Part shown: in pieces, positions 1 to 64,000 of the stretch
How positions within the stretch are numbered: position 1 is the first letter of the stretch
Layout of the letters: each line of letters starts with the position of its first letter
Virus record (IMG/VR): IMGVR_UViG_3300044712_001933
Location: 1-64,000 of that record
DNA length: 64,000 bases
Reading direction: 5' to 3' (one strand)
Source of the DNA: a virus
Made by a program: the position numbers and the translations under genes
Notes under the pieces: generated by a model
Seen by the model: only the letters and a program-made list of their open reading frames with translations
Told to the model about the DNA's origin: nothing
Database searches by the model: none

Positions 1-1
1 C

Positions 2-376
2 TACCGACCAGAGGCCGGCAAGATCCCGCTCACCAATCTGCTCGGGTATCTGACGCGGACCGGTATCATGGCGCGCCTCAGGCGCCTGGAGAATGCCATC
101 TTCCCTGCTCACCTCGCAGACGCCCCCCAAGAGACAAAAGATGTCCTGCAGTCATGCGGAATTGCCGTTCCGTTGCTCTTTACGACCTCTGGTATCGGCA
201 ACATCGACATCGATAATTCAGATACCCGGGCGATCGCCGGGGCACTTCTGCAGGCCGGCATTATCAATCAAACGGAGCATGACGGGATCTTAGCTCTATC
301 TGATCTTCCGACCAGTAGGGCGAATTATTTGTTTGGGGCACCGGTCACTATAGACGATATCCAAAGGAGTCATTAA
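2..376 (+). CDS. 3' part of an unrecognised late protein
   Basis: The frame is open from the first bases of the window and runs to a stop at 376, so the gene probably begins upstream. An internal ATG at 68 would give 102 aa. No family is recognised. The protein is of mixed character with no membrane segment or Cys cluster. It ends 2 nt before the next gene, whose SD (AAAGGAG) lies in the last codons of this one, so the two are probably co-transcribed as part of the rightward late block. Confidence 0.6.
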   Translation, partial: YRPEAGKIPLTNLLGYLTRTGIMARLRRLENAIFPAHLADAPQETKDVLQSCGIAVPLLFTTSGIGNIDIDNSDTRAIAGALLQAGIINQTEHDGILALSDLPTSRANYLFGAPVTIDDIQRSH

Positions 377-378
377 AT

Positions 379-1026
379 ATGGCAACGACTTTCCAAGAGA
401 CGTGGACCGATAACGTCACCGTCGTCACCCCCCAGGTCCTAGCCAGGGGGTCCTCTGTGTCAGGTACTCTCGACCTCCGATCAAAACTGGGAGCGATGAT
501 CATGCCCCGGGTAGGTCGAGGCGGGACGGCTGCGCTGACCAACGGGGTGGACGTAATCATACGCCCCATCCTTAACAACGGTACTGCCTCTGCGGGGGTT
601 CGGGAGGCTGCTGGCACGGCGCTGCTATCCAGCACCGCTGCGGCTAACTCGACGACCGTGAACGTGGACAGCAATAGTGGCCAAAAGGAACTCAAGGTCG
701 CCGCAATCACGGGGTGGGCCGTCGGGGATTGGCTTTGCATCCAAGATTCGGGTGGGGGCGTCACACGCCTCGAATTCGCCCGCATCAGCAAACTGTCTGT
801 AGCAAGCGGGACTGGGGTTACGCTGGACCGGAACCTTGCCTACTCTCACACTTCCGCCCAGGCAGACACTGTCCGGAACAAATCGGACGTCTTCAACGAA
901 ATTTGGATCTACGGTGGGGCCCTCTGGGAAGTCGTATTTGACTACGGTGACGACAGCGCCGGCGACAGCGTGACTGTTTGTGCGAAAGCCCGCACTCTCG
1001 ACTATATCTCCCAGGTTACGGTGTAA
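379..1026 (+). CDS. Hypothetical virion-type protein, 215 aa
   Basis: An AAAGGAG ribosome site lies 10 nt before the ATG. The protein is rich in Thr, Ser, Val and Gly, with alternating polar/hydrophobic stretches typical of beta-rich phage structural proteins. No catalytic motif is visible. It sits directly upstream of the long repeat fibre gene, separated by 6 nt, so a role in tail or fibre attachment is plausible. That role is inferred from position only. Confidence 0.6.
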   Translation: MATTFQETWTDNVTVVTPQVLARGSSVSGTLDLRSKLGAMIMPRVGRGGTAALTNGVDVIIRPILNNGTASAGVREAAGTALLSSTAAANSTTVNVDSNSGQKELKVAAITGWAVGDWLCIQDSGGGVTRLEFARISKLSVASGTGVTLDRNLAYSHTSAQADTVRNKSDVFNEIWIYGGALWEVVFDYGDDSAGDSVTVCAKARTLDYISQVTV

Positions 1027-1032
1027 CGGGGC

Positions 1033-4000
1033 ATGGCGAATATCCTCAGAGGTTCCCAGTACTGGAGGGACAACAAACCCCCGCCGGGATCCCGTATCGA
1101 CTGGGGACATCCTCTGAGTCAGGGTTTGATAGCTTGCTGGCCCATGAACGAGGGCGCTGGGAGCAGGCTTGTAGACCTTGTCAACGGCTCTCACTTTGTG
1201 ATGAGCCCTATATGCAAGTGGGACAGGGGACGTGTCTACTTTTACGACGATGGTTCGACTCACGCATACGCCAACGCCCCAAGGACAGAAAAGTTCAGAA
1301 ATCTCACAAAATTCACGCTCGTAATGGATGCGGCGGTGTACGACCTAACGTCGTCGCTGCTGACGCATTGGAACGGGGCGCAGGCTGGGTATGGGATTTA
1401 CACCTCCTACAACGTCTCGTATCAGTCGTTTCTGGTTTGCAATGTCGGCAATAATGTTGGAGAGGCGAGCGGAACTGCTGGGGAAGTGGTCGTGGGCAGC
1501 CGGTATATGTTCGCAGGTACCTACGACGGGGTGTCTGCAAAGGCATTTTTGAACGGTAAGCAGACGGGCAACTCTGCGACACTTGGTGCCCCTACCAGTG
1601 TGGACATTGGCCTGGGGATCGCCACGTATAACGAGTATACCACCACCGGGCGAACCGGGTACTATTACTCGGCCCATATGTATGATAGGGCGCTGTCCCA
1701 GGCGGAACTCCGAGAGCTCTACCTAAATCCGCTTCAGTTCCTCAGAGTACGGACCCCCATAACGTACTTTTTGAAATCTGCTCTGGTCACTGTTAACCAG
1801 ACCAAAGATGCCACCTGGAACACGTCCATTCTCGCTACTTTAGCGAAGGCAGCGACCTGGAACACGTCTGCATTAGCCGGCCAAACAAAGGCGGCCACTT
1901 GGAACGTCGGCGCCCTCATTTCTCAGACGAAGGCCCTTTCCTGGAACGTCACGATCCCCGTTGCCGGTTCGAAGCCTACGACTTGGAACGTATCCATCTT
2001 AGTAGCCGGATCCAAGGCTGCAACCTGGAGCGTGGGGGCCCTGATCTCCCAGACCAAAGCCCTTTCCTGGAATACGTTGATCCTGGTGCCTGGAACGAAA
2101 GCCACTACCTGGAATGTCTCGATTTTGGCAGCCGCCTCAAAGGCTGCAAGCTGGAACGTGGGGGGCCTGATCTCTCAGACGAAGGCCCTCACCTGGAACG
2201 TCACGATCCCGGTCGCCGGCTCGAAGGCAACGACGTGGAGTGTCTCGATCCTAGTGCCTGGAACTAAGGCAATGACTTGGAATACGTCTGCCCTTGCGGC
2301 AGGCTCTAAATCCACGACCTGGAACACCTCTGTTCTGACGGCTGCCTCAAAGGCCGCGACCTGGAACGTGGGGGCGCTGATCTCCCAGACGAAGGCCCTC
2401 ACCTGGAATGTCACGATCCCCGTGGGTGGATCTAAAGGGGCGACGTGGAACGTCTCCATTCTGGCAGCCGCGTCAAAGGCTGCTACTTGGAACGCTCTAG
2501 CACTGGCCGCCGGCTCGAAGGCCGCCACCTGGAACACGTCTGCCCTGGCGTCCAACTCAAAGTCCGCCTCGTGGAGTGTAGGCGCGCTTATCTCTCCGAC
2601 TAAAGCTCTCGCCTGGAACGTCTCGATTCCCGTTGCCGGCTCGAAAGCTACCACTTGGAACGTCTCGATTCTGTCGGCCGCGTCAAAGGCGGCGACGTGG
2701 AACACCTTTGCCCTTGCTGGTCAGTCGAAACCCGCAACCTGGAATACGTCTGCACTGATTTCTGGGTCTAAGGCTGCGACGTGGGCAGTCCAAGCCCTGG
2801 CCAGCTCCACCAAAGCCGCCTCGTGGAACGTATCCACGACTGCCTCGAACACTAAAGCCGCCTCGTGGGGCATATTGGCGCTTATCTCGGGACTGAAAGC
2901 CCTTTCCTGGAATACCTCAGCCCTGGCGGCCGCTTCGAAGGCTGCGACGTGGAATGTGTCTGCCCTGGCGGCCGCCTCGAAAGCCGCCTCCTGGAACGTC
3001 TCTCTAGCGGTGTCAAGCTCCAAAGGAGCCGCCTGGAACGTCTCGATCCCCATCTCTGCTTTAAAGGCAGCCGCCTGGGATTTATCCAAACTCGTCTCTG
3101 GATCGAAGGAAGCGACGTGGGACGTTTCCAAGCTGGCTGGACAGGCGAGCGACTTTACGTGGAACCTATCGGCCCCTGCGGTGGGCGAAACGGTCTTGTT
3201 TTCCTGGGACGTGTCGATCCCGATCGCTGCTTCAAAAGAGTCCGCCTGGAGCGTATCGAAACTGGTCTCGATTTCAAAGGCGTCATCGTGGGATACTTAT
3301 GCTAGGGTAGGGAAACACTGGGAGTTTGTGTGGAAGGTGCTCGCCGCCACCGGGGGAACCCTGCAAGCCCGGTTCGACGTGTCGAAATTGGCCGCCCAAT
3401 CGAAGGAGCTGGGCTGGGGCCAGTCTTCCCTGGCCGGCACCTCTAAATCTGTCTCGTGGGGCCTGCTGGAAGCCATCTCTGGATCTGCCGGGCTTTCCTG
3501 GGACACCTTGGCGCGAGCCGCCGGCTCAAACGCTATCGCATGGAACGTCTCGATCCCTATTGTCACCACGCAAGGGGCCACCTGGAACGTCTCGATCCCG
3601 GTGGGTATGACAAAAGAGGCCGTGTGGAGCGTTCTCGCTCACGCCGCGCAGACCGGTGAGATTTCCTGGGACGTCCTACAGCACTCCGGCGCCCTCAAAA
3701 ACATCCGGTGGGACATCTCGCACGCCGCGTTTACTGCCACGGTGGATTTGTCGTGGAACGTCTCGAAATTCGCCTCGGCCGCCAAAGTCGCCGCATGGGA
3801 CGTATCCAAGCTCGTCCTGCCTTCCGAAAAGGCCCTTTCATGGGAGGTTTCGAAGCTGGTCAGCCCTTCAGCGAAGGAGCTGGCCTGGGCTTTACGGGCG
3901 ATCGCCAGCAAGTCGCTGGATCCGCGGTGGGACGTTGCAGCACTGGCCGGCCGGGCCGAGGACCTGTCCTGGCACGTCAGCCAACTGGTCAATCCCGCGG

Positions 4001-4461
4001 AGTTCCCGCTGACGTGGGACATCAACACGCCCATCGGTTCTGTTTTCGATTTATCGTGGATCATAAAACGGTTTGTTCCACGAATCATGTGGATGCCGGA
4101 CGCTAGACCGGCGAGGGTAGTAAAAGTAAAGGGGGACAAAATGCTAACAGCTGGGGATACTGTACAAGATATCGCCTATGTGCCAATTCTCGAGGGGGAC
4201 ACCCCGGATTTGGACGGCGCCACGGTGAAAATAATTTTCACGGACGCTGATGGAGGTAGGACTGAGAAGGATGCCGAAATCATCGACGGCGCCGAGTATG
4301 ACGCGCACTACACTGGGGTCTCTGTTTTGCGCTACAAGCCGACTGCAGACGACATAAAAGCGGGCAATTACCTGGTCTACTTCAAGGTGACGTTTCAAAA
4401 CCAGAAGCAGAAATATTTCCCCTTCGGGGGCATCTCGCTTCAAATCGCGGAGGCGCCATAA
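1033..4461 (+). CDS. Tail-fibre-like protein with LamG-like domain and 54 Trp repeats
   Basis: 1142 aa in three parts. Residues about 20-240 look like a LamG/concanavalin-type sandwich (GLIACWPMNEG near the start, an AGTYDG segment, and a YDRALSQAEL segment typical of such domains at the end). Residues about 257-1015 are some 54 near-perfect 14-residue repeats of the pattern xATWNVSxLxxxSK, with one Trp per unit. The last ~105 residues (from MLTAGDTVQD) resemble the N-terminal domain of BppU-type baseplate proteins. The architecture suggests a long receptor-binding or spacer fibre with a carbohydrate-binding head. The stop overlaps the next ATG. Confidence 0.75.
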   Translation: MANILRGSQYWRDNKPPPGSRIDWGHPLSQGLIACWPMNEGAGSRLVDLVNGSHFVMSPICKWDRGRVYFYDDGSTHAYANAPRTEKFRNLTKFTLVMDAAVYDLTSSLLTHWNGAQAGYGIYTSYNVSYQSFLVCNVGNNVGEASGTAGEVVVGSRYMFAGTYDGVSAKAFLNGKQTGNSATLGAPTSVDIGLGIATYNEYTTTGRTGYYYSAHMYDRALSQAELRELYLNPLQFLRVRTPITYFLKSALVTVNQTKDATWNTSILATLAKAATWNTSALAGQTKAATWNVGALISQTKALSWNVTIPVAGSKPTTWNVSILVAGSKAATWSVGALISQTKALSWNTLILVPGTKATTWNVSILAAASKAASWNVGGLISQTKALTWNVTIPVAGSKATTWSVSILVPGTKAMTWNTSALAAGSKSTTWNTSVLTAASKAATWNVGALISQTKALTWNVTIPVGGSKGATWNVSILAAASKAATWNALALAAGSKAATWNTSALASNSKSASWSVGALISPTKALAWNVSIPVAGSKATTWNVSILSAASKAATWNTFALAGQSKPATWNTSALISGSKAATWAVQALASSTKAASWNVSTTASNTKAASWGILALISGLKALSWNTSALAAASKAATWNVSALAAASKAASWNVSLAVSSSKGAAWNVSIPISALKAAAWDLSKLVSGSKEATWDVSKLAGQASDFTWNLSAPAVGETVLFSWDVSIPIAASKESAWSVSKLVSISKASSWDTYARVGKHWEFVWKVLAATGGTLQARFDVSKLAAQSKELGWGQSSLAGTSKSVSWGLLEAISGSAGLSWDTLARAAGSNAIAWNVSIPIVTTQGATWNVSIPVGMTKEAVWSVLAHAAQTGEISWDVLQHSGALKNIRWDISHAAFTATVDLSWNVSKFASAAKVAAWDVSKLVLPSEKALSWEVSKLVSPSAKELAWALRAIASKSLDPRWDVAALAGRAEDLSWHVSQLVNPAEFPLTWDINTPIGSVFDLSWIIKRFVPRIMWMPDARPARVVKVKGDKMLTAGDTVQDIAYVPILEGDTPDLDGATVKIIFTDADGGRTEKDAEIIDGAEYDAHYTGVSVLRYKPTADDIKAGNYLVYFKVTFQNQKQKYFPFGGISLQIAEAP
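1803..4080 (+). repeat. About 54 tandem 42-bp units encoding a 14-aa Trp repeat
   Basis: Successive Trp codons are spaced 42 nt apart, with a few 45-nt units near the 3' end. The 5' units are nearly identical (for example ALISQTK recurs every third or fourth unit in the first 20). The 3' units are diverged, with WDVSKLV in place of WNVSALA. This gradient suggests recent expansion by slippage or recombination at the 5' side of an older array. Confidence 0.9.
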
Positions 4462-4721
4462 TGAGTACGATACCTGGAATGGTTGTCGGCCTGATTGGTC
4501 TGCTGGGCGCAGTCGGCGGAGATGCCGCTGCCTCTCATTTAGACCCGAATACGTCAGTACCTCTGGGGGTTGCTTTTGCCGCCGGAGGGGTATGTGTGAC
4601 CGCGGCTTTCTGGATCGGATCCAAGCTGACGAAGATTAATGACAGACTCTGGTCTCTAGAGACAAAAATGAACAGCCGTCCGTGCTTCAAGGAGCCGGAC
4701 ACCTGCACCAATGAAAAATAG
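4461..4721 (+). CDS. Small two-segment membrane protein, holin-like
   Basis: 86 aa with two hydrophobic stretches (residues about 5-25 and 33-53) separated by a short Asp/Asn-containing loop, then a charged amphipathic tail with two Cys. Size and topology fit a class II holin, but no holin family is recognised. The start codon overlaps the stop of the fibre gene (TAATG), and the 3' end overlaps the lipoprotein gene by 11 nt, suggesting translational coupling. A membrane-anchor role for the following lipoprotein is the alternative. Confidence 0.55.
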   Translation: MSTIPGMVVGLIGLLGAVGGDAAASHLDPNTSVPLGVAFAAGGVCVTAAFWIGSKLTKINDRLWSLETKMNSRPCFKEPDTCTNEK

Positions 4722-5445
4722 ACTCATTTGGATCGCCTTGCTGGCTCTCACCTTGACGGGCTGTTCGTTATGGCCCAAGCGGGTGGAGATCGGCCGGGAC
4801 AGCGTCAAGCCCGTTCCTACGGTGGCGCCGGCGGCTATCGAAACTCAAAAACAAGCGGCCGACTACCTGGCGGACAAAACGGAGGAGGTCAAAGTGGCCG
4901 CTATAAGCACCGGCGCGGCCACAAACGTCGTCTCTACAGCGTCGGAAGCCGCCACCGTGGCTCGAAGCCTATCTCTGTCTCTCGGGCCGCCAGAAACGCC
5001 CTGGAAGGCCGAGGCGGAGCGTTTATCACAGCTCTTGAAATACCAGGAAGCGAGGTATGACGCCCGGATCGCAGCCTACCGGAAAGAAGTGGCCGGGAAT
5101 GTGGGCAAGAAAATCGAGGGGTCGGGATGGTTCTCGATCAGCTATTTCACCCAGTGGTGGGTGGTCTTGATCGTGACGGGGATCCTGATCGGCGCCCTGA
5201 AGCTGTACGGCACGCTCAACCCGGTCGTGGGACTGGGGGTGGGGGTGGTGGAACGCGTCTCCGGCCGGGTGCTCCAGGCGGGCTTCGACCAAGTCGTCAA
5301 AGCCGGCGAGAATTTCAAGTACTACCTGGCGCACTCAGCCCTGACGGAGTCCGATAAGATAGCTGTCAAAACGATGTTCAGGAAAGCGCAAGAAGAGATC
5401 CAAGATCCGGCCGTCAAAGCCGTGATCGACAAACTAACCGCATAA
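4711..5445 (+). CDS. Lipoprotein with internal membrane segment
   Basis: 244 aa. The N-terminus is a clear lipoprotein signal: MKNR, a hydrophobic core, then the lipobox LTGC, so Cys18 would be lipidated. Residues about 25-130 are an Ala/Glu/Lys-rich helical region, and a strong membrane segment follows around residue 147-168 (WWVVLIVTGILIGAL). The combination of lipid anchor, helix and transmembrane segment is reminiscent of unimolecular spanins or of proteins that bridge the envelope, and together with the preceding holin-like gene it could be a lysis pair. No endolysin lies beside it, so the function remains inferred. Confidence 0.6.
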   Translation: MKNRLIWIALLALTLTGCSLWPKRVEIGRDSVKPVPTVAPAAIETQKQAADYLADKTEEVKVAAISTGAATNVVSTASEAATVARSLSLSLGPPETPWKAEAERLSQLLKYQEARYDARIAAYRKEVAGNVGKKIEGSGWFSISYFTQWWVVLIVTGILIGALKLYGTLNPVVGLGVGVVERVSGRVLQAGFDQVVKAGENFKYYLAHSALTESDKIAVKTMFRKAQEEIQDPAVKAVIDKLTA

Positions 5446-5456
5446 AAGGAGGACAC

Positions 5457-5486
5457 ATGCCGAAGAAAAAAGGTAAGGGCTGTTAA
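5457..5486 (+). CDS. Micro-ORF of nine codons with a perfect SD
   Basis: An AAGGAGG ribosome site lies 4 nt before an ATG that opens only nine codons (MPKKKGKGC) before TAA. It directly follows the lipoprotein gene, and the stop overlaps the end of the convergent RuvC-like gene by 4 nt. It could be a true micropeptide or the relic of a gene cut short when the opposing gene was joined here. Confidence 0.4.
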   Translation: MPKKKGKGC

Positions 5487-5983
5487 TTATACCGAGCCCA
5501 CGTAGCGAGAAGGACCGCATCTGCAGAGTTGTGGTCCTTTTTTCGTTTAAAGAGGTCGGCATGGTTGGGGAAAATCGCTGTCGCGATAGCACGGCTGTCG
5601 AATTCGACCTTCTTGTCGATTCCGAGCTCTTTTCGGTACCAGAACTGCCACTTTTGTGGACTTACGAGGAGGGGCGGCTGGTGTCCCGTACAGAGGAATA
5701 GCGCACTCTGAGCCCACCCGGTCGACAAGCCGAATGAGAACATGGACACGACACCTTGGCCGGGCATGGCGTGGACGTCCTCGATAACCGCTTTAAAAGC
5801 CCCTGTAGCGAGGGTTTTGATGGCTACCGCGATATCCCCCAGCTCCTTAAAGTCTCGCGTAACCATTAATCTGCCATCACCCAAACGGGCAACGGCACCA
5901 GACTTGCCAGGATCGACTGCGATGATAGGAGGACCGTCAAGAACCCCAGAAAATGAAAACCCCATAGGGTTAACGTACCCCAT
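5483..5983 (-). CDS. RuvC-like Holliday-junction resolvase / RNase H-fold nuclease
   Basis: 166 aa. Carboxylates sit where RuvC-type nucleases carry them: IIAVDPGKSGA (Asp24), VIEDV (Glu68) and HNSADA (Asp155), with a VSPQKWQ segment between. Length fits phage RuvC-like resolvases. It would resolve recombination or replication junctions before packaging. It is the last gene of the long leftward transcript and faces the rightward late genes tail to tail. The second Met (position 7) is an alternative start, because no clear SD is seen. Confidence 0.75.
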   Translation of the reverse strand: MGYVNPMGFSFSGVLDGPPIIAVDPGKSGAVARLGDGRLMVTRDFKELGDIAVAIKTLATGAFKAVIEDVHAMPGQGVVSMFSFGLSTGWAQSALFLCTGHQPPLLVSPQKWQFWYRKELGIDKKVEFDSRAIATAIFPNHADLFKRKKDHNSADAVLLATWARYN

Positions 5984-6013
5984 GGGGCTGAGTAGTACAA
6001 GTGCGTAGGGAAA

Positions 6014-6358
6014 CTAGCCGGTCCGGAACATCTCTGCCAGGCGCTCGATATCCCCCATGGTCAGCCCAGACGCTGCCAGGAATTGCTCCGGCGTCATCTG
6101 GTCTTTTAGGGACGCCGTGGGCTTAGGCGTCTGGGCACGAGTGCCCGCCTGGGCCTGGACCTTGTTAGGATCCGGCGTGGCCCGGATGACATTAATGCCG
6201 TCGCTGATGAACCCGGCCTCAACCTTATGGAACAGGTCGGAGGGCAGCGGCCCTGCGGGCGAGCTCTCCGGCGACCGTTGGGTCGGTGACGTATTGGTGC
6301 CCTTTGGCGTATTCTTCTTGCCCGAAGACCCGGGTGTCGAAATAGGTTGTTTTGGCAT
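6014..6358 (-). CDS. Hypothetical protein overlapping the end of the giant gene
   Basis: 114 aa, hydrophilic, with a Pro/Ser/Thr-rich first half and a helical C-terminal tail that includes the segment MTPEQFLAASGLTMGD. Its first 134 nt overlap the last codons of the giant protein gene in another frame, and no strong SD is visible. A shorter product starting inside this frame is possible. It precedes the RuvC-like gene by 30 nt. No family recognised. Confidence 0.5.
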   Translation of the reverse strand: MPKQPISTPGSSGKKNTPKGTNTSPTQRSPESSPAGPLPSDLFHKVEAGFISDGINVIRATPDPNKVQAQAGTRAQTPKPTASLKDQMTPEQFLAASGLTMGDIERLAEMFRTG

Positions 6359-9300
6359 AGCTTATCTTATTCTTGTCGTCTGCGTCTAATAGTACTCTAG
6401 CTTTGTCCACGTTGTCAAGCCATGCTTTTGCGTTCTCGGCATACTTGGCAGGATCCAAATGGACCGAATCGTAGCGCCCGGAGATTTCCGGGATATACTG
6501 CATGCGGATGCCGAGAATCCGTCCATTTGTGTCTTTAGCAATGGTGAACCCGTCAATGCCGGCCCGCATAAACGCTTTAATGATCGGGGCTGTCTGGGCC
6601 CGGTTCAACGTCGATTTAAAGCCTACCTCCATCCCCGGCCGAGCGTTGGGGTGGTTCTGGTCGACCACGTAGGACGCGAACACGTCTTCCTGCTTCGCCC
6701 GCTGCCCAAGGTCAAAAATCTGCTTCTCGAAGTGCGGGAGAGCATCTGACCCGTGGAACGTGGCTTCAACGTCGAACGTCGGCTCGCGCTCGAACATGAA
6801 CATGCCGTCTGAGGCATTCACACGAGACGCCATGAGGCCGGGCATCTTGCCAATGGCTCGGCGGAGGTCCTGGCGCTCCTTTTCAAACACGCCGATGTCT
6901 ATCCCGCGCTGTTCTTTTCGCGCCCCGGGGTACTCCGGCGGCAGGAATTCTTTGCGCGCGGTGGTCACGCCCGCCTGGGCCCTGACGGAGCCGCTCAGAT
7001 CCACGGCCCGGAAGTCGCCCTTCTTCTTGCCGGCGGCCTCGGTCCAGTCCTTTTTGTCCCAGAGATCCTTCTCGGCAAACCACAGGATCGCCTGCATGTC
7101 GTCAGGCTCCAGGCCGGCCTTCTCGGCAGCATATCGGAAGCCCTTTTGGGCCAGGACGAAGTCCCCACCGTACTCACCCTCTTTATTGCGGCCGTAGGAC
7201 ACCCCGTTTTCCTGCTGGGGCGTGATCCTCCACTGCGGCGTATCCTTGGAATAGAGCAGTCGGCGGACCATGCGGGCGGCCCAGACGTCGATCGTGGCCT
7301 CAAAGGTGCGTCCGGTCAGGTTGCCGGCAAAGTTGGGCGTCTTGGGCCCCTTGGTGCGCTCGAGCCAGTCCCCGTACAAGACGTCCAGGACTTTGGCGCT
7401 GTTCATGCCGAAGAGCTGTCCGTCTTCCTTGGTCGGGAGCTGCCCCCAACTCGCGGGATCTCCGCCGGCTTCCCGGTGCTTGTCGTAGGAGTCCAACAAA
7501 GTGTCGAAATCTCCCCGGGAGTACATCCGCATCGCTTCCAGGGCGTAGTTCAGGTTGCTTTCGACGTCCGTGTTGGCAGACGTGGCGCCTAGCAGCTGTC
7601 CAAACATCTCCAGGGTGGCTCCAAAGGCTTTTTGGAACCGTTCCCGGACGTCCGCATACCAGCCCTTGCCGGCCACGATTGCCGGGATATCTTTGACCTT
7701 TAGGTACTCCTTATACAGAAGCTTCCCTAAATGCTTCCCGCCCTTGTCTAATACTTCGGCGCTCTCCTGAGCTTTCAGGGCCTCCCGTTTGGCAATAAGC
7801 TTGTCCAGCTGTTCCTGAATCCTCGGCTTCTGGCTGACGTCGGCCTTTTTAAGGATCCTGCGCTGCGCTTCTACCTGTTTCTGGGCCGCCAAGTGCTTCG
7901 GGGCATACTTCGCTTCAACATCCTCGGCAATTTTGACGATTGCCGGAGCGTTCATCATGCCGTAGGGGATCTTCTTATACATGAGCTTGCCCTTGTTGTC
8001 GGCTCGGATAGATCCGTCCTCAGCCAGCGCGAGCTCCAGGGGAATGGATTCTGGCCAATTTTTCTGCTCCTCTAAATTCCCAAGATGCCGGGCACGCAGC
8101 TCTTCCTGAGTGGGCGGCACGTTAGGGCTGAACCGCATGGAATACGCCCCATTGGCGTCGTAGACCATCCGGTCGTTGTAAACGAGCCGCAGCCCCTGAG
8201 CCGTTGCGGCATCCTCGAGGGCCGCGCGCTGCCCCCGGGGCAGGCTCTCAAAAGTGCTCCCGCGTCGGCCGGTAACATAGAGGGCCCCATCCTCTTTCTG
8301 AGCACGCAGGAAATTACGGCCGGCCAGCTCGTCGTAGACGCCGGCGAGGCGATCCATGCTCTGGACCTTCAACGGCTCGCCATACACTTTTTGGTGCCAA
8401 TCGGAGGCAGCAACTTCATGCCCTCCAGAGGCGTCCATCAAGGAGCCGTCGGGGCGGACCCAGAATTTGCCGGGCGTAGCGTTGGACGCTTCAGGCAGCA
8501 CTTCAGAAATGAGGGACTTCGCCTCCTCGGGGGTGCTGGCGGATCCGATCTTGTAGAGCTTCCCGCCGGCAATCTTCTGCTGCAGCTCGTAGAGGCCGCC
8601 CCGCGGCACCACTTCGAACCTGTCGCCGCCGACTTCCGCGCGCCACCGGTCCGTGCCGACTTCCTGCCAGTCCAGATTCGGAGAGTAACGAGCGTCCGAG
8701 ACCTCTGGGTTGAACCGCTCGGACAACGGGATGACGTTGCCCTGGTCGTCCTTCGTTACGGGGTCAAGAAGTTTGCCCGTGCCGTCGGTTTCGCCCTCTT
8801 TCAGGCCAAGCTTTGCCAGGTCAAGCCCACCCCCATCCCACGGCATCGTCTTTTGCCCCGCATCGGTCAGTATCTTGTTGACCTCGGCCTCGGACAAAAT
8901 CTTGTTGACCTTCATGGATCCAGAAATGATCCACTCCCCGGTCATGTTGGGGTTCGTCTTGTACCGATACATGCCGTCGGCGGGCATCTGTTTGATGTCC
9001 GCCTTGACCGCACTGAATTTTCCGGTCTTCGGGTTGACCCCGTTCTGACGGGCCTGGGGCTGGTAGTCCTTGTCGGCCGCTACCTCGACTTCTCCCCAAA
9101 CTTCGTTGGCGCGCCGGGCGTAGACGTTCCCATCCGGCCCCTTGACACCAATGTGTGTGGCCAGCGGCGTATCACCCGCGTGCCATCCCGGCCGGAAGGC
9201 TAAGTCGCCTAGCTTCGACTTCACCCCGCCGGTCTTACTCTCGGGACCCGGCAGTGCGTCGAGCCATACTCCCGTGGGAATCGCCTGGTTCGCCCCCACA

Positions 9301-12300
9301 AATAAGGGGAAGAGCTCCCCGGGCCGTTTGGGGTTCGTCGAAAAGAGCTTATACGCCTTGACCGTCTTCTGAGGGGGCGCCGTGCGCCGCACTCGGAACG
9401 CTGTCGAGCCGCTATCATCAACGATCGGCAGCCCAGACTCCTCGGCGGCCTTGTTGACCATCTGCTGGGCCTTCTCCATGTCGCCGGAATTCACGGCGTC
9501 CAGGTATTCGGAATCGATGTCTGGGCTGAAGCGCGCGCCTTTCGGAGCTACGGCTTTCGTCCCGCCCTCGCCTTGGCCTAGCGGTGTCAGGGCGATCTTG
9601 GGAAACGTCATCGCCACGGTCCGCTTGTCGTTCGTGTCAACAACGAGGCCGGCGTAGCCCGCGTCCCGCAGCATATCGTCGGCAGCTTCCCGATTGATCA
9701 TGCTGAAATACCCCAGCGGGTCGGATTTGCCGGCGCGCAAGTCGTAAAAGCGGCTGCCGTCAACGACGGCGCCATACGCGTACTTGTTATTGAACAACGC
9801 CTCGTCCTGGCCAAAATCGGACCCTTCCAGGAACAGGTAGGACTTGTTCCCACCGCGCAGATCCCGCGGGTTCGCGGAGCCCTTGCCAAAATACTTAGGA
9901 TCCAGCGTTTTGAGGTTCTGCCTCCCGCTGTAGTGAATCAGCCGGAGCGGAATGGGACCAACAGAGTAGGGCAGGGTCCCCTTACCTTTCAGCTGGATGT
10001 CGTCAGCCACAGCCGGGCTGGCCTGGATGGGTGAAGGATGAGCGGCCGGGTTGGAGCGCGCTTTTAAAGCGCTGTCCAAAACCTCGTCCGCCGTGGAATC
10101 GGGCGTGAGATTGAGCACCTTTTTCTGGTACTCGCCTCTAGCGAGCGGAGCGTCGCCAGGCTTCACCGTCTCCATGCGATCAAGCCTGAACGACCTGATA
10201 ATGCCGACCCGGTCCTTGCCGGTAAGCGCTTCCCGGAGCGGGTTGGCCTTCATGTTGGCCACGTTACGGCCGATCACGACGGTGTTGATGAAATCGCGCT
10301 TTGCCTGACCGATACCGTCTTCGCCCGGGCGTCCCTCCGAGTGGTTTTTCAGGTAGGTCACGAAATCCTTGCGGAATTCTCCCTTGTCCCCGTTCCAAAG
10401 AGGATCGAGCTTCCCGCCGGCCTGCAGCTCGGTTGCCCGTTTCTCAAACGTAGTCAGGTCGAGCATGACAAAAAGCACGTTCCCGCCCTTAGCTGCAGCC
10501 TTTCCCCCATCCAGGGACACGGTGCCTTTTTTAGTCACCACGATGGCTATCGGGATGCCCTCCCGCTCGGTGAAGGAGAGGTTGCCTAACGTCTTGCCGA
10601 GGTTCCGAGCCCATCCGCCAGGCATGCCGCCGGACGTCGAGATAGCGTGATAGATGAATTTGACGGGGGTGCCGCTGGCGATGGCTTCCTCCAACAATTT
10701 CGCGTACCCCTTGTGGTCCTCACTATACTTTTGTAGGGCGGCAAACCACGCCGGCATCTTTGTGCCGGTGACAGCCACGCCTCCGCCGACCTGGGCCCGC
10801 GGCGCCACTTCGGGATTCGGATCCCCGATAGGCTTGACGGGCTGCTCGCCCATCGCCGCCTCTACTTCCTTGGCGCGCGCTTCCTCAGTTTTACGGACCT
10901 CCTTGGGAGTAAGCTCGCGGACCTTACCGTCAGCCGTTTGGACGACGAAGTCATTGCCGACGGTCCCATCAGCCTGTTTGTGCAGCGGTAGCGGGCCACC
11001 CTCTTTGCCCACCATCTCTTTAGTGACTGGGACAGCTTTCTCCTTAACCTCAGTGATGCCCGGCAAGCGGTTGTTAAGCTCTCGAATGTACCCATAAGTG
11101 AGTTTGCGCAGGGCAGGGGAGTCCAACACGTCGTCCAAATTCGTAAAGAGGGACTTATACCCGGGCCGGGTCTCGGTTCGAACACCGATGGCAGAAAGGA
11201 TCTTACGGCCAGCGCTGAGCGCCAGGTCGGTCAACCCCGGGGAGCGAATCACGTCGTTGTAAATGTGCTTGCCCTTTAAAGACCCAATCCCGGCGTCGGC
11301 GAAGATTTCACCGTAGATCCAGGCATTAGAGTCACCGTAATCGACGGTCGACCGGTGCTGTTGCGACGCAAGCTCCGCGTCGATTGTGGCTTGATACTCA
11401 GGAGAAGCTTTCCATGCCTCGTACTGCTGGTACTTGCGTTCCTGGACGGCTCGCTCCGCGTCAGTTCGAGCGGAGGCGACCTGTTCAGGAGTGGCATCAG
11501 GCGTTAGCGGGGCGCTCTTCAGCTGAGCGTCTACCTCGGCGGCGTATTCCGGAGACTTCCTCCATTTTTTGAGCTCGGCATCTTTTCGGCCGACCACCAG
11601 GCGCTCCGAGTATTCGCGGGCAGCGGCCTGGAGGCGCGCAGGGTCACCAATGGCCGAGTCGATCACGGACCGGATGTGCGGGCTATTCGCCGCCTCAGAC
11701 GCCATAATGGCGTGGCTGACTTCGTGGTAAAACGTGTCGGCAAGATTCCGGCCGCCCTCCATGTTAACCAAAACGACGGGCTTATCCCCATCCCGGAAAA
11801 ATCCAGCGGTGCCGTCGCCTCCGCCCTTCGCGGCATACTCGGCGCCGTTTACGAATCGGATGTCTAAACTCCTTCCAAAAGCCTTTTGGAGGCGCGCGGC
11901 CGCAACCATGACGTCGTCGGTAATGGTGCGAGCCATCAGTTCCGGATCCGCCCCGTTGGCGAGCTGTCGCGCCACCATTTCGGTGACGTTTTGGGCGTCC
12001 GACTCCCAGACCTTGGCTTTCTTCTGCCAGGGGTGGGTGGCCAGGCGCATGCCGTAGCCGAGGGTCCCGCCCGAGCCGATGGATGCCCCGAGCTCTTCAG
12101 GATTCTCGGCGGTAAGGGCCCCGATTCCGGCACCGAACGCGGCACCGTGGGCGGTCGACTTAGCGACATCCTTGGCAAACCGGGCACCTTTTTCGACGCC
12201 GAGGCTGTCCAGAAAGGTCGCGGACACTTTCAGCCAGTCGGCAGCGTCCGGATTGGCTGCGACCTGTTTTAGCCGGGAGAACTGAGGATCAAAAGTGGTG

Positions 12301-13406
12301 GACATGAGGTGCCGGCCGGCGTCAGCAGCACTCTGCAGACCCTGTCCAGCGACTTTCAGCCCTTTGGCCCCGGCGATCGTTGTACCGAGAGGGCCGAGGG
12401 CGCCCACGACGCCGGCCCCGGCGCCCACGTTCGTGAGCGTTTGCGCAGCCTTCTCAGCATACGCAGGCCCCACCATTTTCTCGGCGGTCTTTTCAATGAG
12501 CTTCTCGGGGAGCTCCCCGACAAATTGAGCGGCCGCGCCGAGCTTATCAGTCGCAGCGACAGCCGTATTGGCGACCCGTTCCGCGGCTTTCCCAGGAAGC
12601 TGAGCAGCTTTTGCCGCCAGTGCCGTGAGCGTCGGGGCAGCCTCGGCGATCTTTGCGGGAAGCTGGGCAGCTTTGACGGCGGCCGCGGTCAGTGTAGGCG
12701 CAGCCTTGGCGATGGCACCCTGTACCCCATGAGTGGCCGCATGCTTGATGGCGGACTTGACAGCCGAGGACACCCCGAGAGACCCCACAAAACTGGGATC
12801 GAGGACGTTCGAGGAAAACTCAGAAACCTGGTTGTAGGGGAGAGCCGGCAGCAGCCAGTCCGGTGTTAGATTTCCTTTACCGTCGAGCCCTTGTTCTCGT
12901 TGCTGTTGGGCGGCCTTATTCGCAATCAGCCGCTGGTAATAAGCTTGGAAATGCTCCTCGGGGGACAACTTGGTAAAATGGTCCCACGCCTTGTTAGACG
13001 CCATCCGGACCATGTTCCCCATGTCATAGAATCCGCGCGACAATCCCTCTATGGCAGAAGCCCCAAGACGGGGTGCCGTATTCCGGCCCAGGTCTGACCA
13101 AACCTCATAGGCACCCTCGCCCAAAGATTTGCCGACGCTGTTCACTCCTCCAGCAATTCCTTTCCCGAGATCGGACCAAAACCCCCCAGAGAAGAACCCC
13201 TTCGATTGATCGTCCTCGTAAAGCTTTCGCGCCTGGGCTTCGTTAGGGATAAAAGTACTCCCCTCGGCGCCCGTCATCTGCTTGAGCTCGTCCACGGTCG
13301 GCTCCTGAGAACGGCCAGTAAACACCACCCCGTTCTCCCCTTTAGACTGTTGTGCAGAAGCTGGCTCGGCGTCCATTGTCCTGCCCGTATAGATTATGTC
13401 GTCCAT
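6225..13406 (-). CDS. Giant multidomain polyvalent / internal-virion-type protein
   Basis: 2393 aa, start supported by AAGGGG close to the ATG. Residues about 200-450 are an Ala/Gly-rich amphipathic region that could insert in membranes. Residue about 560 carries a zinc-peptidase motif, FYHEVSHAIM (HExxH). Residues about 1155-1270 contain an 'IHYSG...LDP' segment like those of phage polyvalent proteins. Residues about 1345-1525 form another distinct module. Residues about 1900-2090 end in TIDVWAARMVRRLL, which recalls HhH-GPD DNA-glycosylase folds. Such giants are usually injected with the DNA to disarm host defences or ease entry. Domain names are by resemblance only. Confidence 0.7.
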   Translation of the reverse strand: MDDIIYTGRTMDAEPASAQQSKGENGVVFTGRSQEPTVDELKQMTGAEGSTFIPNEAQARKLYEDDQSKGFFSGGFWSDLGKGIAGGVNSVGKSLGEGAYEVWSDLGRNTAPRLGASAIEGLSRGFYDMGNMVRMASNKAWDHFTKLSPEEHFQAYYQRLIANKAAQQQREQGLDGKGNLTPDWLLPALPYNQVSEFSSNVLDPSFVGSLGVSSAVKSAIKHAATHGVQGAIAKAAPTLTAAAVKAAQLPAKIAEAAPTLTALAAKAAQLPGKAAERVANTAVAATDKLGAAAQFVGELPEKLIEKTAEKMVGPAYAEKAAQTLTNVGAGAGVVGALGPLGTTIAGAKGLKVAGQGLQSAADAGRHLMSTTFDPQFSRLKQVAANPDAADWLKVSATFLDSLGVEKGARFAKDVAKSTAHGAAFGAGIGALTAENPEELGASIGSGGTLGYGMRLATHPWQKKAKVWESDAQNVTEMVARQLANGADPELMARTITDDVMVAAARLQKAFGRSLDIRFVNGAEYAAKGGGDGTAGFFRDGDKPVVLVNMEGGRNLADTFYHEVSHAIMASEAANSPHIRSVIDSAIGDPARLQAAAREYSERLVVGRKDAELKKWRKSPEYAAEVDAQLKSAPLTPDATPEQVASARTDAERAVQERKYQQYEAWKASPEYQATIDAELASQQHRSTVDYGDSNAWIYGEIFADAGIGSLKGKHIYNDVIRSPGLTDLALSAGRKILSAIGVRTETRPGYKSLFTNLDDVLDSPALRKLTYGYIRELNNRLPGITEVKEKAVPVTKEMVGKEGGPLPLHKQADGTVGNDFVVQTADGKVRELTPKEVRKTEEARAKEVEAAMGEQPVKPIGDPNPEVAPRAQVGGGVAVTGTKMPAWFAALQKYSEDHKGYAKLLEEAIASGTPVKFIYHAISTSGGMPGGWARNLGKTLGNLSFTEREGIPIAIVVTKKGTVSLDGGKAAAKGGNVLFVMLDLTTFEKRATELQAGGKLDPLWNGDKGEFRKDFVTYLKNHSEGRPGEDGIGQAKRDFINTVVIGRNVANMKANPLREALTGKDRVGIIRSFRLDRMETVKPGDAPLARGEYQKKVLNLTPDSTADEVLDSALKARSNPAAHPSPIQASPAVADDIQLKGKGTLPYSVGPIPLRLIHYSGRQNLKTLDPKYFGKGSANPRDLRGGNKSYLFLEGSDFGQDEALFNNKYAYGAVVDGSRFYDLRAGKSDPLGYFSMINREAADDMLRDAGYAGLVVDTNDKRTVAMTFPKIALTPLGQGEGGTKAVAPKGARFSPDIDSEYLDAVNSGDMEKAQQMVNKAAEESGLPIVDDSGSTAFRVRRTAPPQKTVKAYKLFSTNPKRPGELFPLFVGANQAIPTGVWLDALPGPESKTGGVKSKLGDLAFRPGWHAGDTPLATHIGVKGPDGNVYARRANEVWGEVEVAADKDYQPQARQNGVNPKTGKFSAVKADIKQMPADGMYRYKTNPNMTGEWIISGSMKVNKILSEAEVNKILTDAGQKTMPWDGGGLDLAKLGLKEGETDGTGKLLDPVTKDDQGNVIPLSERFNPEVSDARYSPNLDWQEVGTDRWRAEVGGDRFEVVPRGGLYELQQKIAGGKLYKIGSASTPEEAKSLISEVLPEASNATPGKFWVRPDGSLMDASGGHEVAASDWHQKVYGEPLKVQSMDRLAGVYDELAGRNFLRAQKEDGALYVTGRRGSTFESLPRGQRAALEDAATAQGLRLVYNDRMVYDANGAYSMRFSPNVPPTQEELRARHLGNLEEQKNWPESIPLELALAEDGSIRADNKGKLMYKKIPYGMMNAPAIVKIAEDVEAKYAPKHLAAQKQVEAQRRILKKADVSQKPRIQEQLDKLIAKREALKAQESAEVLDKGGKHLGKLLYKEYLKVKDIPAIVAGKGWYADVRERFQKAFGATLEMFGQLLGATSANTDVESNLNYALEAMRMYSRGDFDTLLDSYDKHREAGGDPASWGQLPTKEDGQLFGMNSAKVLDVLYGDWLERTKGPKTPNFAGNLTGRTFEATIDVWAARMVRRLLYSKDTPQWRITPQQENGVSYGRNKEGEYGGDFVLAQKGFRYAAEKAGLEPDDMQAILWFAEKDLWDKKDWTEAAGKKKGDFRAVDLSGSVRAQAGVTTARKEFLPPEYPGARKEQRGIDIGVFEKERQDLRRAIGKMPGLMASRVNASDGMFMFEREPTFDVEATFHGSDALPHFEKQIFDLGQRAKQEDVFASYVVDQNHPNARPGMEVGFKSTLNRAQTAPIIKAFMRAGIDGFTIAKDTNGRILGIRMQYIPEISGRYDSVHLDPAKYAENAKAWLDNVDKARVLLDADDKNKISYAKTTYFDTRVFGQEEYAKGHQYVTDPTVAGELARRAAALRPVP

Positions 13407-13450
13407 TTTCCCCTTGAAGGCCCCTAAGCAGAGCGCTAATTTACCCTATT

Positions 13451-13552
13451 ATGAAAAAAGCCTGGCGTATCTATGCTGGAGTCGTTGTTGGCGGCATCCT
13501 TTTCTGGATTATCTTTTTTGTAGGAGCCAACATCCTAGGATATCGATTCTAG
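13451..13552 (+). CDS. Small single-span membrane protein on the opposite strand
   Basis: 33 aa: MKKAWRIY, then a continuous hydrophobic span of about 20 residues (VVVGGILFWIIFFVGANIL) and a short tail. It fills the gap between two leftward genes but reads rightward, ending 4 nt inside the 3' end of the 439-aa gene. No convincing SD. The composition is strongly membrane-like, which argues against chance, but expression in this orientation is unproven. Confidence 0.4.
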   Translation: MKKAWRIYAGVVVGGILFWIIFFVGANILGYRF

Positions 13553-14868
13553 CTCTGTGGCTGATTAGCCTCGGGCTTTTTGACCTCCAGCCACTTGCCG
13601 GTCTTGGGATCAAGCACCCACCCCACCGAAGCGTTCGAGGCGCGGAATTCCGCCTCAGACGTGAACTTGGGAGCCTCCTGTCCCTCTTGTGCCGGCTGAC
13701 CTTGTCCGGGCGGCATCAAAGTGACACGCGGCTTGATGCCCGGTGTCTGATCCTCCCCAACGGACGCCGCTTGCCCCGGCTCCTGGAAATTAGAGACACT
13801 CCGGCCGGCGTTCTTTAACGTCTCCAAAAGCCGAGCCCGCGATTCAGTGAGACGAGTACGTAGCGCTTTCAACTTCTTCACGGTGACGATCTGACTATCC
13901 GTCAACCTGGGGAATTGCTTTTTATACTCCTCGCGGTCCGAGTCCGTGAGCACCCCGACTTCACCAAACACGCCACGGGCGAGATTCGGAGTCGCGGCAC
14001 CTACAGCCTGATCATAAAGGGCCCCCTCGTAGTTGCCGGGCCAGTACTGTTTATAGAGTCCCGTGACCAGGGCCTTGCCTGCCTCAAAAATACCTCCGGC
14101 GTTCTCGCCGACAGGCTTCCCTCCCATGACCATTTTTTCGATGGCGTCCAAATCAGATTCGGCCTGCATGATCGACCCCAGCCGGGTTATCTCGCCCGCC
14201 TGAAGATTCTGCCTGTCGTTCTTCTTATCGGCCCAAGGGTGGGTAGTGCTGCCGTCCTTGACAAACTTGAGCGTCTCGCCAGTTTCTGGATCTGTCGCAG
14301 TGACCACTTGCAGCGGCTGAACTTTAGGGGTGAGCTTGAGGGCCTCGCCTCCCTTTCCGTCCCGCGTCAACTCGCTGATCTGCATACCCTCGGGAAGCTT
14401 GAGCGGAGGCTGAATCGGACCGTATCTCGCAGTCTGTGCCCGGTCGAATTCTTGCGCAATCTCAGGAACGGACAACTGGATGGGCGTGCCTGCCCGGAAG
14501 TTGTCGATGACCGTCTGCTGGGTGTCTGGATCCAGCATGGAGAACGATTTATCCTTGAAAAAGGAACCGGGCTGAAACGCGTTGCTGGCATCAGTAAGCG
14601 CCTTCTTGCGAGCTTCGGCATCCAGGGCCTGCTGGAACGTGCTTTGGGCCGACTGAAGGGCCAGCTTGCCCTGGTTGATATTTAACTCGTCCAGCGGCTT
14701 CTGACGGTTCTGTTCAGCCTGCCAGCGAGTCTGCTCCTGCCCCATCCGCTGTTGTTCGAGGTCCCGGGCTTTTCTCGCGTTGCGGATCTGCATCGCGTTA
14801 GCAATCCCTTGACCGAGCAGCTCAAACGGCTTGAAAAATCCCGACTGATCCAATCCCACGTATGCCAT
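13549..14868 (-). CDS. Hypothetical internal or tail-associated protein, 439 aa
   Basis: AAGGGGGATTT precedes the ATG, a good SD. The protein is largely helical: residues about 25-120 are Gln/Arg/Ala-rich coiled-coil-like, the middle contains a compact region (residues about 220-345), and the C-terminus is Pro/Gln-rich and ends in VLDPKTGKWLEV. Position between two other non-enzymatic proteins and the giant protein matches the place of DNA-ejection proteins in podoviruses. No family assignment. Confidence 0.6.
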   Translation of the reverse strand: MAYVGLDQSGFFKPFELLGQGIANAMQIRNARKARDLEQQRMGQEQTRWQAEQNRQKPLDELNINQGKLALQSAQSTFQQALDAEARKKALTDASNAFQPGSFFKDKSFSMLDPDTQQTVIDNFRAGTPIQLSVPEIAQEFDRAQTARYGPIQPPLKLPEGMQISELTRDGKGGEALKLTPKVQPLQVVTATDPETGETLKFVKDGSTTHPWADKKNDRQNLQAGEITRLGSIMQAESDLDAIEKMVMGGKPVGENAGGIFEAGKALVTGLYKQYWPGNYEGALYDQAVGAATPNLARGVFGEVGVLTDSDREEYKKQFPRLTDSQIVTVKKLKALRTRLTESRARLLETLKNAGRSVSNFQEPGQAASVGEDQTPGIKPRVTLMPPGQGQPAQEGQEAPKFTSEAEFRASNASVGWVLDPKTGKWLEVKKPEANQPQS

Positions 14869-14877
14869 AAATCCCCC

Positions 14878-15681
14878 TTATCCCAGTAATCCGCCAAGCG
14901 GGCTCAGAGCACCCAAGAATCCCATCGTATAATCCAATGCGCCAGGTTGTTTGACCACATCCTGAGTAGGCGTCGCGATCTGGCCTTGGCCAGCCAACGC
15001 GCGCACGATCGAAGCCGCTTGCGCCGCAGGTTCCATGCCGTATACCTGCGCCTGCGAAATCTTGCTCAGATAGTCGAGCGGGGCCGCGGTCGACACCGCT
15101 AAATTTTTGAGGGCGTTGTCCTGGTTCGCACGCTCCTGCATATAGTTCTGCATGAGGGCGGAGTTTTCGCTGTTGGCCAAATTGGCATACGCCTGGGCTT
15201 CCAACTCATTCTGGCGCGCGTTGGCGGCGCCGAGGTTCGCCTGGCTTGCCTGCTGATAAGCAGTAGAAAAAGGCATGCCAGCTTGAGAAAACTGAGACCG
15301 AAGTAAGGCGTCATTATTAGCTGCAGAGGCCATAGTAGCGTTCCTCATACCCCCCAGCGCCTTGTCCGTGGCGGCCCGGGTAGATTTCAGCGCATTCGTG
15401 ACCTGGGGGGCGGGATTCAGATAGTCCCCAGCCATTTCCCGACGGGCTAGGCCGGCAGCCTGACCCCAGCCGGGATCGGAAGCAGCAGAATTCGCCGCCC
15501 CTACGACGCGATTGGTCGCGCCCGATAGATCGGGTGTATTCGCGGACAGCCAGTCGAAAATCCGCTTTCTCGCCTCTGGACCCCCTGTAGGCGCACTCGT
15601 ACTCCCTTGGGCATTCGGGCCCAAAGGATCGAAGTATCGCGGCTCCTGCACATACTGTTTATCTGAACTCCCACATCCCAT
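14878..15681 (-). CDS. Putative DNA-ejection or internal virion protein, 267 aa
   Basis: Preceded by AAGGGGG. The N-terminus is MGCGSSDKQY. The body is Ala/Asn/Gln/Ser-rich helix (residues about 50-215) without charged catalytic motifs, and the tail is hydrophobic and Gly/Leu-rich. Small Ala-rich proteins with this look occur in the ejection-protein cluster of many podoviruses. It lies 9 nt upstream of the 439-aa gene in the same leftward transcript. Confidence 0.55.
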   Translation of the reverse strand: MGCGSSDKQYVQEPRYFDPLGPNAQGSTSAPTGGPEARKRIFDWLSANTPDLSGATNRVVGAANSAASDPGWGQAAGLARREMAGDYLNPAPQVTNALKSTRAATDKALGGMRNATMASAANNDALLRSQFSQAGMPFSTAYQQASQANLGAANARQNELEAQAYANLANSENSALMQNYMQERANQDNALKNLAVSTAAPLDYLSKISQAQVYGMEPAAQAASIVRALAGQGQIATPTQDVVKQPGALDYTMGFLGALSPLGGLLG

Positions 15682-15737
15682 AAATTAACCCCCTTTTCTA
15701 ATACTATACGCCCGATCAGCACCTTGGTCAAAGACCT

Positions 15738-16100
15738 CTATTGGCCGTGGAACACCTTGCCGAACAGGGTCGTGTCGATAATTGGCGAGTAGCCCTGGCG
15801 CTCCATCAACGGGTAGAACGGCGAGGTGTTGGCACACGGCAAAATGACACTGCCATACCCCTTAGTTTTAACGATCTGCTCACCCCGCTTCCAGAGCATG
15901 AGACTGTCGCGAGGACTTATCCGCCGGCTGTCGAGCCAGACGTGCAGGATCGGCGTATTACAAATGGAGGCGTAGCCGGCGACAGTCCCGTCTTTTTCAA
16001 CTACATGGGTGGGAAAAAGGACGGTATGGTTGTCGGCCTGGGCGGCCTTCCACAAAACGTCCATGTCTGCCGGCAAGTATGGGCGCAATGTCGCTCTCAT
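15738..16100 (-). CDS. GNAT-like acetyltransferase-fold protein
   Basis: 120 aa starting at an ATG that overlaps the stop of the glycosyltransferase gene (ATGA), a strong sign of translational coupling. This start is preferred over upstream codons that would run back into the neighbour. The pattern MRATLRPYLPADMD...VAGYASI...ERQGYSPI is like a small GNAT fold, with the usual beta-bulge and the final 'GY' strand, but a clear acetyl-CoA loop is not seen. A joint role with the glycosyltransferase in modifying a sugar or a virion protein is inferred from the coupling. Confidence 0.5.
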   Translation of the reverse strand: MRATLRPYLPADMDVLWKAAQADNHTVLFPTHVVEKDGTVAGYASICNTPILHVWLDSRRISPRDSLMLWKRGEQIVKTKGYGSVILPCANTSPFYPLMERQGYSPIIDTTLFGKVFHGQ

Positions 16101-17224
16101 CGCGCAAGCCATAGATCGGTTTCGACGGGGCGTTCCTGGTACCACCCACGGTCCCAAATATCATAGAGGCTGTCGAAGTAGAGCTGATAGAGTTTGCCGG
16201 CGCGCTCCATCGAGAAATTATGATCCGCGTAGCCGCGTATGACGTAAGGATCCAGGTCCGGAGCCCGTTTAGCAGCCTCGAGGAATTCCGCGAAGGTCCG
16301 GCATCGAAAGCCATTCACGCCTTGCATGACGGTCTCGCTAAACACTCCCCAGTCAGTAGTGATGACGGGAGTGTGGCAGAAATTCGCCTCCGCGTGGACA
16401 CCTTCAAAGGGCCCGATATACCACGTTGGCGTGAACAGCGCGAGGGCGCCGCCCATCAATTCGTTGCGCTGTTTCGGGTCTACCGTGCCAATGTGCTCGA
16501 CGTTCTTGTACGTCGACAGATCCATGCCGTCGACGTTGCTGAGATCGCCCTGGCCGGCCACGATGAGCTTTTTACCGAGCTTCGCCGTTACCTCGCAGGC
16601 GACCGACAGCCCCTTGCGGGAAATGAGCCGGCCGACGAACAGATAGTAGTCGCCCTTCTTGGCGGGAGCTACGGGAAACTCTTCCGGGGCATAGGAATTG
16701 GGGATGACCGTGTCGTACCATGCCCCGTCCTCGACTCCCATACGGCCGTACAGGTAGTGCATCCACGCATAGGACTCAAAGACTTTGTGCTTGGCAAACA
16801 CCCCAGAGTAACCGATCCCGGACTCGACGGTGAACCGCAGATTCGTGCCCTGGGAGACCGGCAAGTGGTAGTTGCCCATGGTCACGAGGAGGAAATCCCG
16901 TTCGTCTTTTATGGCGTTGATTTCCGCCACTGCCCGGGCGTTGAAATTCTCATGGACTTTGTCCTTCGGCTCATGCTTAAAGAACTCCTTGCGCCAATTA
17001 TACTCGCCATAAGCCGCGACCCGCTCCTCTTTAGTGCCGACCGTGAAAAGTCGGTCGCACGGGACGTCACTTCCCTCAGTGCCGTAAAAAAATACAGTAT
17101 GGCCCCGGTCTTTGAGCATGCGCGCAAGCCGGATAATTTTTTGAGAATACGCGCAACTGCAAAATTCAGGTGCAGTAGGTACGTGGGCAAGGCCCAAGAG
17201 ATGAAAGCGGTATTTTTGACCCAT
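16097..17224 (-). CDS. GT4-type glycosyltransferase
   Basis: 375 aa, GT-B fold. The C-terminal half shows GDYYLFVGRLISRKG, a nucleotide-sugar site region, and GPFEGVHAEANFCHTPVI, which aligns with the EX7E motif of GT4 enzymes. The first Glu of that motif is Gly here, so activity or donor use may differ. SD GGGG lies about 10 nt before the ATG. A terminator separates it from the collagen-like gene upstream, so it may have its own promoter. It might glycosylate the neighbouring Gly-X-Y fibre or alter host surface sugars. Confidence 0.75.
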   Translation of the reverse strand: MGQKYRFHLLGLAHVPTAPEFCSCAYSQKIIRLARMLKDRGHTVFFYGTEGSDVPCDRLFTVGTKEERVAAYGEYNWRKEFFKHEPKDKVHENFNARAVAEINAIKDERDFLLVTMGNYHLPVSQGTNLRFTVESGIGYSGVFAKHKVFESYAWMHYLYGRMGVEDGAWYDTVIPNSYAPEEFPVAPAKKGDYYLFVGRLISRKGLSVACEVTAKLGKKLIVAGQGDLSNVDGMDLSTYKNVEHIGTVDPKQRNELMGGALALFTPTWYIGPFEGVHAEANFCHTPVITTDWGVFSETVMQGVNGFRCRTFAEFLEAAKRAPDLDPYVIRGYADHNFSMERAGKLYQLYFDSLYDIWDRGWYQERPVETDLWLAR

Positions 17225-17235
17225 AGAACAACCCC

Positions 17236-17283
17236 AGAAAAAAAAAAAGAAAATACAGAGACCCGGTATGGGTCCCTGTATTT
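17236..17283 (-). terminator. Rho-independent terminator after the collagen-like gene
   Basis: A 14-bp stem with one mismatch (17251-17264 with 17270-17283, loop GGTAT) is followed, on the minus strand, by a run of T interrupted by one C. It lies 30 nt past the stop of the collagen-like gene and just ahead of the glycosyltransferase start. Confidence 0.85.
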
Positions 17284-17312
17284 ACAGTAGTACCGCTTCA
17301 GCAGCCCGTCAA

Positions 17313-20300
17313 CTACTCACAGATCGGTATATACCGCTGCGCTCCGCCAATGATGATCCCCAAGAATCCAACCACTTTGCGGCTATCCACGTAGGCGTAG
17401 CCGCTGGCAGTTACACTACCCGCCGCGCCCACCTGAACGACACACTCATTTCCGCCAAAATTGTTCCTAAAGCTAAGGCTACCACTGGAGCTGCTAAGAG
17501 TGACGTTGCCCGGGAACGTGTAGTTGCCCGATCCAAACGTCCCCTGCGTGATGGTGCTCGCAGACTGGGTATGACTGCTGGAGCTGCCCCCATCCACACT
17601 AATAGACCACCAAGTGTTTTGGTTATCACAGATTCTAAGCTGTTGCAGGGCCTGATCCCACAACAACTTGCCCTCCTCGGTGTTGCCGTACTCACCATCG
17701 TCCTCCCGAACGGGAGCAATGAAATCAGCTCCCCTGCAAGCAATGCGACCAGAGAACAAGACGTCGCCACTGCCAATGGTAACGGATGCGTCAGTATACC
17801 CTGGTTTTGCTGTTAATAAAGAGATCTGGCGAGCAGAAATCTGTAGCCCACTATTGTCGTCTGTGATCAGGTCGAGATCGATTAATCCTTCTGCGTTTTG
17901 TCCCCCCGGCCGACTGAAATCGTAATGCAGATGCGTGTCTTGGAGTTCACCATCCGATGGACAGTACGGGATATACGGGCGGTGTACCATAAGCCCATCA
18001 GTGCTCCCCGGGGGGCCAGGAACCCCGCTCGGGCCCGTGGCACCCGTTGAACCCGCTGCGCCGGCACTTCCAGGAGTGCCCTGCGCGCCGGCAGGCCCGG
18101 CCTCTCCAGGCTTCCCGACCCCGTAAGAAAAAGGAATGTTGGTGTCAGCAGGATGACAAACCTGAAATTGCCAGCAGTCCACATAGGCAGTGCCGGTGGA
18201 TCCCGGATCCCAATACATCAGAAGCCTGATCGATTTGGTAGTCTGGGTGATAGCGAGAGCCGCGCCGGTTCCGACGCCCCCGACGGTGGTCGCGTAACGA
18301 GTCCACCCACCGTTGCTTGCGGAGATCATCGCAACCGTTGAGTAGGCGATAATGGACGACCCGTTGACATCAGAGTAGGTCGCGAGGACCAGGGAAAAAG
18401 TTCCAGAGACGACCATGACCTTGGCCATGGCGGCCAAAAGGTAGGGGATGGCAGGATTGACGAGAATTGGAACGCTTCTGCCTAGCACCTCGCTCGTGGA
18501 AGCCACTAACTTGCCAGAATATGACCCCTCGTATTTATCGTCGGAGGACCGCACAACAGCGCCATCCCACCCATTAGAAATATTGGTGTCCTCAAAAGAT
18601 GGATTTATGACGAGATTAGCACCAACGCCACGAGGTCCGGAGGGGCCTTGTGCGCCTGCACTTCCGGGGATGCCTTGAAGCCCGCTCGGCCCGGTTGCCC
18701 CACTTGGGCCTTGTGCTCCGGGACTGCCAGGAGTGCCAGGACTTCCAGGGACCCCGCTCGGCCCGGTTGCCCCACTTGGGCCTTGGGCGCCCGGGCTGCC
18801 TGGACTGCCTGGGCTGCCGGGAACCCCCGAAACCCCTGTTGCCCCGGTTGGTCCTTGTGCGCCAGGACTGCCGGGAGTGCCAGGGGTCCCGGGAACTCCT
18901 GAAACCCCTGTTGGCCCAGTTGGTCCTTGTGCCCCGGGACTGCCGGGAGTGCCAGGACTTCCAGGAACCCCCGAAACCCCCGTTGGGCCTGTTGGTCCTT
19001 GTGCCCCGGGACTGCCGGGGGTGCCAGGACTTCCAGGAACCCCCGAAACCCCAGTTGGCCCAGTTGGTCCTTGTGCCCCAGGACTTCCAGGACTGCCGGG
19101 GGTGCCCGGAACCCCCGAAACCCCAGTTGGCCCAGTTGGTCCTTGTGCCCCAGGACTTCCAGGACTGCCGGGGGTCCCAGGAACCCCTGAAACCCCTGTT
19201 GGCCCGGTCGCCCCAGTATTTCCAAGTGGTCCTGTACTTCCGACCGGGCCTGTACTTCCGACCGGGCCTGTACTTCCGACCGGTCCTGTACTTCCGACCG
19301 GCCCAGTTGGTCCGGTACTGCCGACTCCGCTAGGGCCGGTTCCACCAACTACCCCGCTCGCCCCGGTAAAACCGCGCGGCCCGGTTGCCCCGGTCTCGCC
19401 CTTGCCCGGCGGCCCGGTCCAACCTTGCGGCCCAGTTGCCCCAGTATTTCCAAGTTCGCCTCGAGGCCCGGTCGCCCCGGTCTCACCGCGCGGGCCGGAC
19501 TCGCCAACCCCTTGGGGCCCGGTCCAACCTTGGGGCCCGGTCGCCCCAGTATTTCCAAGTTCGCCTCGAGGCCCGGTTGGCCCGGGATCACCCTGCGGGC
19601 CGGTTTCACCGACCCCCCGAGGCCCGGTTGGCCCGGTATTTCCAAGTCCACCGACGGGCCCGGTCGCGCCTGTATTTCCAAGCTCCCCTTGAGGCCCGAC
19701 CGGTCCTGTACTTCCGACCGGTCCTGTACTTCCGACCGGTCCTGTATTTCCGACCGGTCCCGTCCCGCCAACAGGGCCAGTACTCCCAGTGGCGCCTTGG
19801 GTCGCCGCAGGCCCAGGGGGACCTTCCGGCCCGGTTGCCCCAGTACTTCCAGCGGGTCCAGGGGGCCCGGATTCGCCTTGTGGGCCAGTTTCGCCCTTGC
19901 CCGGCGGCCCAGTCCAACCTTGACTTCCTGTGGGTCCAGTGCTACCGACAGGGCCGGGCGGCCCCGGGCTTCCAACATCTCCGGGAACCCCGCTCGGCCC
20001 GGTTGGGCCAGGAACCCCAGGGACTCCGCTCGGCCCGGTCCCACCACCAACCCCAGGAACCCCGCTCGGGCCAGTACTCCCCGTATTTCCAGGCGGGCCA
20101 GGAACCCCGCTCGGGCCAGCCGGGCCCGTACTTCCAACACTCCCAGGCACGCCGCTCGGACCAGTGCTGCCCGTATTTCCAGGCGGGCCGGGGTCACCAA
20201 CGGCGCCAGTAAATCCGCGAGGCCCCTGATCCCCACTTGGGCCGGTAAAACCGCGAGGCCCGCTCGCACCGGTATTTCCAGGGAGACCAGGGTCCCCGCT

Positions 20301-20450
20301 AGGGCCGGCCGGGCCAGTACTTCCGACACTCCCAGGAACCCCGCTCGGGCCAGTACTACCCGTGGCGCCCTGCGTCGCCGCCGGCCCAGGAGCGCCTTGA
20401 GGCCCGGTTGCGCCCGACGCTCCAACATTGTATAGAGAAACTAATGGCAT
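17313..20450 (-). CDS. Collagen-like fibre with galactose-binding-like insert
   Basis: 1045 aa. Residues about 10-608 are some 200 uninterrupted Gly-X-Y triplets, rich in Pro, Ser and Thr. Then about 170 residues (starting [10 protein letters not shown]) look like a carbohydrate-binding jelly-roll module. A second short Gly-X-Y stretch of about 13 triplets follows, then about 225 C-terminal residues that could form the trimer head. Phage collagen-like proteins form triple-helical fibres. Here the order (short N-terminal anchor MPLVSLYNV, stalk, lectin-like module, stalk, tip) suggests a host-recognition fibre. It opens with the same TACTAATT-type start context as the adaptor gene. Confidence 0.85.
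18640..19215 (-). repeat. Tandem 72-bp units in the collagen-like stalk
   Basis: Eight or so near-identical 24-residue units of the type [13 protein letters not shown]...SPGAQ follow one another. Shorter identical blocks (GPVGST) lie just upstream around 19200-19320. Their close identity suggests stalk-length variation by unit gain and loss. Confidence 0.8.
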
Positions 20451-20453
20451 AAA

Positions 20454-20756
20454 TTAGTACCAAGCAACGACTTCGACGACACCTGGAGTAGGGGACTGAA
20501 AATAAATCTTGAGGTCTTTCGACAGCAGACCGTCCTCCCAGTAAGCAGCGTACGCAGGAACAGTGATATAGGTGGTCCCCGACTCGTTGGCATCGAAGGC
20601 CACTTTCAGAACGGCCGACGAGTCCCGGTGCTTGATCATAAACTTCTTGGCGCGGCCGGGAAGTGTCACCGAATTCTCCGTGTCGGCCAAAATCGTCACG
20701 TTGAAGACCTCTCTTGACCGAGCCCCGACCTTTACCGTAAGTGCGCCTTGGCTCAT
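20454..20756 (-). CDS. Small structural protein, 100 aa
   Basis: The start at 20756 is chosen because a perfect AGGAGG lies 7 nt upstream and the ATG overlaps the stop of the preceding gene (TAATG). The longer frame to 20813 would eat into that gene. Beta-rich, with segments such as FMIKHRDSSAVLKVAF and TTYITVPAYAAYWEDG, like small decoration or tail-associated proteins. It and the next upstream gene look like a paralogous-sized pair. Confidence 0.6.
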   Translation of the reverse strand: MSQGALTVKVGARSREVFNVTILADTENSVTLPGRAKKFMIKHRDSSAVLKVAFDANESGTTYITVPAYAAYWEDGLLSKDLKIYFQSPTPGVVEVVAWY

Positions 20757-21088
20757 TAAGAAACCTCCTGACCAAATAAAGAAAAACTCAGCGTGCCGGT
20801 GCTCGAATAACAACGCACGACATCCCCCTGCCCGAGCGTCACGCCGAGCGACGCGACAAAAGTATCCTGGGCATCGAGCGGAACGTCGCAGTACAGATAC
20901 TGGGCCTCAGCATCTTCGGTTCCTCCGATCGCTACGGAGACCCTGAATTCCGCATCAGTGGTCCGGCTTCGGTTGCAAACGACGATACTGGACACGATTG
21001 CAGTGCGATCTTCCGGCACGCGGTAAACCGCGGCGAGGACCCTGCTGGGGGGCGAAATCTGCCCCAAAACTTTCATTACGGCGCTCAT
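20756..21088 (-). CDS. Small structural protein, 110 aa
   Basis: Beta-rich with VYRVPEDRTAIVSSIVVCNRS near the N-terminus, a pattern often seen in small phage tail/decoration proteins that begin with a 'values plus deviations' sandwich. The first Met overlaps the stop of the 87-aa gene (ATGA). No catalytic residues. Part of a string of tightly packed late genes between the nozzle and collagen-like fibre. Confidence 0.55.
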   Translation of the reverse strand: MSAVMKVLGQISPPSRVLAAVYRVPEDRTAIVSSIVVCNRSRTTDAEFRVSVAIGGTEDAEAQYLYCDVPLDAQDTFVASLGVTLGQGDVVRCYSSTGTLSFSLFGQEVS

Positions 21089-21348
21089 ATTCCGGACAAA
21101 AGCATTTGCTGCGTGTAGGACGACTCAGCCGCCGGCTCTTTCTTGGAGGCTGCGCTAAGGGCCGCCTGCAACGCCGTGACGAGGGACTGGAGCTCGATCG
21201 CCGCCGACTGAAGCGTCGTCACCACGTCCTGGACTTCTCGCGCCCAGCGTTCGACAGACTCCCACCGTGCCCGTTCCTCCGGGGTCATTTTGGCCCCCGG
21301 CGAAAACCGAGGAGCCGGAGACAGCTTCAAATTTGTTACAGCAACCAT
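21085..21348 (-). CDS. Small helical protein, 87 aa
   Basis: A basic/Pro N-terminus is followed by a continuous heptad-like helix (residues about 22-72: TPEERARWESVERWAREV...). Trimeric or dimeric coiled coil is likely. It lies 2 nt after the nozzle-like gene and overlaps the following gene by 4 nt. Possibly a tail plug or fibre-joint protein. Function not recognised. Confidence 0.55.
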   Translation of the reverse strand: MVAVTNLKLSPAPRFSPGAKMTPEERARWESVERWAREVQDVVTTLQSAAIELQSLVTALQAALSAASKKEPAAESSYTQQMLLSGI

Positions 21349-21350
21349 AT

Positions 21351-23501
21351 TTAACTAGTTCCTCCCAAGCGGGCTTCGAAATAGTAGCCGGCGATACGCC
21401 ACTCAGCGTCCTCTTCCGCGCTGAAAAACCGAAGCCGCATATACCGTCCCGACGCTTTGATGTTCACGGCCGTTAAGTTATTCCCACCCCCAGAGACTTC
21501 AGCCGATTTAATCTCGGACCACTTAATAGGGCTGCTGGAAGACTCGCGCGTGCCCACCTGGACGCACACGTACATCGGCTTCTCTCGCTTCGACGGAACG
21601 TGGATGTCCAACCAGATGGTGTTGACGTACTTATACCGGGTTCGATCACCGAAATCGAAATCCGGGGTCTCGGCCGCGCAGAGGTAGGGGTTGGGCACGC
21701 AATCGTTGCTGCTTGCCCGTGAAAACTGCCGGCCGTGGAGCAGTAAGCGCGGAACGCTATCTACCCCAATTTCACCATACGCCGGATTCGGTGAATCGCT
21801 ACTAATTCCAATAATCGTGTGCCTCTGGGCACCCTCGTCGACGTATTCTCTCCACTTCTTGGTCTCATCCTCCCACACTTGGGTGGTGGGCAAATCGGCC
21901 CAAGTCGTAGAGACCTCCCAATCGATGCCTCCCAACGCGGTGACGTCGCCAATCCCCTGGTCGTAAACGTCGATCGTGACCGAGCCCTCCCGCATGTCAT
22001 AGACCAGCACCTCAGGCACGGACGATCCCAGCACCGGATAGACCACCCAGAGCTCGTGATCCCTCTCGTGGTGGTACATCACAATCTCATCCCGGCGCGA
22101 CTTATCAAAGCGCTCAAAGAGCTCGCGCGTGTGCATGTCGCCGATCGACGTGATTGCCTGCCCGCCGTTGTAAATATAGATGTTGTCGCTGCCCCAGAAG
22201 GCGATCCCAGAAACCGACTCATCCTTGTAAATCCGGCACCAGGCATGGCGGGCCGCGGGACCCTGGTTGGGGACCTCCAGCCGGGCCAAAAACGTGCCGT
22301 TGGCTTTTCCCACGGACTGGAGACTTTGGATTGACCTCTCCTTGAGGATATACCCCAACTCCCCGATCGCTACGATGGCAAAAATCTCCCCGTTAACGTC
22401 GGATCCAATGTTTTGGAACTCGCCGGCGTCGTTCGCATCCACCGACCGGACCACCGCGCCGGCAGGAATGGACTTTCCGACCTCAATTCCGCCTGTATAC
22501 CCCAGCGCCCTGAGCTTTACAGCCCCCTGGTGAGCCAATTCGGACCCGGGGGCTATGGTGACAGGGTCCGAGGCGGAAACCTCGACCCAGGGCTGTACAG
22601 TGACCACGGCGCCCATCGGTACGATGTATCCCTCACCGTGCCGGTTCGTGCCCACGTTGAGACGTTTTAGCCCGAGGGAGGTCCCGACCCGGATGATCTC
22701 GAACAGATCCCGGCCGACTCCCCCGGTAGAATCGAGGGAAACGACATCCCCGACCTTCAGAGTGGACGGCAGGCCAGAAACGGGCAGGTAAAAGACGTCA
22801 TTCGTGGGCGGCACGACGTTGGGAACGGCCACAGTGACATTCGTAGCCACGTCCCGGGAAGCGTTCGTCACCGTCAAGCCATGGGACTTCCCATCCACCA
22901 AAACCATACCCCCGACGGTCCACTTGGCGTAAGCGGTCGTGAAAATCTTGGCAGTTCCCGAGATCTCTTGGGCAACCCCAATCGAGTCGCCCTTGGCGCT
23001 GTCGGCGGACAAGACCTCCTCAACCAGATAAAAGTTGTAAGTGGCTTTCGACAAATACTCCTCATCCAGGTCGATGCGGACATACTGGCCCGTGGAGAAA
23101 ACCGCTCCAGAATCGTCTAAATAAACCCATTCCGTGGCGGACCCTCGTTCCGGCTGGGCGAAAGGCCGCGAGAGGGTTCTCCGGGCGGTAACGGCCGTCT
23201 GACCGACCGGGATCCACATCGAAAAATCCGACGGATCGCTGTATTTGACAGTCGTGTCCCGCCACAGCAATAGCCTGCCGTTCAAAGACTCAACCCCAGA
23301 CCACGGCGTGCTGTCAGGAAGACCAGGTAACGGCCGAGCCCGGCCTTCCCCAGGCCAATATAAGGGCGCGACCGACGGCTGGGCGAAAATGACCTTGTTC
23401 TGATAGTTGCACATCGACCATCGGGCAGAAGGCCCCGCCGCGGCCCCTTCGAAAATAGGGCTCAGGGTCGCTACAAACTGACCTGCATAAGGTGTTATCA
23501 T
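21351..23501 (-). CDS. Tail nozzle protein, main part
   Basis: 716 aa. The N-terminal region has the signature of podovirus nozzle proteins of the T7 gp12 / P22 gp10 class: WSMCNYQNKVIFAQ, then PLYWPGEG, then LNGRLLLWRDTTVKYSDPSDF. The remainder is beta-rich with repeated sandwich-like segments and ends in a domain with RYMRLRFFSAEEDAEWRIAGYYFEARL. It begins abruptly, lacking the usual 'rRNV...G.l.rRPG' opening, and that opening is present in the gene just upstream. Confidence 0.75.
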   Translation of the reverse strand: MITPYAGQFVATLSPIFEGAAAGPSARWSMCNYQNKVIFAQPSVAPLYWPGEGRARPLPGLPDSTPWSGVESLNGRLLLWRDTTVKYSDPSDFSMWIPVGQTAVTARRTLSRPFAQPERGSATEWVYLDDSGAVFSTGQYVRIDLDEEYLSKATYNFYLVEEVLSADSAKGDSIGVAQEISGTAKIFTTAYAKWTVGGMVLVDGKSHGLTVTNASRDVATNVTVAVPNVVPPTNDVFYLPVSGLPSTLKVGDVVSLDSTGGVGRDLFEIIRVGTSLGLKRLNVGTNRHGEGYIVPMGAVVTVQPWVEVSASDPVTIAPGSELAHQGAVKLRALGYTGGIEVGKSIPAGAVVRSVDANDAGEFQNIGSDVNGEIFAIVAIGELGYILKERSIQSLQSVGKANGTFLARLEVPNQGPAARHAWCRIYKDESVSGIAFWGSDNIYIYNGGQAITSIGDMHTRELFERFDKSRRDEIVMYHHERDHELWVVYPVLGSSVPEVLVYDMREGSVTIDVYDQGIGDVTALGGIDWEVSTTWADLPTTQVWEDETKKWREYVDEGAQRHTIIGISSDSPNPAYGEIGVDSVPRLLLHGRQFSRASSNDCVPNPYLCAAETPDFDFGDRTRYKYVNTIWLDIHVPSKREKPMYVCVQVGTRESSSSPIKWSEIKSAEVSGGGNNLTAVNIKASGRYMRLRFFSAEEDAEWRIAGYYFEARLGGTS

Positions 23502-23505
23502 GTAA

Positions 23506-26052
23506 TTAGCCTGGGAGATCTGGCAGTGCCGTTATCGGAGGGCCGGAATATTCCACGTAAGTAAATACCTCAATGACCCCATTGAACTCGTCCTGAACTT
23601 GCCCCTCGAGCGGGTCGGGACCGTCGTCATGCAACCAGAGCTTGAGCTGGGCGGAGAACTGGTACTGCCGGGCCCCGTTGGTAGTCCAGAAGAACGAGTA
23701 CTCCGGATCTCCAGGATTGGTCCCTCCAATAGGATAGTAACGAACCAATGACCGGCCTTGAAAATCGGGGTCGTGGGCGAACTTGTCGACGACTTCGTTC
23801 TGCAAAAGAGTCCTGTGGAATTCCATCCACCCCTCCAGGGGGGCGTACTTCCCGGTGTTGTAGTCGAACGTGAGCGGCCAGAAAAACTTCGAGATGATGC
23901 ATCGTGTTTGGGCGTTTTCCGGAGGATTCTGCCCAGTCCACTCGTCGACAACAGTGGTCGTGGTCGGCGGAGGAGTGGCGCCCGAACAAATGAGATTGGG
24001 AAGACTGGCGGCCTTCAAAACGAAGTCGTCAGCAGTCTTAAAATTGAAGTACTTGTTGGTCGACGCCACCGCGGTCCATTGAGACTCATACGCCGCGGGA
24101 ATGTTGTAGCCGAGAACGTAGACCGCTATGCCGTCATCCTTCAGAGCGTCAGCCCGAAGAACGGCGTCCTCGACGGCTGCGGCAATTGCCGCTTCCCCGT
24201 CCGAGATGTCCCCACCGATCTTGACGTTCATAGGCCCGCCGTCGGTGAGCACAACCACAACTTTCTGAGCGCCGGCCCTCGTCATGGTGCCTGCGACTTC
24301 GCGCTGAGCCGCAAGCAGCGCTCCAGAGACTCCCGTGTCCCCACCCGAGCGCAAGTCGTCGAGCTTTCGCTTCACGAGAGCGATATCGCCCGTCTTGCCC
24401 TGATTCACCGTGACATCTTCGAGCTGGTTCGCGTAATCCCCGGCGAACGACACGAGCGCCGCTTGATCGCCGGCCGCCAGAGAGTCCAAGAGGACGCTCG
24501 AGGCGAGCTTAATCTGATCGAGCCACGTTCCGGGCCATTTGGAAGACCGGGTAGAATCAGACCGATCAGCAACGATAACCAGGTCCAAAGGGGCGTCGAG
24601 GCAAACCGCTTTGACAGTGAAAGAGGCCGCCGCCGTCAGAGAGCCAAAAGTAGCAATGATCGAAGCGGTACCGAGACCCAGGCCGACAGCTTTGCCAGCA
24701 GCAACAGACGCCCGGGCCGTGCTAGACGAAGACCACGAACACGTCGAGGTAACGTCCTCCCGAGACCCGTCCACATAGGACACCTCCGCCCGGAACTGCC
24801 AGGTCTTGCCGACCTCGACAGTGGCGGCCGCCGGCAAAACAGCCAGCGACTTAGGAGTCTTGGAAACGGGTGGCACGTAAATGTTGTCCCCATCACCGGG
24901 ATCCTCCGTGGTAGTGTCGTGGGTGACCTCATCGATAGAGTGCCATTTCAACGACAAATGCTCGGTGCTGGCCTCGATAAGGCAGCAGCCGTAGTCGGAG
25001 TTGTAATGGTAGGAGCTGCCCGTGACAGGAGACCCAAAAGCACCCGGTGACCACTGTCCCCCGAGACCGTTGACTGCATAGATGATACCATCCCGCGAAA
25101 TCTCCTCGTAGGTGGGAGAGGCGGATGAAAGGACCAGCTTAACTCCCCAGGTGGCAAAGGGCCATCGAAGACCAGAATACCCATGGTCGACCATGTTGCC
25201 GGACGTGTAGGGGCAGTTATATAAAACGACGATCGGCCAGGGGCAGTCCGAATTCTCGGCCACGGAACGAGCCCAGGCATACTGCGGCGAGGTCGTGGGA
25301 TCCTGATGACTGAGGATCTCCTCGCCGTCCAACATGATAAAGTGGCAAGGGCCATACTTGAAATCGTAATAGCCGAGGTTCCCATTAAAACCGTAGAATT
25401 CGCGCCACGCGTCAATGTCAGCAGCGTTGGCTTCCCCGTAACCACGGGCAGGGAAGAAAAGCTTCTGACCAGGACCGCGGCCGTAGGGGCCGACATATTG
25501 GCCGATATAGGGCCAATACCAGCGGCCGACCAGTTCGTCATAGACCGAGTATTTACTGGTCTGTCCAGCATTTTCAGCAATGGCGTTGCCCGAGTGAACA
25601 ACGAACATCGGATCCAGCTTCTGGACAAGATCCGAGACAAGATCAGAAGGCTGGCTGATGCCGGCAGTATTGCCCACCCAAGCAAATCGGATGAACCCAA
25701 GAGTTTGATTCCCAACTCGACCCCCACAGATGAGTGGGCGAGACCGGCGGAGGATGGTATAAAGCCGGCCTCCGGTGCCGATGATCGGCGTCGTGCGGGC
25801 TTCCAGATCGTTGTTTAAAATGTTGGCCTGCCGGATCAAGCACGGGGCACTGTCCAGGCTGTCCTCGCTCAAGACCACCCGCTCATACCCGGGGGCGTTG
25901 CGAAGGGTGCCGCGGGAAACGCGCACGTTACGCGCGACGGTGATGGCGCGCTTGTACTGACTTTGCTGACGGCCGGTCAAAGACGATGGCGCGGCCGTGA
26001 CCAATCCGATGGTAGGGGCGTCGACAGTGACTCGTTGGAGGTTGGGCTTCAT
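23506..26052 (-). CDS. Nozzle N-terminus fused to pseudo-phosphoesterase, Ig-like and vWA domains
   Basis: 848 aa from the Met at 26052, one base past the upstream stop. The longer frame overlaps the neighbour. Residues about 25-100 resemble a nozzle opening (ITVARNVRVSRGTLRNAPG). Residues about 118-335 align by eye with a purple-acid-type metallophosphoesterase, but metal ligands are replaced (GNTAG, SGN, GYGEAN, YNCP, SASP). Residues about 399-481 are a BIG2-like Ig fold. Residues about 488-680 are a vWA domain with an intact MIDAS (DRSDS, GDTGV, LTDGG). A ~170-residue tail follows. Likely a tail surface protein. Confidence 0.7.
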   Translation of the reverse strand: MKPNLQRVTVDAPTIGLVTAAPSSLTGRQQSQYKRAITVARNVRVSRGTLRNAPGYERVVLSEDSLDSAPCLIRQANILNNDLEARTTPIIGTGGRLYTILRRSRPLICGGRVGNQTLGFIRFAWVGNTAGISQPSDLVSDLVQKLDPMFVVHSGNAIAENAGQTSKYSVYDELVGRWYWPYIGQYVGPYGRGPGQKLFFPARGYGEANAADIDAWREFYGFNGNLGYYDFKYGPCHFIMLDGEEILSHQDPTTSPQYAWARSVAENSDCPWPIVVLYNCPYTSGNMVDHGYSGLRWPFATWGVKLVLSSASPTYEEISRDGIIYAVNGLGGQWSPGAFGSPVTGSSYHYNSDYGCCLIEASTEHLSLKWHSIDEVTHDTTTEDPGDGDNIYVPPVSKTPKSLAVLPAAATVEVGKTWQFRAEVSYVDGSREDVTSTCSWSSSSTARASVAAGKAVGLGLGTASIIATFGSLTAAASFTVKAVCLDAPLDLVIVADRSDSTRSSKWPGTWLDQIKLASSVLLDSLAAGDQAALVSFAGDYANQLEDVTVNQGKTGDIALVKRKLDDLRSGGDTGVSGALLAAQREVAGTMTRAGAQKVVVVLTDGGPMNVKIGGDISDGEAAIAAAVEDAVLRADALKDDGIAVYVLGYNIPAAYESQWTAVASTNKYFNFKTADDFVLKAASLPNLICSGATPPPTTTTVVDEWTGQNPPENAQTRCIISKFFWPLTFDYNTGKYAPLEGWMEFHRTLLQNEVVDKFAHDPDFQGRSLVRYYPIGGTNPGDPEYSFFWTTNGARQYQFSAQLKLWLHDDGPDPLEGQVQDEFNGVIEVFTYVEYSGPPITALPDLPG

Positions 26053-26053
26053 T

Positions 26054-27013
26054 CTAGTACCAGTATTCGACATAGACGTAACCCGAGGAGCCCGCAGATC
26101 CGTTGGCGCTGACCTTAGCGGAGCCGCCGGCGCCCGGGCAGATAAGAGCAACCCCACCATCGCCAGGCCGGCCACCGAGGCCGCCTACACCAGTTGCGAG
26201 CTGGGTAGCTGTGCCGCCCTCTCGCTTCAGTCCACAGATACCGTGTTGAGGGTCCGAAAACGTATACGAAGCGAGGGCTCCGCCGGACCCGGGGGCTATG
26301 TTATTGCCGGACAACCCCCCGGGAGCTTTAACCCAGCGGTTTTCCGAAATCTTAACCTGCGTGAGGCCCCCATCGGTCGCCTCCGTGCTGTTCGTTTGTC
26401 CAACACCGCCCAGCCCCACCCAAATAGTCAGAAGATCTCCAGGAGAAACGGCCATGTTGACGTCGAAGTAGGCACCCCCGCCACCACCCCATGCGGTTGC
26501 TCCAGTAGCCCCACCACCACCAGGGCCCTGCCCCCGAATCCTCAAACGCGTCACGCCAGACTTATTGTTTTCTTCGTCGGCAGCGGGCACTGTAAACGTG
26601 TACTGTGCGACAGCCTGGCCCTCAACAAGGGTACGAGTAGCGTTAGCGTTGGTGATCTGATCCGTTGCGTGGTCCCAAATAGCGCTCGCGTCGGCTTCGA
26701 ACCACGCCGCGTACAGCTGAGTCCCGATCGGAGGATCCACTTGATGCACGGACGTCACCAGGCCCTTGGAATTGACCGTGACCCGGTTGCCGGTCATCGT
26801 CCCGCTCGAGGCGCCCGGAGAAGGCTCAAGGCTCTTAAGGGCGCTGGGAGGAATGACGTTCGTCTGCCAATCCCCCGTCTCAGGCACCCAATACCGGCTT
26901 ACGAAATTGACCAGGTGCGCTTTAAGCTGGCAAATCCAATACGCCCCGCGCTTAACCTGATCGTCGTTACTAGGCTGACCAATTTTGAAATCTTCCCCGA
27001 AATATCCTGGCAT
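26054..27013 (-). CDS. Glycine-rich tail-fibre-like protein
   Basis: 319 aa. The N-terminal ~130 residues look like an attachment domain (MPGYFGEDFKIGQ...). The C-terminal half carries GPGGGGATGATAWGGGGG, GLGGVGQ, GGLGGRPGDGG and ends YVYVEYWY, the style of glycine-rich adhesin domains in phage fibres, where glycine loops present variable recognition surfaces. It sits between the adaptor and nozzle genes, which fits a fibre docked at the neck or nozzle. Confidence 0.7.
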   Translation of the reverse strand: MPGYFGEDFKIGQPSNDDQVKRGAYWICQLKAHLVNFVSRYWVPETGDWQTNVIPPSALKSLEPSPGASSGTMTGNRVTVNSKGLVTSVHQVDPPIGTQLYAAWFEADASAIWDHATDQITNANATRTLVEGQAVAQYTFTVPAADEENNKSGVTRLRIRGQGPGGGGATGATAWGGGGGAYFDVNMAVSPGDLLTIWVGLGGVGQTNSTEATDGGLTQVKISENRWVKAPGGLSGNNIAPGSGGALASYTFSDPQHGICGLKREGGTATQLATGVGGLGGRPGDGGVALICPGAGGSAKVSANGSAGSSGYVYVEYWY

Positions 27014-27019
27014 AGTCTG

Positions 27020-27652
27020 TTAACCCCCCATTCTATTTAATCTACTCGATAATTTGCGTTTTTCATCATCCCCGGCCGCTTCCCGAAACCTCCGCGCGTA
27101 AACGGTCTCCCAGTCGACAGACAGCGGATCGTTGAGCTCCTCAAAAGCCACCGCTTTCACCTTGGCTTTCAGCATTTCTGGGTAATTCGTCAACAGAGAA
27201 TTCGTGCTGGCTTCGAACTCGAGGTCGGGCAGAAACCGATAATAAGAAAACGTGAACACCAGATTGTCCGAAGGCTGCCCAAGGACGTTCAGAGTCTTTT
27301 CGACTCCGTCCTCGTCGTTGTCCAGATAAACCGGGAAATTGCTGCGAGACAGCCCGAACCGGGCCACGTTATCGCGATCGACGACATCACACGGAACACC
27401 AAAGCGGGTGCCGTCCGAGAGCCACACGGCCGGCTTCGTAGGCGTGAACTCCTTGAAGTCGGCCGGCAGTGCCGCCGACGAATTCCCAGAAAGGATCGTG
27501 ACGGTGCCGGTGTGCTTCATGCAATACCAGGAGCGGTCCCGGCAAATGGCCCGGAGCGCGGTGTTAATCCAGACCGGGTACATGTCGGCCAGGTCCGGCC
27601 GGCAGACGCCGATCTCCAATGTGCGAGTGAGATCTCTACGGGTTACAATCAT
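27020..27652 (-). CDS. Head-tail adaptor (gatekeeper-type) protein
   Basis: 210 aa, mostly helical ends with a central beta part. The opening MIVTRRDLTRTLEIGVCRPDLADMYPVWINTALRAICRD is the usual start of podovirus adaptor / tubular-A-like proteins, and size fits. It lies between the capsid block and the nozzle genes, the expected position for a ring that joins portal and tail. Confidence 0.65.
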   Translation of the reverse strand: MIVTRRDLTRTLEIGVCRPDLADMYPVWINTALRAICRDRSWYCMKHTGTVTILSGNSSAALPADFKEFTPTKPAVWLSDGTRFGVPCDVVDRDNVARFGLSRSNFPVYLDNDEDGVEKTLNVLGQPSDNLVFTFSYYRFLPDLEFEASTNSLLTNYPEMLKAKVKAVAFEELNDPLSVDWETVYARRFREAAGDDEKRKLSSRLNRMGG

Positions 27653-27665
27653 AATTAGTACAATG

Positions 27666-27703
27666 AAAAAGCCGCCGAGGGTCAGAAAGACCCAGGGCGG
27701 CTT
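27666..27703 (-). terminator. Terminator between capsid and tail blocks
   Basis: Stem AAGCCGCC/GGCGGCTT with a second inner stem GGGTC/GACCC (loop AGAAA), followed on the minus strand by TTTTTCATT. It lies 50 nt past the 51-aa gene and 14 nt before the adaptor start, so it would limit read-through into the tail genes. Confidence 0.75.
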
Positions 27704-27755
27704 GACCCCCTTTGAGGCTAAACGCCTCCCCTACCGACACTACACGTACCAAACA

Positions 27756-27911
27756 CTAGTTTCCGACACTGTCGGGAGCATCTTTGGGCATATTCTGCCG
27801 GTCAATCTCGTCGACAGATTTCTTCGGAGGAATACCCCCAAGAATCTTGGTATACTCGGGCGTTTCGACGCCACTTTTGACACTAGAACTCGCTTTTTTA
27901 GAATCGGCCAT
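27756..27911 (-). CDS. Small hydrophilic protein, 51 aa
   Basis: Starts MADSKKASSS, with AAGGAG about 9 nt upstream. The SD lies inside the last codons of the 96-aa gene, and the two genes are 1 nt apart. Its N-terminus resembles that of the neighbour (MADPKKV), hinting at duplication. No membrane segment or Cys. Function unknown. Confidence 0.6.
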   Translation of the reverse strand: MADSKKASSSVKSGVETPEYTKILGGIPPKKSVDEIDRQNMPKDAPDSVGN

Positions 27912-27912
27912 A

Positions 27913-28203
27913 CTACTTTATCTCCTTGACGTTAAACTGCTTGTTGTCTGCGCACCTCCGCAAATTCTCGGCCAGTTTCGGATCATCCGTAACCATAGAC
28001 GAGATCGGGAGATATCCACCAAACGCTGAGCGGAGCAGCGGAAACGTGTAACTCGTACCGTCCGCAAACTTGATCTGCCCGCCCACTCCAGAGAGCTGCT
28101 CAAACTTCCAGGTAGGCTTTTTTTCCTCTGGAGGAGTGACAGGCCCGGGCGATTTATCGACCAGGGCCTTGGTTGGTTGCACAACTTTTTTAGGGTCAGC
28201 CAT
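27913..28203 (-). CDS. Small capsid-associated hypothetical protein, 96 aa
   Basis: Lys/Pro-rich N-terminus (MADPKKVVQPTK...) then a compact domain from about residue 33 with FADGTSYTFPLLRSAFGGY. It follows the capsid gene directly, a place often taken by head decoration or completion proteins. The start context is CATTATG. No family recognised. Confidence 0.55.
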   Translation of the reverse strand: MADPKKVVQPTKALVDKSPGPVTPPEEKKPTWKFEQLSGVGGQIKFADGTSYTFPLLRSAFGGYLPISSMVTDDPKLAENLRRCADNKQFNVKEIK

Positions 28204-28246
28204 AATGTGTCAGTAGGGTGAAACCGTAAATTAGGTCAGACGACTA

Positions 28247-29566
28247 CTAAGTCGCGCTGATGGCGCCGAGGCCCTTGGCATAGCCGAAGGCGTTGGCAAA
28301 CTTGAGCTTGAGGCCCAGCTTAGCCCGGAACTGTTCCTCGTACTTATCAGTACCAGGCAGTTGGATGTTGGGCTCGAGGAACAGAGGCTCCATCGATTTT
28401 TGGACGACCATGGCCAGGTCGACCACGAACATCCAGGTGACGAAGCTGGGAATTTCCTGCAGCAACGGATGGAACGCCAGATCAAGAACACCGAAAGGCG
28501 TGTTGATCGTGGTGATGTTCATGCCCCAGACCGTCTCCTGGTTCATAATCCGGAACCCATTCGTGGCGCTATTCGCGAAAGTGGAAATCGCGGCATACGC
28601 CGAAGGGCCGGCCAGCGCCAACTTAGCATCCGATCCGTAAACCATGAAGCTTCGCAGCCACTCGTTGAACGCAGCGAGCGTCACTGTGCCGGTGCCGAGA
28701 AGCGCATTGGCGGACAGGCCAGCGGCCTCGATGGCGCCCTTGATGCCGCCCGTGTAATATTCGTAACCGTTAGACCCAGCCTTGCGGACTTTAGTCCCCA
28801 ACAGATAGGCCAATTCGATATCCTTGGCGATGGACTCGAGCGCCTGCAGCCGACGCTGACGGAGCGGGCCGGCCTGGTCGGTGCGCAGTTTTTGGCCTTT
28901 GAAAGCGTTGGTCAGGTTCACCGCGCTGTTGAAAGTCTGGATGTAGTTGGTCAACAGGTCGGGCTCCTCAAACTTTGCGCGGACGGGACCGGTGCCTTCG
29001 TCCTTACCCAACGTGACAATCACCAAAGGATCGCCGGCCAACAGAACATAGGTGCTCGCACCAGTGCCCGGGGTCGCACCCGTACCAATCTGCGCGTCCG
29101 TATAATTCATCCGGCGATACGTCTTAACCGTATCAGTCGTGGGCGTATCTCGAACCTGGATGTATTCACCCGTGGTCATGTTGTACAACACGGTACCTTT
29201 GTCGAGGTACTTCCAAGCCTCAGTGCCGGTGCCATCCGCAGTAGTGGACATCACGATCACGTCGCTGGTATCACCGCGATCGATAGTACTCGACGCACCA
29301 TCACTGGTGACATACGCAGGGTTGGCGGTCTTTACATACAGCGTTCGGCGGAGCGGATCCCTTTCGAACCAGCTAAATTCAGTATTCTCGGCATTCTCGG
29401 TCTTGAGGCGACTCATCAAACCGAAAAGGGTGGTGCCGACGTTCATCCCTTTCGCATTTCGGATCAAAATCGTCCGTTGATACTCGCCCACCAAATCAGC
29501 ATTACGGCTAAGATCAACCTGATTACCCGAATTAGTAGCCAACAGCCCTGCAACAGCACTTCCCAT
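28247..29566 (-). CDS. Major capsid protein (HK97 fold, DUF5309/SU10-like)
   Basis: 439 aa. The pattern is that of SU10-type major capsid proteins: an N-terminal segment before 'RNAKGMNVGTTLFGLMSRL', the E-loop region with TEFSWFERDPL, the long spine-helix part (LRQRRLQALESIAKDIELAYLLG) and a C-terminal A-domain with FRIMNQETVWGMNITTI and HPLLQE. SD AAGGGG lies 6 nt before the ATG. It follows the scaffold gene, from which it is separated by a hairpin that may set their ratio. Confidence 0.85.
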   Translation of the reverse strand: MGSAVAGLLATNSGNQVDLSRNADLVGEYQRTILIRNAKGMNVGTTLFGLMSRLKTENAENTEFSWFERDPLRRTLYVKTANPAYVTSDGASSTIDRGDTSDVIVMSTTADGTGTEAWKYLDKGTVLYNMTTGEYIQVRDTPTTDTVKTYRRMNYTDAQIGTGATPGTGASTYVLLAGDPLVIVTLGKDEGTGPVRAKFEEPDLLTNYIQTFNSAVNLTNAFKGQKLRTDQAGPLRQRRLQALESIAKDIELAYLLGTKVRKAGSNGYEYYTGGIKGAIEAAGLSANALLGTGTVTLAAFNEWLRSFMVYGSDAKLALAGPSAYAAISTFANSATNGFRIMNQETVWGMNITTINTPFGVLDLAFHPLLQEIPSFVTWMFVVDLAMVVQKSMEPLFLEPNIQLPGTDKYEEQFRAKLGLKLKFANAFGYAKGLGAISAT

Positions 29567-29639
29567 ATTTTCCCCTTGTTAATTTCCCTTGTTGTTCTAG
29601 AAGCCCTTAAGAGCCCCATTAATCCCTCTACTGTTACAA

Positions 29640-29671
29640 TAAAAGACCCGAGCCGCTACAGCAACTCGGGT
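29640..29671 (-). terminator. Hairpin between scaffold and capsid genes
   Basis: Stem ACCCGAG/CTCGGGT (29646-29652 with 29665-29671), followed on the minus strand by CTTTTATT. A modest terminator or processing site that would uncouple scaffold and capsid mRNA levels. The plus-strand side also has T-rich sequence, so it could act both ways. Confidence 0.65.
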
Positions 29672-29709
29672 TTGATTGTTTTAATCAGAAATCAAAGAAG
29701 GGCTTGACT

Positions 29710-30927
29710 CTAATCGAGCAACGTAGCAGCAACATTCTTGTGAAAATCAGGCAGCGCGCCGCTAGGGGCAACTGCAGAAGGTGAATTTGCTGTCGGGGGC
29801 TTTATCGGAGGAGCTCCAGAGACGCCAGGCGCGCCAGAAGCAGCCGCGGCCGGTCCGGACGCCGCAGGAGGGGGAGTCACCGGAGTTTGTGCCGGGGCCT
29901 TGCGGGCCTTCACAGCATCCTTCCAGGTGTTTGTGGCCGTCGGGTTCCACGCCTTGTACTGCTGCTGCAAAATGGCGTTGGTCTGGCGGTCCACCTCAGC
30001 CATAAACTGTTTGCCGGACATGCGGGCGACCTCGTTCGGGTATTGCCGGGCGAGCTCCTCAGCCACGTTTCGAGTGAGCTCGATATGCTCCGCGTACTCT
30101 GGGTAAGTCGTCAAAAACGCCTGTTCGGTCGCAACTCGATCCAACTGCTCCTGCTGAGAAACGACATTGTTGAGCCGCTGAATATGGGGCGAGAGTTGTT
30201 CAAAGATCCCCTTGCGGGCCAGCAAGACCGACTGTGCCACGATCCGGGCGTTGTAGTCGCCCAGGGCCTTGAGGGCGTCCTCGCCGCCGGCCAAAATGGT
30301 TTCGAGCTCCTCGGGCTTGATCGCCACCCGGTCCGTGATGGCGGCCGAGAGCTCTTTAACAAAAGCCGCTTCCCTCTCCGCGATTTCCTTCTTCTGCCGC
30401 TCGATTTCCTCCGGCGACGGAGGAGCCGGCGGAGCCTTCGGCTCGGGCTTCAATTGCGGAGCCTCCTGGGCCTTCAAAATGGTGGCCAGCTGCTCTCGCG
30501 TGTATTTCTTGCCGTCGATCTCGATGTCGTCCGCCGGCGGAGGCCCTGACGGACCGCCTTGAGGCTTAGACGGCGGCAACGTGGAGGCTCCAGAGACGCC
30601 CGGACCGGAATGACCCGGCGCCGACGCTCCAGTGGGCCCTGTTGGGCCGAGTCCGGGCGGAGGGGTCACGGACGGACCGGAAACACCGGGAGGACCAGAC
30701 GCCCCAGAGGTAGCGCCCGAGGATCCAGAGGCGCCGGAAGCGCCACGCTGGGCAAACTCCGGGATGTTAGTGGACGCGCGAAGGCGGCCTTCCTCGGCGT
30801 TAATGAAAGCCATTCCGCCCTCATCGCCGTCGGGCAGGGCGTCGATCGCCGAAATCGGGGCGAACGGGGTTTCTGTTGAAGTGTCGGCCGCGAGGGCCGG
30901 TTTGTCAGTCGAGTTTTCCAGAGGCAT
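29710..30927 (-). CDS. Scaffolding protein with collagen-like and helical parts
   Basis: 405 aa. Residues about 60-135 are a Gly/Ser/Pro-rich, partly Gly-X-Y stretch. Residues about 165-330 are charged, highly helical sequence (KKEIAEREAAFVKELS...), and the tail is Pro/Ala-rich. No fold-forming core is seen. Such acidic, helical, low-complexity proteins just upstream of the capsid gene are typically scaffolds that guide procapsid assembly. The Gly-X-Y stretch is uncommon for that role. The 5' end overlaps the 87-aa gene by 23 nt. Confidence 0.7.
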   Translation of the reverse strand: MPLENSTDKPALAADTSTETPFAPISAIDALPDGDEGGMAFINAEEGRLRASTNIPEFAQRGASGASGSSGATSGASGPPGVSGPSVTPPPGLGPTGPTGASAPGHSGPGVSGASTLPPSKPQGGPSGPPPADDIEIDGKKYTREQLATILKAQEAPQLKPEPKAPPAPPSPEEIERQKKEIAEREAAFVKELSAAITDRVAIKPEELETILAGGEDALKALGDYNARIVAQSVLLARKGIFEQLSPHIQRLNNVVSQQEQLDRVATEQAFLTTYPEYAEHIELTRNVAEELARQYPNEVARMSGKQFMAEVDRQTNAILQQQYKAWNPTATNTWKDAVKARKAPAQTPVTPPPAASGPAAAASGAPGVSGAPPIKPPTANSPSAVAPSGALPDFHKNVAATLLD

Positions 30928-31168
30928 ACAGTTCCTTTATATGTGGAGTGTCTTTTTTATGTAAAATATCCAGTGCTTGCCGTAAACCGGCGATCTGGCC
31001 CTGCAGTTTGTGGAGCTCTTCAGGAGCCACGGTCTCCAGGCGCTTCACGCACTTGGTCACTTCCGCGACCAACGCGTTGTGCAGCATCCGCTGCGCAAAA
31101 CTTAGAGGAAATCTGTCCCAGGTTTTACGCTCATCGTCCGGATGAATGGGGGCCGAAACCAATTCCAC
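30905..31168 (-). CDS. Small helical protein between portal and scaffold
   Basis: 87 aa, helical throughout, with a leucine-rich stretch (LHKLQGQIAGLRQALDIL) that could form a coiled coil. The last 23 nt overlap the scaffold gene. A position between portal and scaffold would suit an assembly chaperone or a small head-completion protein, but nothing in the sequence names it. Confidence 0.5.
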   Translation of the reverse strand: MELVSAPIHPDDERKTWDRFPLSFAQRMLHNALVAEVTKCVKRLETVAPEELHKLQGQIAGLRQALDILHKKDTPHIKELYASGKLD

Positions 31169-31181
31169 AAAATATGCAATT

Positions 31182-33269
31182 TTAGAGCCCTAATCCGCCT
31201 GGCCGAGGCTGGCTCGGACCGAGCGCGGGCAGTTTTATCTGAGGCAACGCAGGAGCGGCCGGGTTTTCCGGCGCAGGCCCAGGCGGCTGACCAGGTCCAG
31301 CAGGCGAAGGCATGCCGGGAGGTCCAGCAGGCGCCACCGGAGGCCCTGCGGCCCCTCCAGGCTGATAAGGAGCCGGCAAGCTCGCAGCAGGATACTGGAA
31401 ATTGTCCAAATCGATGCCGGAGGCTTTGGCGGCGCCAAAAACGAGCTTCCGAGGATCCAAATTCCCAGGCGCCGGCGCAAAGATCTGCGGGAAGGCCCCG
31501 ACGGTCTCGAGAATTCGAGTGATCGCCGCGACTTTTTTTCCGTCCGTACCAGGCAGGGTTCCGTCGTGCGCGACAAAATCAAAACTCCCCTGAATCGTGT
31601 CCCGGGAAATAGCCAACGAAGCAACTCCCTGCAGCGCGGCCGGCGTGTCCAGATTAGGCTGGAAGCGCAGGATCTGCGGAACGTCTAAAAATTGCTGAAA
31701 GTTACTGACGAATTGCTGAGTCTGGCCGACGAGGGCCTGGGTGCTCAGCAACCTGGCAACCGAGCTCATGCGCCCGGCAGACATTTGCTGGGTGCCGGCG
31801 AATTGCGTCGCAGAATCCGCGTCAGAGCTCATCGATCCCTGCATCGAGCTGTTCGCCCCGGTCACGCTTTCGCTAAACATCAGGAATTGCATCATCTCTT
31901 CCTGGAAGTTTTCAGTGAGGTCTTTGATCGGGACCTGTTGGATCGCTTCGCTGATCTTCATCCCGGTCGCGTTGGGCTTTAGGACGATCAGCATGCCCTC
32001 TTTTTCGGGATCCAGGAAGTCCTCGATCTCGACATACTCCGGGTTCGCGATGAACACGTTGCCGACGGTGCGCGCGATGGCTTCTTGGTGCCGATTTTTT
32101 AAATAATCGACATGGTCCTGAAGCCCCTTCAGAAGGGTGATCCAGGAAGGCGAAAATTGGTAGTGCGCAAACGGCCGGCCCTCGGCGACAGAATAGGGGA
32201 AAACCCCGTGGGCGTAGGTGGATTCGTTGACAGCCAGCAAAACGTCCTCGCCGGCGATTAAAAATTGGAAAACAGACGACTCCTCACCGTCGTGGATCTC
32301 GTGATCCACCGGCACCAGCTTGACCCACAGCTCCCAAACGTCGAAAATCCCAGGGTCTTTTTGGTTGCCCGTCTCAGGAAGCCCCAGGTCGCTGGTGGAT
32401 CGGGTACGCTCGTACTCCGTACGGCTGACCTCGCTCGTGGAAGACGTCGGCGAACCGCTGCCCGAGACCATGGCTTCGATCGAGGGCGTCTTGGCGGCGG
32501 CCTTTTTCTCCTTCAGCTCGGCTACTGCGCTTGGTAAAACATACGACGGATGGTCGATGGGCAGTTTAGACCGGCGCTCGAGGTCGTGGTAAGCGATCCG
32601 AGTCTTATGCCCGCAGAAACGCATGTCGTTCAGGCGCCACAAGGGCAGGGCAGGGTCAGCCACCCAGTCATAGGGGCTTACCAGCTCGGCACGATTGTAC
32701 CCGCCGATCACTTTGGTCTTGCGGACCGGCCGAAAATACGTGGAAGGGACGCCCGTCTCGGGGTCGACCTCCTCCGGATCCATCACCGACTCCTGGACTA
32801 CTTCACTCCCGTACAGGGGCGCCCAAGAGTTGTAAAAAATGCCACGGTTGGCGACAAGGCAGTCCTGCACCCAGAGATACCCCAACGTGTAAAACGGCTG
32901 GCGCTCCGCGTTCCATTTGAGCAGTCGATTGACGTGCTCCGCCGGAATTTCATCCTCTGGGCCACGGGGCTCCACTTTGTGCGGGGTGTCCTGGCCAAAC
33001 AGCACCTGGGCGATGTAGGTCGCCATGGTGGTTATCTGGGTTGCCGACATCGGCAGCACATACCTGCGCGGGTGCCCTTTCGCGAGCTTGACGTAGTCGT
33101 CCCGCGTCAGGGGCGCGTAGCACATAAGCGCATCATAAGCAACATCAAAGTCGCCGGTCCAATATTCGACCGCACCACGACCAAGCCGCAGGTAGTCCTT
33201 AGCGACTTTGGTGATGTCCTCGCGGAATTTTTTCTCCCGCTCGATGCGCCGGGCCAGAAGCCTGTCCAT
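31182..33269 (-). CDS. Portal protein
   Basis: 695 aa. The N-terminal wing (helical RRIEREKKFREDITKVAKDYL and PLTRDDYVKLAKGHPRRYVLPMSATQITTMATYIAQVLFGQ), the central clip/stem region, and a Gln/Ser-rich crown helix around residues 470-560 (SVTGANSSMQGSMSSDADSATQFAG) match podovirus-type portals in order and size. The C-terminus is a Pro-rich tail (about 80 residues). Forms the dodecameric DNA gate on the capsid and partners with the terminase encoded upstream. Confidence 0.8.
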   Translation of the reverse strand: MDRLLARRIEREKKFREDITKVAKDYLRLGRGAVEYWTGDFDVAYDALMCYAPLTRDDYVKLAKGHPRRYVLPMSATQITTMATYIAQVLFGQDTPHKVEPRGPEDEIPAEHVNRLLKWNAERQPFYTLGYLWVQDCLVANRGIFYNSWAPLYGSEVVQESVMDPEEVDPETGVPSTYFRPVRKTKVIGGYNRAELVSPYDWVADPALPLWRLNDMRFCGHKTRIAYHDLERRSKLPIDHPSYVLPSAVAELKEKKAAAKTPSIEAMVSGSGSPTSSTSEVSRTEYERTRSTSDLGLPETGNQKDPGIFDVWELWVKLVPVDHEIHDGEESSVFQFLIAGEDVLLAVNESTYAHGVFPYSVAEGRPFAHYQFSPSWITLLKGLQDHVDYLKNRHQEAIARTVGNVFIANPEYVEIEDFLDPEKEGMLIVLKPNATGMKISEAIQQVPIKDLTENFQEEMMQFLMFSESVTGANSSMQGSMSSDADSATQFAGTQQMSAGRMSSVARLLSTQALVGQTQQFVSNFQQFLDVPQILRFQPNLDTPAALQGVASLAISRDTIQGSFDFVAHDGTLPGTDGKKVAAITRILETVGAFPQIFAPAPGNLDPRKLVFGAAKASGIDLDNFQYPAASLPAPYQPGGAAGPPVAPAGPPGMPSPAGPGQPPGPAPENPAAPALPQIKLPALGPSQPRPGGLGL

Positions 33270-33272
33270 TAA

Positions 33273-33569
33273 TTAAACTTGTCCCTCTCGGGGCTTTATC
33301 GGATTAATTATTTTAACGGCAGGACCCAGACTCCCGTCCGCATTTTTTATGTGCAGAAGAATCGAGCCGTCCTGTTGCGTCACGGCCTGGTACTCAGGTG
33401 AGGCGTTGCCGGCCAATCCAGGCGGCATAAGGCCCGGCAAAGACGGTACGGGTGCTGTCGCACGCACGTCATCCATCATGGGGCTCAAAGGGCGCCCGGA
33501 GCCGGGGACCGCCGCGGGCATCGTTTGCCCACCCCCGGTCCCGGAGCCTAAATAGTCGAGGAGTGCCAT
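33273..33569 (-). CDS. Hypothetical protein, 98 aa
   Basis: A Gly/Pro-rich N-terminal half (MALLDYLGSGTGGGQ, repeated Pro-X-Leu) precedes a small beta-hairpin-like segment (GSILLHIKNADGSLGPAVKIINPI). It ends 3 nt before the portal start, so is very likely co-translated. No known family. Could be a portal- or terminase-associated accessory protein. Confidence 0.5.
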   Translation of the reverse strand: MALLDYLGSGTGGGQTMPAAVPGSGRPLSPMMDDVRATAPVPSLPGLMPPGLAGNASPEYQAVTQQDGSILLHIKNADGSLGPAVKIINPIKPREGQV

Positions 33570-33574
33570 AGTGA

Positions 33575-33976
33575 TTAGTCCTCCAGGTCAGACGCAGACA
33601 CGGGTGGCGCGGGCTTGGAGGGCTTTTTCGGCCGCTTGAACCCGAGCATGGCTTCCTCCGCGGCGTCGTCCTCCGACCCCTCGGCAGCCACGTCAGTGAC
33701 AGAAACGGGGGTCAGCTGGGGCACGCCGTCGAGGTCCCCCACGGTAAAAGTGACTTTGGCGGTGAACGTGGAGCCGGGAGTAAACTCAGTGCCCTCAAAC
33801 ATTCCGCCAGGAATTGTCAAGCCCGGACCTGCGGTGTCCGCTGGAGCTTGTTCTGGTGCCGGTTCCCTGGTGTCGCCCATAGGAGGAATGACCGGCTTGT
33901 CCTCGGCGTCAGTGCTGACAGGTTCCGCGCCGCCCATACCCTCTTTTTTCCCGAATCCCATATTGCCAAATCCCAT
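33575..33976 (-). CDS. Hypothetical acidic protein, 133 aa
   Basis: Starts MGFGNMGFGKKEG. The middle (residues about 45-95) is a beta-rich stretch (FTAKVTFTVGDLDGVPQLTPVSV) and the end is acidic then basic-Pro (FKRPKKPSKPAPPVSASDLED). The upstream A/T-rich leader contains AAGGGG, 10 nt before the ATG. It lies between terL and portal where small head proteins are common. Function unknown. Confidence 0.5.
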   Translation of the reverse strand: MGFGNMGFGKKEGMGGAEPVSTDAEDKPVIPPMGDTREPAPEQAPADTAGPGLTIPGGMFEGTEFTPGSTFTAKVTFTVGDLDGVPQLTPVSVTDVAAEGSEDDAAEEAMLGFKRPKKPSKPAPPVSASDLED

Positions 33977-34021
33977 AAATGAAAACCCCTTTTTATTAAG
34001 GTACTCCCAGTGCCGACGTTG

Positions 34022-35593
34022 TCAACGATACCGACGCGGACGGTTGACTTTCACGGTCCTGGCCAGCGGACCCACGAGCCCCTTGGAGCCTTCCACTTTG
34101 GTCTTGGTGATCCTCAGGCAGTTTATTTTGGCGTACCTGGCGGCGTCGCTGACGTGGTCGACCTCACCACAGAGAGGGCCCTTGAGGGGCTCATCAGATC
34201 CGTAGCCAGGCTGTCCAGGTTCCGGGTAACGGTAGGCGCCGCAGAGAGCGGCATACAGGGTCGGACAAGCACTCTTGTCGATCCGATAGACCAAATTGCC
34301 GAAGCGGTCCTTCTCTTCGAACAACCGGTTCACGATCGTGAAGCTGTCCTGGAGCCCTGAGCGGCAATAGCCTGGGAAGATTTGGTAAGAGTGGAGCGTG
34401 TCGATGCTGCGCCCCTTGTCCGTCCGGGCACTTCCAGCAATGTCGCAAAAGTCTTTTACGCCCCGGCAGATATTCCGATCGTTCCAGAAAGGGAAAACGG
34501 AATTGGTGATGTCGACCGCGCGCCGGCATTGGCGTTCCACGTCGGACTGAGAAGCCACGGATTCGTAGAGGTCCCACCAATATTCGTCGATGCCGTCCTC
34601 CCAATACGCCGCCCAGACGATGGCGTTGTGCGTGCCGAAGTCCCACCCGCGGATCAAATAGGCCCCCTCGGGCCAGTCCAGGTGGTCAAAAGAGTGTTCC
34701 TGGGAGAAGGAGAAAAAGACCGGGTTCCCCTCGAACACGTCGCTGTATTGGCCCAGTAACATTTTCTGGAACAGGGCCGGATTTTTCGCATACGCTCGCT
34801 CGAGGGTTTCGACGTAGCCGGTGGGGAGATTGTGACGATTCTCGTGGGTGGGAATATGCCAGTAGTGAGTGTCCGACCAGCCCTCTTTTTTCCACTCGTC
34901 TTCCAACTTGGCGATCCAGTGCGACGGGCTCGGCGGGTTCGAGTCGATGATGATTCCAGAGTCGACGATGTAGCCCTTTTCGTCGCAGGTGAACGGGTCG
35001 GCGCCCTTCCACCGGAGGCACGCCAGGGCCATGTCATAGTCGGATTTCATCAGCTGGTCGGCCTCGACGAAGATCAGGCGAGAACATTCGAAACCACGAA
35101 ACCGTGAAGCCTGGTAGTTTTCGCTGGGCACGCCGGCGAAACACAGCCAGGAGCAGTACTGATTCCCGACGGAGTCCAGCCATTGGATCGTCTGCGATTT
35201 GGAGGCGCCCGGATTCTTATGCTTGAAGTCGTTAAACAGCTCGATGGCTTTGCGGCTCGGTAGTCTGAAGGTCCGGCCGCCGTCCATCTTTTTAAACAGA
35301 GAGACTCCGGTATCCTGATACCCGGTGCCGCATCGGGCAAAGACCAGCTCGAACGTCTCGAGCGTGGTGTCCTCGTTGGAGTCCTGGGTCTTGCGGAGAA
35401 TGTAGGACTTCGCGCCGGCATTGTGGAAGCTGTGGTCGATCACGTCCACGGCGATCGCAGTTGTTTTTCCGGATCCACGCCCGCCGATCAAGAAGCGTTT
35501 CCTCGCCGGCGACTTGTGGAACTCTTCGATGGACCGGCCGGGCTTATACCACCCGACCTCCGTCGTGTCATTTCTTGGGATTATTGTGGACAT
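34022..35593 (-). CDS. terL: Terminase large subunit
   Basis: 523 aa. Walker A at residues 37-44 (GGRGSGKT), Walker B RLIFVEAD around residue 175, then an RNase H-fold nuclease domain: IRGWDFGTHNAIV (first Asp), KDFCDIAGS, and HVSDAARYAK near the C-terminus (last Asp). It drives ATP-dependent packaging and cuts the concatemer. No small-terminase candidate is obvious directly beside it. It starts 7 nt after the HNH-like gene. Confidence 0.9.
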   Translation of the reverse strand: MSTIIPRNDTTEVGWYKPGRSIEEFHKSPARKRFLIGGRGSGKTTAIAVDVIDHSFHNAGAKSYILRKTQDSNEDTTLETFELVFARCGTGYQDTGVSLFKKMDGGRTFRLPSRKAIELFNDFKHKNPGASKSQTIQWLDSVGNQYCSWLCFAGVPSENYQASRFRGFECSRLIFVEADQLMKSDYDMALACLRWKGADPFTCDEKGYIVDSGIIIDSNPPSPSHWIAKLEDEWKKEGWSDTHYWHIPTHENRHNLPTGYVETLERAYAKNPALFQKMLLGQYSDVFEGNPVFFSFSQEHSFDHLDWPEGAYLIRGWDFGTHNAIVWAAYWEDGIDEYWWDLYESVASQSDVERQCRRAVDITNSVFPFWNDRNICRGVKDFCDIAGSARTDKGRSIDTLHSYQIFPGYCRSGLQDSFTIVNRLFEEKDRFGNLVYRIDKSACPTLYAALCGAYRYPEPGQPGYGSDEPLKGPLCGEVDHVSDAARYAKINCLRITKTKVEGSKGLVGPLARTVKVNRPRRYR

Positions 35594-35600
35594 CTACGAA

Positions 35601-36257
35601 CTAAGGAGTCTGGATTGCCTTGTCAAACGGCCAGAGGAGCCGGAAAAGTCGCACCCATACACGGTTATACTTACGCCCCCACAGCGCGCACCATTCAGCT
35701 AGGCACCGACGCTCGCCGCGGAACTCGAAGACGAGATTACGCATGCTCAAACGGTTTGGATGCTGCTTGATTGCCCGAACCGGGGTGGTGAGCATTCGTT
35801 CGGGCGACCAGCCGCGCTTGTACCGGAGTGACAACACCGCCGCAGGGATACCAGTGATACGAGACCACTCAGCCAACGACTTTTTCATGCCCGCATACTC
35901 GACAAAAACAGTCGTCGACCGGTTTAGGTTCTGGGTGCGTCTGTCCGCATAGCGGATGTTCTCGATAACGTAGTTGCCGTCGTTGTCTCGACGGTCGATA
36001 GAAAAACCGTCCGGGACCTCCCCATAGGCATCCAGAAGAGCTTGGGCGAGTTCACAGGGATGGTCGAACTTAGGGTCGACGACGATTCCGCGGCCGCCGT
36101 ACCGGTAATACAGCGGGTCTTTGGGATTGTAGCAACGGCTCCACGCTTTATACGCAGCTTGGTATAGTTTAGTACCGCACAGCCCGTGTTCGCGGCGTTC
36201 GATAGGCCAGCGCTGTTTAGAGCCCGCGCTGGAGGCTATTTCATTGGTATTTTCCAT
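35601..36257 (-). CDS. HNH-type homing endonuclease-like protein
   Basis: 218 aa. Residues about 28-110 match the phage HNH family with the pattern W...RCYNP...YYRYGGRGIVV...GFSIDRRDNDGNYVIENIRYAD...QNLNRS. Two NUMOD-like DNA-binding segments follow (LAEWSRITGIPAAVLSLRYKRGWSPERML and a second, diverged CLAEWCALWG). Free-standing HNH genes often invade sites beside terminase. Here the gene precedes terL by 7 nt. It carries an unusually strong leader: the conserved hairpin, then GGAGG and GATTGTATG. Confidence 0.75.
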   Translation of the reverse strand: MENTNEIASSAGSKQRWPIERREHGLCGTKLYQAAYKAWSRCYNPKDPLYYRYGGRGIVVDPKFDHPCELAQALLDAYGEVPDGFSIDRRDNDGNYVIENIRYADRRTQNLNRSTTVFVEYAGMKKSLAEWSRITGIPAAVLSLRYKRGWSPERMLTTPVRAIKQHPNRLSMRNLVFEFRGERRCLAEWCALWGRKYNRVWVRLFRLLWPFDKAIQTP

Positions 36258-36288
36258 ACAATCACCTCCGTGGGATCTCCCACCCCCA
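36255..36288 (-). promoter_or_regulatory. Conserved hairpin start module before the HNH gene
   Basis: Read on the minus strand: GGGGGTGGGAGATCCCAC (stem GTGGG/CCCAC, loop AGAT), then GGAGGTGATTGTATG. The first 18 bases are identical to the leader of the gene at 54801, and close variants precede genes at 39928 and 47941. Confidence 0.75.
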
Positions 36289-36296
36289 GAAACGCC

Positions 36297-36398
36297 TTAG
36301 TGCGTCAGAAGAATCGCCAGGCAAGAAGCGGCCGCAGCGAGCGCCATGGAAACGACGACGAATTTTAAAACAGGAATTTCAATGAGTTTTCGTTGCAT
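36297..36398 (-). CDS. Small membrane protein, 33 aa
   Basis: Found because a 9-bp hairpin plus GATTATG precedes the ATG directly. Product: MQRKLIEIPVLK, then a hydrophobic span of about 18 residues (FVVVSMALAAAASCLAIL) and a three-residue tail. Single-pass, N-in topology is likely from the basic N-terminus. It precedes the HNH gene on the same strand by 39 nt. No recognised family. Confidence 0.55.
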   Translation of the reverse strand: MQRKLIEIPVLKFVVVSMALAAAASCLAILLTH

Positions 36399-36437
36399 AA
36401 TCTGCCTCGGCAAACCCCAGGAACCCCAGCCGAGGCA
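36399..36437 (-). promoter_or_regulatory. Hairpin abutting a GATTATG start
   Basis: Perfect 9-bp stem TGCCTCGGC/GCCGAGGCA (36403-36411 with 36429-36437), its 3' arm directly followed by GATT and the ATG of the 33-aa membrane-protein gene. Confidence 0.7.
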
Positions 36438-36917
36438 ATGTTTCCCAGGCCCCTATACCCCTGCCCGGGAATAATAATCTTACAGAAGAAGCGCGGGCTA
36501 CGTGTGGGTCTGGATACCCACATTTGTCCCCTGAGCGGGGCTGTCCTGCAACTTAGACGAACGCAGCCTATGTCCTAAGGTGTCGTTAAGAGGCGGCCAT
36601 CACAACCACCCCCACCAAGGAGAGTTTTTCAGGCTCCCCCGACACCTAAAAATACGAGCCGATTGGGGGACTCTCACCCGCTACTGTCTGGGTCGGCCGA
36701 GCAAAGCGGATATCATTTAACCCGGGTTCACGAACCCTTCAGCCCTACTGGATCGGCATAAAAATTGGTTGCGGGAGAGGGATTCGCACCCCCGACCTCG
36801 TGGTTATGAGCCACGCGCGCTGGCTTCTGCGCTATCCCGCACCTCAAAATCAAGCCGCCGAATCAGCCGGCACCTACTAACTGTCACGCATTCGGGCCCT
36901 TAAGCTATCAGCGGCTT
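36438..36917 (-). other. Gene-free stretch with tRNA-sized inverted repeats flanking the tRNA
   Basis: No coding frame is convincing. Besides the tRNA-Met there are three tRNA-sized elements with matching ends: 36578-36647 (AGGTGTCG/CGACACCT), 36658-36757 (GCCGAT/ATCGGC with a T-arm-like GCGGG-TGAGAGT-CCCCC), and 36852-36917 (AAGCCGC/GCGGCTT, inner GCCG-GCTGATT-CGGC). Conserved T-loop bases are missing, so they look like decayed tRNAs. Small hairpins lie at 36497-36516 as well. Confidence 0.45.
36766..36841 (-). tRNA. tRNA-Met (CAU), CCA encoded
   Basis: A 76-nt cloverleaf on the minus strand: acceptor TGCGGGA/TCCCGCA, D stem GCGC/GCGC, anticodon stem CGTGG/CCACG with loop CTCATAA (anticodon CAT at 36806-36808), T arm GGGGG-TGCGAAT-CCCTC, discriminator A and encoded CCA. 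The paired first base speaks for elongator Met or lysidine-type Ile rather than initiator. Confidence 0.9.
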
Positions 36918-36923
36918 CTAAGA

Positions 36924-37011
36924 AAGAGGAGAAAGTCCTCTTAAAAGCGTACTCCAATTATTTCAGATCTATTCCACGGAGTCAATACTAAAAATCAATT
37001 TCAGAGAAATT
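36924..37011 (-). terminator. Two hairpins after the LRR-like fibre gene
   Basis: AATTTC/GAAATT at 36997-37011 followed on the minus strand by GATTTTTAG, and AAGAGGA/TCCTCTT at 36924-36942 followed by a T/C-rich run. Each is weak alone. Together they probably end or process the fibre transcript before the tRNA. Confidence 0.5.
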
Positions 37012-37014
37012 ATT

Positions 37015-38097
37015 TTACGTGGTCACGGTCACAGACACGCCGCGCTCGATGAGAGTGGTGACGTCCGTGGCTCCCTGCCCGGTGGGCGCGGCATTAGTGC
37101 CGCCGTTCAAAGTGACAGTGCCGGTAACAAAAGCGGTGTTTGCCACGCAACGCGCCAGGATCGCGTTTACAGAAGCGGCAGTCAGCGCGCAGCCAGAAGC
37201 GTCGATCGTGCAGCCGTTCGTCGGCAGATAGGCCGGCAGCGAGACAGTCGTCAGGGCGGTGTTGCCCGAGGCCACAAAGTTCCCGGTGACGGTAGCAAGA
37301 GCCGGCAGGCTCAGGGTGACCAAGGACGTGTTGCCGGTAAGAGTCAGGTTGCCAGTCACCGTCGCGAGCTTAGGCGCCGAGAACGCAGTGAGCGCAGTCG
37401 CACCCGTGAGCGAGAAATTGGCAGAGCAGGAAAGCAGGTTCGGCCAGGAGGCGGACGTCAATCCAGTGATGCCGGCCAGGCTGAAGCCCCCGACGGAGCC
37501 AGTCCCCAGAAAAGTCAGGGTGGTCACGCTCGACAAATTCGCCGCGGTAGCGAACCCCAACAGGTTCCCCAAAGCGATGTTGGCGGGAGTCCAGGTGACG
37601 CCCAGGTCTTGGACGTCCGACTTCACTCCGCTGACAGGGATCACGCGCGCGGTGAGGGAAACCTTGGCCGTCGAATTGCCCAGGGCGTCCAGGTCGTACC
37701 AGTAGTACAGATACCGGCCGGTGATCGTGCCGAGGTCAAATACGAGGCGTTTGGTCGTCACCGCATTAGGCAGCGTAACGACATAGGAGCTCGCCACGTC
37801 GGCCAGATAGGAAGGCGCGTTCGCGGTAGAAATGGTGCCGTCGGACCAATAGGCCAGCTTAATGGTCAGTTTCTTGCCATCACCAGGCGTATTGACGGTG
37901 GTCGTGGCAAGAATCTCGAGCAAGATCTTCGCGCCATACCCGTCCACGATAGTCGACAGGTCGAGCACGCCGGCCCCGCCGACGATGCGAGACGAAATCG
38001 AGCCCACCGGCCCGGTGGCGCCGCTCGCGCCGATAGTAATTAAATTCGACGGCGTGGCAAACGCCGGTCCGTATAAGTTTGTCGAAAGTCCTTGCAT
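37015..38097 (-). CDS. Leucine-rich-repeat-like fibre protein
   Basis: 360 aa from the Met at 38097, which has AAGGGG 5 nt upstream (a longer frame adds eight residues without an SD). A short collagen-like piece ([10 protein letters not shown]) near residue 25 is followed by a beta-rich domain, then from about residue 190 by about six LRR/BspA-like repeats of some 23 residues (TALTAFSAPKLATVTGNLTLTGN, next unit TSLVTLSLPALATVTGN). The likely role is a virion surface or receptor-binding protein. It shares the 'GASGATGP' style with the collagen-like fibre and scaffold. Confidence 0.65.
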   Translation of the reverse strand: MQGLSTNLYGPAFATPSNLITIGASGATGPVGSISSRIVGGAGVLDLSTIVDGYGAKILLEILATTTVNTPGDGKKLTIKLAYWSDGTISTANAPSYLADVASSYVVTLPNAVTTKRLVFDLGTITGRYLYYWYDLDALGNSTAKVSLTARVIPVSGVKSDVQDLGVTWTPANIALGNLLGFATAANLSSVTTLTFLGTGSVGGFSLAGITGLTSASWPNLLSCSANFSLTGATALTAFSAPKLATVTGNLTLTGNTSLVTLSLPALATVTGNFVASGNTALTTVSLPAYLPTNGCTIDASGCALTAASVNAILARCVANTAFVTGTVTLNGGTNAAPTGQGATDVTTLIERGVSVTVTT

Positions 38098-38137
38098 ATT
38101 CCCCTTTCTACCACTGTACACGCACTAAAAACATAAG

Positions 38138-38701
38138 TCAAAACCGGATTGTAGGAATACTGGTAGAGATTACAGGGCTGGACGGGAGAACGCCCTTCTG
38201 AGGGTCGAACCAAACGACGGCGGGGCCCTGCGGGCCGGCCGCTACAAAGAGGCACACGGCGTGACCTCGGCCAGGCCCGGTAGCGAACCAGACTTCAGCA
38301 ACGGGCAGGGCCGCACCGTCGATTCGCTTGGACGTGCGGTAGTGCAGGACGTGGGCAAAAGCCCGGGCCAAGCTCGCGGCCTTGTCGCAGTCGTTGGCGC
38401 CTTTCTCGTAGAAGTAGACCCCGAGCTTGCGCCGAAACTTCTCGAACTCGAACGGGAACGTGCGGGAGGCCCAGTAGACAGAAGGCAGCTCGTAGTCCTG
38501 GTCCCCGAAGTCGGTGCTGGAGACGTCCACGCCGGCGGTCCGCAGGACAGACGTCACTGCAGCCCGGTCATACCGCGCGCCGGACAGGTCGACCGGCAAA
38601 GCAGAGAAGGGCTGCGGCCGGAGAAGCCAGACCGCGATGAAAAGGATTGCGACGATGCCGGCGGCTATGCCGCCGATTTTTACTTTTTCTTGGTATTCCA
38701 T
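38138..38701 (-). CDS. Membrane-anchored transglutaminase-like cysteine protease homologue
   Basis: 187 aa. One N-terminal membrane segment (residues about 10-28), then an extracytoplasmic domain. A possible catalytic triad is visible in the transglutaminase/papain order: Cys105 in GANDCDKAASLARAF, His147 in GRGHAVCLFV and Asp166 in VVWFDPQKG. Similar folds occur in bacterial transglutaminase-like proteases. In a phage lysis/late context it could cleave cell-wall peptides or process proteins, but this is inferred. Neighbours are tiny membrane proteins. Confidence 0.55.
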   Translation of the reverse strand: MEYQEKVKIGGIAAGIVAILFIAVWLLRPQPFSALPVDLSGARYDRAAVTSVLRTAGVDVSSTDFGDQDYELPSVYWASRTFPFEFEKFRRKLGVYFYEKGANDCDKAASLARAFAHVLHYRTSKRIDGAALPVAEVWFATGPGRGHAVCLFVAAGPQGPAVVWFDPQKGVLPSSPVISTSIPTIRF

Positions 38702-38707
38702 AAAACT

Positions 38708-38878
38708 TTAGTCGTCCTTGCGGTAGCAGTAGAAATATCCGGCAAGGAGGAACCCGGTCACTGCGCCAATGTTGAACACGACGGTGGGAGTCTCTCCCAA
38801 GGCGTACCCAACTATCCGGCCGAGCACGACCAGGAACGTGACGAAGAGGTAATGCTTAAAAGTTTCAAGGTATTTCAT
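38708..38878 (-). CDS. Small two-span membrane protein, 56 aa
   Basis: Start at 38878 is chosen because GAGG and the GATTATG context precede it. The longer frame runs through two other genes. MKYLETFKHYL, then two hydrophobic spans (residues about 10-28 and 33-50) and a basic/acidic end (YCYRKDD). Holin-like in size and layout. GATTATG overlaps the stop codon of the 32-aa gene upstream. Confidence 0.6.
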   Translation of the reverse strand: MKYLETFKHYLFVTFLVVLGRIVGYALGETPTVVFNIGAVTGFLLAGYFYCYRKDD

Positions 38879-38880
38879 AA

Positions 38881-38979
38881 TCACCACCTCATGCCACTGA
38901 GTATTTTGTAAATTACCCAGCCCAGGCCCACGAAGGCCACGAGAACTCCCACGATAAAGCCGATCAGAAAGGCCCCCAT
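38881..38979 (-). CDS. Small single-span membrane protein, 32 aa
   Basis: MGAFLIGFIVGVLVAFVGLGWVIYKIL...W: almost the whole chain is one Gly-zipper-rich membrane helix. GAGG lies 8 nt upstream, inside the end of the lipoprotein gene, and its stop overlaps the leader of the 56-aa gene. Three compact membrane genes in a row suggest a lysis or envelope cassette. Confidence 0.6.
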   Translation of the reverse strand: MGAFLIGFIVGVLVAFVGLGWVIYKILSGMRW

Positions 38980-38982
38980 ACA

Positions 38983-39363
38983 TCACCTCGCCAATGGTAT
39001 AAACACTTTGGAGGAGTCGGGGTTCACCTGGCTGGCCAGAGAGGGCGTATACCAGTGATTCGGGTCGGGGGGCTCGATCCGTTCCCAGAGAGCCGGGTAT
39101 CGCGTGTGGAACTTCAAATGCTGGCGCGCCGGCTGGACGAGCTTGTATTTGTAGCCTTGGATGTCGACAGCGGTGATAGGCGCCGGGGCAGGCTTCGAAG
39201 AGCATCCAAGCAAAAGTACGAGCATTACGAGTACTGGTACGAGTAACCGGATGAGCTTGCTGCGGATCCACCGGGCTCCGTCGACGACCAGAAGCGCGCC
39301 AGAGATTCCGGCCAGCATCACGTAGTACAGGACGGCGACGAAGAAAGAGACAGCGTGTTTCAT
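38983..39363 (-). CDS. Lipoprotein with N-terminal membrane segment, 126 aa
   Basis: Two hydrophobic stretches (residues about 5-25 and 37-53), the second ending in a lipobox-like LLLGCSS (Cys54), then a soluble Pro-rich tail containing YKLVQPARQHLKFHTRYPALWERIEPP. The lipobox is farther from the N-terminus than usual. An internal start is possible (ATG before VLVLL). Together with neighbouring membrane proteins it may be an outer-membrane spanin-like partner. Its leader has a 7-bp hairpin and CTGATTATG. Confidence 0.55.
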   Translation of the reverse strand: MKHAVSFFVAVLYYVMLAGISGALLVVDGARWIRSKLIRLLVPVLVMLVLLLGCSSKPAPAPITAVDIQGYKYKLVQPARQHLKFHTRYPALWERIEPPDPNHWYTPSLASQVNPDSSKVFIPLAR

Positions 39364-39390
39364 AATCAGAAGAGGGGCTTATGAGCCCCT
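39361..39390 (-). promoter_or_regulatory. Hairpin plus CTGATTATG start module
   Basis: On the minus strand, stem AGGGGCT/AGCCCCT (loop CATA, 39373-39390) is followed by CTTCTGATTATG, the ATG being that of the 126-aa lipoprotein gene. Confidence 0.7.
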
Positions 39391-39397
39391 TGCGGCC

Positions 39398-39928
39398 CTA
39401 GTCGATGTTCGACTGCCCGGGGATGGGATCGTCCAAGTAACCGAAGGACACCCCCCGCACCTTGGCCGACTTAAAGCGGGTAGCACCACGGAGCTGGGGA
39501 TACAGCGCCACAGAGTCGACCCCGATTGCAGAAGCGAAGTCGGACACCGTGGTGAAGATTTCGCCCACTCGTATTGTGGAGGCGATCCTGCGGTCTCCCC
39601 TGGGTATTTTGTAGTCGTCGTAGACATTGTCATCGATGGCGTGGACGATAACCGGCCGCCCCCGCATCCGCCGGCCGTCGGCGGACCTGTCGTTCGGATC
39701 CCAAAAGCGTTCGCTTGCCGGAGACCTGGGGATCGGGATACAGCAGTCCTCTACGAGGGACTTGTTTAGATTGAAGCAGTTGACGAGCCACTGCTTGAGG
39801 ATGCTGGCGTCGGATTCAGAAAACCGAGACGGGATGGAAAGCGCGACGGCCTCACCGACCGGCGTGTTCGTGGTAGTTTCACCGGAAGTTTCCTCCCGGA
39901 CCAGCTGAAGATTTAGTTTGTAAGGCAT
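39398..39928 (-). CDS. Hypothetical protein, 176 aa
   Basis: Mixed alpha/beta, no membrane segment. Residues about 85-110 are Arg/Asp-rich (RFWDPNDRSADGRRMRGRP), and the C-terminus has a helix-turn-helix-like stretch (GEIFTTVSDFASAIGVDSVALYPQL) that loosely recalls NUMOD-type DNA-binding modules. It is the first gene of the leftward run after the gene-free region at 40 kb and carries the conserved hairpin leader. Confidence 0.5.
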   Translation of the reverse strand: MPYKLNLQLVREETSGETTTNTPVGEAVALSIPSRFSESDASILKQWLVNCFNLNKSLVEDCCIPIPRSPASERFWDPNDRSADGRRMRGRPVIVHAIDDNVYDDYKIPRGDRRIASTIRVGEIFTTVSDFASAIGVDSVALYPQLRGATRFKSAKVRGVSFGYLDDPIPGQSNID

Positions 39929-39963
39929 AATCAGCCCCTGTGAGCTCTCTCACCCCCGTTATA
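39926..39963 (-). promoter_or_regulatory. Possible -10 element plus conserved hairpin leader
   Basis: Minus strand: TATAAC (39958-39963), then GGGGGTGAGAGAGCTCAC (stem GTGAG/CTCAC, loop AGAG), then AGGGGCTGATTATG. The stem differs from the copies at 36270 and 54776 by a paired change. A -35 at proper spacing is not convincing. Confidence 0.6.
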
Positions 39964-40591
39964 GTTCAAGAGTAGCAGGGCCAATGGGAGAGTCAAGCAG
40001 TAAATGCCACTTTTCAAAGAGGGCCCGGGGTTAAAAAAAAATCCCAACACAGAGTTCAGAGAAAATTTTTTATTCTACAATTAACCTATATGTTATACTT
40101 ATATATTGATAGATTATATATTATGGTAGAGAAGTTAAAGTCTTCCCATACGTTTTTTTTAGGGGGTAGGGGGGTCCCTGTTCCAAAAAATTTTTCCGCC
40201 CCGGCCGTTTTTGACCCTCGCGTGCGTCTGAGTCCCCAGCCGCGTGCTGGAGTCCCGATGGGACCCATAAAACCAAAATGAGATCGAGAGGCCTTAGAAG
40301 GGGTCGCGCTTGGCCAGGCGCCCGCGGAGAGCTCCGTTTCCGCCCCGACCCTTGTCTTGACCCTCGCCGGCGCCTGCGATCGCTCCTAGGGCTCCTATTG
40401 CCCCAGGCTGTTCACCAGACTACTGTAAGAGCTGCCAGTAACGTGATCGATAACGTACAGTAGTCTTAATCGCTGCAACCCGGATAGTAATAGCAACCCA
40501 TTGATATCAGGGGCTTTACGACTGAAATGCTATTAAAGCTAAGGGAGATTGTGCGAAACACTCGTGATTTTGCGAGCGCTACGCACCTATG
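39964..40591. other. Gene-free region with A/T-rich core and a 10-bp dyad
   Basis: No supported gene. It contains a very A/T-rich core (about 40055-40135), T- and G-tracts near 40152-40175, and a perfect dyad AGACTACTGT/ACAGTAGTCT (40417-40426 with 40457-40466) enclosing AACGT and GATCGAT motifs. It lies where leftward late transcription begins and early divergent transcription starts. Candidate regulatory or replication-origin DNA. Confidence 0.5.
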
Positions 40592-41239
40592 TCAACCTGT
40601 TTTGTTGGGCACCGTCTCCACCTCGATTGCCGGCCCTTCTTTGGCCTCATCAGTGCCCCTTTCTGACCGCGGCCGGCTGATCAGCCCAGGCAACACGATC
40701 GTAATCGGGGGCGGGGTGGGGGAGGATGAGGCGGCAGGCCCGTCGTCCTTAGCGCCCATTCCGGCGGCTCTATCGCCCAAAGCGGCATAGGTTAAATCGC
40801 AAACCGTCCGGGCATAATTCGCCAGGTTGAGCCTATCGCCAATGCCCAGGTCGACCTCAGCGCGCACGACCATGCCTTTGTGACACCACTGTTTTTCCAG
40901 CTTCAGCTCCCCGCGGCGCAGCTTGTCTACTACTTCCACCAGGTCATCGCGAAGCTTGCAGGCGACGTCGAAATTCTTCTTGCGATTCTCTGCCATCAGC
41001 TCCATGCGGGCTTTCAGCTTGGCCTCGTCCATTGAGGTCGTCTGGAGCGCAGCCCCGCCGGCATTGAGCTTGGCGGCGATCGAGGTCCACCTCTCCGAAT
41101 CCATCCGGGACAGCAAGAGATTCTCTGGAATCGCGTGGATCATCGCCACCTCGCTGCTGGGAAGTCCTTGACAGTAGGAAGCGAACGCGGCGGCCCAATT
41201 GTAACCGCCTGCAAGTTTCTTATCTCCAATCATATACAT
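40592..41239 (-). CDS. Hypothetical early protein, 215 aa
   Basis: Mostly helical. Residues about 75-135 are charged helix (DEAKLKARMELMAENRKKNFDVACKLRDDLVEVVDKLRR), preceded by a segment with PSSEVAMIHAIPENLLLSRMDSERW. The end is Pro/Ser-rich. It diverges from the rightward early genes. Candidate regulator or structural partner. The Met at 41233 is an alternative start. No recognised DNA-binding motif. Confidence 0.55.
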   Translation of the reverse strand: MYMIGDKKLAGGYNWAAAFASYCQGLPSSEVAMIHAIPENLLLSRMDSERWTSIAAKLNAGGAALQTTSMDEAKLKARMELMAENRKKNFDVACKLRDDLVEVVDKLRRGELKLEKQWCHKGMVVRAEVDLGIGDRLNLANYARTVCDLTYAALGDRAAGMGAKDDGPAASSSPTPPPITIVLPGLISRPRSERGTDEAKEGPAIEVETVPNKTG

Positions 41240-41241
41240 TT

Positions 41242-41307
41242 AAGGTAGTTTAGCTGCGAAAAAATGTCAAAATCACGACTTGACTTTGATTTTTAATCTG
41301 CTACGCT
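41242..41307. promoter_or_regulatory. Divergent promoters between left and right transcripts
   Basis: Minus strand: TTGACA (41265-41270) with TACCTT 17 nt on (41242-41247). Plus strand: TTGACT (41280-41285) with TACGCT 16 nt on (41302-41307). Both -35 boxes are good and both -10 boxes weak. The 9-nt gap between the -35 boxes would make the two promoters compete. Confidence 0.5.
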
Positions 41308-41340
41308 GGAGAGTGTAGTATCAAAGTGTCGGGCTAGATT

Positions 41341-41742
41341 ATGGATAGCCCAACAACGAAAGTTTTACGAAGTCCCGACACTATCTCAGACGACGCCATC
41401 ACCGACGGAGTCCCTCTTGTTTTACCAGGCGACGGAGTCCCTCTTGTTTTACCCGGCGACGGAGTCCCTCAAGCTCCGCACGTTTACGCCGAAACCACCA
41501 CGAAAGCGTGGGACTCGGCCGGGGTTCCTTTAGTGACGCCTCCAGAGTGCGAAGTGGTGCACGGCTACTGTGAGATGTGCGGCACGCCTTTGGGCTCAGA
41601 GGCCCATAAGTATCTCTGTGAGACCCGCGAAGCCCACATTTACAAGGGCGTCATTTACCCCTCCGTGGAGGCCGTGAAAGCCGCCATGGCCCAAGAATGG
41701 ACGCCCACGTATGTCGCCGGAGTTCCTCTGATACCTCAATAA
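41341..41742 (+). CDS. Hypothetical protein with GVPLV repeats and a Cys pair
   Basis: 133 aa. The N-terminal part contains GDGVPLVLP repeats. The middle has CEMCG...YLC, a likely metal-binding knuckle. The pentapeptide GVPL(V/I) recurs near the C-terminus as well. It may be the first gene of the rightward early transcript. Function unknown. Confidence 0.55.
   Translation: MDSPTTKVLRSPDTISDDAITDGVPLVLPGDGVPLVLPGDGVPQAPHVYAETTTKAWDSAGVPLVTPPECEVVHGYCEMCGTPLGSEAHKYLCETREAHIYKGVIYPSVEAVKAAMAQEWTPTYVAGVPLIPQ
41404..41473 (+). repeat. 27-bp minisatellite inside a gene
   Basis: Two near-perfect 27-bp units (41404-41430 and 41431-41457, one base different) plus a partial third, in frame, each encoding DGVPLVLPG. 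Confidence 0.85.
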
Positions 41743-41766
41743 CCTATACTAATATAATACAATCTT

Positions 41767-42150
41767 ATGACTACACCCCCACTCCCTAAACTACCCGCTG
41801 GCGTCTGCACCTTATGTGGCCAGATGTGGAACACCTGTAATCACGGCCCTGAGTATCTGCAAGGCCCCGCTCGCCCCTATGCTGATGTTCAGCCGGCCTT
41901 GTGCGCCCCTTCGGTTACGACCGCGGCGCCGGCCTGGCAGAAACCTTCTGTAATCGACCCGGTGGCGGCCGCCCCCGCGCCCGACTACACGCAAACGCTA
42001 GAGGAACGCCGGCTTGAGCTCATCGAAAAGTTCGCGCTGGCGTTGGCTACTAACCCAGGGGCTTTTGAATGCTCCCCTGCGGACGTCATGGTTGCCGCTG
42101 CTCGCATGTCGGACGCTCTCATTGCTGTCTGCCGAAAGGAGGAGAAATGA
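41767..42150 (+). CDS. Hypothetical protein with N-terminal zinc knuckle
   Basis: 127 aa. CTLCGQMWNTCNHG near the N-terminus gives a CxxC...CxH metal site. A Pro/Ala linker and a C-terminal helical domain (TLEERRLELIEKFALALATNPG) follow. Its stop overlaps the next ATG (ATGA), so the pair is coupled. Such small Zn proteins are common in phage early regions. Partner or target unknown. Confidence 0.6.
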   Translation: MTTPPLPKLPAGVCTLCGQMWNTCNHGPEYLQGPARPYADVQPALCAPSVTTAAPAWQKPSVIDPVAAAPAPDYTQTLEERRLELIEKFALALATNPGAFECSPADVMVAAARMSDALIAVCRKEEK

Positions 42151-42554
42151 CAAAGAAAGCCGAAAAGGCCCTGCGTAAGTCGATCGAGCACTGGAAGCGG
42201 ATGCGCGGGAACATGGGCTGTGGTGATCGGCCCCTCTCTTCCGACTGCGCTTTGTGCCGGGAGTTCGCGGATAAGACCGAATATCGCGACACCGACTGGG
42301 GCACCATTGAAGTGGGGTGCGTTGGTTGCCCTATAGCCGCCAGGGTCGGACGCTCGGGGTGCGTCGATACTCCCTATGCCAGAGCTCACCGTGCCTGGAG
42401 CATTGCCCGGATGTTCCGTATGACCTACGGGGAATCTAATCCGGACACCCGGACGAGTGTCGTAGAATGGAATCGCGCCGCAGAAGATATGATCGCCTTT
42501 CTGGAATCGCTTTTGCCTCCTTCTGAGGAGCCGAAAGCGCCTAAGCCTGAGTAA
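42147..42554 (+). CDS. Cys-rich hypothetical protein, 135 aa
   Basis: Start at 42147 is supported by AGGAGG just upstream and the 4-nt overlap with the previous stop. Longer readings would duplicate its sequence. Cys residues occur as CG...CALC and CVGCP, with a further Cys at SGC, consistent with a zinc-binding or Fe-S-like site. This layout (Cx..CxxC...CxxC) resembles small phage 'GNMGCGDCP'-type proteins. Function unknown. Confidence 0.6.
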   Translation: MTKKAEKALRKSIEHWKRMRGNMGCGDRPLSSDCALCREFADKTEYRDTDWGTIEVGCVGCPIAARVGRSGCVDTPYARAHRAWSIARMFRMTYGESNPDTRTSVVEWNRAAEDMIAFLESLLPPSEEPKAPKPE

Positions 42555-42563
42555 CTTCGTACA

Positions 42564-42617
42564 GGGCCTTCGGGCCCCATTAGACTATACGACCCCTTTA
42601 GGGGTCCTGATTTTATG
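42564..42617 (+). promoter_or_regulatory. Two hairpins leading to a GATTTTATG start
   Basis: GGGCC-TTCG-GGCCC (42564-42577, a stable UUCG loop closed by C-G) and GACCCC-TTTA-GGGGTC (42591-42606), then CTGATTTT and the ATG of the 103-aa gene at 42615. Confidence 0.7.
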
Positions 42618-42926
42618 AACATCACCATCAAAGACAGTACTAAGCAACCTGAATCGGTCAAAACCTTGACCTTCGACGAAATAAAACAACGAGAGGGCGT
42701 TTTTCGTTGCGTCTCCGGTGCTTACGAGCATTCCCGCATCGTTGTTATTCCTCACTCGGCCGACAGTTCTAGGGCCCCGGTCGTCATGTATGTCAACTTA
42801 AAGCATAATGTGGTGGAACCCGCTACAGATGCTTGGGAGGGCCGCAAGTTTGTCAAAACCGACGAGGTGTTCACGATGGAGTTTCTGAACGCCCCATCCC
42901 TGCCCGCGCCAGTCCAGGAGGCTTAA
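42615..42926 (+). CDS. Hypothetical protein, 103 aa
   Basis: Start MNITIKDSTKQ. Alpha/beta pattern with FDEIKQREGVFRCVS and VVMYVNLKHNVVEPATD. Length and layout resemble small phage early proteins of unknown role. It carries no Zn or DNA-binding signature. Its own leader with two hairpins sets it apart from the coupled genes upstream. Confidence 0.55.
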   Translation: MNITIKDSTKQPESVKTLTFDEIKQREGVFRCVSGAYEHSRIVVIPHSADSSRAPVVMYVNLKHNVVEPATDAWEGRKFVKTDEVFTMEFLNAPSLPAPVQEA

Positions 42927-42932
42927 ACACAT

Positions 42933-43054
42933 GGGCGCCTCGCGCGCCCCTTTAGATTCTGCGCAAACTTAATCGAACCATGAAAGCAATGAATCGGGTG
43001 TGCCTGACGGCACACGCTTAAAACTCAAGGGCCGCAAGGCCCCCTTCGATTATG
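42933..43054 (+). promoter_or_regulatory. Leader with three hairpins and a possible 13-aa peptide
   Basis: GGGCGC-CTCGC-GCGCCC (42933-42949), GTGTGCC-TGAC-GGCACAC (42998-43015) and GGGCC-GCAA-GGCCC (43029-43042, GNRA loop), the last followed by CCTTCGATTATG for the gene at 43052. A 13-codon ORF (42980-43021, MKAMNRVCLTAHA) contains the middle hairpin. Confidence 0.65.
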
Positions 43055-44395
43055 CTAAAAATCTTTTCTGCCACACGGGGCGCTGACGGCGCCATAACAG
43101 CGTTTCAATGCGAGCCTCTTCCGGGAGAGTCTAAGCCCGACAAAGACAGCGAATACGGCCGGTGGTTCTACGGCCCGCGCGAGCACGGCGACGTCTACGT
43201 TGCGCCCAACATGGAACGGATGCTGGCCGTCGACACGGACCACTGGGACGGGAGCCCACCTACCTTTGAATACTCCCCGGTCGGCTGGCGTGAGAGCATG
43301 CTGAAGCGCCTGCAAAGTGATATCCATGCCCAGGCCGCCGAGATCGCGAAGCTGAAGAGCGACCTGGCGTATGTGAAGGAGCAAAAGAATCGCGCCGAGA
43401 CCGCCATCGAGAACTTGAACAGCGAGCTCGCGCAGGCGGCTGAGAACCTGAAGCGGCGCAACATCGAACTCGAAAACATGTGCGAGGACAAGGAGGTCCT
43501 GAAAGGCAAGCTCGCGGCCGCCATAAGCTCCCTTAACGAAGAGCGCGGGGTCGTGTCCCGCATGAATGCAGAAGTCGTTAAACTGTACAAGAACCCAGTG
43601 GCTGACCGCGTCAACGCGAACGTCCTGGTAGAGGTCCGAGATATCCTGAAGTGCCCGGCCGGTGAGGCGCTCACGGACCACGCGCGCGACGTCATGCAGA
43701 GTCTTTCGGTTGCGGCTGCTAACTATGAGGCTGCCTCGCGGGAGAATGAGGAGCTCGGCAAGAGCCTGGTTGAGCAGGAGAAGTTTCGCAGTGAGGTCGC
43801 CAGGCTCCACTCAATCAATCGCAACCTCTGCTCAGAGAATGCGGGTTATCGCCAGGACAACGACCGGCTGATGGAGGAGGTCAACGCCCGGCAGCGCAAC
43901 CTCGACGAGACCGAGACTGTCCTGATGAACACGCGCAATCAGGCGGCAGATGCCGCCACAAAGTGGAAGACTGAAATCAAAGACCTGCGGGAACGGGTGG
44001 ACTTCTTTGACAAGAACACGGTCCGGCTTGCGGACAAAGCCACCCGTCTCGAACTCGAGGTTCAGCAGCTGCAGGAAGTCATCGCCGGCGTCCGCTCGGC
44101 CCTCCACGCGCCCGCAGGGGCCAGCATCTGTGCGTATGCTGACAGCGTCATGGATGACCTGGCGACCCGACAAAAAGAAGCGAATGAGCTGCGCGACCGT
44201 CGCCTGCTCTTTATCTCCGCCTTAAAGAAGCTGCTCGCCCAGTGGGACAAGAATGCCCGCATGGTGCAGGAGGCGTATGAACACTCCCAGGAAGGTTCTC
44301 CTGCAGCGAGTTACTGGTATGGACAAATGAGGGGGCAGATGGATGATGCCAAGGAGCTGAAGTCCCTAGCGTCCGCCCACGGCCTGCTCTCGTAA
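43052..44395 (+). CDS. Long coiled-coil protein, 447 aa
   Basis: N-terminal ~85 residues form a small domain beginning MLKIFSATRGADG. The rest is nearly all charged heptad-rich helix (for example residues about 90-180 and 230-330) with a central break. The start codons MLKIF match those of the gene at 46907 (MLQIF), including their hairpin-GATTATG leader, so the leader and first codons may have been duplicated together. It could be a structural or host-takeover coiled coil. Function unknown. Confidence 0.6.
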   Translation: MLKIFSATRGADGAITAFQCEPLPGESKPDKDSEYGRWFYGPREHGDVYVAPNMERMLAVDTDHWDGSPPTFEYSPVGWRESMLKRLQSDIHAQAAEIAKLKSDLAYVKEQKNRAETAIENLNSELAQAAENLKRRNIELENMCEDKEVLKGKLAAAISSLNEERGVVSRMNAEVVKLYKNPVADRVNANVLVEVRDILKCPAGEALTDHARDVMQSLSVAAANYEAASRENEELGKSLVEQEKFRSEVARLHSINRNLCSENAGYRQDNDRLMEEVNARQRNLDETETVLMNTRNQAADAATKWKTEIKDLRERVDFFDKNTVRLADKATRLELEVQQLQEVIAGVRSALHAPAGASICAYADSVMDDLATRQKEANELRDRRLLFISALKKLLAQWDKNARMVQEAYEHSQEGSPAASYWYGQMRGQMDDAKELKSLASAHGLLS

Positions 44396-44405
44396 ACTTG
44401 CACAC

Positions 44406-44448
44406 TGTCCGGGGTCGTGTTAGAAAGTAATGAACATGACCCCGGACA
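44406..44448 (+). promoter_or_regulatory. 16-bp hairpin covering the start of the next gene
   Basis: TGTCCGGGGTCGTGTT (44406-44421) pairs with AACATGACCCCGGACA (44433-44448), one G-U, loop of 11 nt. The right arm covers the second ATG of the following gene, and the first ATG is at the loop edge. No U-run follows, so translation control is more likely than termination. Confidence 0.7.
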
Positions 44449-44612
44449 AAAAAGATAAATTAGAGATGGCCAAAATGATTTCGAAAGCTGCTTCCGCCCT
44501 CGGACGTCTAGCTCGTGGAGTACCAAAGACTTACACCGACGAAGAGCGCGAGCGCCGGCGCAAAAGGCTCGCCGAATTGCGAAAAAAGCGCTGGGTGCCA
44601 AAGAAAAAATAG
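44430..44612 (+). CDS. Small basic protein, 60 aa
   Basis: MNMTPDKKDKLEMAKMISKAASALGRLARGV, then YTDEERERRRKRLAELRKKRW and a Lys tail. Strongly basic helix, suggestive of nucleic-acid binding. Either ATG (44430 or 44436) could start it. The start region is locked in the 16-bp hairpin. Part of the early cluster. Confidence 0.55.
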   Translation: MNMTPDKKDKLEMAKMISKAASALGRLARGVPKTYTDEERERRRKRLAELRKKRWVPKKK

Positions 44613-44625
44613 AAAATATTTTCGT

Positions 44626-44716
44626 CATATAACCGCTTAACTGATAGGTAGTTACACAAATTCTTCATTCGGGCTTCGTTTTTTATTTTGACATACAAGC
44701 GGTTATATGTGACACT
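44626..44716 (+). promoter_or_regulatory. Promoter with operator-like inverted repeat
   Basis: TTGACA at 44688-44693 with GACACT 17 nt on. AAGCGGTTATATG (44697-44709) fills the spacer, and its exact inverse CATATAACCGCTT sits at 44626-44638. The same spacer motif, with one change, lies in the promoter at 53591. A dimeric repressor site is likely. Confidence 0.7.
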
Positions 44717-44725
44717 GTAGCCACG

Positions 44726-45001
44726 ATGAACACGACAACAGCAACTACGACGGCGACTAAGCCGACCTATTACGAGACCTACCTCCGGCTGATAAAGCAG
44801 GTCCGGGGCGACAAGCGGATCGACAGGATTTTTTGCAGCGCTGAGGAGAATGCAGCGGACTCGGCTCGTGAAGATGGGTTCAAGCCATACAGCGAGGAGT
44901 ATTATTCGACCCTGCTGGGCAGCCTATCCTCGGCCGCGGAAGCATACGAGGATGTCGCCTACGCCAGCAAATGGTTTGCTCGTCGCGGATATCGCATTTA
45001 G
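44726..45001 (+). CDS. Hypothetical protein, 91 aa
   Basis: A Thr/Ala-rich start (MNTTTATTTATKPTYY), then a helical body with ERIF-like pattern (KRIDRIFCSAEENAADSAREDGF) and C-terminal YASKWFARRGYRI. The ATG lies 9 nt after the -10 box, so the message would be nearly leaderless. Its direct link to an operator-bearing promoter makes it a candidate immediate-early gene. Function unknown. Confidence 0.55.
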   Translation: MNTTTATTTATKPTYYETYLRLIKQVRGDKRIDRIFCSAEENAADSAREDGFKPYSEEYYSTLLGSLSSAAEAYEDVAYASKWFARRGYRI

Positions 45002-45006
45002 TCGAA

Positions 45007-45085
45007 ACGGTCTTCGGACCGTCTGATCCGGCTGGCCTCGGATCACTGATGAGACAGGCCAAAATGTTTACAAACAAGATTTATG
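45007..45085 (+). promoter_or_regulatory. Two hairpins and GATTTATG start context
   Basis: ACGGTC-TTCG-GACCGT (45007-45022, UUCG loop) and GATCCG/CGGATC (45025-45044, 8-nt loop). The ATG at 45083 has the context AAGATTTATG. Confidence 0.6.
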
Positions 45086-45421
45086 AATACCATCGAGCGC
45101 ACGTTTACGATCAACCTGTTCCGCGCCCCGCGTGAGCTGACGGCGAGAGCTGTTCGAACGAATGAGGGTCCGTCCAAGACTCGGTTTTTCGTCCCTAATG
45201 TGATCGCCATCGCCTACCTGACCGGCCGGAAGATCCACATCGCCGATATCCAGATCGAGACGGATCCCGCCGAGGTGGAGCATCTGGTCCGGACCCAGGA
45301 CTGGCGCCAGGGCGACGGGTTCGCCTTCTACATCGACTGCATCCGCAAGCATGGCCGGTCCTACTCGAGACTGTGTCCGGTCGGTTGGCTCGATCAGTTT
45401 CCCCGGGAGGACTGGGCGTAG
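45083..45421 (+). CDS. Hypothetical protein, 112 aa
   Basis: Alpha/beta, with FTINLFRAPRELTARAVRT, then VIAIAYLTGRKIHIADIQIETD and the end PVGWLDQFPREDW. No catalytic or Cys motif. Length is usual for early phage accessory genes. Its start follows two strong hairpins. Function unknown. Confidence 0.55.
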   Translation: MNTIERTFTINLFRAPRELTARAVRTNEGPSKTRFFVPNVIAIAYLTGRKIHIADIQIETDPAEVEHLVRTQDWRQGDGFAFYIDCIRKHGRSYSRLCPVGWLDQFPREDWA

Positions 45422-45446
45422 GGCATGGGGAGGCAGGTCCTTCCCG

Positions 45447-45540
45447 TTTAGGGATCCCTAAAAGGGCCGGAAGTGCGACACCGGTTCAGAACCTCGAACG
45501 CCGGAGAGCCATGGCGTGACAGCCTCGGAGAGACGGCACT
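45447..45540 (+). ncRNA. Palindrome and structured RNA motif, copy 1
   Basis: A 16-bp palindrome (TTTAGGGATCCCTAAA, 45447-45462). Then a stem ACGCC/GGCGT with a 10-nt loop (45498-45517) directly followed by GACAGCCTCGGAGAGACGGCACT (45518-45540, in parts). A second copy of stem plus tail lies at 53726-53766 with a different loop. Confidence 0.6.
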
Positions 45541-45571
45541 CTGTTTACAATCGTCTACATTTTTGTTTACT

Positions 45572-45766
45572 ATGACGGCCATACTTTATTTTTCAAAGGA
45601 AGACCTGGGCGCGCGCAATACGTCGCCCGTCTTCTCGAAAACCGGCGCCTTTGTCGGTTTTGTCCGTGCGGAATTAGTCGAGGAGCCCGACCTGAGCGAA
45701 GCTCTCGACCTTGCCAAACCCCGCCGCGGTGAAGTCGTTTTAAACAGCGTGGAGGCTGCGGTATGA
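45572..45766 (+). CDS. Hypothetical protein, 64 aa
   Basis: The Met at 45572 is preferred. A longer reading to 45473 would run through the RNA motif. MTAILYFSKEDLGAR, compact alpha/beta, ends EAAV. The stop overlaps the next ATG (ATGA). Unknown function. Confidence 0.5.
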   Translation: MTAILYFSKEDLGARNTSPVFSKTGAFVGFVRAELVEEPDLSEALDLAKPRRGEVVLNSVEAAV

Positions 45767-46005
45767 GCGCTATAGCCATCCCCGCCCTTAACGTCGTGGC
45801 GCGGAAAGTTCCGTCCCCGACTCCGATCCGTGGCCCAGTGGATCTCACGCCCGCCATCATCGCGTATGAGGCCGGCGAATTGGACGAATACGACACGGTC
45901 GAGCTATTTAAGCAGCTCGTCGCGACAGGGCTCGCGTGGCGCCTCCAGGGCCACTACGGGCGAACGGCTGCAGCGCTCATCAACGCGGGCATCATCAGCT
46001 TATGA
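45763..46005 (+). CDS. Hypothetical helical protein, 80 aa
   Basis: A short Pro-rich N-terminus (IPALNVVARKVPSPTP), then about 50 residues of helix with the pattern IIAYEAGELDEYDTVELFKQLVATGLAWRLQGHYGRTA, a segment commonly found in small phage 'DEYDTVELFQ' proteins near replication genes. Coupled both up- and downstream by ATGA overlaps, so the three genes form one translation unit with the zinc peptidase that follows. Confidence 0.6.
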   Translation: MSAIAIPALNVVARKVPSPTPIRGPVDLTPAIIAYEAGELDEYDTVELFKQLVATGLAWRLQGHYGRTAAALINAGIISL

Positions 46006-46412
46006 CAATCACAAACTCAACCGACTTCCCTCTGCCGTTCCTGCGCCGGCTCATCGCCTACATCGCGAAAGAGCTGGGAATGAAGCAGTCACTGATCCGG
46101 CGGGCCGAGTTCAGGAAGTCTCGGTCGGCCTGGGGCGGCAGGGCATACTTACACCAGGCCCGGATCGGTGTCCGGGTAGGGGACAAGTCATGGTTTCCTG
46201 CACCATGCCGGGGCGGGTTCACTATCCAAGACCGGCTGGATGCCTTGGTCATGGTGACCGCGCACGAGATGGCGCACCACATGCAGTATCACGAAGGATC
46301 GCGCACCCGTCTTCGCGGCGGACACGGAGGGTCCGAGCGGCACACGGATCATCTGACCTATCAGGTGGTCAACCAGTTCAGAAAGGATAAGGAATCCTTG
46401 TTGGCACAATAA
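46002..46412 (+). CDS. SprT-like zinc metallopeptidase homologue
   Basis: 136 aa from the ATGA overlap at 46002. VMVTAHEMAHHMQYH gives HExxH at 88-92, in a helix as in SprT or other zincin folds. The GGHGGSERHTDHLTYQVV segment offers further His/Glu ligands. SprT-type enzymes cut DNA-protein crosslinks. Here it could act in replication or on host proteins. The N-terminus (PLPFLRRLIAYIAKELGM) is helical. Activity is inferred from the motif only. Confidence 0.65.
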   Translation: MTITNSTDFPLPFLRRLIAYIAKELGMKQSLIRRAEFRKSRSAWGGRAYLHQARIGVRVGDKSWFPAPCRGGFTIQDRLDALVMVTAHEMAHHMQYHEGSRTRLRGGHGGSERHTDHLTYQVVNQFRKDKESLLAQ

Positions 46413-46428
46413 CTATCACCTCTTTACC

Positions 46429-46875
46429 ATGAAAACTCGAAACACTCTTTTGCAGATCTCACGGCCGTTCCACGAGGACGGTCCGGGGTATGTAGCCAGC
46501 TTTAAGTGCCTGGACTGCAAGTCGACATTCTGCCGTCCGGTCGAGGAGGGCCGGCAGCTCTGGTTTTTCTGCCCGGTCTGTGGCCTGGACGTTTACGACA
46601 AGCTCCAGGACATCGAGGATCGCAAGTATCGCGACGTTGGAAAGTATCACACTGCTCAGGGATGGGTGAGGGACACTCGCCCCACCTTTACCTTTGTCGA
46701 GGAGTATTACGACATGTTCGATGAGCCGGAAGGTTGGAAGGTTGCAGATGCCTCGGATGGGTATCTTTCTCCACACCACCACGTCGTCAATCGGTATGTG
46801 TTTCTCCGCAAAGGGAAGACCTGGACCCCGCGCCGGATGCGTATTGCGCCGAGCAAACCCCTTCCTTTGCCCTAA
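46429..46875 (+). CDS. Zinc-ribbon protein, 148 aa
   Basis: FKCLDCKSTF and FFCPVCGLDVY give two CxxC knuckles 24 residues apart, a zinc ribbon. The region after it is acidic/aromatic (TFTFVEEYYDMFDEPEGW), with HHH and a basic C-terminus. It may bind nucleic acid or a host polymerase factor, which cannot be resolved. Followed by a hairpin leader for the next gene. Confidence 0.6.
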   Translation: MKTRNTLLQISRPFHEDGPGYVASFKCLDCKSTFCRPVEEGRQLWFFCPVCGLDVYDKLQDIEDRKYRDVGKYHTAQGWVRDTRPTFTFVEEYYDMFDEPEGWKVADASDGYLSPHHHVVNRYVFLRKGKTWTPRRMRIAPSKPLPLP

Positions 46876-46881
46876 CACCAT

Positions 46882-46909
46882 GGGCGCTTCGGCGCCCTCC
46901 TTGATTATG
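46882..46909 (+). promoter_or_regulatory. UUCG hairpin plus TTGATTATG start module
   Basis: GGGCGC-TTCG-GCGCCC (46882-46897) followed by TCCTTGATTATG, whose ATG opens the gene at 46907. No SD-like purine run is present. Confidence 0.75.
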
Positions 46910-47599
46910 CTACAAATCTTTGAATCCATGATGAAGTTCCAGTCCTTAAAGGACCAGTGCGGCCAGGCAGTTTTCTGTCCCTGGTGTCAACGAATCCTAG
47001 ACTGCAATGACGCAGTCTCGTGGGATGTAACGTCTAACGACAAGCTCCTCAAGACGTTTGTCTGTTGCGGGACTTGTTCCGACAAGAAGACCGCGGCGCA
47101 GCTGCTGGAGGCTCTCAACGGCAACCCGAAGCTCCGCGAGGTATATGGTGACTCTCTACGCGTCGAGCAGTTCGACGGCCGGGAGTATGACTCGGACGGG
47201 CACCCGCTCGAGGTCCCCGCGGTAGGCGCCCCGATCTCTATCCCGCGCGCCGGCGGCACCTACGGGGGCATCCTGCGCCAGGAAGTGATGGGGAACGCAG
47301 TGGCCTTTCCCGGCTTTGAGAAATTCAAGTTCGGGGTCTACAAGTGGCTGGACGCCGAGGAGTGGTCAGTAGTGGAGATGTCCACCGGGCTGTCGATCGG
47401 CGCCCCGCAGCCCACCCAGCGGGCGGCGCTCATCAAGGCGTCGCTCTATCTTAGCAAAGTGGGCAAACGGCGCTTCGCTGCGGGCGTCCGCCGTGCCCTC
47501 GAGGCCGAGAAAGCGCAACAGGCTTTACGGGCCCAGGCCGAAGCAGCCCTGAAGGCCCAAAATAGCGGGCTCTTGACCGAGGTCCAAAAAGCGGCCTAA
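46907..47599 (+). CDS. Cys-rich N-terminal, helical C-terminal protein, 230 aa
   Basis: Start at the GATTATG context. MLQIFESMMKF, then FCPWCQRILDC and FVCCGTCSDKK give a ribbon-like Zn site in the first 60 residues. The middle contains an alpha/beta region with PRAGGTYGGILRQE, and the C-terminus is an Ala/Gln-rich helix (EAEKAQQALRAQAEAALKAQN). Leader and first codons match the 43052 gene. Function unknown, possibly transcription-related. Confidence 0.6.
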   Translation: MLQIFESMMKFQSLKDQCGQAVFCPWCQRILDCNDAVSWDVTSNDKLLKTFVCCGTCSDKKTAAQLLEALNGNPKLREVYGDSLRVEQFDGREYDSDGHPLEVPAVGAPISIPRAGGTYGGILRQEVMGNAVAFPGFEKFKFGVYKWLDAEEWSVVEMSTGLSIGAPQPTQRAALIKASLYLSKVGKRRFAAGVRRALEAEKAQQALRAQAEAALKAQNSGLLTEVQKAA

Positions 47600-47608
47600 A
47601 ATACCCCC

Positions 47609-47827
47609 ATGAACGAGCACTTTGTAATCCATCGCCCGGCGCCCCACCGGTTCTTATCAGAGGACGGCTGGGTGATGGATTACACTGATGCCTCACCATT
47701 TAAGTCCCTGCAGGATGCTATCTTCGCAGCGATCGTGGCCGGCAAGCCTGGCGACGTAATCCTTAAAATAAGCCGAGATGGCCCAGGGCCTCCGCTGTGG
47801 ACGATGGCAGATCCACGCGATGCTTAA
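47609..47827 (+). CDS. Hypothetical protein, 72 aa
   Basis: MNEHFVIHRPAPHRFLSEDGWVMDYTDASPFKSLQDAIFAAI...: compact, with a helix of AIFAAIVAGKPGDV and a hydrophobic end. It lies 9 nt after the previous stop without an obvious SD. No family recognised. Confidence 0.5.
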   Translation: MNEHFVIHRPAPHRFLSEDGWVMDYTDASPFKSLQDAIFAAIVAGKPGDVILKISRDGPGPPLWTMADPRDA

Positions 47828-47863
47828 AGTTTCAGATTATTGTGTGCAGCTCTCAGATTATGG

Positions 47864-47943
47864 TTGACTTTGATACGGGGTTCCTTTAAGATTGATCTCC
47901 GTAATATAGGGAGTGGCTGAAATCGCCACAGGGGTTGATTATG
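47864..47943 (+). promoter_or_regulatory. Promoter followed by conserved hairpin leader
   Basis: TTGACT (47864-47869) and TAAGAT (47887-47892), 17-nt spacing. The leader then has GTGGC/GCCAC (47913-47929, 7-nt loop) and AGGGGTTGATTATG. The stem is a third paired variant of the module at 54771 and 39926. Confidence 0.7.
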
Positions 47944-48642
47944 TTTGGCAAATTAAATCCTAAAAACTGGACCGTGGGGACTAAGTCCCTGCTGTTTGGC
48001 GTTCATCAGTTCCTCCTTCACCCTCTCCTCGTCACCCTGGCCTGGCACCACTTGTATAAGTCTTGGCCGGGCTGGCGCGAGCTTTTCTGCATCTTCGTCC
48101 ACGACCTGGGCTACTGGGGAGTCAAAGACATGGACGGCTTCGACGGCCGCTGCCACCCCTTCCTGGGCGCCAAGATCGCCCGCCGACTCTTCGGCCAAGA
48201 ATACTACAATTTCTGCATCGGGCACAGCCGCAGCTTGTGCCGCCAGGTAGGCGTCAGATACTCTAAACTTTGCTGGGCCGACAAGTGCTCAGTGAGCCTG
48301 GAGTCGGACTGGTTTTACCTGCTACGCGCGCGTTTGACCGGCGAGCTGGGCCAATACCTCACCCTCGCTCAAAAGGCCGGCTACGAGTTCCCTGATGCCC
48401 GCGCGTGGCTGGCCTGGTATAAGTCCAAATCGGTCCAGGATGCAGTTTCTAACCTGAGCACCTACGCCGGCGAGGCGGCCGAAAAGGCTGAGTCCGCTGT
48501 TCGCTCAGGTTTGGTCAACCAATGTTGGGAGGAGGCGCTCGCAGCTGAGTCGGCGGAAGTGTGTCGGGCCCGCAAGGCTCGCCGCCGGCAATCTTCACCG
48601 TCACGTAAGCTTCGCGTGACGTCTCTTAATGCTCATCGTTGA
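47941..48642 (+). CDS. HD-domain phosphohydrolase-like protein
   Basis: 233 aa. A full HD-type metal set is visible: His22/His27, His54-Asp55 in FVHDLGYWG, His72, His95 and Asp114 in CWADKCS. The spacing fits the HD superfamily, which hydrolyses nucleotides or cyclic/dinucleotide signals. The C-terminal ~60 residues are basic helix. Could clear a nucleotide alarmone or defence signal, which is inference. Starts at the TTGATTATG context after its own promoter. Confidence 0.7.
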   Translation: MFGKLNPKNWTVGTKSLLFGVHQFLLHPLLVTLAWHHLYKSWPGWRELFCIFVHDLGYWGVKDMDGFDGRCHPFLGAKIARRLFGQEYYNFCIGHSRSLCRQVGVRYSKLCWADKCSVSLESDWFYLLRARLTGELGQYLTLAQKAGYEFPDARAWLAWYKSKSVQDAVSNLSTYAGEAAEKAESAVRSGLVNQCWEEALAAESAEVCRARKARRRQSSPSRKLRVTSLNAHR

Positions 48643-48660
48643 GCCCTCCGCTAATACCAC

Positions 48661-48913
48661 GGAGGAGCGGACTGACTCCCGCGCCGCTCCTCCCTTCTCC
48701 TTCCTTTTGATTATGCTCCCCGTAAGGGGTTCGATTATGACGTGCCCACAGGGCGCCTGATTATCCTCGAGGCGGCTTCGCCAAAAGTGGCCGTCGGGAC
48801 GGCAAGCGCATGAGTGCCGAATAACCTGCGCCGGGCGTGTATGAGTATAAAATTCGCTCAGGACATGCCCCTGTGATTGTCAGTTTAAACCATAAACTCT
48901 AAATCAAATATCT
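48661..48913 (+). other. Hairpin array with repeated GATTAT boxes and no real gene
   Basis: First a 10-bp hairpin GGAGGAGCGG/CCGCTCCTCC (48661-48693, terminator-like, T/C-rich tail). Then GATTATG at 48709, CCCC-GTAA-GGGG, GATTATG at 48733, GCCC-ACA-GGGC, GATTATC at 48759, GGCG-GCTT-CGCC, a GCCGT/ACGGC stem, and an 8-bp stem (48834-48841 with 48859-48866) ending CCCCTGTGATT. Only a 15-codon reading frame occurs. Confidence 0.6.
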
Positions 48914-49741
48914 ATGAAAAAAGACACGAAAAACACCGCCCCCACCACCACTCCGTCGACCCCTTCCACCGTCCACCTGCACGCGGACGGCACCGGGAAC
49001 CTGCACATCGACGTGGTGCCCCGCGGGGAGAAAGAGGGGATCTACGTCCGCTACTCTCGCCCGGAGGAACGCCTCCAGGGCCCCCGTTTCACGGATGGCA
49101 ACCCGGAGAGCTCGCTGCTCCGCCTCACCACGGCCAAACCTAACTCCGTGGACAACCTCATCTTTGCGCTGCTCTACTACCGGGCGCACAAGTTCCCGGA
49201 CGCTGTCCCTTCCCGTTACGCCCCGGACCAGCTGCGTGACGATGTCCTGGCCGCCGCCGGGCAAGTAGTCGACACGTTCAACGGACTGGACCCTCGGAAG
49301 TCGGTTGGCCCTCAGTCAGACAGCCTCTACGACCGTCTGAGCACGTTAGTCGACGCGGTCGAAGCGCGCCGCGAAGAGGCTGCTGAAATCCGCGAGAAAC
49401 TCGAGGAGCAGGAAGCCGCCGAGCTCTTTGAAAAGGCTGAAGAGACGCCGGCCGAAGACCCCACCAAGAAAGACAAATCCAGCGACTGCGAAACTTGCAG
49501 CGCGGTGGAGTTTTGCTCGAACCCCTCGGCCCAGGCTGTTGTAGCCGCTCGTAAGGGAAAGCCTGAAGTTCAAAAGACCAGCGGTAAGCCTGGCAAGAGC
49601 TACCAGCTTAGTCGTCTCGGGCTCTTGGCTGCCTTGGCCACGCTTCCGGAGTTGTCTAAAGATGCCCCCTACACCTCCGAAGCGCTTCGAAAAATCCTCG
49701 AGGCGCCTTACAAATCGTCGGAACAAGCTCAAACTGAGTAG
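48914..49741 (+). CDS. Hypothetical protein with Cys patch, 275 aa
   Basis: Thr/Pro N-terminal tail, a beta-rich region (VHLHADGTGNLHIDVVPRGEKEGIYV), a helical middle (residues about 75-165), an acidic coiled-coil stretch, then CETCSAVEFC and a basic C-terminal domain (YQLSRLGLLAALATLPELSKDAPYTSEALRKIL). Last gene before the int block and a strong bidirectional terminator. Function unknown. Confidence 0.55.
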   Translation: MKKDTKNTAPTTTPSTPSTVHLHADGTGNLHIDVVPRGEKEGIYVRYSRPEERLQGPRFTDGNPESSLLRLTTAKPNSVDNLIFALLYYRAHKFPDAVPSRYAPDQLRDDVLAAAGQVVDTFNGLDPRKSVGPQSDSLYDRLSTLVDAVEARREEAAEIREKLEEQEAAELFEKAEETPAEDPTKKDKSSDCETCSAVEFCSNPSAQAVVAARKGKPEVQKTSGKPGKSYQLSRLGLLAALATLPELSKDAPYTSEALRKILEAPYKSSEQAQTE

Positions 49742-49772
49742 TTTACGGACGTGAAAAAAAGTTGAAAAAATC

Positions 49773-49805
49773 TAGAGGGTAGGACCGTATTTGTCCTACC
49801 CTCTA
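49773..49805. terminator. Strong terminator between early genes and integrase block
   Basis: Perfect 13-bp stem starting TAGAGGGTAGGAC, loop CGTATTT. On the minus strand it is followed by GATTTTTTC then seven T, so it ends the integrase transcript. The plus side has a weaker T-rich tail and may stop the 275-aa gene transcript. Confidence 0.85.
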
Positions 49806-49993
49806 TGGTATAGTCGATTTTACAGAATGAAATCGTGCCCTGAAATAGTTGGAGACAGTGTAGGGAGATCCCCTACAAAAATTGGGCTTGCGCGAGGGCA
49901 GGGGGGGGCATGCTACCAGGGAAATCCCGAGTGGATTATTAGTACTTCTTCCTTGTCGCATGTACCAAACTAAAATAATTAAAAAGTTGAAAA

Positions 49994-50029
49994 ATGTCCC
50001 AAAAATGTGTTGCCATGTCCCAAAAGTGT
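49994..50029 (+). promoter_or_regulatory. Direct repeats upstream of xis-like gene
   Basis: ATGTCCCAAAAATGT (49994) and ATGTCCCAAAAGTGT (50015), 21 bp apart (two helical turns), in an A/T-rich stretch. Likely protein-binding sites. The rest of 49806-50076 shows nothing further. Confidence 0.55.
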
Positions 50030-50076
50030 ATGGTATTTTTGGCGCAAGATTTCGGACTGAATAGGCGAACAGTGTT

Positions 50077-50439
50077 ATGAACAACAACGTCACCAAATCA
50101 GAATCAGACACTAAACTCCTTAATTTAAAGGAGTTAGCGCGAGAGCTCGGAGTCCCTTATCGCTTCACCATGCAAGCGGCGAAAGATGGTCTTCCGCTGT
50201 ATCGGGGTCGGACATCGGTTGTCTGGGCTCGGGAGTGGATGAAGAAGCAGGCGGAGTCCCTCCAGACTTTTGGGGGGCTGACGGTGCAGGTGTCGGCAGA
50301 TGGATCTTCTCCAGGGCCGGACGGAGATCTTCCTCTACGCGTAAGCGCTGGTAAATCCGGTGGATTGAGGTCGAAGCGTGGCCGACCAGCCGGCGCATGT
50401 AAGACTCCGGGACTCCCGACTGAGCCCCCCGTGAAATAA
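50077..50439 (+). CDS. Excisionase-like HTH protein, antisense to int 3' end
   Basis: 120 aa. Residues about 15-58 (LLNLKELARELGVPYRFTMQAAKDGLPLYRGRTSVVWAREWM) form the winged-HTH of MerR/AlpA/Xis-type proteins. The remaining ~60 residues are low-complexity and basic, and read opposite to the last 275 nt of the integrase gene, so only the HTH part may be functional. Position beside int and attP supports a role in excision or int control. Confidence 0.65.
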   Translation: MNNNVTKSESDTKLLNLKELARELGVPYRFTMQAAKDGLPLYRGRTSVVWAREWMKKQAESLQTFGGLTVQVSADGSSPGPDGDLPLRVSAGKSGGLRSKRGRPAGACKTPGLPTEPPVK

Positions 50440-51319
50440 AAGTGACCCGTAGGCAATGAAACGAATAACGCGACATATTAATGCCCTTGAGAAATGCCCA
50501 GAAGTCTTTGCTGGGCAGCCGGGGCATTTCATACGCGTATTCTCTGCCCTCGGCCTTCAGGCGGGTGAGGAGCGGCACCAACTCGTCGCGGACCGGTATC
50601 GTGAACAGTTTGCCCCCCTTCGCCCGCAAATAGATTGTTCGTTCGTCCAGGTGGACGTCCGCCATCCTCAAACAGGTCTCACGGAGCCGGCAGCCCGTAT
50701 AGAGTGCGATGTCCCATGCGATGCGCATCCATTCGGGCTGTTCCTCCAGTTTCTGGCGGATAAAGACCAGGTCCTCGTCGGGGACAGCCAGCTTCTCCTT
50801 GGCCGCTTGTTTGCCCACTCCCAGGGAGACAGCCGGGTTGCCGGAGGCGAATCCACGCCGGACGGCTTCTTTCATAACCAGGCCCAGCAGCTTCAGCTCG
50901 TGAAGAGCGGTGTTGTGCTCGGCCTGGTGGAGCCCTCCTTGCTTCCAGCCGGCCTTCCTCAGCTTGAGATAATCCATGCAATCCGGGTAGGTGAGCTGGC
51001 TGGGGTAAAGAATTTTTCGTTCTCGCAGGTAGATGTTCAGGTTTTTCCAGTCGCACATGTAGCGCTCGATGGTGCGGGGCTTCCCCTGGTAGCGGAGATT
51101 CAAGTAGTCGGGCACCCACGCCTCCCAGCGCTCTTTGGCGGATCCGCGGGTGTGCTCGAGCTCCTGCAGAGTCATCCTTGCTTCTTCGGCCCTAGCTTTG
51201 CGGGTGTCCAGGGGAATGTCAGTCCGAAACTTGGTGCTTTCGCGGACAATTTTGCCGGTGACGGAGCGGTATTTAATCCACCAGTATTTGCTGGTCTTCT
51301 GTCGGTAGAGCGATGCCAT
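50165..51319 (-). CDS. int: Tyrosine integrase
   Basis: 384 aa. N-terminal arm-binding-like region (WWIKYRS), SAM-like core-binding domain, then the catalytic domain with the R-K-H-x-x-R-H-Y set: TGCRLRE, AKGGK, HCLRVTF, VGHAS and the nucleophile in IHRIYQRL. The last ~45 residues are a Pro/Ser-rich extension, antisense to the xis-like gene. Catalyses integration at the tRNA-Gly-derived att site 120 bp upstream of its start. Confidence 0.92.
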   Translation of the reverse strand: MASLYRQKTSKYWWIKYRSVTGKIVRESTKFRTDIPLDTRKARAEEARMTLQELEHTRGSAKERWEAWVPDYLNLRYQGKPRTIERYMCDWKNLNIYLRERKILYPSQLTYPDCMDYLKLRKAGWKQGGLHQAEHNTALHELKLLGLVMKEAVRRGFASGNPAVSLGVGKQAAKEKLAVPDEDLVFIRQKLEEQPEWMRIAWDIALYTGCRLRETCLRMADVHLDERTIYLRAKGGKLFTIPVRDELVPLLTRLKAEGREYAYEMPRLPSKDFWAFLKGINMSRYSFHCLRVTFISRGAQSGVPESYMRRLVGHASTSIHRIYQRLRVEEDLRPALEKIHLPTPAPSAPQKSGGTPPASSSTPEPRQPMSDPDTAEDHLSPLAW

Positions 51320-51346
51320 AATTTTGTATCGGGTTTAGTTAACTCG

Positions 51347-51467
51347 TATGCCTTAGTATGCCTCTGGGGGTGCAGCTATTCAACATTATCCGCAGTTAAA
51401 TGCAGCTCCCAGGCTCAGGAAAAAACTACCCCCCGAAACGAGGGTTCGATTCCCTTCACCCGCTCCA
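51347..51467. other. Phage attachment site (attP) with tRNA-Gly 3' end
   Basis: GAGGGTTCGATTCCCTT is a T arm, followed by CACCCGC, T and CCA (to 51467): the 3' end of a bacterial tRNA-Gly gene, ideal as an attP core. Between it and the integrase lie paired repeats TATGCCT (51347, 51357) and TGCAGCT (51371, 51401), candidate arm-type or excisionase sites. Confidence 0.8.
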
Positions 51468-51503
51468 GTCATAACCTCTTCAATTTCAACCCTTTAGGAA
51501 ACA

Positions 51504-51528
51504 ATTCTGGGACGTGTATGCCCAGAAT
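51504..51528 (+). other. Hairpin in the att-flanking leader
   Basis: ATTCTGGG/CCCAGAAT, loop of 9 nt, in the ~155-nt gap between attP and the next gene. The rest of the gap shows no other clear signal. Confidence 0.5.
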
Positions 51529-51622
51529 ATGCCCTGGAGTTGAAAACTCAAAAATTGCCTCGCCGGAACCACCCCAGGTTGCCGGCTGGGCTTGTTTACA
51601 AAAATACCCCTCAAAAAATCCC

Positions 51623-52030
51623 ATGAATAAACCCTCTGTTGTTGAACTCGAAGTCGTCAAAGACGGTCGTTACAATCGCTCCATCTGCCTCCCTCCCCGC
51701 CACATTTACGCCAGCTGCCTGGGAGTCCAGATGCTCGATTTCGGCCCCCACGCGTTGGAAGCCGCTCGGTATGACAGCCACGGCAGCATAACCGTCCCCC
51801 GGGCCGTCTACATCCAGTCCCCCCATATCGTGGAGGTCATTGTCAAGGACGGCCGTCTGCAGCGCATTTTGGTCCGGGTGTCCTATGAACAGGACCCCCG
51901 ATTCGACCTCGCGCTGGCCCTGGCTGCTCCCGTGCCTGGCCGGCCCCTCTTTGTTATTACCTGCTGGCTCAATTATCGGAACGACGCCCACCGGAAGGTT
52001 AAATTTCCGGAGCTCTATGTCCATAATTGA
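51623..52030 (+). CDS. Hypothetical protein, 135 aa
   Basis: Start at 51623; the longer plus-strand reading is antisense to int. Beta-rich, with a segment RILVRVSYEQDPRFDLALALAAPVPGRPLFVITCWLNYRNDAHRKV, a pattern seen in a small family of phage and plasmid proteins with the 'WxNxxNDxH' ending. No catalytic role is known to me. First gene after attP in the rightward direction. Confidence 0.55.
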   Translation: MNKPSVVELEVVKDGRYNRSICLPPRHIYASCLGVQMLDFGPHALEAARYDSHGSITVPRAVYIQSPHIVEVIVKDGRLQRILVRVSYEQDPRFDLALALAAPVPGRPLFVITCWLNYRNDAHRKVKFPELYVHN

Positions 52031-52043
52031 TGCCGGCCTCATT

Positions 52044-52334
52044 ATGTGGCAACAACCATACTTCACTGAAGTAACCAACATCGAGGGGTGGAGCATCCGC
52101 CTCACCCCCGAAAATCGTATCTGTTTGAAATCGCCTGGCAAGGATGGGGATATTTATTTCCCCTTCCGCCTGCGCCAGAATCGCGTCTCGCCCATCGGCT
52201 TCGACCGACGGCCAGGCGTCAACCCGCCGGCGGCCGTTTTAGACAAGCTCCGGGCAATGTTTGACGCCCTGGTGAAACATCGGACCCGGGCCGCCCGGGA
52301 GGAAATATGCGAGGATCTATGGGAGGCAAACTAA
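52044..52334 (+). CDS. Hypothetical protein, 96 aa
   Basis: The ATG at 52044 has the CATTATG context. MWQQPYFTEVTNIEGWSIRLTPENRI, then a helical end. Alpha/beta, no metal motif. Stop overlaps the next ATG by one base (TAATG), so translation is coupled. Confidence 0.5.
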   Translation: MWQQPYFTEVTNIEGWSIRLTPENRICLKSPGKDGDIYFPFRLRQNRVSPIGFDRRPGVNPPAAVLDKLRAMFDALVKHRTRAAREEICEDLWEAN

Positions 52335-52561
52335 TGAAGGGGGACTTCATTAAGGTCGGGACCGTTTACCGCGCCAGGCGGCCGGTCTCGAAATTTCCGG
52401 GCGTGTTCCCCACCCGGACGGTAGTCCGCTGTGACGGATACTACGTCGACTATATAGCGAACCCGCTACCCGGTGAATTCCGCCTGGAAAGCCCGGTCGT
52501 CCGGTGCTCATACCCTCGCTTTCTCCAGTGGATGGGAGGAGTCGTAAATGCCAAAAACTGA
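52334..52561 (+). CDS. Small beta-barrel-like protein, 75 aa
   Basis: Start at 52334 supported by GGGAGG 8 nt upstream and TAATG coupling. MKGDFIKVGTVYRARRPVSKFPGVFPTRTVVRCDGYYVDYIANPLPG has the alternating pattern of a small SH3/OB-like barrel. No definite family. Overlaps the next gene by 14 nt. Confidence 0.5.
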   Translation: MKGDFIKVGTVYRARRPVSKFPGVFPTRTVVRCDGYYVDYIANPLPGEFRLESPVVRCSYPRFLQWMGGVVNAKN

Positions 52562-53084
52562 CGAGGGACCCTTCGTCCCCAACCCTCTTGCTAAATGGGC
52601 CGCACCGGATGACGTGCCCTACAACGAGAGGGTCGATTATCTGCACGAGTGGATACAGGAGCTCGGGTTTTTCCGGGCTCCGCCTTTCCGGGCGGCCATG
52701 CTGCACAAGCTCGCTGTCTGCTACCGGGCATTCGGGCAGGCGGAGACTCGGTCTCGCCTCCAGTCGGGGAGCAATCTCTCCAAGTATATCCGGAACGGCC
52801 TGGCCGGCCCTACGTTGCTGGTCAGCCTGGACGACCTCTACTACCTGGCGCTCGAGAAGCTGATCCAGAAGTATCGGAAAATTAGGGAGAACCGCAAGCG
52901 GAGCTATCAGAAGTGGAAGGAAGCGAAGAATAGGGAGAATGACAATAAGATATTACATCCCGGGGATCCCCAACGCGGCGCTCCATCGGGTGAGCAAACA
53001 GGTTCGCTGGCAGATGCGCCGGCAGAGGAAGGGGATATGCACGAGATGTGGGAAGAGACCCCTGTCCAACGGGGTGGATTGTGA
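52548..53084 (+). CDS. Hypothetical protein, 178 aa
   Basis: SD GGGAGGAG 8 nt upstream. Helical throughout: YLHEWIQELGFFRAPPFRAAMLHKLAVCYRAFG is a compact domain of the type found in phage 'replication accessory' proteins, followed by basic helix (KLIQKYRKIRENRKRSYQKW). The tail is read in overlap with the 91-aa zinc gene, so the true end may be shorter. Function unknown. Confidence 0.55.
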   Translation: MPKTDEGPFVPNPLAKWAAPDDVPYNERVDYLHEWIQELGFFRAPPFRAAMLHKLAVCYRAFGQAETRSRLQSGSNLSKYIRNGLAGPTLLVSLDDLYYLALEKLIQKYRKIRENRKRSYQKWKEAKNRENDNKILHPGDPQRGAPSGEQTGSLADAPAEEGDMHEMWEETPVQRGGL

Positions 53085-53214
53085 GATTTGCCGCGCGAAA
53101 CATATTGCGGTTTGCAGGAAGGCTCGCCGAGATCTTAAAGAGGCTCGCCGGGCTGCTGCGCAAGGGGCTGGGATTATTGAAGTTAAGACGGCCGAAACGG
53201 GTAATAAAAATTAA
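52939..53214 (+). CDS. Zinc-knuckle protein, 91 aa
   Basis: RYYIPGIPNAALHRVSKQV, then CTRCGKRPLSNGVDCEICR: two CxxC pairs of a type very common in phage and plasmid small proteins. A basic helical end follows (RKARRDLKEARRAAAQ). It overlaps the end of the 178-aa gene by 146 nt in another frame. A later Met at 53014 would shorten the overlap. Probably nucleic-acid binding. Confidence 0.55.
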   Translation: MTIRYYIPGIPNAALHRVSKQVRWQMRRQRKGICTRCGKRPLSNGVDCEICRAKHIAVCRKARRDLKEARRAAAQGAGIIEVKTAETGNKN

Positions 53215-53216
53215 TT

Positions 53217-53396
53217 ATGAACGGGTTAGAGGGACTAAGGGGGATGTTGTGGCTTTCCGTAATCAGCAACGACCAGAAAAAGCAAGCGGAATATCGCCAC
53301 AAAATTCGAGGGTTTTTGAAAGGTCGGGGAATCGTGATGGGCAAGGCCCTAAGAAGGTCGTCCGAGTGCTCTGGGGCAATCCCACTCGAGAAGTAA
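53217..53396 (+). CDS. Small hypothetical protein, 59 aa
   Basis: Starts 2 nt after the previous stop in an AATTATG context. MNGLEGLRGMLWLSVISNDQKKQAEYRHKIRG..., amphipathic/basic, no metal site. It competes with a 154-aa frame that would run over it and the zinc gene. This reading is preferred because of the compact order. Confidence 0.45.
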   Translation: MNGLEGLRGMLWLSVISNDQKKQAEYRHKIRGFLKGRGIVMGKALRRSSECSGAIPLEK

Positions 53397-53405
53397 TTAA
53401 AATTT

Positions 53406-53582
53406 ATGGCATCGACGAGGGGCGGGAAACGGGACGGGACGGGCAGACCGCGGGGTCCGAAGCGGGTAATTCTGCACGCCAGGATTTTGCCGGAGACGAT
53501 GAAACACATTGATACTCTAAGCTTTGCGCAGCGAGTATCCCGGGGCGAGATCCTCGACAAAATAATTTCGAAAAAAAGTTGA
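53406..53582 (+). CDS. Ribbon-helix-helix-like small DNA-binding protein
   Basis: 58 aa: basic tail MASTRGGKRDGTGRPRGPK, then VILHARILPETMKHIDTLSFAQRVSRGEILDKIISKKS, matching the strand-helix-helix layout and the 'SRGEILD' turn of CopG/Arc-type repressors. It ends 8 nt before a promoter that carries the AAGCGG(A/T)TATATG motif, so it is a good candidate for the protein that binds that site. Confidence 0.6.
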   Translation: MASTRGGKRDGTGRPRGPKRVILHARILPETMKHIDTLSFAQRVSRGEILDKIISKKS

Positions 53583-53590
53583 GAAATATT

Positions 53591-53619
53591 TTGACATATA
53601 AGCGGATATATGAGATTAT
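53591..53619 (+). promoter_or_regulatory. Promoter with the shared operator motif
   Basis: TTGACA (53591-53596), 17-nt spacer holding AAGCGGATATATG (53600-53612), then GATTAT (53614-53619). It matches the 44688 promoter over TTGACATA(C/T)AAGCGG(A/T)TATATG. It serves the RNA motif, tRNA-like element and genes from 54021. Confidence 0.75.
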
Positions 53620-53725
53620 GTTTGCACGATGACAGTCTCACTGGTGAGAGCGAACCCGGTCCTCGGATAAACTCTCCCAGAAAACAAGGAGGGGCTGGCT
53701 CGGTTGAACTCTTGATGTCGCGTGA

Positions 53726-53766
53726 ACGCCGACGCTGACAGGCGTGACAGTCGGAGAGACGACACT
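53726..53766 (+). ncRNA. Structured RNA motif, copy 2
   Basis: Stem ACGCC/GGCGT with a 10-nt loop (53726-53745), then GACAG and TCGGAGAGACGACACT (53751-53766). The stem and tail match the 45498 copy but the loop does not. It sits just upstream of the tRNA-like element and downstream of a promoter. Confidence 0.6.
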
Positions 53767-53773
53767 GAATTTT

Positions 53774-53958
53774 GCGGGTGTAGCTTAATGGGAGAAAGCA
53801 CCGACGGGCTGCGGCCTATCGGCTCTGAAAAGGGGCGGCAGTCCTTTGGCCTAGTCAGCTAAAGAAGCCCGTCACGGAGTAAGACCAGGATCTTCCGGAC
53901 TCGAGTGACTAACGGGTAGGAAGAGCTTGGATGGGGGTTCGAATCCCGCCCACTTGCG
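53774..53958 (+). ncRNA. tRNA-Gly-like RNA with a ~110-nt insert
   Basis: 5' part GCGGGTG-TA-GCTT-AATGGGAGA-AAGC is an acceptor strand and D arm as in tRNA-Gly. The 3' part has T-arm-like GGGGG-TTCGAAT-CCCGC and ends CACTTGC, pairing with GCGGGTG through two G-U pairs. Between them, instead of a normal anticodon arm, lie about 110 extra nt with GACGGGCT/AGCCCGTC and a crossing TAGTCA/TGACTA pairing. An intron or a degenerate RNA is possible. No CCA. Confidence 0.5.
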
Positions 53959-54020
53959 TCCTCTTTGCTTGTCTGGGGCTTCAGTGAGGCCCTAGAGGAG
54001 CCAGGACGACACTAATGATT

Positions 54021-54374
54021 ATGGAACTTTTACAGACACCGAATCGCTGCCGGTATGAGTTGCTTATCGGCACTGAGGTGGACCGGGACCACCAACCCAT
54101 CCCGGCCGCGGTGCGCGAATGCGCCGTGGACACTCTCAAGCGCGCTGTGGCCGCCCGGTTCGGGGGCTACAGCTCCCACGAAATCGCCGGCGGCTGGATC
54201 GGCGCCGATGGAAAGCTCGCCCAGGAGCGCAGCCTCTGCCTCTCTGTTTTGACGGACACACCCGACGCGGAAGCGGTGCCGCGGCTGAGTGAAATCATCG
54301 CCATGGCGAAAGCGCTGCTGCGCCAGGAATCGGTTGGTCTGACACGAACTGAACTCCGGTTTTCCTTTGTATGA
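54021..54374 (+). CDS. Hypothetical protein, 117 aa
   Basis: The ATG at 54021 (GATTATG) is preferred over the in-frame ATG at 54015. MELLQTPNRCRYELLIGTEVDRD, then helix and IAGGWIGADGKLAQERSLCLSVLTD, an alpha/beta layout like phage proteins with a SLSVLT strand. The stop overlaps the next ATG. Function unknown. Confidence 0.55.
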   Translation: MELLQTPNRCRYELLIGTEVDRDHQPIPAAVRECAVDTLKRAVAARFGGYSSHEIAGGWIGADGKLAQERSLCLSVLTDTPDAEAVPRLSEIIAMAKALLRQESVGLTRTELRFSFV

Positions 54375-54544
54375 GCCCCCTTACGCACATAATCACCGAG
54401 AACCAGGAGCAGGAGCGTTACCTGAACACGCTTTCTGCCCGCCGGCGCCGGGAGGAAAAATTCCTGGCCAAGTTCGATGCCGACGCCAAGGCCCAGGCCG
54501 ATCGCGAGATGAAGAAGGGAGGCGGGAATGACGCAGCTCACTAA
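54371..54544 (+). CDS. Small charged helical protein, 57 aa
   Basis: ATGA overlap with the previous gene. MSPLTHIITENQEQERYLNTL, then RRRREEKFLAKFDADAKAQADREMKKGGG. A basic/acidic helix with no fold-defining motif. The next start (54528) and its GGAGG SD lie inside its last codons. Confidence 0.55.
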   Translation: MSPLTHIITENQEQERYLNTLSARRRREEKFLAKFDADAKAQADREMKKGGGNDAAH

Positions 54545-54722
54545 AAAAGTCTCCCGGATGACGGTCCGCCCCTATCTGCACTACAAGAAGCGGATAGTGG
54601 CCACACTCGAGCCAGGCGACGTGCTCGCCATGCGCCTCGAGCGCACGCGGGAATCCTCTACGGTCCGCCTCCCGCTGTCTTCGCTCTACACCACGGCCTT
54701 AATGAAGAAGGCCAACGCGTAA
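54528..54722 (+). CDS. Small beta-rich protein, 64 aa
   Basis: SD GGAGG just upstream. MTQLTKKVSRMTVRPYLHYKKRIVATLEPGDVLAMRLERTRESSTVRLPLSSLYTTAL, five short strands with a helix at the end, like small phage 'SRMTVRPYLHYKKRI'-type regulators. Unknown function. Confidence 0.5.
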   Translation: MTQLTKKVSRMTVRPYLHYKKRIVATLEPGDVLAMRLERTRESSTVRLPLSSLYTTALMKKANA

Positions 54723-54770
54723 CACAGGTGCCGGTCGTTAGAGGGGCGGCCGGCATCCTTCAAGCCCTCA

Positions 54771-54803
54771 CGGGGGTGGGAGATCCCACAGGGGCTGATT
54801 ATG
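54771..54803 (+). promoter_or_regulatory. Conserved hairpin start module
   Basis: GGGGGTGGGAGATCCCAC (stem GTGGG/CCCAC, loop AGAT) and AGGGGCTGATTATG, the ATG at 54801. The first 18 bases are identical to the leader at 36270 on the other strand. Confidence 0.8.
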
Positions 54804-55064
54804 ACTATACTCTATAAAAATATCTGGCAGCTCTCCAAGTTCGTCCGTCGGCAAAACCGCGCCATCCGTAGTGCGGACCACGTCATCGCCAAAGGCGACG
54901 CCAAAAAGGCACAAATCGCCGAGCGCAGCAAGCGCATCAGCCAGCAGTGGCTGACCGCTACCCGCTACCTCCTCTCCGCCCGCCGGGTCGGCGAACCCGG
55001 TGTCCGCTGCTCCCTTCCGCGGCGCATCCAGCGCCAGCGCGGGCTCCTTCCTGCGACTTCTTAA
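54801..55064 (+). CDS. Small basic protein, 87 aa
   Basis: MTILYKNIWQLSKFVRRQNRAIRSADHVIAKGDAKKAQIAERSKRISQQWL..., Arg/Lys-rich helix, then an Arg-rich Pro tail. Looks nucleic-acid binding. Strongly marked leader (hairpin, AGGGG, TGATTATG). No family recognised. Confidence 0.55.
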   Translation: MTILYKNIWQLSKFVRRQNRAIRSADHVIAKGDAKKAQIAERSKRISQQWLTATRYLLSARRVGEPGVRCSLPRRIQRQRGLLPATS

Positions 55065-55066
55065 AG

Positions 55067-55117
55067 CGAGGCTTCTGCCTCGTGGGGGATGTCTTCCTTT
55101 CCATCCCCCAGATTATG
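55067..55117 (+). promoter_or_regulatory. Two hairpins plus GATTATG
   Basis: CGAGGC-TTCT-GCCTCG (55067-55082) and GGGGGATG/CATCCCCC (55084-55109, 10-nt loop), followed by AGATTATG opening the gene at 55115. Confidence 0.75.
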
Positions 55118-55471
55118 TCTAAAAAACTCGTTTACATTGCTGGCCCTTTCAGGGCGGCTTCTCAATGGCGGCAGGAGCAAAATATACGGAGGGCTGAAGA
55201 AGTTGCTCTCGAGGTCTGGCGGGCCGGCGGTGTCGCCATCTGCCCCCACCTGAATACCCGGTTTTTCGGCGGAGAGCTACCCGACCAAGCCTGGCTCGAC
55301 GGGGACCTGGAGATCCTCCGCCGATGCGATGCTCTTGTCACGGTGGATGGGTGGAAGTCCTCCGAGGGTGCCGTGGCGGAGGTAAACTTTGCTGAGACCT
55401 CTGGTATCCCGGTTTTCTACAGCAGCTACTACGAATCGTTTAAACAGTTCCTGGTCGGAGGGTGGGAGTGA
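55115..55471 (+). CDS. Nucleoside 2-deoxyribosyltransferase-like protein
   Basis: 118 aa from the GATTATG context. MSKKLVYIAGPFRA is the Rossmann-like opening of the deoxyribosyltransferase / DUF4406 group, followed by VALEVWRAGGVAICPHLNTRFFGG, DGDLEILRRCDALVTVDGW and SSEGAVAEVNFAE, which fit the substrate and catalytic Glu positions. Likely acts on modified or salvaged nucleotides for phage DNA. Its last codons contain the GTG of the helicase gene. Confidence 0.7.
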   Translation: MSKKLVYIAGPFRAASQWRQEQNIRRAEEVALEVWRAGGVAICPHLNTRFFGGELPDQAWLDGDLEILRRCDALVTVDGWKSSEGAVAEVNFAETSGIPVFYSSYYESFKQFLVGGWE

Positions 55472-56898
55472 ACACTGCCGGCCTTCTCCCATACCAGGTC
55501 CCCCACGTCGACAAGCTCCTGCGCGTCCTGCAGTCCAATAAGGCGGCGCTGGACGGATCCGACACGGGCACCGGTAAGACGTTCACCGCGCTGGCGACGG
55601 CCCGGGCCCTCGGCATAAAGCCGTTTGTGATCACCCCGCTGGTCACGGTGCCGTCCTGGCTGCGCGCCTCGGAGTCCCTCCAGTGGCCGATCCAGGTCAC
55701 GAACTACGAAAAGGCCCGGGGGCCTGGCTTTCACACCGGTCCGGATGGCAAGCGCGCGCCCCTCTCTGTCAGCCCCTGGGGCTTCGAACGCCCAGCCGGC
55801 GCTGGCTCGCAGTGGGTATGGAATAACAGCTACCGGATGCTGATCTTCGACGAAGTCGACCGGTGCTCGGGGTCTACTTCGCTGAATTCCAAGCTGCTCA
55901 TTGCCGCAAAGCGCCAGGCGCAGCACGTCCTGACGCTCTCGGCTACGGCCGCGGAGTCCCCCTTGCAATTAAAAGCGCTCGGATACGCCCTGGGGCTCCA
56001 CAATCTCAAATCCTGGCCGCAGTGGCTCCTGCGCCACGGATGCACGCCCGGAATCTTTGGTGGGTATGAGTTTTCTAAAAACTCGGATAAGCAGCTGGCC
56101 GCCATGGAAAAACTCCACCGGCAAATCTTCGAAAGCCGCGGCGCCCGGATGCGCCGAAAAGAAATCCCGGGGTTCCCCAAGTCCACCCTGGGCGTCAAGC
56201 TGGTGCAGTTGGAAGAGAGCGCCACTGATAAGGCTGACGAACTCAGCAAATCCCTCGAGGCGGCCTATCTGCACCGGATGGAGCAGGCGGACGAAGCCCG
56301 CCGCCAGGCTGAGGAAGAGAAAGAACGCTGCATCGCTGAGGGCATCGAATACAAGGGCGGAGGCGTCCTGACCGAGATCCTGCGCATTCAGCAGGGGCTC
56401 GAGATGCTCCTGGTGGCGCCGCTCCTCGAGCTCGCGCTGCAGTATTCAAAAACGACCAAAGTGGCCATTTTTGTAAACTTCCTCGAGACCGTGGACAAGC
56501 TGGCTGTCGCTCTTAGCGACTTAAAAATCGGCGTCATCACCGGGCAGTATAACGGCTTTGGTCCGTGGAAGCCCGCGGCGCGCCAGGACGTGGCTGATGC
56601 CTTCCAGCGTAACGAGCTCGAAGTCGTCATCGTGTCCAGGGCCGGCGGCGTGGGGCTCAGCCTGCATGACCCCAAAGGGGAAGCGGAGCGCACCAGCCTC
56701 ATTTGCCCCCAATACTCCGCCCGTGCGATCAAACAAGTCCTCGGCCGGGTGGACCGTGCCGGCGGCGCCTACTCCCAACAGTTTTTCGTTTACATTTTTA
56801 ATAGCAAACAGCGCGAAATAGCCTTGACACTAGAGAAGAAATTGAATAATCTCGATATGCTAAATGATCGGGAACTCTACGGCTCGGTGATCCAATAA
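55468..56898 (+). CDS. SNF2-type DNA helicase
   Basis: 476 aa from GTG at 55468, which overlaps the previous stop (GTGA) and has GGAGG upstream. Superfamily 2 motifs are in order: DTGTGKT (I, residues 32-38), ITPLVTVPSW (Ia), LIFDEVD (II), TLSATAA (III), VAIFVNFLETVD (IV), VSRAGGVGLSL (V) and QVLGRVDRAG (VI). A helical region with coiled coil lies between the lobes (residues about 250-290). Probably a replication-recombination helicase or remodeller. Confidence 0.85.
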   Translation: MNTAGLLPYQVPHVDKLLRVLQSNKAALDGSDTGTGKTFTALATARALGIKPFVITPLVTVPSWLRASESLQWPIQVTNYEKARGPGFHTGPDGKRAPLSVSPWGFERPAGAGSQWVWNNSYRMLIFDEVDRCSGSTSLNSKLLIAAKRQAQHVLTLSATAAESPLQLKALGYALGLHNLKSWPQWLLRHGCTPGIFGGYEFSKNSDKQLAAMEKLHRQIFESRGARMRRKEIPGFPKSTLGVKLVQLEESATDKADELSKSLEAAYLHRMEQADEARRQAEEEKERCIAEGIEYKGGGVLTEILRIQQGLEMLLVAPLLELALQYSKTTKVAIFVNFLETVDKLAVALSDLKIGVITGQYNGFGPWKPAARQDVADAFQRNELEVVIVSRAGGVGLSLHDPKGEAERTSLICPQYSARAIKQVLGRVDRAGGAYSQQFFVYIFNSKQREIALTLEKKLNNLDMLNDRELYGSVIQ

Positions 56899-56929
56899 TA
56901 ACAACATCTTTCAAGGGTAATGGGGAAAT

Positions 56930-57136
56930 ATGCATCTGTATCTCGTGCGGTCGAAGAATCCGGCAGAATCGAAACACTTTGTCGCCATCGTGGCGGCGCC
57001 GGATGAAAACTCAGTCCTGAGACAGTTACCAGCAGTTAAAATAGCCCCAGACAATGTTCTGTGCATTCCCCTGGGGCTGGCATTCACCAACGCTCCGACA
57101 ATTTTTTATACTGACTATACGCATTATGGAAGCTAA
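56930..57136 (+). CDS. Small alpha/beta protein, 68 aa
   Basis: MHLYLVRSKNPAESKHFVAIVAAPDENSVLRQLPAVKIAPDNVLCIPLG has a beta-alpha-beta pattern. The final 11 nt overlap the next gene. Between helicase and nuclease genes, it may be a partner of either, which is unproven. Confidence 0.5.
   Translation: MHLYLVRSKNPAESKHFVAIVAAPDENSVLRQLPAVKIAPDNVLCIPLGLAFTNAPTIFYTDYTHYGS

Positions 57137-64000: not shown

Follow-up and report, generated by a model that had tools for sequence, protein, structure and literature searches.

A 54-unit tryptophan-centred repeat array in a predicted phage fibre gene and its relatives in cultured Vibrio phages

The fibre locus and its two versions

The window analysed here is the whole 64,000-nucleotide stretch, bases 1–64000 of a 69,605-base virus record (C1), and the fibre locus lies at its left end on the plus strand. 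The contig start cuts a gene for a 177-aa protein, of which the C-terminal part remains (2..376), and this is followed by a 215-aa protein (379..1026) and by the fibre gene itself, an open frame of 1142 aa (1033..4461). The encoded protein comprises an N-terminal head of the LamG/concanavalin-like type (1033..1806), a long tandem array with the unit pattern xLxWNVxxxVxxxx, hereafter W14 (1807..4080), and a fused C-terminal domain that appears BppU_N-like through its similarity to two proteins of other loci (4084..4458). The earlier note on this DNA had described a Trp-centred array of 54 units, and this description is confirmed by the unit count, by residue shuffles and by a profile of the family. 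Fifty-three of the units, each of 14–15 residues, contain a single in-register Trp and one carries Phe in its place (RFDVSKLAAQSK). The Trp spacing is 14, apart from a few spacings of 15 in the 3' half and a single irregular site (3310..3405, aa 760–791) where inspection of the repeat reveals an extra Trp (GKHW) and the Phe unit. In total, 46 Trp pairs of the array lie exactly 14 residues apart, against a maximum of 12 in 20,000 residue shuffles.

Identity between units 1–32 by codon position (0.60/0.68/0.39 for positions 1/2/3) indicates that selection acts on the fibre protein. Mean DNA identity between units at different lags is 0.51–0.62 in the 5' part of the array versus 0.39–0.47 in the 3' part, the best 5' pairs reach 0.88, and higher-order periods of 3 and 5 units are present (74% match). 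The 5'-to-3' gradient of similarity that had been taken as a sign of ongoing expansion is thus present, although 'near-identical', as the 5' units had been called, overstates their likeness. The protein gives no Pfam Collagen match and contains no Gly-X-Y repeats. No position of W14 is dominated by Gly or Pro, unlike the conserved Gly/Pro in the turn of the ~15-residue repeat that marks a triple beta-spiral of the adenovirus shaft type, which is a homotrimer.

A second fibre gene (version B) is found at the far end of the record (L009, C1:60000–69605), and its LamG head is 33% identical to that of the window gene (version A). The 215-aa protein of version A corresponds to two paralogues, of 216 and 213 aa, in version B. 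The left fork of the two versions (1..126) is an exact 126-bp copy of C1:66490–66615, and they rejoin inside the array at 2320..2446, which is an exact 127-bp copy of the contig end (C1:69479–69605). At both forks the two versions share 98% DNA identity, which falls to about 50–60% across the heads, and version B has one unit more than version A ahead of the rejoining point. The picture is that expected when a circular (or circularly permuted) genome with two versions of one locus is assembled with k=127. The record carries a linear classification, but each contig end forms one arm of a single assembly bubble, so that a circular or circularly permuted genome of about 66 kb is probable.

Versions A and B might instead be tandem genes of a single phage and not alleles in a mixed population, a reading that we hold to be a serious one, if the less probable. 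A relative, L143, has two neighbouring W14 genes, and a tandem pair in a circular graph would equally produce a contig that runs from A through the rest of the genome to B; the exact 126- and 127-bp overlaps at the forks, on the other hand, are the plain k=127 bubble signature of two alleles, and no third segment joining B to A is seen within the record. Taken as two alleles, the versions suggest a route by which receptor-binding heads could be swapped, namely recombination inside the repeat. No reverse transcriptase or resolvase family able to drive head switching was found on the contig.

The head of version A matches Laminin_G_3 (PF13385) at aa 116–226 with an E-value of 9.7e-5 and 23.0 bits, below the 27.6-bit cut-off, and the head of version B scores 45.3 bits, above it. 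LamG domains were also found in further W14 proteins, and tblastn searches with heads A and B matched no phage record. A Pfam search of the C-terminus (4084–4458) gave no direct match, and the curated score for BppU_N (PF10651) was not reached. This region is, however, related to the L152 and L129 proteins (pairwise E-values of 2e-6 and 6e-5, respectively), which are separate proteins of ~112 aa whose genes immediately follow W14 genes, and which score 24.5 (L152) and 36.2 (L129) bits for BppU_N, both over the 23.1-bit cut-off. One step removed through these two relatives, we infer that the window C-terminal domain is BppU_N-like. In lactococcal BppU it is the BppU_N domain that serves for attachment, and the BppU/BppL receptor-binding assembly of lactococcal phages likewise brings together a BppU_N-like domain and a domain of receptor-binding type. 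BppU differs in having no W14 array, and the BppU_N-like copy in the window differs in failing the Pfam cut-off.

The W14 family and its partner family

Searches of Pfam, NCBIfam and the PDB sequences gave no match to the W14 array, the PDB sequence search with the fibre likewise gave none, and we found no paper on the repeat in the literature. The array is matched by the PHROG family phrog_6079, annotated 'tail protein' (E 5.9e-13, over six stretches), as are most other W14 proteins. What phrog_6079 shares with the window fibre is the repeat itself; it comes without a described repeat, structure or partner, and the match leaves out the LamG head and the BppU_N-like end. The claim that no standard fibre repeat of this form is known thus holds for Pfam, NCBIfam and PDB, whereas profile searching also placed the repeat inside an existing PHROG family, and it is widespread.

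A search for relatives with the array itself returned none, probably as a result of peptide patterns inside the repeats and of low-complexity masking. Spaced DNA patterns (W[ND] every 42 bases) uncovered W14 arrays in about 50 other viral stretches. An alignment of 40 segments of ten units each, with few gaps, shows an invariant Trp with N/D and then V/I after it; positions -4, -2, 0, +2 and +6 (Trp = 0) are hydrophobic, and a polar turn spans +7 to +9. A profile of ten units, from which the window had been left out, matched the window fibre with an E-value of 4.6e-122, and matched neither 600 shuffled sequences nor the collagen-like protein of the window. The spaced pattern also retrieved 117 stretches of bacterial genomes, nearly all of them non-coding tandem DNA. 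Since real protein arrays were rare among these (only L309, L316 and probably L247), W14 is essentially a phage repeat. The closest polymerase relatives (L163–L165 and L167) had no W14 array in the stretch examined.

Several other repeat proteins were encountered in these searches. One viral contig (L143) contains neighbouring W14 genes at 1181–2617 (16 units) and 2954–6640 (49 units). A second class of 14-residue Trp repeat, TSAxWDSxYTSVxx, occurs in very long proteins encoded on viral contigs (L014, L041, L073, L087 and others) and is apparently different from W14; its members in L014, L073 and L087 were kept apart, as their score against the W14 profile was smaller than the composition bias correction. 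The 'tail fiber' of Verrucomicrobia phage P8625, a tblastn match, is not a W14 array. Protein WBK39766 of Desulfofustis phage LS06-2018-MD01 resembles the window fibre in architecture, having a LamG domain followed by SYDLxLxVxxxx repeats, but these are centred on Tyr instead of Trp and irregularly spaced, and we treat the protein as a look-alike. A LamG plus SYDLxLxV gene of a Desulfofustis phage (L133:1924–4206) is annotated 'capsid protein', a label that looks doubtful.

Among 134 proteins neighbouring W14 genes, 20 match a single PHROG, phrog_13135, far above any other. With a dedicated profile this family was detected in 27 of 50 W14 loci versus 6 of the 99 other loci of those scans (Fisher p = 1e-10), a comparison group that also comes from Trp-array scans, several of the six having short or less regular W14-like arrays; it was found in none of 80 control loci around phage DNA polymerases. 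The phrog_13135 gene is on the strand of the array in all 27 loci and upstream of it in 24, usually immediately so, and for many of the 23 W14 loci that lack it hardly any upstream sequence is available. The member on the window contig lies upstream of the version-B fibre (C1:65749–66300, E 1.3e-20). AlphaFold2 models the phrog_13135 protein as a beta-sandwich (pLDDT 90.7) for which no clear solved relative was found; the best Z-score is 7.7, which may reflect a common arrangement, and type 1 pilins give 6–6.8.

The protein probably assembles with or on the fibre. Its similarity to pilins is weak, and we regard as very improbable a further scheme in which the W14 array and phrog_13135 form a mobile two-gene fibre system, one phrog_13135 subunit being bound by each W14 strand, in the role of docking or donor strand, and the array acting as a tape that sets the number of subunits. 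If true, such an arrangement would amount to a filament built by strand exchange, which no known phage fibre resembles.

W14 arrays on gp15 of the KVP40 group

Through phrog_13135 we arrived at Vibrio phages of the KVP40 group, in which a gene of this family lies directly after gp15 (KVP40, F86 and nt-1). The first ~222 residues of KVP40 gp15 are homologous to the T4 neck protein gp15 (PF16724), and it is just this part that the T4 protein shares. The remainder is a W14 array, with profile E-values of 5.9e-25 in KVP40, 9.6e-33 in F86 and 1.9e-15 in nt-1. Thus gp15 in this group, the Straboviridae tail sheath stabilizer or neck protein, bears ~13–14 C-terminal W14 units and is followed by phrog_13135. 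In KVP40 it is a neck protein that carries the array, and in the window the array is joined to LamG and BppU_N-like domains; a Pfam search of the window fibre protein did not find the T4 gp15 domain (PF16724). Because the array of KVP40 sits on the neck protein, the window fibre may by analogy be located at the neck, rather than at the tail tip.

We compared the length of gp15 in 13 phages of the KVP40 group with KVP40 as reference. The gp15 frame has 434 aa in KVP40, V05, phi-pp2, PG216 and V09, 420 aa (-14) in QD01, VS1 and VS2, 378 aa (-56) in nt-1 and CZ01, 504 aa (+70) in F86 and 337 aa (-97) in ValKK3 and VH7D. In the first two shorter groups the alignment gaps against KVP40 gp15 measure 14, 14 and 28 residues. 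The gp15 of phi-pp2 (L364) is annotated as 57 residues shorter than that of KVP40, but reads in the same 434-aa frame from MGNLF, so that the two differ only in the annotated start.

W14 units in gp15 are thus mostly gained or lost whole, which directly supports both the unit as a structural entity and a variation in length between isolates. The suggestion in the earlier note that fibre length varies between isolates gains indirect support here, from the one-unit difference between versions A and B of the contig and from gp15 relatives that differ mostly by multiples of 14 residues. The presence of W14 on gp15 of cultured phages, adjoining phrog_13135, means that the rod structure and the function of this orphan family could be tested together in existing isolates.

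Predicted structure and orientation of the fibre

In units 1–32, Ala, Ser and Thr are abundant and acidic residues scarce (33 K/R versus 4 D/E; units 33–54 have 26 of each), a composition that would suit a low-complexity, flexible linker with no fixed fold. We nevertheless think such a linker improbable, as three features argue for a fold: the invariant Trp, the V/I/L alternation conserved across ~50 phages, and the whole-unit insertions and deletions in relatives.

Ten units of the window were modelled with AlphaFold2 as a single chain, using the family alignment. All ten form a strand of 10–11 residues followed by a turn of 3–4 residues, and the strands are arranged as a two-sided beta-solenoid of modest confidence (pLDDT 69.3, pTM 0.59). 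VIA-align superposed this model on the two-sided beta-helix of SufD with a Z-score of 13.5 and 2.1 Å over 134 residues, and Foldseek returned no match at E <= 0.001. SufD and cyclase-associated protein (Z 13.5 and about 9) resemble the model in having two ~14-residue strand-turn units per coil; no sequence relationship to the fibre was found, their function is another, and the likeness is that of a prediction. In this class of fold, which also includes SufB, the parallel beta-helix is right-handed and has two strands in each coil. AlphaFold2 gives unrealistic beta-solenoids for perfect repeats, and for families with diverged repeats the methods agree (PMC11795689). The strand-plus-turn unit is well supported by the sequences, and we use the two-sided beta-solenoid as a working model only. 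A beta-solenoid or beta-prism with a Trp ladder, as had been proposed from the repeat pattern, is therefore upheld by the model as regards strand, turn and solenoid, and weakened by the pLDDT of only 69 and by the bias of AlphaFold2 towards such folds in repeats.

The same strand-turn units could instead be assembled in a homotrimer, as a beta-prism or triple-stranded beta-helix of the kind seen in many phage spikes, and not as a single-chain solenoid. Solved phage fibres and spikes are mostly trimers, and a homotrimer would fit the modest confidence of the single-chain model. SufD, however, offers this model a realistic match among solved structures (2.1 Å), and T4 gp15, the homologue of KVP40 gp15, is a hexameric ring, so that extensions from it need not be trimers; on balance we consider the homotrimer unlikely.

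A similarly unlikely possibility concerns orientation, with the LamG end on the virion and the C-terminal domain as the tip. Classical tail fibres attach through their N-terminus, and in KVP40 the anchored part of gp15 is N-terminal to the array. Yet in versions A and B it is the N-terminal head that has diverged (33% identity) and the two rejoin inside the array, which would leave them a common C-terminus if they are alleles; the role of BppU_N as the attachment domain in lactococcal BppU points in the same direction.

We conclude that the window gene probably encodes a long virion fibre with a rod-like spacer, an exchangeable LamG tip, a BppU_N-like attachment domain and a phrog_13135 partner. 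Three observations favour the assignment as a fibre: the match to the 'tail protein' PHROG, the LamG head and the structural partner gene. Each unit would form one beta-strand of 10–11 residues, from Trp -4 to +6, with alternate residues hydrophobic and a tight turn of 3–4 residues before the next. Stacked units would give a stiff rod, for which the simplest arrangement is a beta-solenoid that has two units in each coil and Trp and V/I in its interior; by this model 54 units would measure roughly 13 nm. The N-terminal LamG domain would be the exchangeable tip, probably sugar-binding, and the C-terminal domain most likely anchors the fibre to the virion; the phrog_13135 protein, made from the same cluster, would assemble with or on the rod. 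Gain or loss of whole units would change the rod length stepwise, and recombination within the array could exchange the tips.

Phage fibres as such are a known kind of structure, and we found no description of this repeat or of its gene pairing. W14 occurs in many unrelated phages, is invisible to Pfam and NCBIfam, and would connect phage particles with an exchangeable head of lectin type, at a length set in fixed steps.

Elsewhere in the window, a collagen-like protein of 1045 aa (17313–20450, minus strand) is encoded by DNA with 72/144/216-bp tandem repeats and matches Pfam Collagen (E 2.3e-83) and a PHROG tail fiber family. A glycosyltransferase-like protein (16097–17224, minus strand; phrog_3408, E 8.6e-89) and a Holliday junction resolvase-like protein (5483–5983, minus strand; phrog_1770, E 2e-20) are also encoded, a single open frame of 2393 aa occupies 6225–13406 on the minus strand, and a 27-bp tandem repeat is present in 2.5 copies at 41403–41470 (97% match).

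Follow-up and report, generated by a model that had tools for sequence, protein, structure and literature searches.

The podophage nozzle is regarded as a single-chain protein with a propeller that seals the DNA channel. In the Pseudomonas phages tf, Clew-1 and Bjorn, one nozzle gene of ~515 residues follows the adaptor and tail-protein genes, and the solved relatives of this nozzle family are the Pa223 nozzle (PDB 9nwi_Y) and gp17 of SU10. The four Ig domains of the SU10 nozzle sit between blades 2 and 3 of the propeller (PMC9509320), an Ig domain also occupies the blade 2/3 joint in the crAss001 muzzle (PMC10172136), and Vibrio phage OWB offers a precedent for receptor binding by nozzle-type proteins (PMC7241545). 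Distal nozzle modules are already known from SU10 and crAss001; the new elements at the locus described here are the split nozzle gene and the vWA domain, and in the literature searched we found no precedent for a two-gene nozzle or for integrin-type vWA cargo on a nozzle. Of the new tail design proposed in an earlier, sequence-only reading of this DNA (hereafter the initial annotation), a distal module at this joint is not in itself novel.

The DNA analyzed (the window, 64,000 nucleotides) covers positions 1-64,000 of IMG/VR record IMGVR_UViG_3300044712_001933 (69,605 bases), and all features below lie on its minus strand unless indicated. The gene series comprises terminase, portal, scaffold, SU10-type capsid protein, adaptor (SU10_adaptor, 27020-27652, PF24175, E = 5.6e-13), a 319-residue Gly-rich tail-fibre gene (26054-27013, phrog_863, E = 5e-9), P0001 (23506-26052, 848 residues) and P0002, the nozzle C part (21351-23501, 716 residues), i.e., the gene order of tf, Clew-1 and Bjorn, with the nozzle genes placed after the adaptor and tail-fibre genes as in SU10/LUZ24-type podophages. 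The fibre gene, directly upstream of P0001, occupies the position held in relatives by a Collar-domain gene (PF07484 in the relative L090), and in the gene order of the window, L085, L089, L090 and L099 the end of the fibre or collar gene adjoins the start of the nozzle. Both P0001 and P0002 are free of internal stops, with a codon usage that resembles that of neighbouring genes. Their junction (23502-23508) reads TAA-TTAC before ATG: four bases (TTAC) lie between the P0001 stop and the P0002 start, P0002 is in frame +1 relative to P0001, and it begins at an ATG of its own, which an AGG precedes by 8 nt. Where SU10/LUZ24-type nozzles are a single polypeptide, the window has two ORFs with a stop between them, and its nozzle is therefore a split variant and not a plain member. 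The initial annotation had named a full-length nozzle elsewhere in the genome as a possible refutation; neither a second nozzle nor an extra N- or C-part was found in the 69.6-kb record, which carries no statement of completeness. Rfam gave no group I or group II intron above its cut-offs between the halves, and an intron separating them was rejected on this ground.

We consider it likely that one SU10/LUZ24-type nozzle subunit is divided between P0001 and P0002, which would form a two-chain propeller on which P0001 presents a distal module. The observed basis is homology, gene order, the position of the break, its recurrence and the lack of a second nozzle in the record.

Several other features of the window and its relatives were recorded alongside the nozzle. 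A type II hammerhead ribozyme (45000-45063, plus strand, 48 bits, E = 1.5e-6) scores above the Rfam gathering score. Shortly downstream of the nozzle lies a 1045-residue collagen-repeat protein (17313-20450, PF01391, E = 2e-83), a possible partner of the nozzle vWA, and the relative L074 has collagen-like repeats too, directly after its nozzle C gene. A 2393-residue protein with a DUF7178 domain (6225-13406, phrog_30118, E = 6e-57) is perhaps an ejection protein. Glycosyltransferase genes in the tail modules of the window (16097-17224), L073 (8582-9930) and L090 (5820-8401), called with Pfam support in the window and L090 and by eye in L073, suggest glycosylated tail or fibre proteins.

Relatives of the nozzle were retrieved by a capsid-protein scan, which gave three closer relatives, and then by nozzle-profile scans, which gave the further ones; such profile scans were required, as single-sequence scans of viral contigs with P0001 or P0002 returned no relatives. 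A phage tblastn search with P0001 gave no match, and scans of genome contigs gave no prophage relatives.

The nozzle N-segment corresponds to P0001 residues 1-105 (25738-26052), supported by a relatives-only profile and the match to L099, and contains the platform strands, blade 1 (VARNVRVSRGTLRNAPGYERV) and most of blade 2 (LIRQANILNNDLEARTTPIIGTGGRLYTI), the last of these being absent from the initial annotation. The podovirus nozzle opening that had been placed at this N-terminus is borne out by the profile, built with the window excluded, which found P0001 residues 7-100 at E = 2.4e-14 among the 16,203 ORFs searched. The same profile matches classic nozzle residues 22-86 with a score of 48 (maximum of 40 column shuffles, 24.5). 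As the classic-nozzle HMM alone gives 3 bits on the N-segment, near shuffled controls, the link between the N-segment and classic nozzles rests on intermediate relatives. By sequence, then, the N-terminal platform strands and blades 1-2 are present, but on the separate P0001 chain. Identities in the N and C halves are similar (33 and 33% between window and L089, 44 and 42% between L089 and L090), and the two halves diverge in step over seven aligned genomes (Mantel r = 0.83, p = 0.009), which argues that the N-segment is under similar constraint to the C part.

That the nozzle continues in the next gene is confirmed by matches of P0002 to the nozzle of L099 (residues 17-713 against 109-801, 30% identity, E = 1e-88) and of its residues 356-714 to phrog_3287 (E = 3.7e-23). 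With putative blade limits set by alignment, P0002 consists of a probable last strand of blade 2 (7-17), blade 3 (20-62), blade 4 (64-100), an inserted region (115-345), blades 5-7 (347-515) and a C-terminal platform (~600-716); its start aligns to blades 3-4 of classic nozzles with a score of 35.9, shuffles reaching at most 14.4. An AF2 model of P0002 (30-sequence alignment, mean pLDDT 68) is similar to the Pa223, VP1, SU10 and P22 nozzles (Z about 20-23) and to 9nwi_Y in particular (VIA Z 23.4, rmsd 5.0, 395 residues aligned). This last alignment starts at chain residue 50 of 9nwi_Y and not at ~98, so that the model is not itself evidence of two missing blades. P0002 alone should be incomplete, since in T7 gp12 the N-terminus provides the velcro strand and part of the platform barrel (PMC6702177).

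The start of that structural match bears on one of the alternatives, in which P0001 would be an accessory adhesin that borrows the nozzle N-segment as a docking tag and P0002 a self-sufficient nozzle. The closure of the P0002 model is sufficient for a match to solved nozzles from residue ~50 onward, and free-standing N-segments exist, as this reading would have it; but the first residues of P0002 align to classic blades 3-4, and to the unsplit L099 nozzle from ~109, and the opening ~100 residues of a nozzle are encoded nowhere else in the record. We consider this alternative highly improbable.

The break falls between classic nozzle positions ~87 and ~99, since the alignment of the N-segment profile covers 22-86 and that of the P0002 profile blades 3-4. 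This is the blade 2/3 junction of the propeller, and the same profile position as the insert of SU10 (SU10 residues 109/518). The chain break itself probably falls inside blade 2, with its last strand on P0002, because in the AF2 model of the unsplit L085 nozzle the strand equivalent to P0002 residues 7-17 sits in blade 2 (332-342, pLDDT 74-92), whose other strands correspond to P0001 residues 72-101. P0002 modelled alone shows no strand at residues 7-17, and in the L085 model residues 1-70 (platform strands and blade 1) have low confidence (~30). Mega-alignments including distant rows misplaced the blade 2 fragments and are not a basis of these claims.

Beyond the N-segment, P0001 carries an insert of ~740 residues composed of a phosphoesterase-like block, a probable Big_2 domain, a vWA domain and a 144-residue domain. 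The first (residues 112-392, 24877-25719) resembles a degenerate metallophosphoesterase through a weak phmmer match to purple acid phosphatases (E = 0.048), which is as far as the pseudo-phosphoesterase of the initial annotation can be followed: neither PF00149 nor PF14008 matches the region at E = 10, and its identity was not confirmed by Pfam, NCBIfam or own-genome searches. At the metal-ligand positions, mapped by eye, it reads VGNTAG, HSGNA, ARGYGE, LYNCPY and SSASPTYEE, so that the expected ligands D, GD, GNH, H and GHxH are all replaced (N, GN, GYG, N and SAS). An enzyme of the calcineurin-like metallophosphoesterase or purple acid phosphatase type is therefore not claimed. The predicted Ig domain is a probable bacterial Big_2 domain (residues 398-484, 24601-24861, PF02368, E = 1.9e-4) that lies just below the Pfam cut-off (21.8 against 22.8 bits) and is backed by phmmer matches to LigA/LigB and teneurin-like Big_2 structure chains (1e-7 to 1e-19). 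The vWA domain (residues 487-697, 23962-24594, PF00092, E = 5.6e-13) is well above its cut-off (49.9 against 23.8 bits) and, aligned with the malaria TRAP A-domain, has a complete MIDAS (DxSxS...T...D) formed by D496-x-S498-x-S500 (24553-24567), T573 (24334-24336) and D604 (24241-24243). The vWA and its intact MIDAS thus stand as annotated, but they do not end the block: a C-terminal domain of 144 residues (705-848, 23509-23940) follows, without known relatives, i.e., without a Pfam, PHROG or PDB match or a relative among the 16,203 ORFs of the retrieved loci. Composition gave no sign of a recent acquisition of the insert, its GC3 and codon usage being like those of its flanks.

The closer nozzle clade has ten members (support 100/100), the window lineage is the most divergent of the group, and the gene order is common to the IMG/VR relatives. 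In L099 the nozzle is a single, insert-free ORF of 804 residues that runs directly from ...IIGTARKIYSISIPSVFPDA to VLTQLYDFGNDIASSQNRISAATFFNRVVFAQ... and is tiled by P0001 7-100 (against 9-92, 39% identity, E = 1e-6) and P0002 17-713 with a gap of only ~16 residues; it is likewise tiled by the N and C parts of L089 and by those of L090. In L089 and L090 the break falls at the window's blade 2/3 joint, without a vWA, and the halves lie 5.4 and 6.5 kb apart, separated mostly by fibre, adhesin-like or glycosylation genes (among them an Mtd_N-domain protein and a fibre-repeat protein in L089; a PKD protein, an epimerase and glycosyltransferases in L090). L085-L088 are unsplit, a single chain containing a LamG insert at the blade 1/2 joint, and L072/L074, L073 and L084 are split within LamG at that joint, with other genes between. 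In these split genomes the LamG (Laminin_G_3) begins on the N-segment gene and is completed on the C gene. The same split of LamG is probable in L104, on whose record, possibly a fragment, no N-segment was found. More distant IMG/VR nozzles are all single ORFs (44/44, 511-789 residues), with in-frame inserts at the blade 2/3 joint in L055, L057, L068 and L070 and at the blade 1/2 joint in L022. As the unsplit L099 groups with the split L090 (87/80), either fission may have occurred more than once or L099 may have been re-joined, tree support being modest. Taken together, the insert-free L099, the other insert of L085-L088 and the same break in L089/L090 support the initial annotation's view of a nozzle that a grafted module has divided between two genes.

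Two observations on individual relatives were made along the way. The N-segment ORF of L090 (2011-4175) stops (VDAGPDQEYLIGA stop) in the first strand of a PKD domain, which goes on in the -1 frame via a GTGA overlap, consistent with a frameshift, a coupled split or a slippage site. L099 has an HNH-like endonuclease ORF, identified by eye and possibly a homing endonuclease, between its scaffold and capsid genes (3863-4540).

The recurrence of the split also bears on the two remaining alternatives. A +1 programmed frameshift, or bypass at the TAA, could yield P0001 and P0002 as a single product, an SU10-like one-chain nozzle with a larger distal module; the 4-base spacing, the +1 frame of P0002 and the fact that SU10, with its insert at this joint, is one chain favour such an event, but no convincing slippery site is seen by eye, P0002 has its own start with the upstream AGG, the Rfam search gave no group I/II intron, and frameshift fusion cannot explain L089 or L090, as 5-6.5 kb of other genes separate their halves and make joining impossible. 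We regard this as highly improbable. Least credible of all is that the split reflects decay, with the nozzle gene of a defective phage broken, or an assembly artefact such as a miscalled base: the frame of the L090 N-segment does end frameshift-like inside its PKD domain, but the two window ORFs (848 and 716 residues) are open with neighbour-like codon usage, several contigs show splits, at two different joints, including the separate contigs L072 and L074 with identical gene sets, the N-segment keeps pace with the C part, and an error at one base would at best join the genes, leaving the 736-residue insert in place.

If the two genes do encode one nozzle subunit, blade 1, the N-terminal platform strands and three of the blade 2 strands would come from the first ~105 residues of P0001, and the last blade 2 strand, blades 3-7 and the C-terminal platform from P0002, with the two chains joining in trans via strand complementation. 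Six such pairs would make up the tail-tip ring beneath the adaptor. By analogy with the SU10 Ig domains, the remainder of P0001 may leave the propeller at their exit point and take a distal position, where the Big_2 and vWA domains would be held near the cell surface for metal-dependent binding; we infer an adhesive role of the vWA on the nozzle. Fission at this joint would make the distal module replaceable while leaving the channel-lining blades untouched.

The large grafted vWA module that P0001 carries besides the split nozzle suggests that the nozzle is a socket repeatedly plugged with host-recognition modules. In an extended form, which we hold to be unlikely, the nozzle would be an exchangeable socket whose vWA MIDAS, in this phage, engages either a ligand on the host or the collagen-like fibre of the phage itself, so that release from this contact triggers nozzle opening. 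A chain bearing the ~100-residue N-segment would complete the propeller by strand complementation and serve as a plug for unrelated modules (vWA in the window, PKD or LamG in relatives, the Mtd-like and fibre genes between the L089 halves), and the vWA could be bound to the fibre at 17313-20450 much as integrin A-domains bind collagen. A propeller whose two parts are encoded separately, in some genomes at a distance of kilobases, would mean that the seal can be assembled in trans, and the blade 2/3 and blade 1/2 junctions would mark hot spots for the entry of receptor-binding modules into podophage tails, with a natural socket for swapping tail-tip modules as the predicted outcome.

Among known systems, the Pa223/LUZ24/tf/Clew-1 nozzles (phrog_3287, PDB 9nwi_Y) are the best structural match, belong to the same sequence family and share the order portal, scaffold, capsid, adaptor, tail protein and nozzle; they differ from the window in being single ORFs of ~515 residues without a distal module. 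The crAss001 muzzle gp44 (PDB 7qol; PMC10172136) likewise has a distal domain at the blade 2/3 joint, but of a different fold and within a single chain. SU10 gp17 (PDB 7z47/7z4f; PMC9509320) combines a homologous propeller and platform with a distal insert at the same blade 2/3 joint, and its distal module holds Big_2 domains, of which P0001 has one probable copy; in contrast to the window, it is a single chain of 1005 residues with four Ig domains, with neither a vWA nor a split.

Follow-up and report, generated by a model that had tools for sequence, protein, structure and literature searches.

What is the short hairpin-bearing leader that stands ahead of several unrelated genes in this viral genome, and does it act as RNA or as DNA? 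The source is a 69,605-bp IMG/VR virus record, of which the window covers 64 kb. The window encodes a terminase large subunit, an SU10-type portal protein, a family A DNA polymerase, a helicase and a primase-like protein. No close isolate is available: the best identity of the terminase to GenBank phages is about 23-25%, and phage isolates reach only about 23-29% in terminase or polymerase. The nearest relatives, seven at 58-60% identity, came from an IMG/VR scan with the terminase; IMG/VR scans with the primase and with a 447-aa protein recovered no relative. Alignment of the terminase against 84,980 bacterial and archaeal genomes gave no match and no host signal. Gene starts were called with an in-house finder, four starts being corrected or added by hand, and many of those used are the earliest possible start of their open reading frame.

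The long form of the leader occurs four times, on both strands and ahead of unrelated genes, at the positions given by an earlier, sequence-only reading (36255 and 39926 on the minus strand, 47913 and 54771 on the plus strand):

54772-54803, plus strand: copy 54771, full sequence GGGGGTGGGAGATCCCACAGGGGCTGATTATG; GGGGG, hairpin GTGGG-AGAT-CCCAC at 54776-54789, extended Shine-Dalgarno sequence (SD) AGGGGCTGATT at 54790-54800, ATG at 54801 of an 87-aa protein.
36255-36287, minus strand: copy 36255, full sequence GGGGGTGGGAGATCCCACGGAGGTGATTGTATG; hairpin GTGGG-AGAT-CCCAC at 36270-36283, extended SD GGAGGTGATT, ATG at 36257 of an HNH endonuclease gene.
39926-39958, minus strand: copy 39926, full sequence GGGGGTGAGAGAGCTCACAGGGGCTGATTATG; hairpin GTGAG-AGAG-CTCAC at 39940-39953, extended SD AGGGGCTGATT, ATG at 39928 of a 176-aa protein.
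47910-47943, plus strand: copy 47913, full sequence GGGAGTGGCTGAAATCGCCACAGGGGTTGATTATG; hairpin GTGGC-TGAAATC-GCCAC at 47913-47929, linker AGGGGTTGATT, ATG at 47941 of a 233-aa protein.

The stems are those reported before, GTGGG/CCCAC (twice), GTGAG/CTCAC and GTGGC/GCCAC. In every long form the 5-bp stem lies 0 nt from a purine-rich SD, which is followed by a TGATT-type linker and the ATG; by inspection, the start contexts read AGGGGYTGATTATG or GGAGGTGATTGTATG. The four copies are not all alike: copy 47913 has a loop of 7 nt rather than 4 and GGGAG rather than GGGGG. Nor is the sequence before the ATG shared throughout, as copy 36255 has GGAGGTGATTGT-ATG instead of AGGGGNTGATT-ATG. The 18-nt identity between 36287 (minus) and 54772 (plus), about 18.5 kb apart, is exact. 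The two genes behind this pair had been described as an HNH gene and a gene for a basic protein; the former assignment is confirmed (PHROG 3377, E 1e-40), and the partner is a small protein without an assignment.

A sigma70-like promoter, TTGACT-17-TAAGAT, is located at 47864-47892, just 5' of copy 47913, and none was found near the other three copies. Promoters of a T7-type RNA polymerase at GGGAG were also considered; a PF00940 search gave no match, but its control likewise gave none anywhere, and the negative carries little weight. Elsewhere on the plus strand, two 46-nt stretches (44684-44729 and 53587-53632), 80% identical, contain TTGACA-17-TATATG-like promoters, possibly the main early promoters. 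Searching the window with Rfam returned only a tRNA and a type II hammerhead ribozyme above the gathering score, neither of them at a leader. The ribozyme (45000-45063, plus, 48 bits, above gathering) ends some 20 nt short of the start of ORF 45083, and by self-cleavage it could determine where that mRNA begins. Between 53774 and 53958 (plus) lie two tRNA-like halves with about 112 nt inserted at the anticodon arm; the tRNA model scores 23.6 bits, under the gathering threshold. There is no match to a group I intron, and the element may be a tRNA carrying a small intron or one that is broken. A tRNA-Met(CAT) followed by about 200 nt of structured-looking non-coding sequence occupies 36560-36841 (minus). 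Three 27-nt tandem units (ACGGAGTCCCTCTTG...) lie within ORF 41341 at 41401-41473 (plus), with a related 19-mer at 55947.

How unusual is the arrangement? We scanned for a perfect 5-bp stem with a loop of 4-7 nt, ending exactly at RGRGG, then N4-8 and ATG. This pattern was defined after the copies had been seen, and the counts therefore describe rarity rather than serve as a blind test. The 69.6-kb genome contains four units, the four reported copies and no others, and 60 order-1 simulated genomes contain 0.2 on average and 2 at most. The same scan found none in nine related phage genomes or fragments and three in 1.84 Mb of other viral loci. Exact-pattern searches of IMG/VR yielded 9 hits for CACAGGGGNTGATTATG and 60 for GTGNGAGANCNCACNGNGG, which were chance or in-gene matches, none with the full unit. 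The leader is absent in all relatives with 58-60% identical terminases; conservation across related phages was not seen among the nine relatives, all of them distant.

The single-stranded part of the leader has a simple explanation. In three copies the linker AGGGG-Y-TGATT pairs at 10 of 11 nt with the 16S rRNA 3' end GGAUCACCUCC (-10.6 kcal/mol), and in copy 36255 the GGAGGTGATT forms 10 contiguous pairs (-17.8 kcal/mol), compared with a median of -5.3 kcal/mol at other starts in the genome; these energies refer to the canonical bacterial consensus 3' end, which may differ from that of the host. With this canonical 16S, all four long forms place the complementarity at a functional spacing from the ATG. 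The conserved linker, which had been read as a piece of the structured leader, is thus largely accounted for as an extended Shine-Dalgarno sequence.

Is the hairpin itself maintained? Among the five stem pairs of the four copies, three are invariant and two are changed on both sides (G-C to A-U in copy 39926, G-C to C-G in copy 47913). All cells of the stem alignment are paired, and all slid registers score worse. From such paired changes it had been concluded that RNA structure is kept. The double changes in two of five pairs stand, but an equal score arises in 26 of 500 shuffles of the four sequences. Two double-change events in a set of four sequences point to a paired constraint without establishing one. 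In a 120-nt context, the predicted stem probability is 0.90 for copy 54771, 0.98 for 36255, 0.31 for 39926 and 0.98 for 47913; the marginal value for 39926 counts against a translation-start module. With 75 nt of context, copy 54771 is predicted to fold in a competing register (stem probability 0.11), which does not prevail at 120 nt. Folding z-scores of the leaders are weak (-0.8 to -2.0), the energies being slightly better than those of shuffles. The SD is often predicted to pair with early codons, no more so than in codon-shuffled controls, and an exposed SD gains no support from these predictions. We rejected a switch based on sequestration of the SD by early codons, as predicted opening energies do not differ from those of codon shuffles.

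The paired changes do not discriminate between RNA hairpin and DNA dyad, because a palindrome bound by a dimer would give the same pattern. A dimeric regulator might then bind the palindromes as operators or as parts of promoters, with the paired changes reflecting dyad symmetry. GTGRG-N4-CYCAC is a perfect dyad, on which dimers would likewise impose symmetric changes, and the ESAS repeats of cluster K phages contain promoter-like hexamers (PMC11373665). In addition, a third GGGAGATCCC hairpin, common to two leaders, occurs at 49863 in intergenic sequence away from any start codon, an occurrence that counts against a translation-start module. Around it, at 49773-49877 (plus), a 13-bp hairpin is followed by TGTAGGG-AGATC-CCCTACA inside a long non-coding stretch. 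Several features do not fit a DNA site: the half-sites are unequal (GTGGG, GTGAG, GTGGC), the site always abuts the SD in a single orientation relative to the gene, and three of the four copies lack a nearby promoter. We consider such a site a slim prospect, and what weighs most against it comes from the start sites of other genes.

No NNNNATG word is more enriched in the genome than GATTATG (20 occurrences versus 4.3 expected from dinucleotides), which is found 0-5 times in relatives. A perfect hairpin ends 3-12 nt upstream at 8 of 11 GATT-ATG gene starts, compared with 6.1% of all positions (binomial P 3e-8). At other starts the figure is 5/53, and three of these five have a slightly displaced GATT. 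When the three GATT-ATG long-form copies of the original finding are set aside, a hairpin remains at 5 of 8 GATT-ATG starts. Relatives have intergenic hairpins in comparable numbers, but these are not associated with starts, and no excess of start-adjacent hairpins is seen. The short forms and one variant are:

43029-43054, plus strand: GGGCC-GCAA-GGCCC, linker CCTTCGATT, ATG at 43052 of the 447-aa protein; no clear SD.
46882-46909, plus strand: GGGCGC-TTCG-GCGCCC, linker TCCTTGATT, ATG at 46907 of a 230-aa protein; no clear SD.
39361-39390, minus strand: AGGGGCT-CATA-AGCCCCT, linker CTTCTGATT, ATG at 39363 of a 126-aa protein; no clear SD.
42591-42617, plus strand: GACCCC-TTTA-GGGGTC, linker CTGATTTT, ATG at 42615 of a 103-aa protein; AGGGG sits within the 3' arm of the hairpin.
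55083-55117, plus strand: TGGGGGATG-TCTTCCTTTC-CATCCCCCA, linker GATT, ATG at 55115 of a 118-aa DUF4406/nucleoside deoxyribosyltransferase-like protein, whose family match from residue 4 supports the start.
36396-36437, minus strand: TGCCTCGGC-17 nt-GCCGAGGCA, linker GATT, ATG at 36398 of a 33-codon ORF directly upstream of leader copy 36255.
59672-59701, plus strand (variant): GGGGCC-GCCA-GGCCCC, linker TGTGATTATAT, ATG at 59699 of a 715-aa primase/DUF5906 protein.

Except among the long forms, which are related, and in a few pieces common to short forms, the start-adjacent hairpins differ in sequence. Hairpins that keep their place and mostly not their sequence fit a conserved structure rather than a common DNA-binding protein; they are the best argument for RNA structure over a DNA site, and we favor RNA structure on this comparison of start sites. 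In related phages (L101:9251-9291, plus; also G006 and G007), the 513-aa terminase gene lacks a clear SD and starts 9-10 nt past a strong stem whose tail is rich in T, which may be a distant counterpart of the short forms.

The same data bear on whether the hairpin has any function. One strong ribosome-binding site might have been duplicated recently, with the hairpin as a functionless passenger. The 18-nt identity of two copies would be expected from this, the 16S complementarity alone explains the conserved linker, and there are few changes on which to judge. Yet copy 47913 has diverged in the loop and 5' flank while keeping all five pairs, and mostly unrelated hairpins hold the same place at GATT-ATG genes far above background. 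A functionless passenger is therefore improbable in our judgment.

Start regions also appear to be shared beyond the long forms. A 28-nt stretch is 86% identical between 43039 and 46894, across the starts of genes 43052 and 46907. Protein comparison of genes that share leaders or start regions showed no relatedness in the pairs tested, which excludes paralogy as the cause of common leaders for these pairs. At 48709-48765 (plus), two GATTATG and one GATTATC follow one another about 24-26 nt apart with no gene after them; the later two have small hairpins ahead, and the group resembles start-module remnants. The near-identical leaders, the similar 28-nt start regions and these gene-less remnants suggest, at the level of sequence, that modules were copied or left behind in the exchange of small genes.

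A shuffling module could also carry stem-loops of another kind, namely terminators, attenuators or RNA-processing sites resembling the promoter-early stem-loops (PeSLs) of T4-type phages, whose proximity to starts would follow from small gaps between genes. Weak terminator scores with pyrimidine tails for several short forms (39373-39390, minus; 42591-42606; 42933-42949) agree with this, as do the start regions common to unrelated genes and the gene-less copies. However, a terminator 5-12 nt ahead of an ATG would silence its own gene absent an intervening promoter, and a sigma70-like promoter is found near copy 47913 only. Furthermore, no U tract follows the long-form stems, and the comparable intergenic hairpins of relatives are not start-associated. 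We regard this explanation as unlikely.

Presence, position, pairing potential, enrichment and the unrelatedness of the downstream genes are all supported by the sequence. Based on these observations, we suggest, with roughly even confidence, that the leaders are RNA-level translation-start modules, composed of a hairpin and an extended SD, that are copied between genes. In the long form, a short stable hairpin would end where the extended SD begins, and the AUG would follow directly after a linker, AGGGG-Y-TGATT or GGAGGTGATT, that pairs with about 10 nt of the 16S rRNA 3' end. We infer that the hairpin forms in vivo and affects translation: it would keep upstream mRNA of polycistronic transcripts from pairing with the ribosome-binding site and so delimit the start of each gene, and may guard the message on its 5' side. 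Because zero nucleotides separate stem and SD, the flush hairpin may also stack on the SD/anti-SD helix. Each gene would bring its own ribosome landing pad regardless of the sequence upstream, and the module would be copied among genes as the small-gene region rearranges.

Since the short forms lack a good SD, a single mechanism may not suit all forms. A broader, doubtful version is a structure-based start syntax of hairpin, N4-12 including GATT, and AUG, in which the hairpin helps to place the 30S subunit. The long-form hairpin would stack on the extended SD, and the short-form hairpin would stand in for a good one. If true, about a dozen genes would carry one initiation signal set by the shape of the RNA and not by its sequence. 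A search of the genome for a phage translation factor found no S21 or S1 domain.

Proteins may also read such sites. T4 RegA, gp43 and the MS2 coat protein are repressors that bind start-site RNA, and an RNA-binding translational repressor of this phage, on the hairpin and AUG, could turn early genes off together. One start-site element ahead of several unrelated genes on both strands would suit an operator. RegA targets overlap the AUG and can read AUUAUG, which is near GAUUAUG, and in T4 the operator of gene 43 includes a hairpin upstream (PMC3014915). But RegA sites are without structure (PMC3014915), and a search of the genome for PF01818, the RegA family, gave no match at E 1. Loops and stems vary and the short-form hairpins share little, leaving not much beyond GATT-AUG to be read. 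A repressor operator thus has a fairly low probability, and the translation-start module remains our preferred interpretation.

Compared with known systems, the leaders resemble RegA targets in being start-site RNA elements common to many phage genes, and the gene 43 operator in having a hairpin upstream of the start. Unlike them, RegA targets are unstructured and A+U rich, with no RegA homologue in this genome, and the gene 43 operator has a loop conserved between T4 and RB69 whereas the leader loops vary (PMC3014915). The PeSLs of T4-type phages, as described in PMC4503421 (Arbiol 2010; Comeau 2014), consist of an early promoter and a terminator-like stem-loop in intergenic regions. They too are stem-loop modules repeated among small early genes with signs of movement between unrelated genes; in contrast, the leader stem leads directly into an SD and start codon, has promoter-like hexamers at 47913 only and has no U tract. 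The nearest known kind is the SAS/ESAS repeats of cluster K and EF actinophages, and the leaders are most likely a variant among such phage start-associated repeats. In cluster K mycobacteriophages, SAS/ESAS lie at the ribosome-binding sites of non-structural genes (PMC3203893), and Microbacterium cluster EF phages also carry repeats of this type (PMC7302621). Both they and the leaders occupy the ribosome-binding position within about 3-9 nt of the start, ahead of unrelated non-structural genes; both have partial 16S complementarity and an extended class with a further conserved element upstream, in cluster K an inverted repeat. The consensus is GGGATAGGAGCCC or GGGAAAGGACCCC there and AGGGGYTGATT-ATG here, and the leaders do not match the 13-bp cluster K SAS consensus GGGATAGGAGCCC, which tolerates at most two deviations (PMC3203893). 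The cluster K ESAS is an imperfect 17-bp inverted repeat (PMC3203893) with SigA-like -35/-10 promoter hexamers (PMC11373665), and Pope and colleagues found RNA pairing unsupported by the departures in the inverted repeats (PMC3203893). The leaders instead have a perfect 5-bp stem flush with the SD, keep their pairing and are mostly promoter-free. As consensus, stem geometry, promoter content and conservation disagree, we do not file them as SAS. To our knowledge, phage start-associated repeats have had no assigned mechanism since 2011. The leaders would be an independent, unrelated case of a start-associated repeat, with a short perfect stem abutting the SD and paired substitutions, and they sharpen a loosely defined motif into a hypothesis open to testing, in which the position of the stem, not its sequence, matters for initiation or for insulation of the ribosome-binding site in polycistronic phage mRNA.
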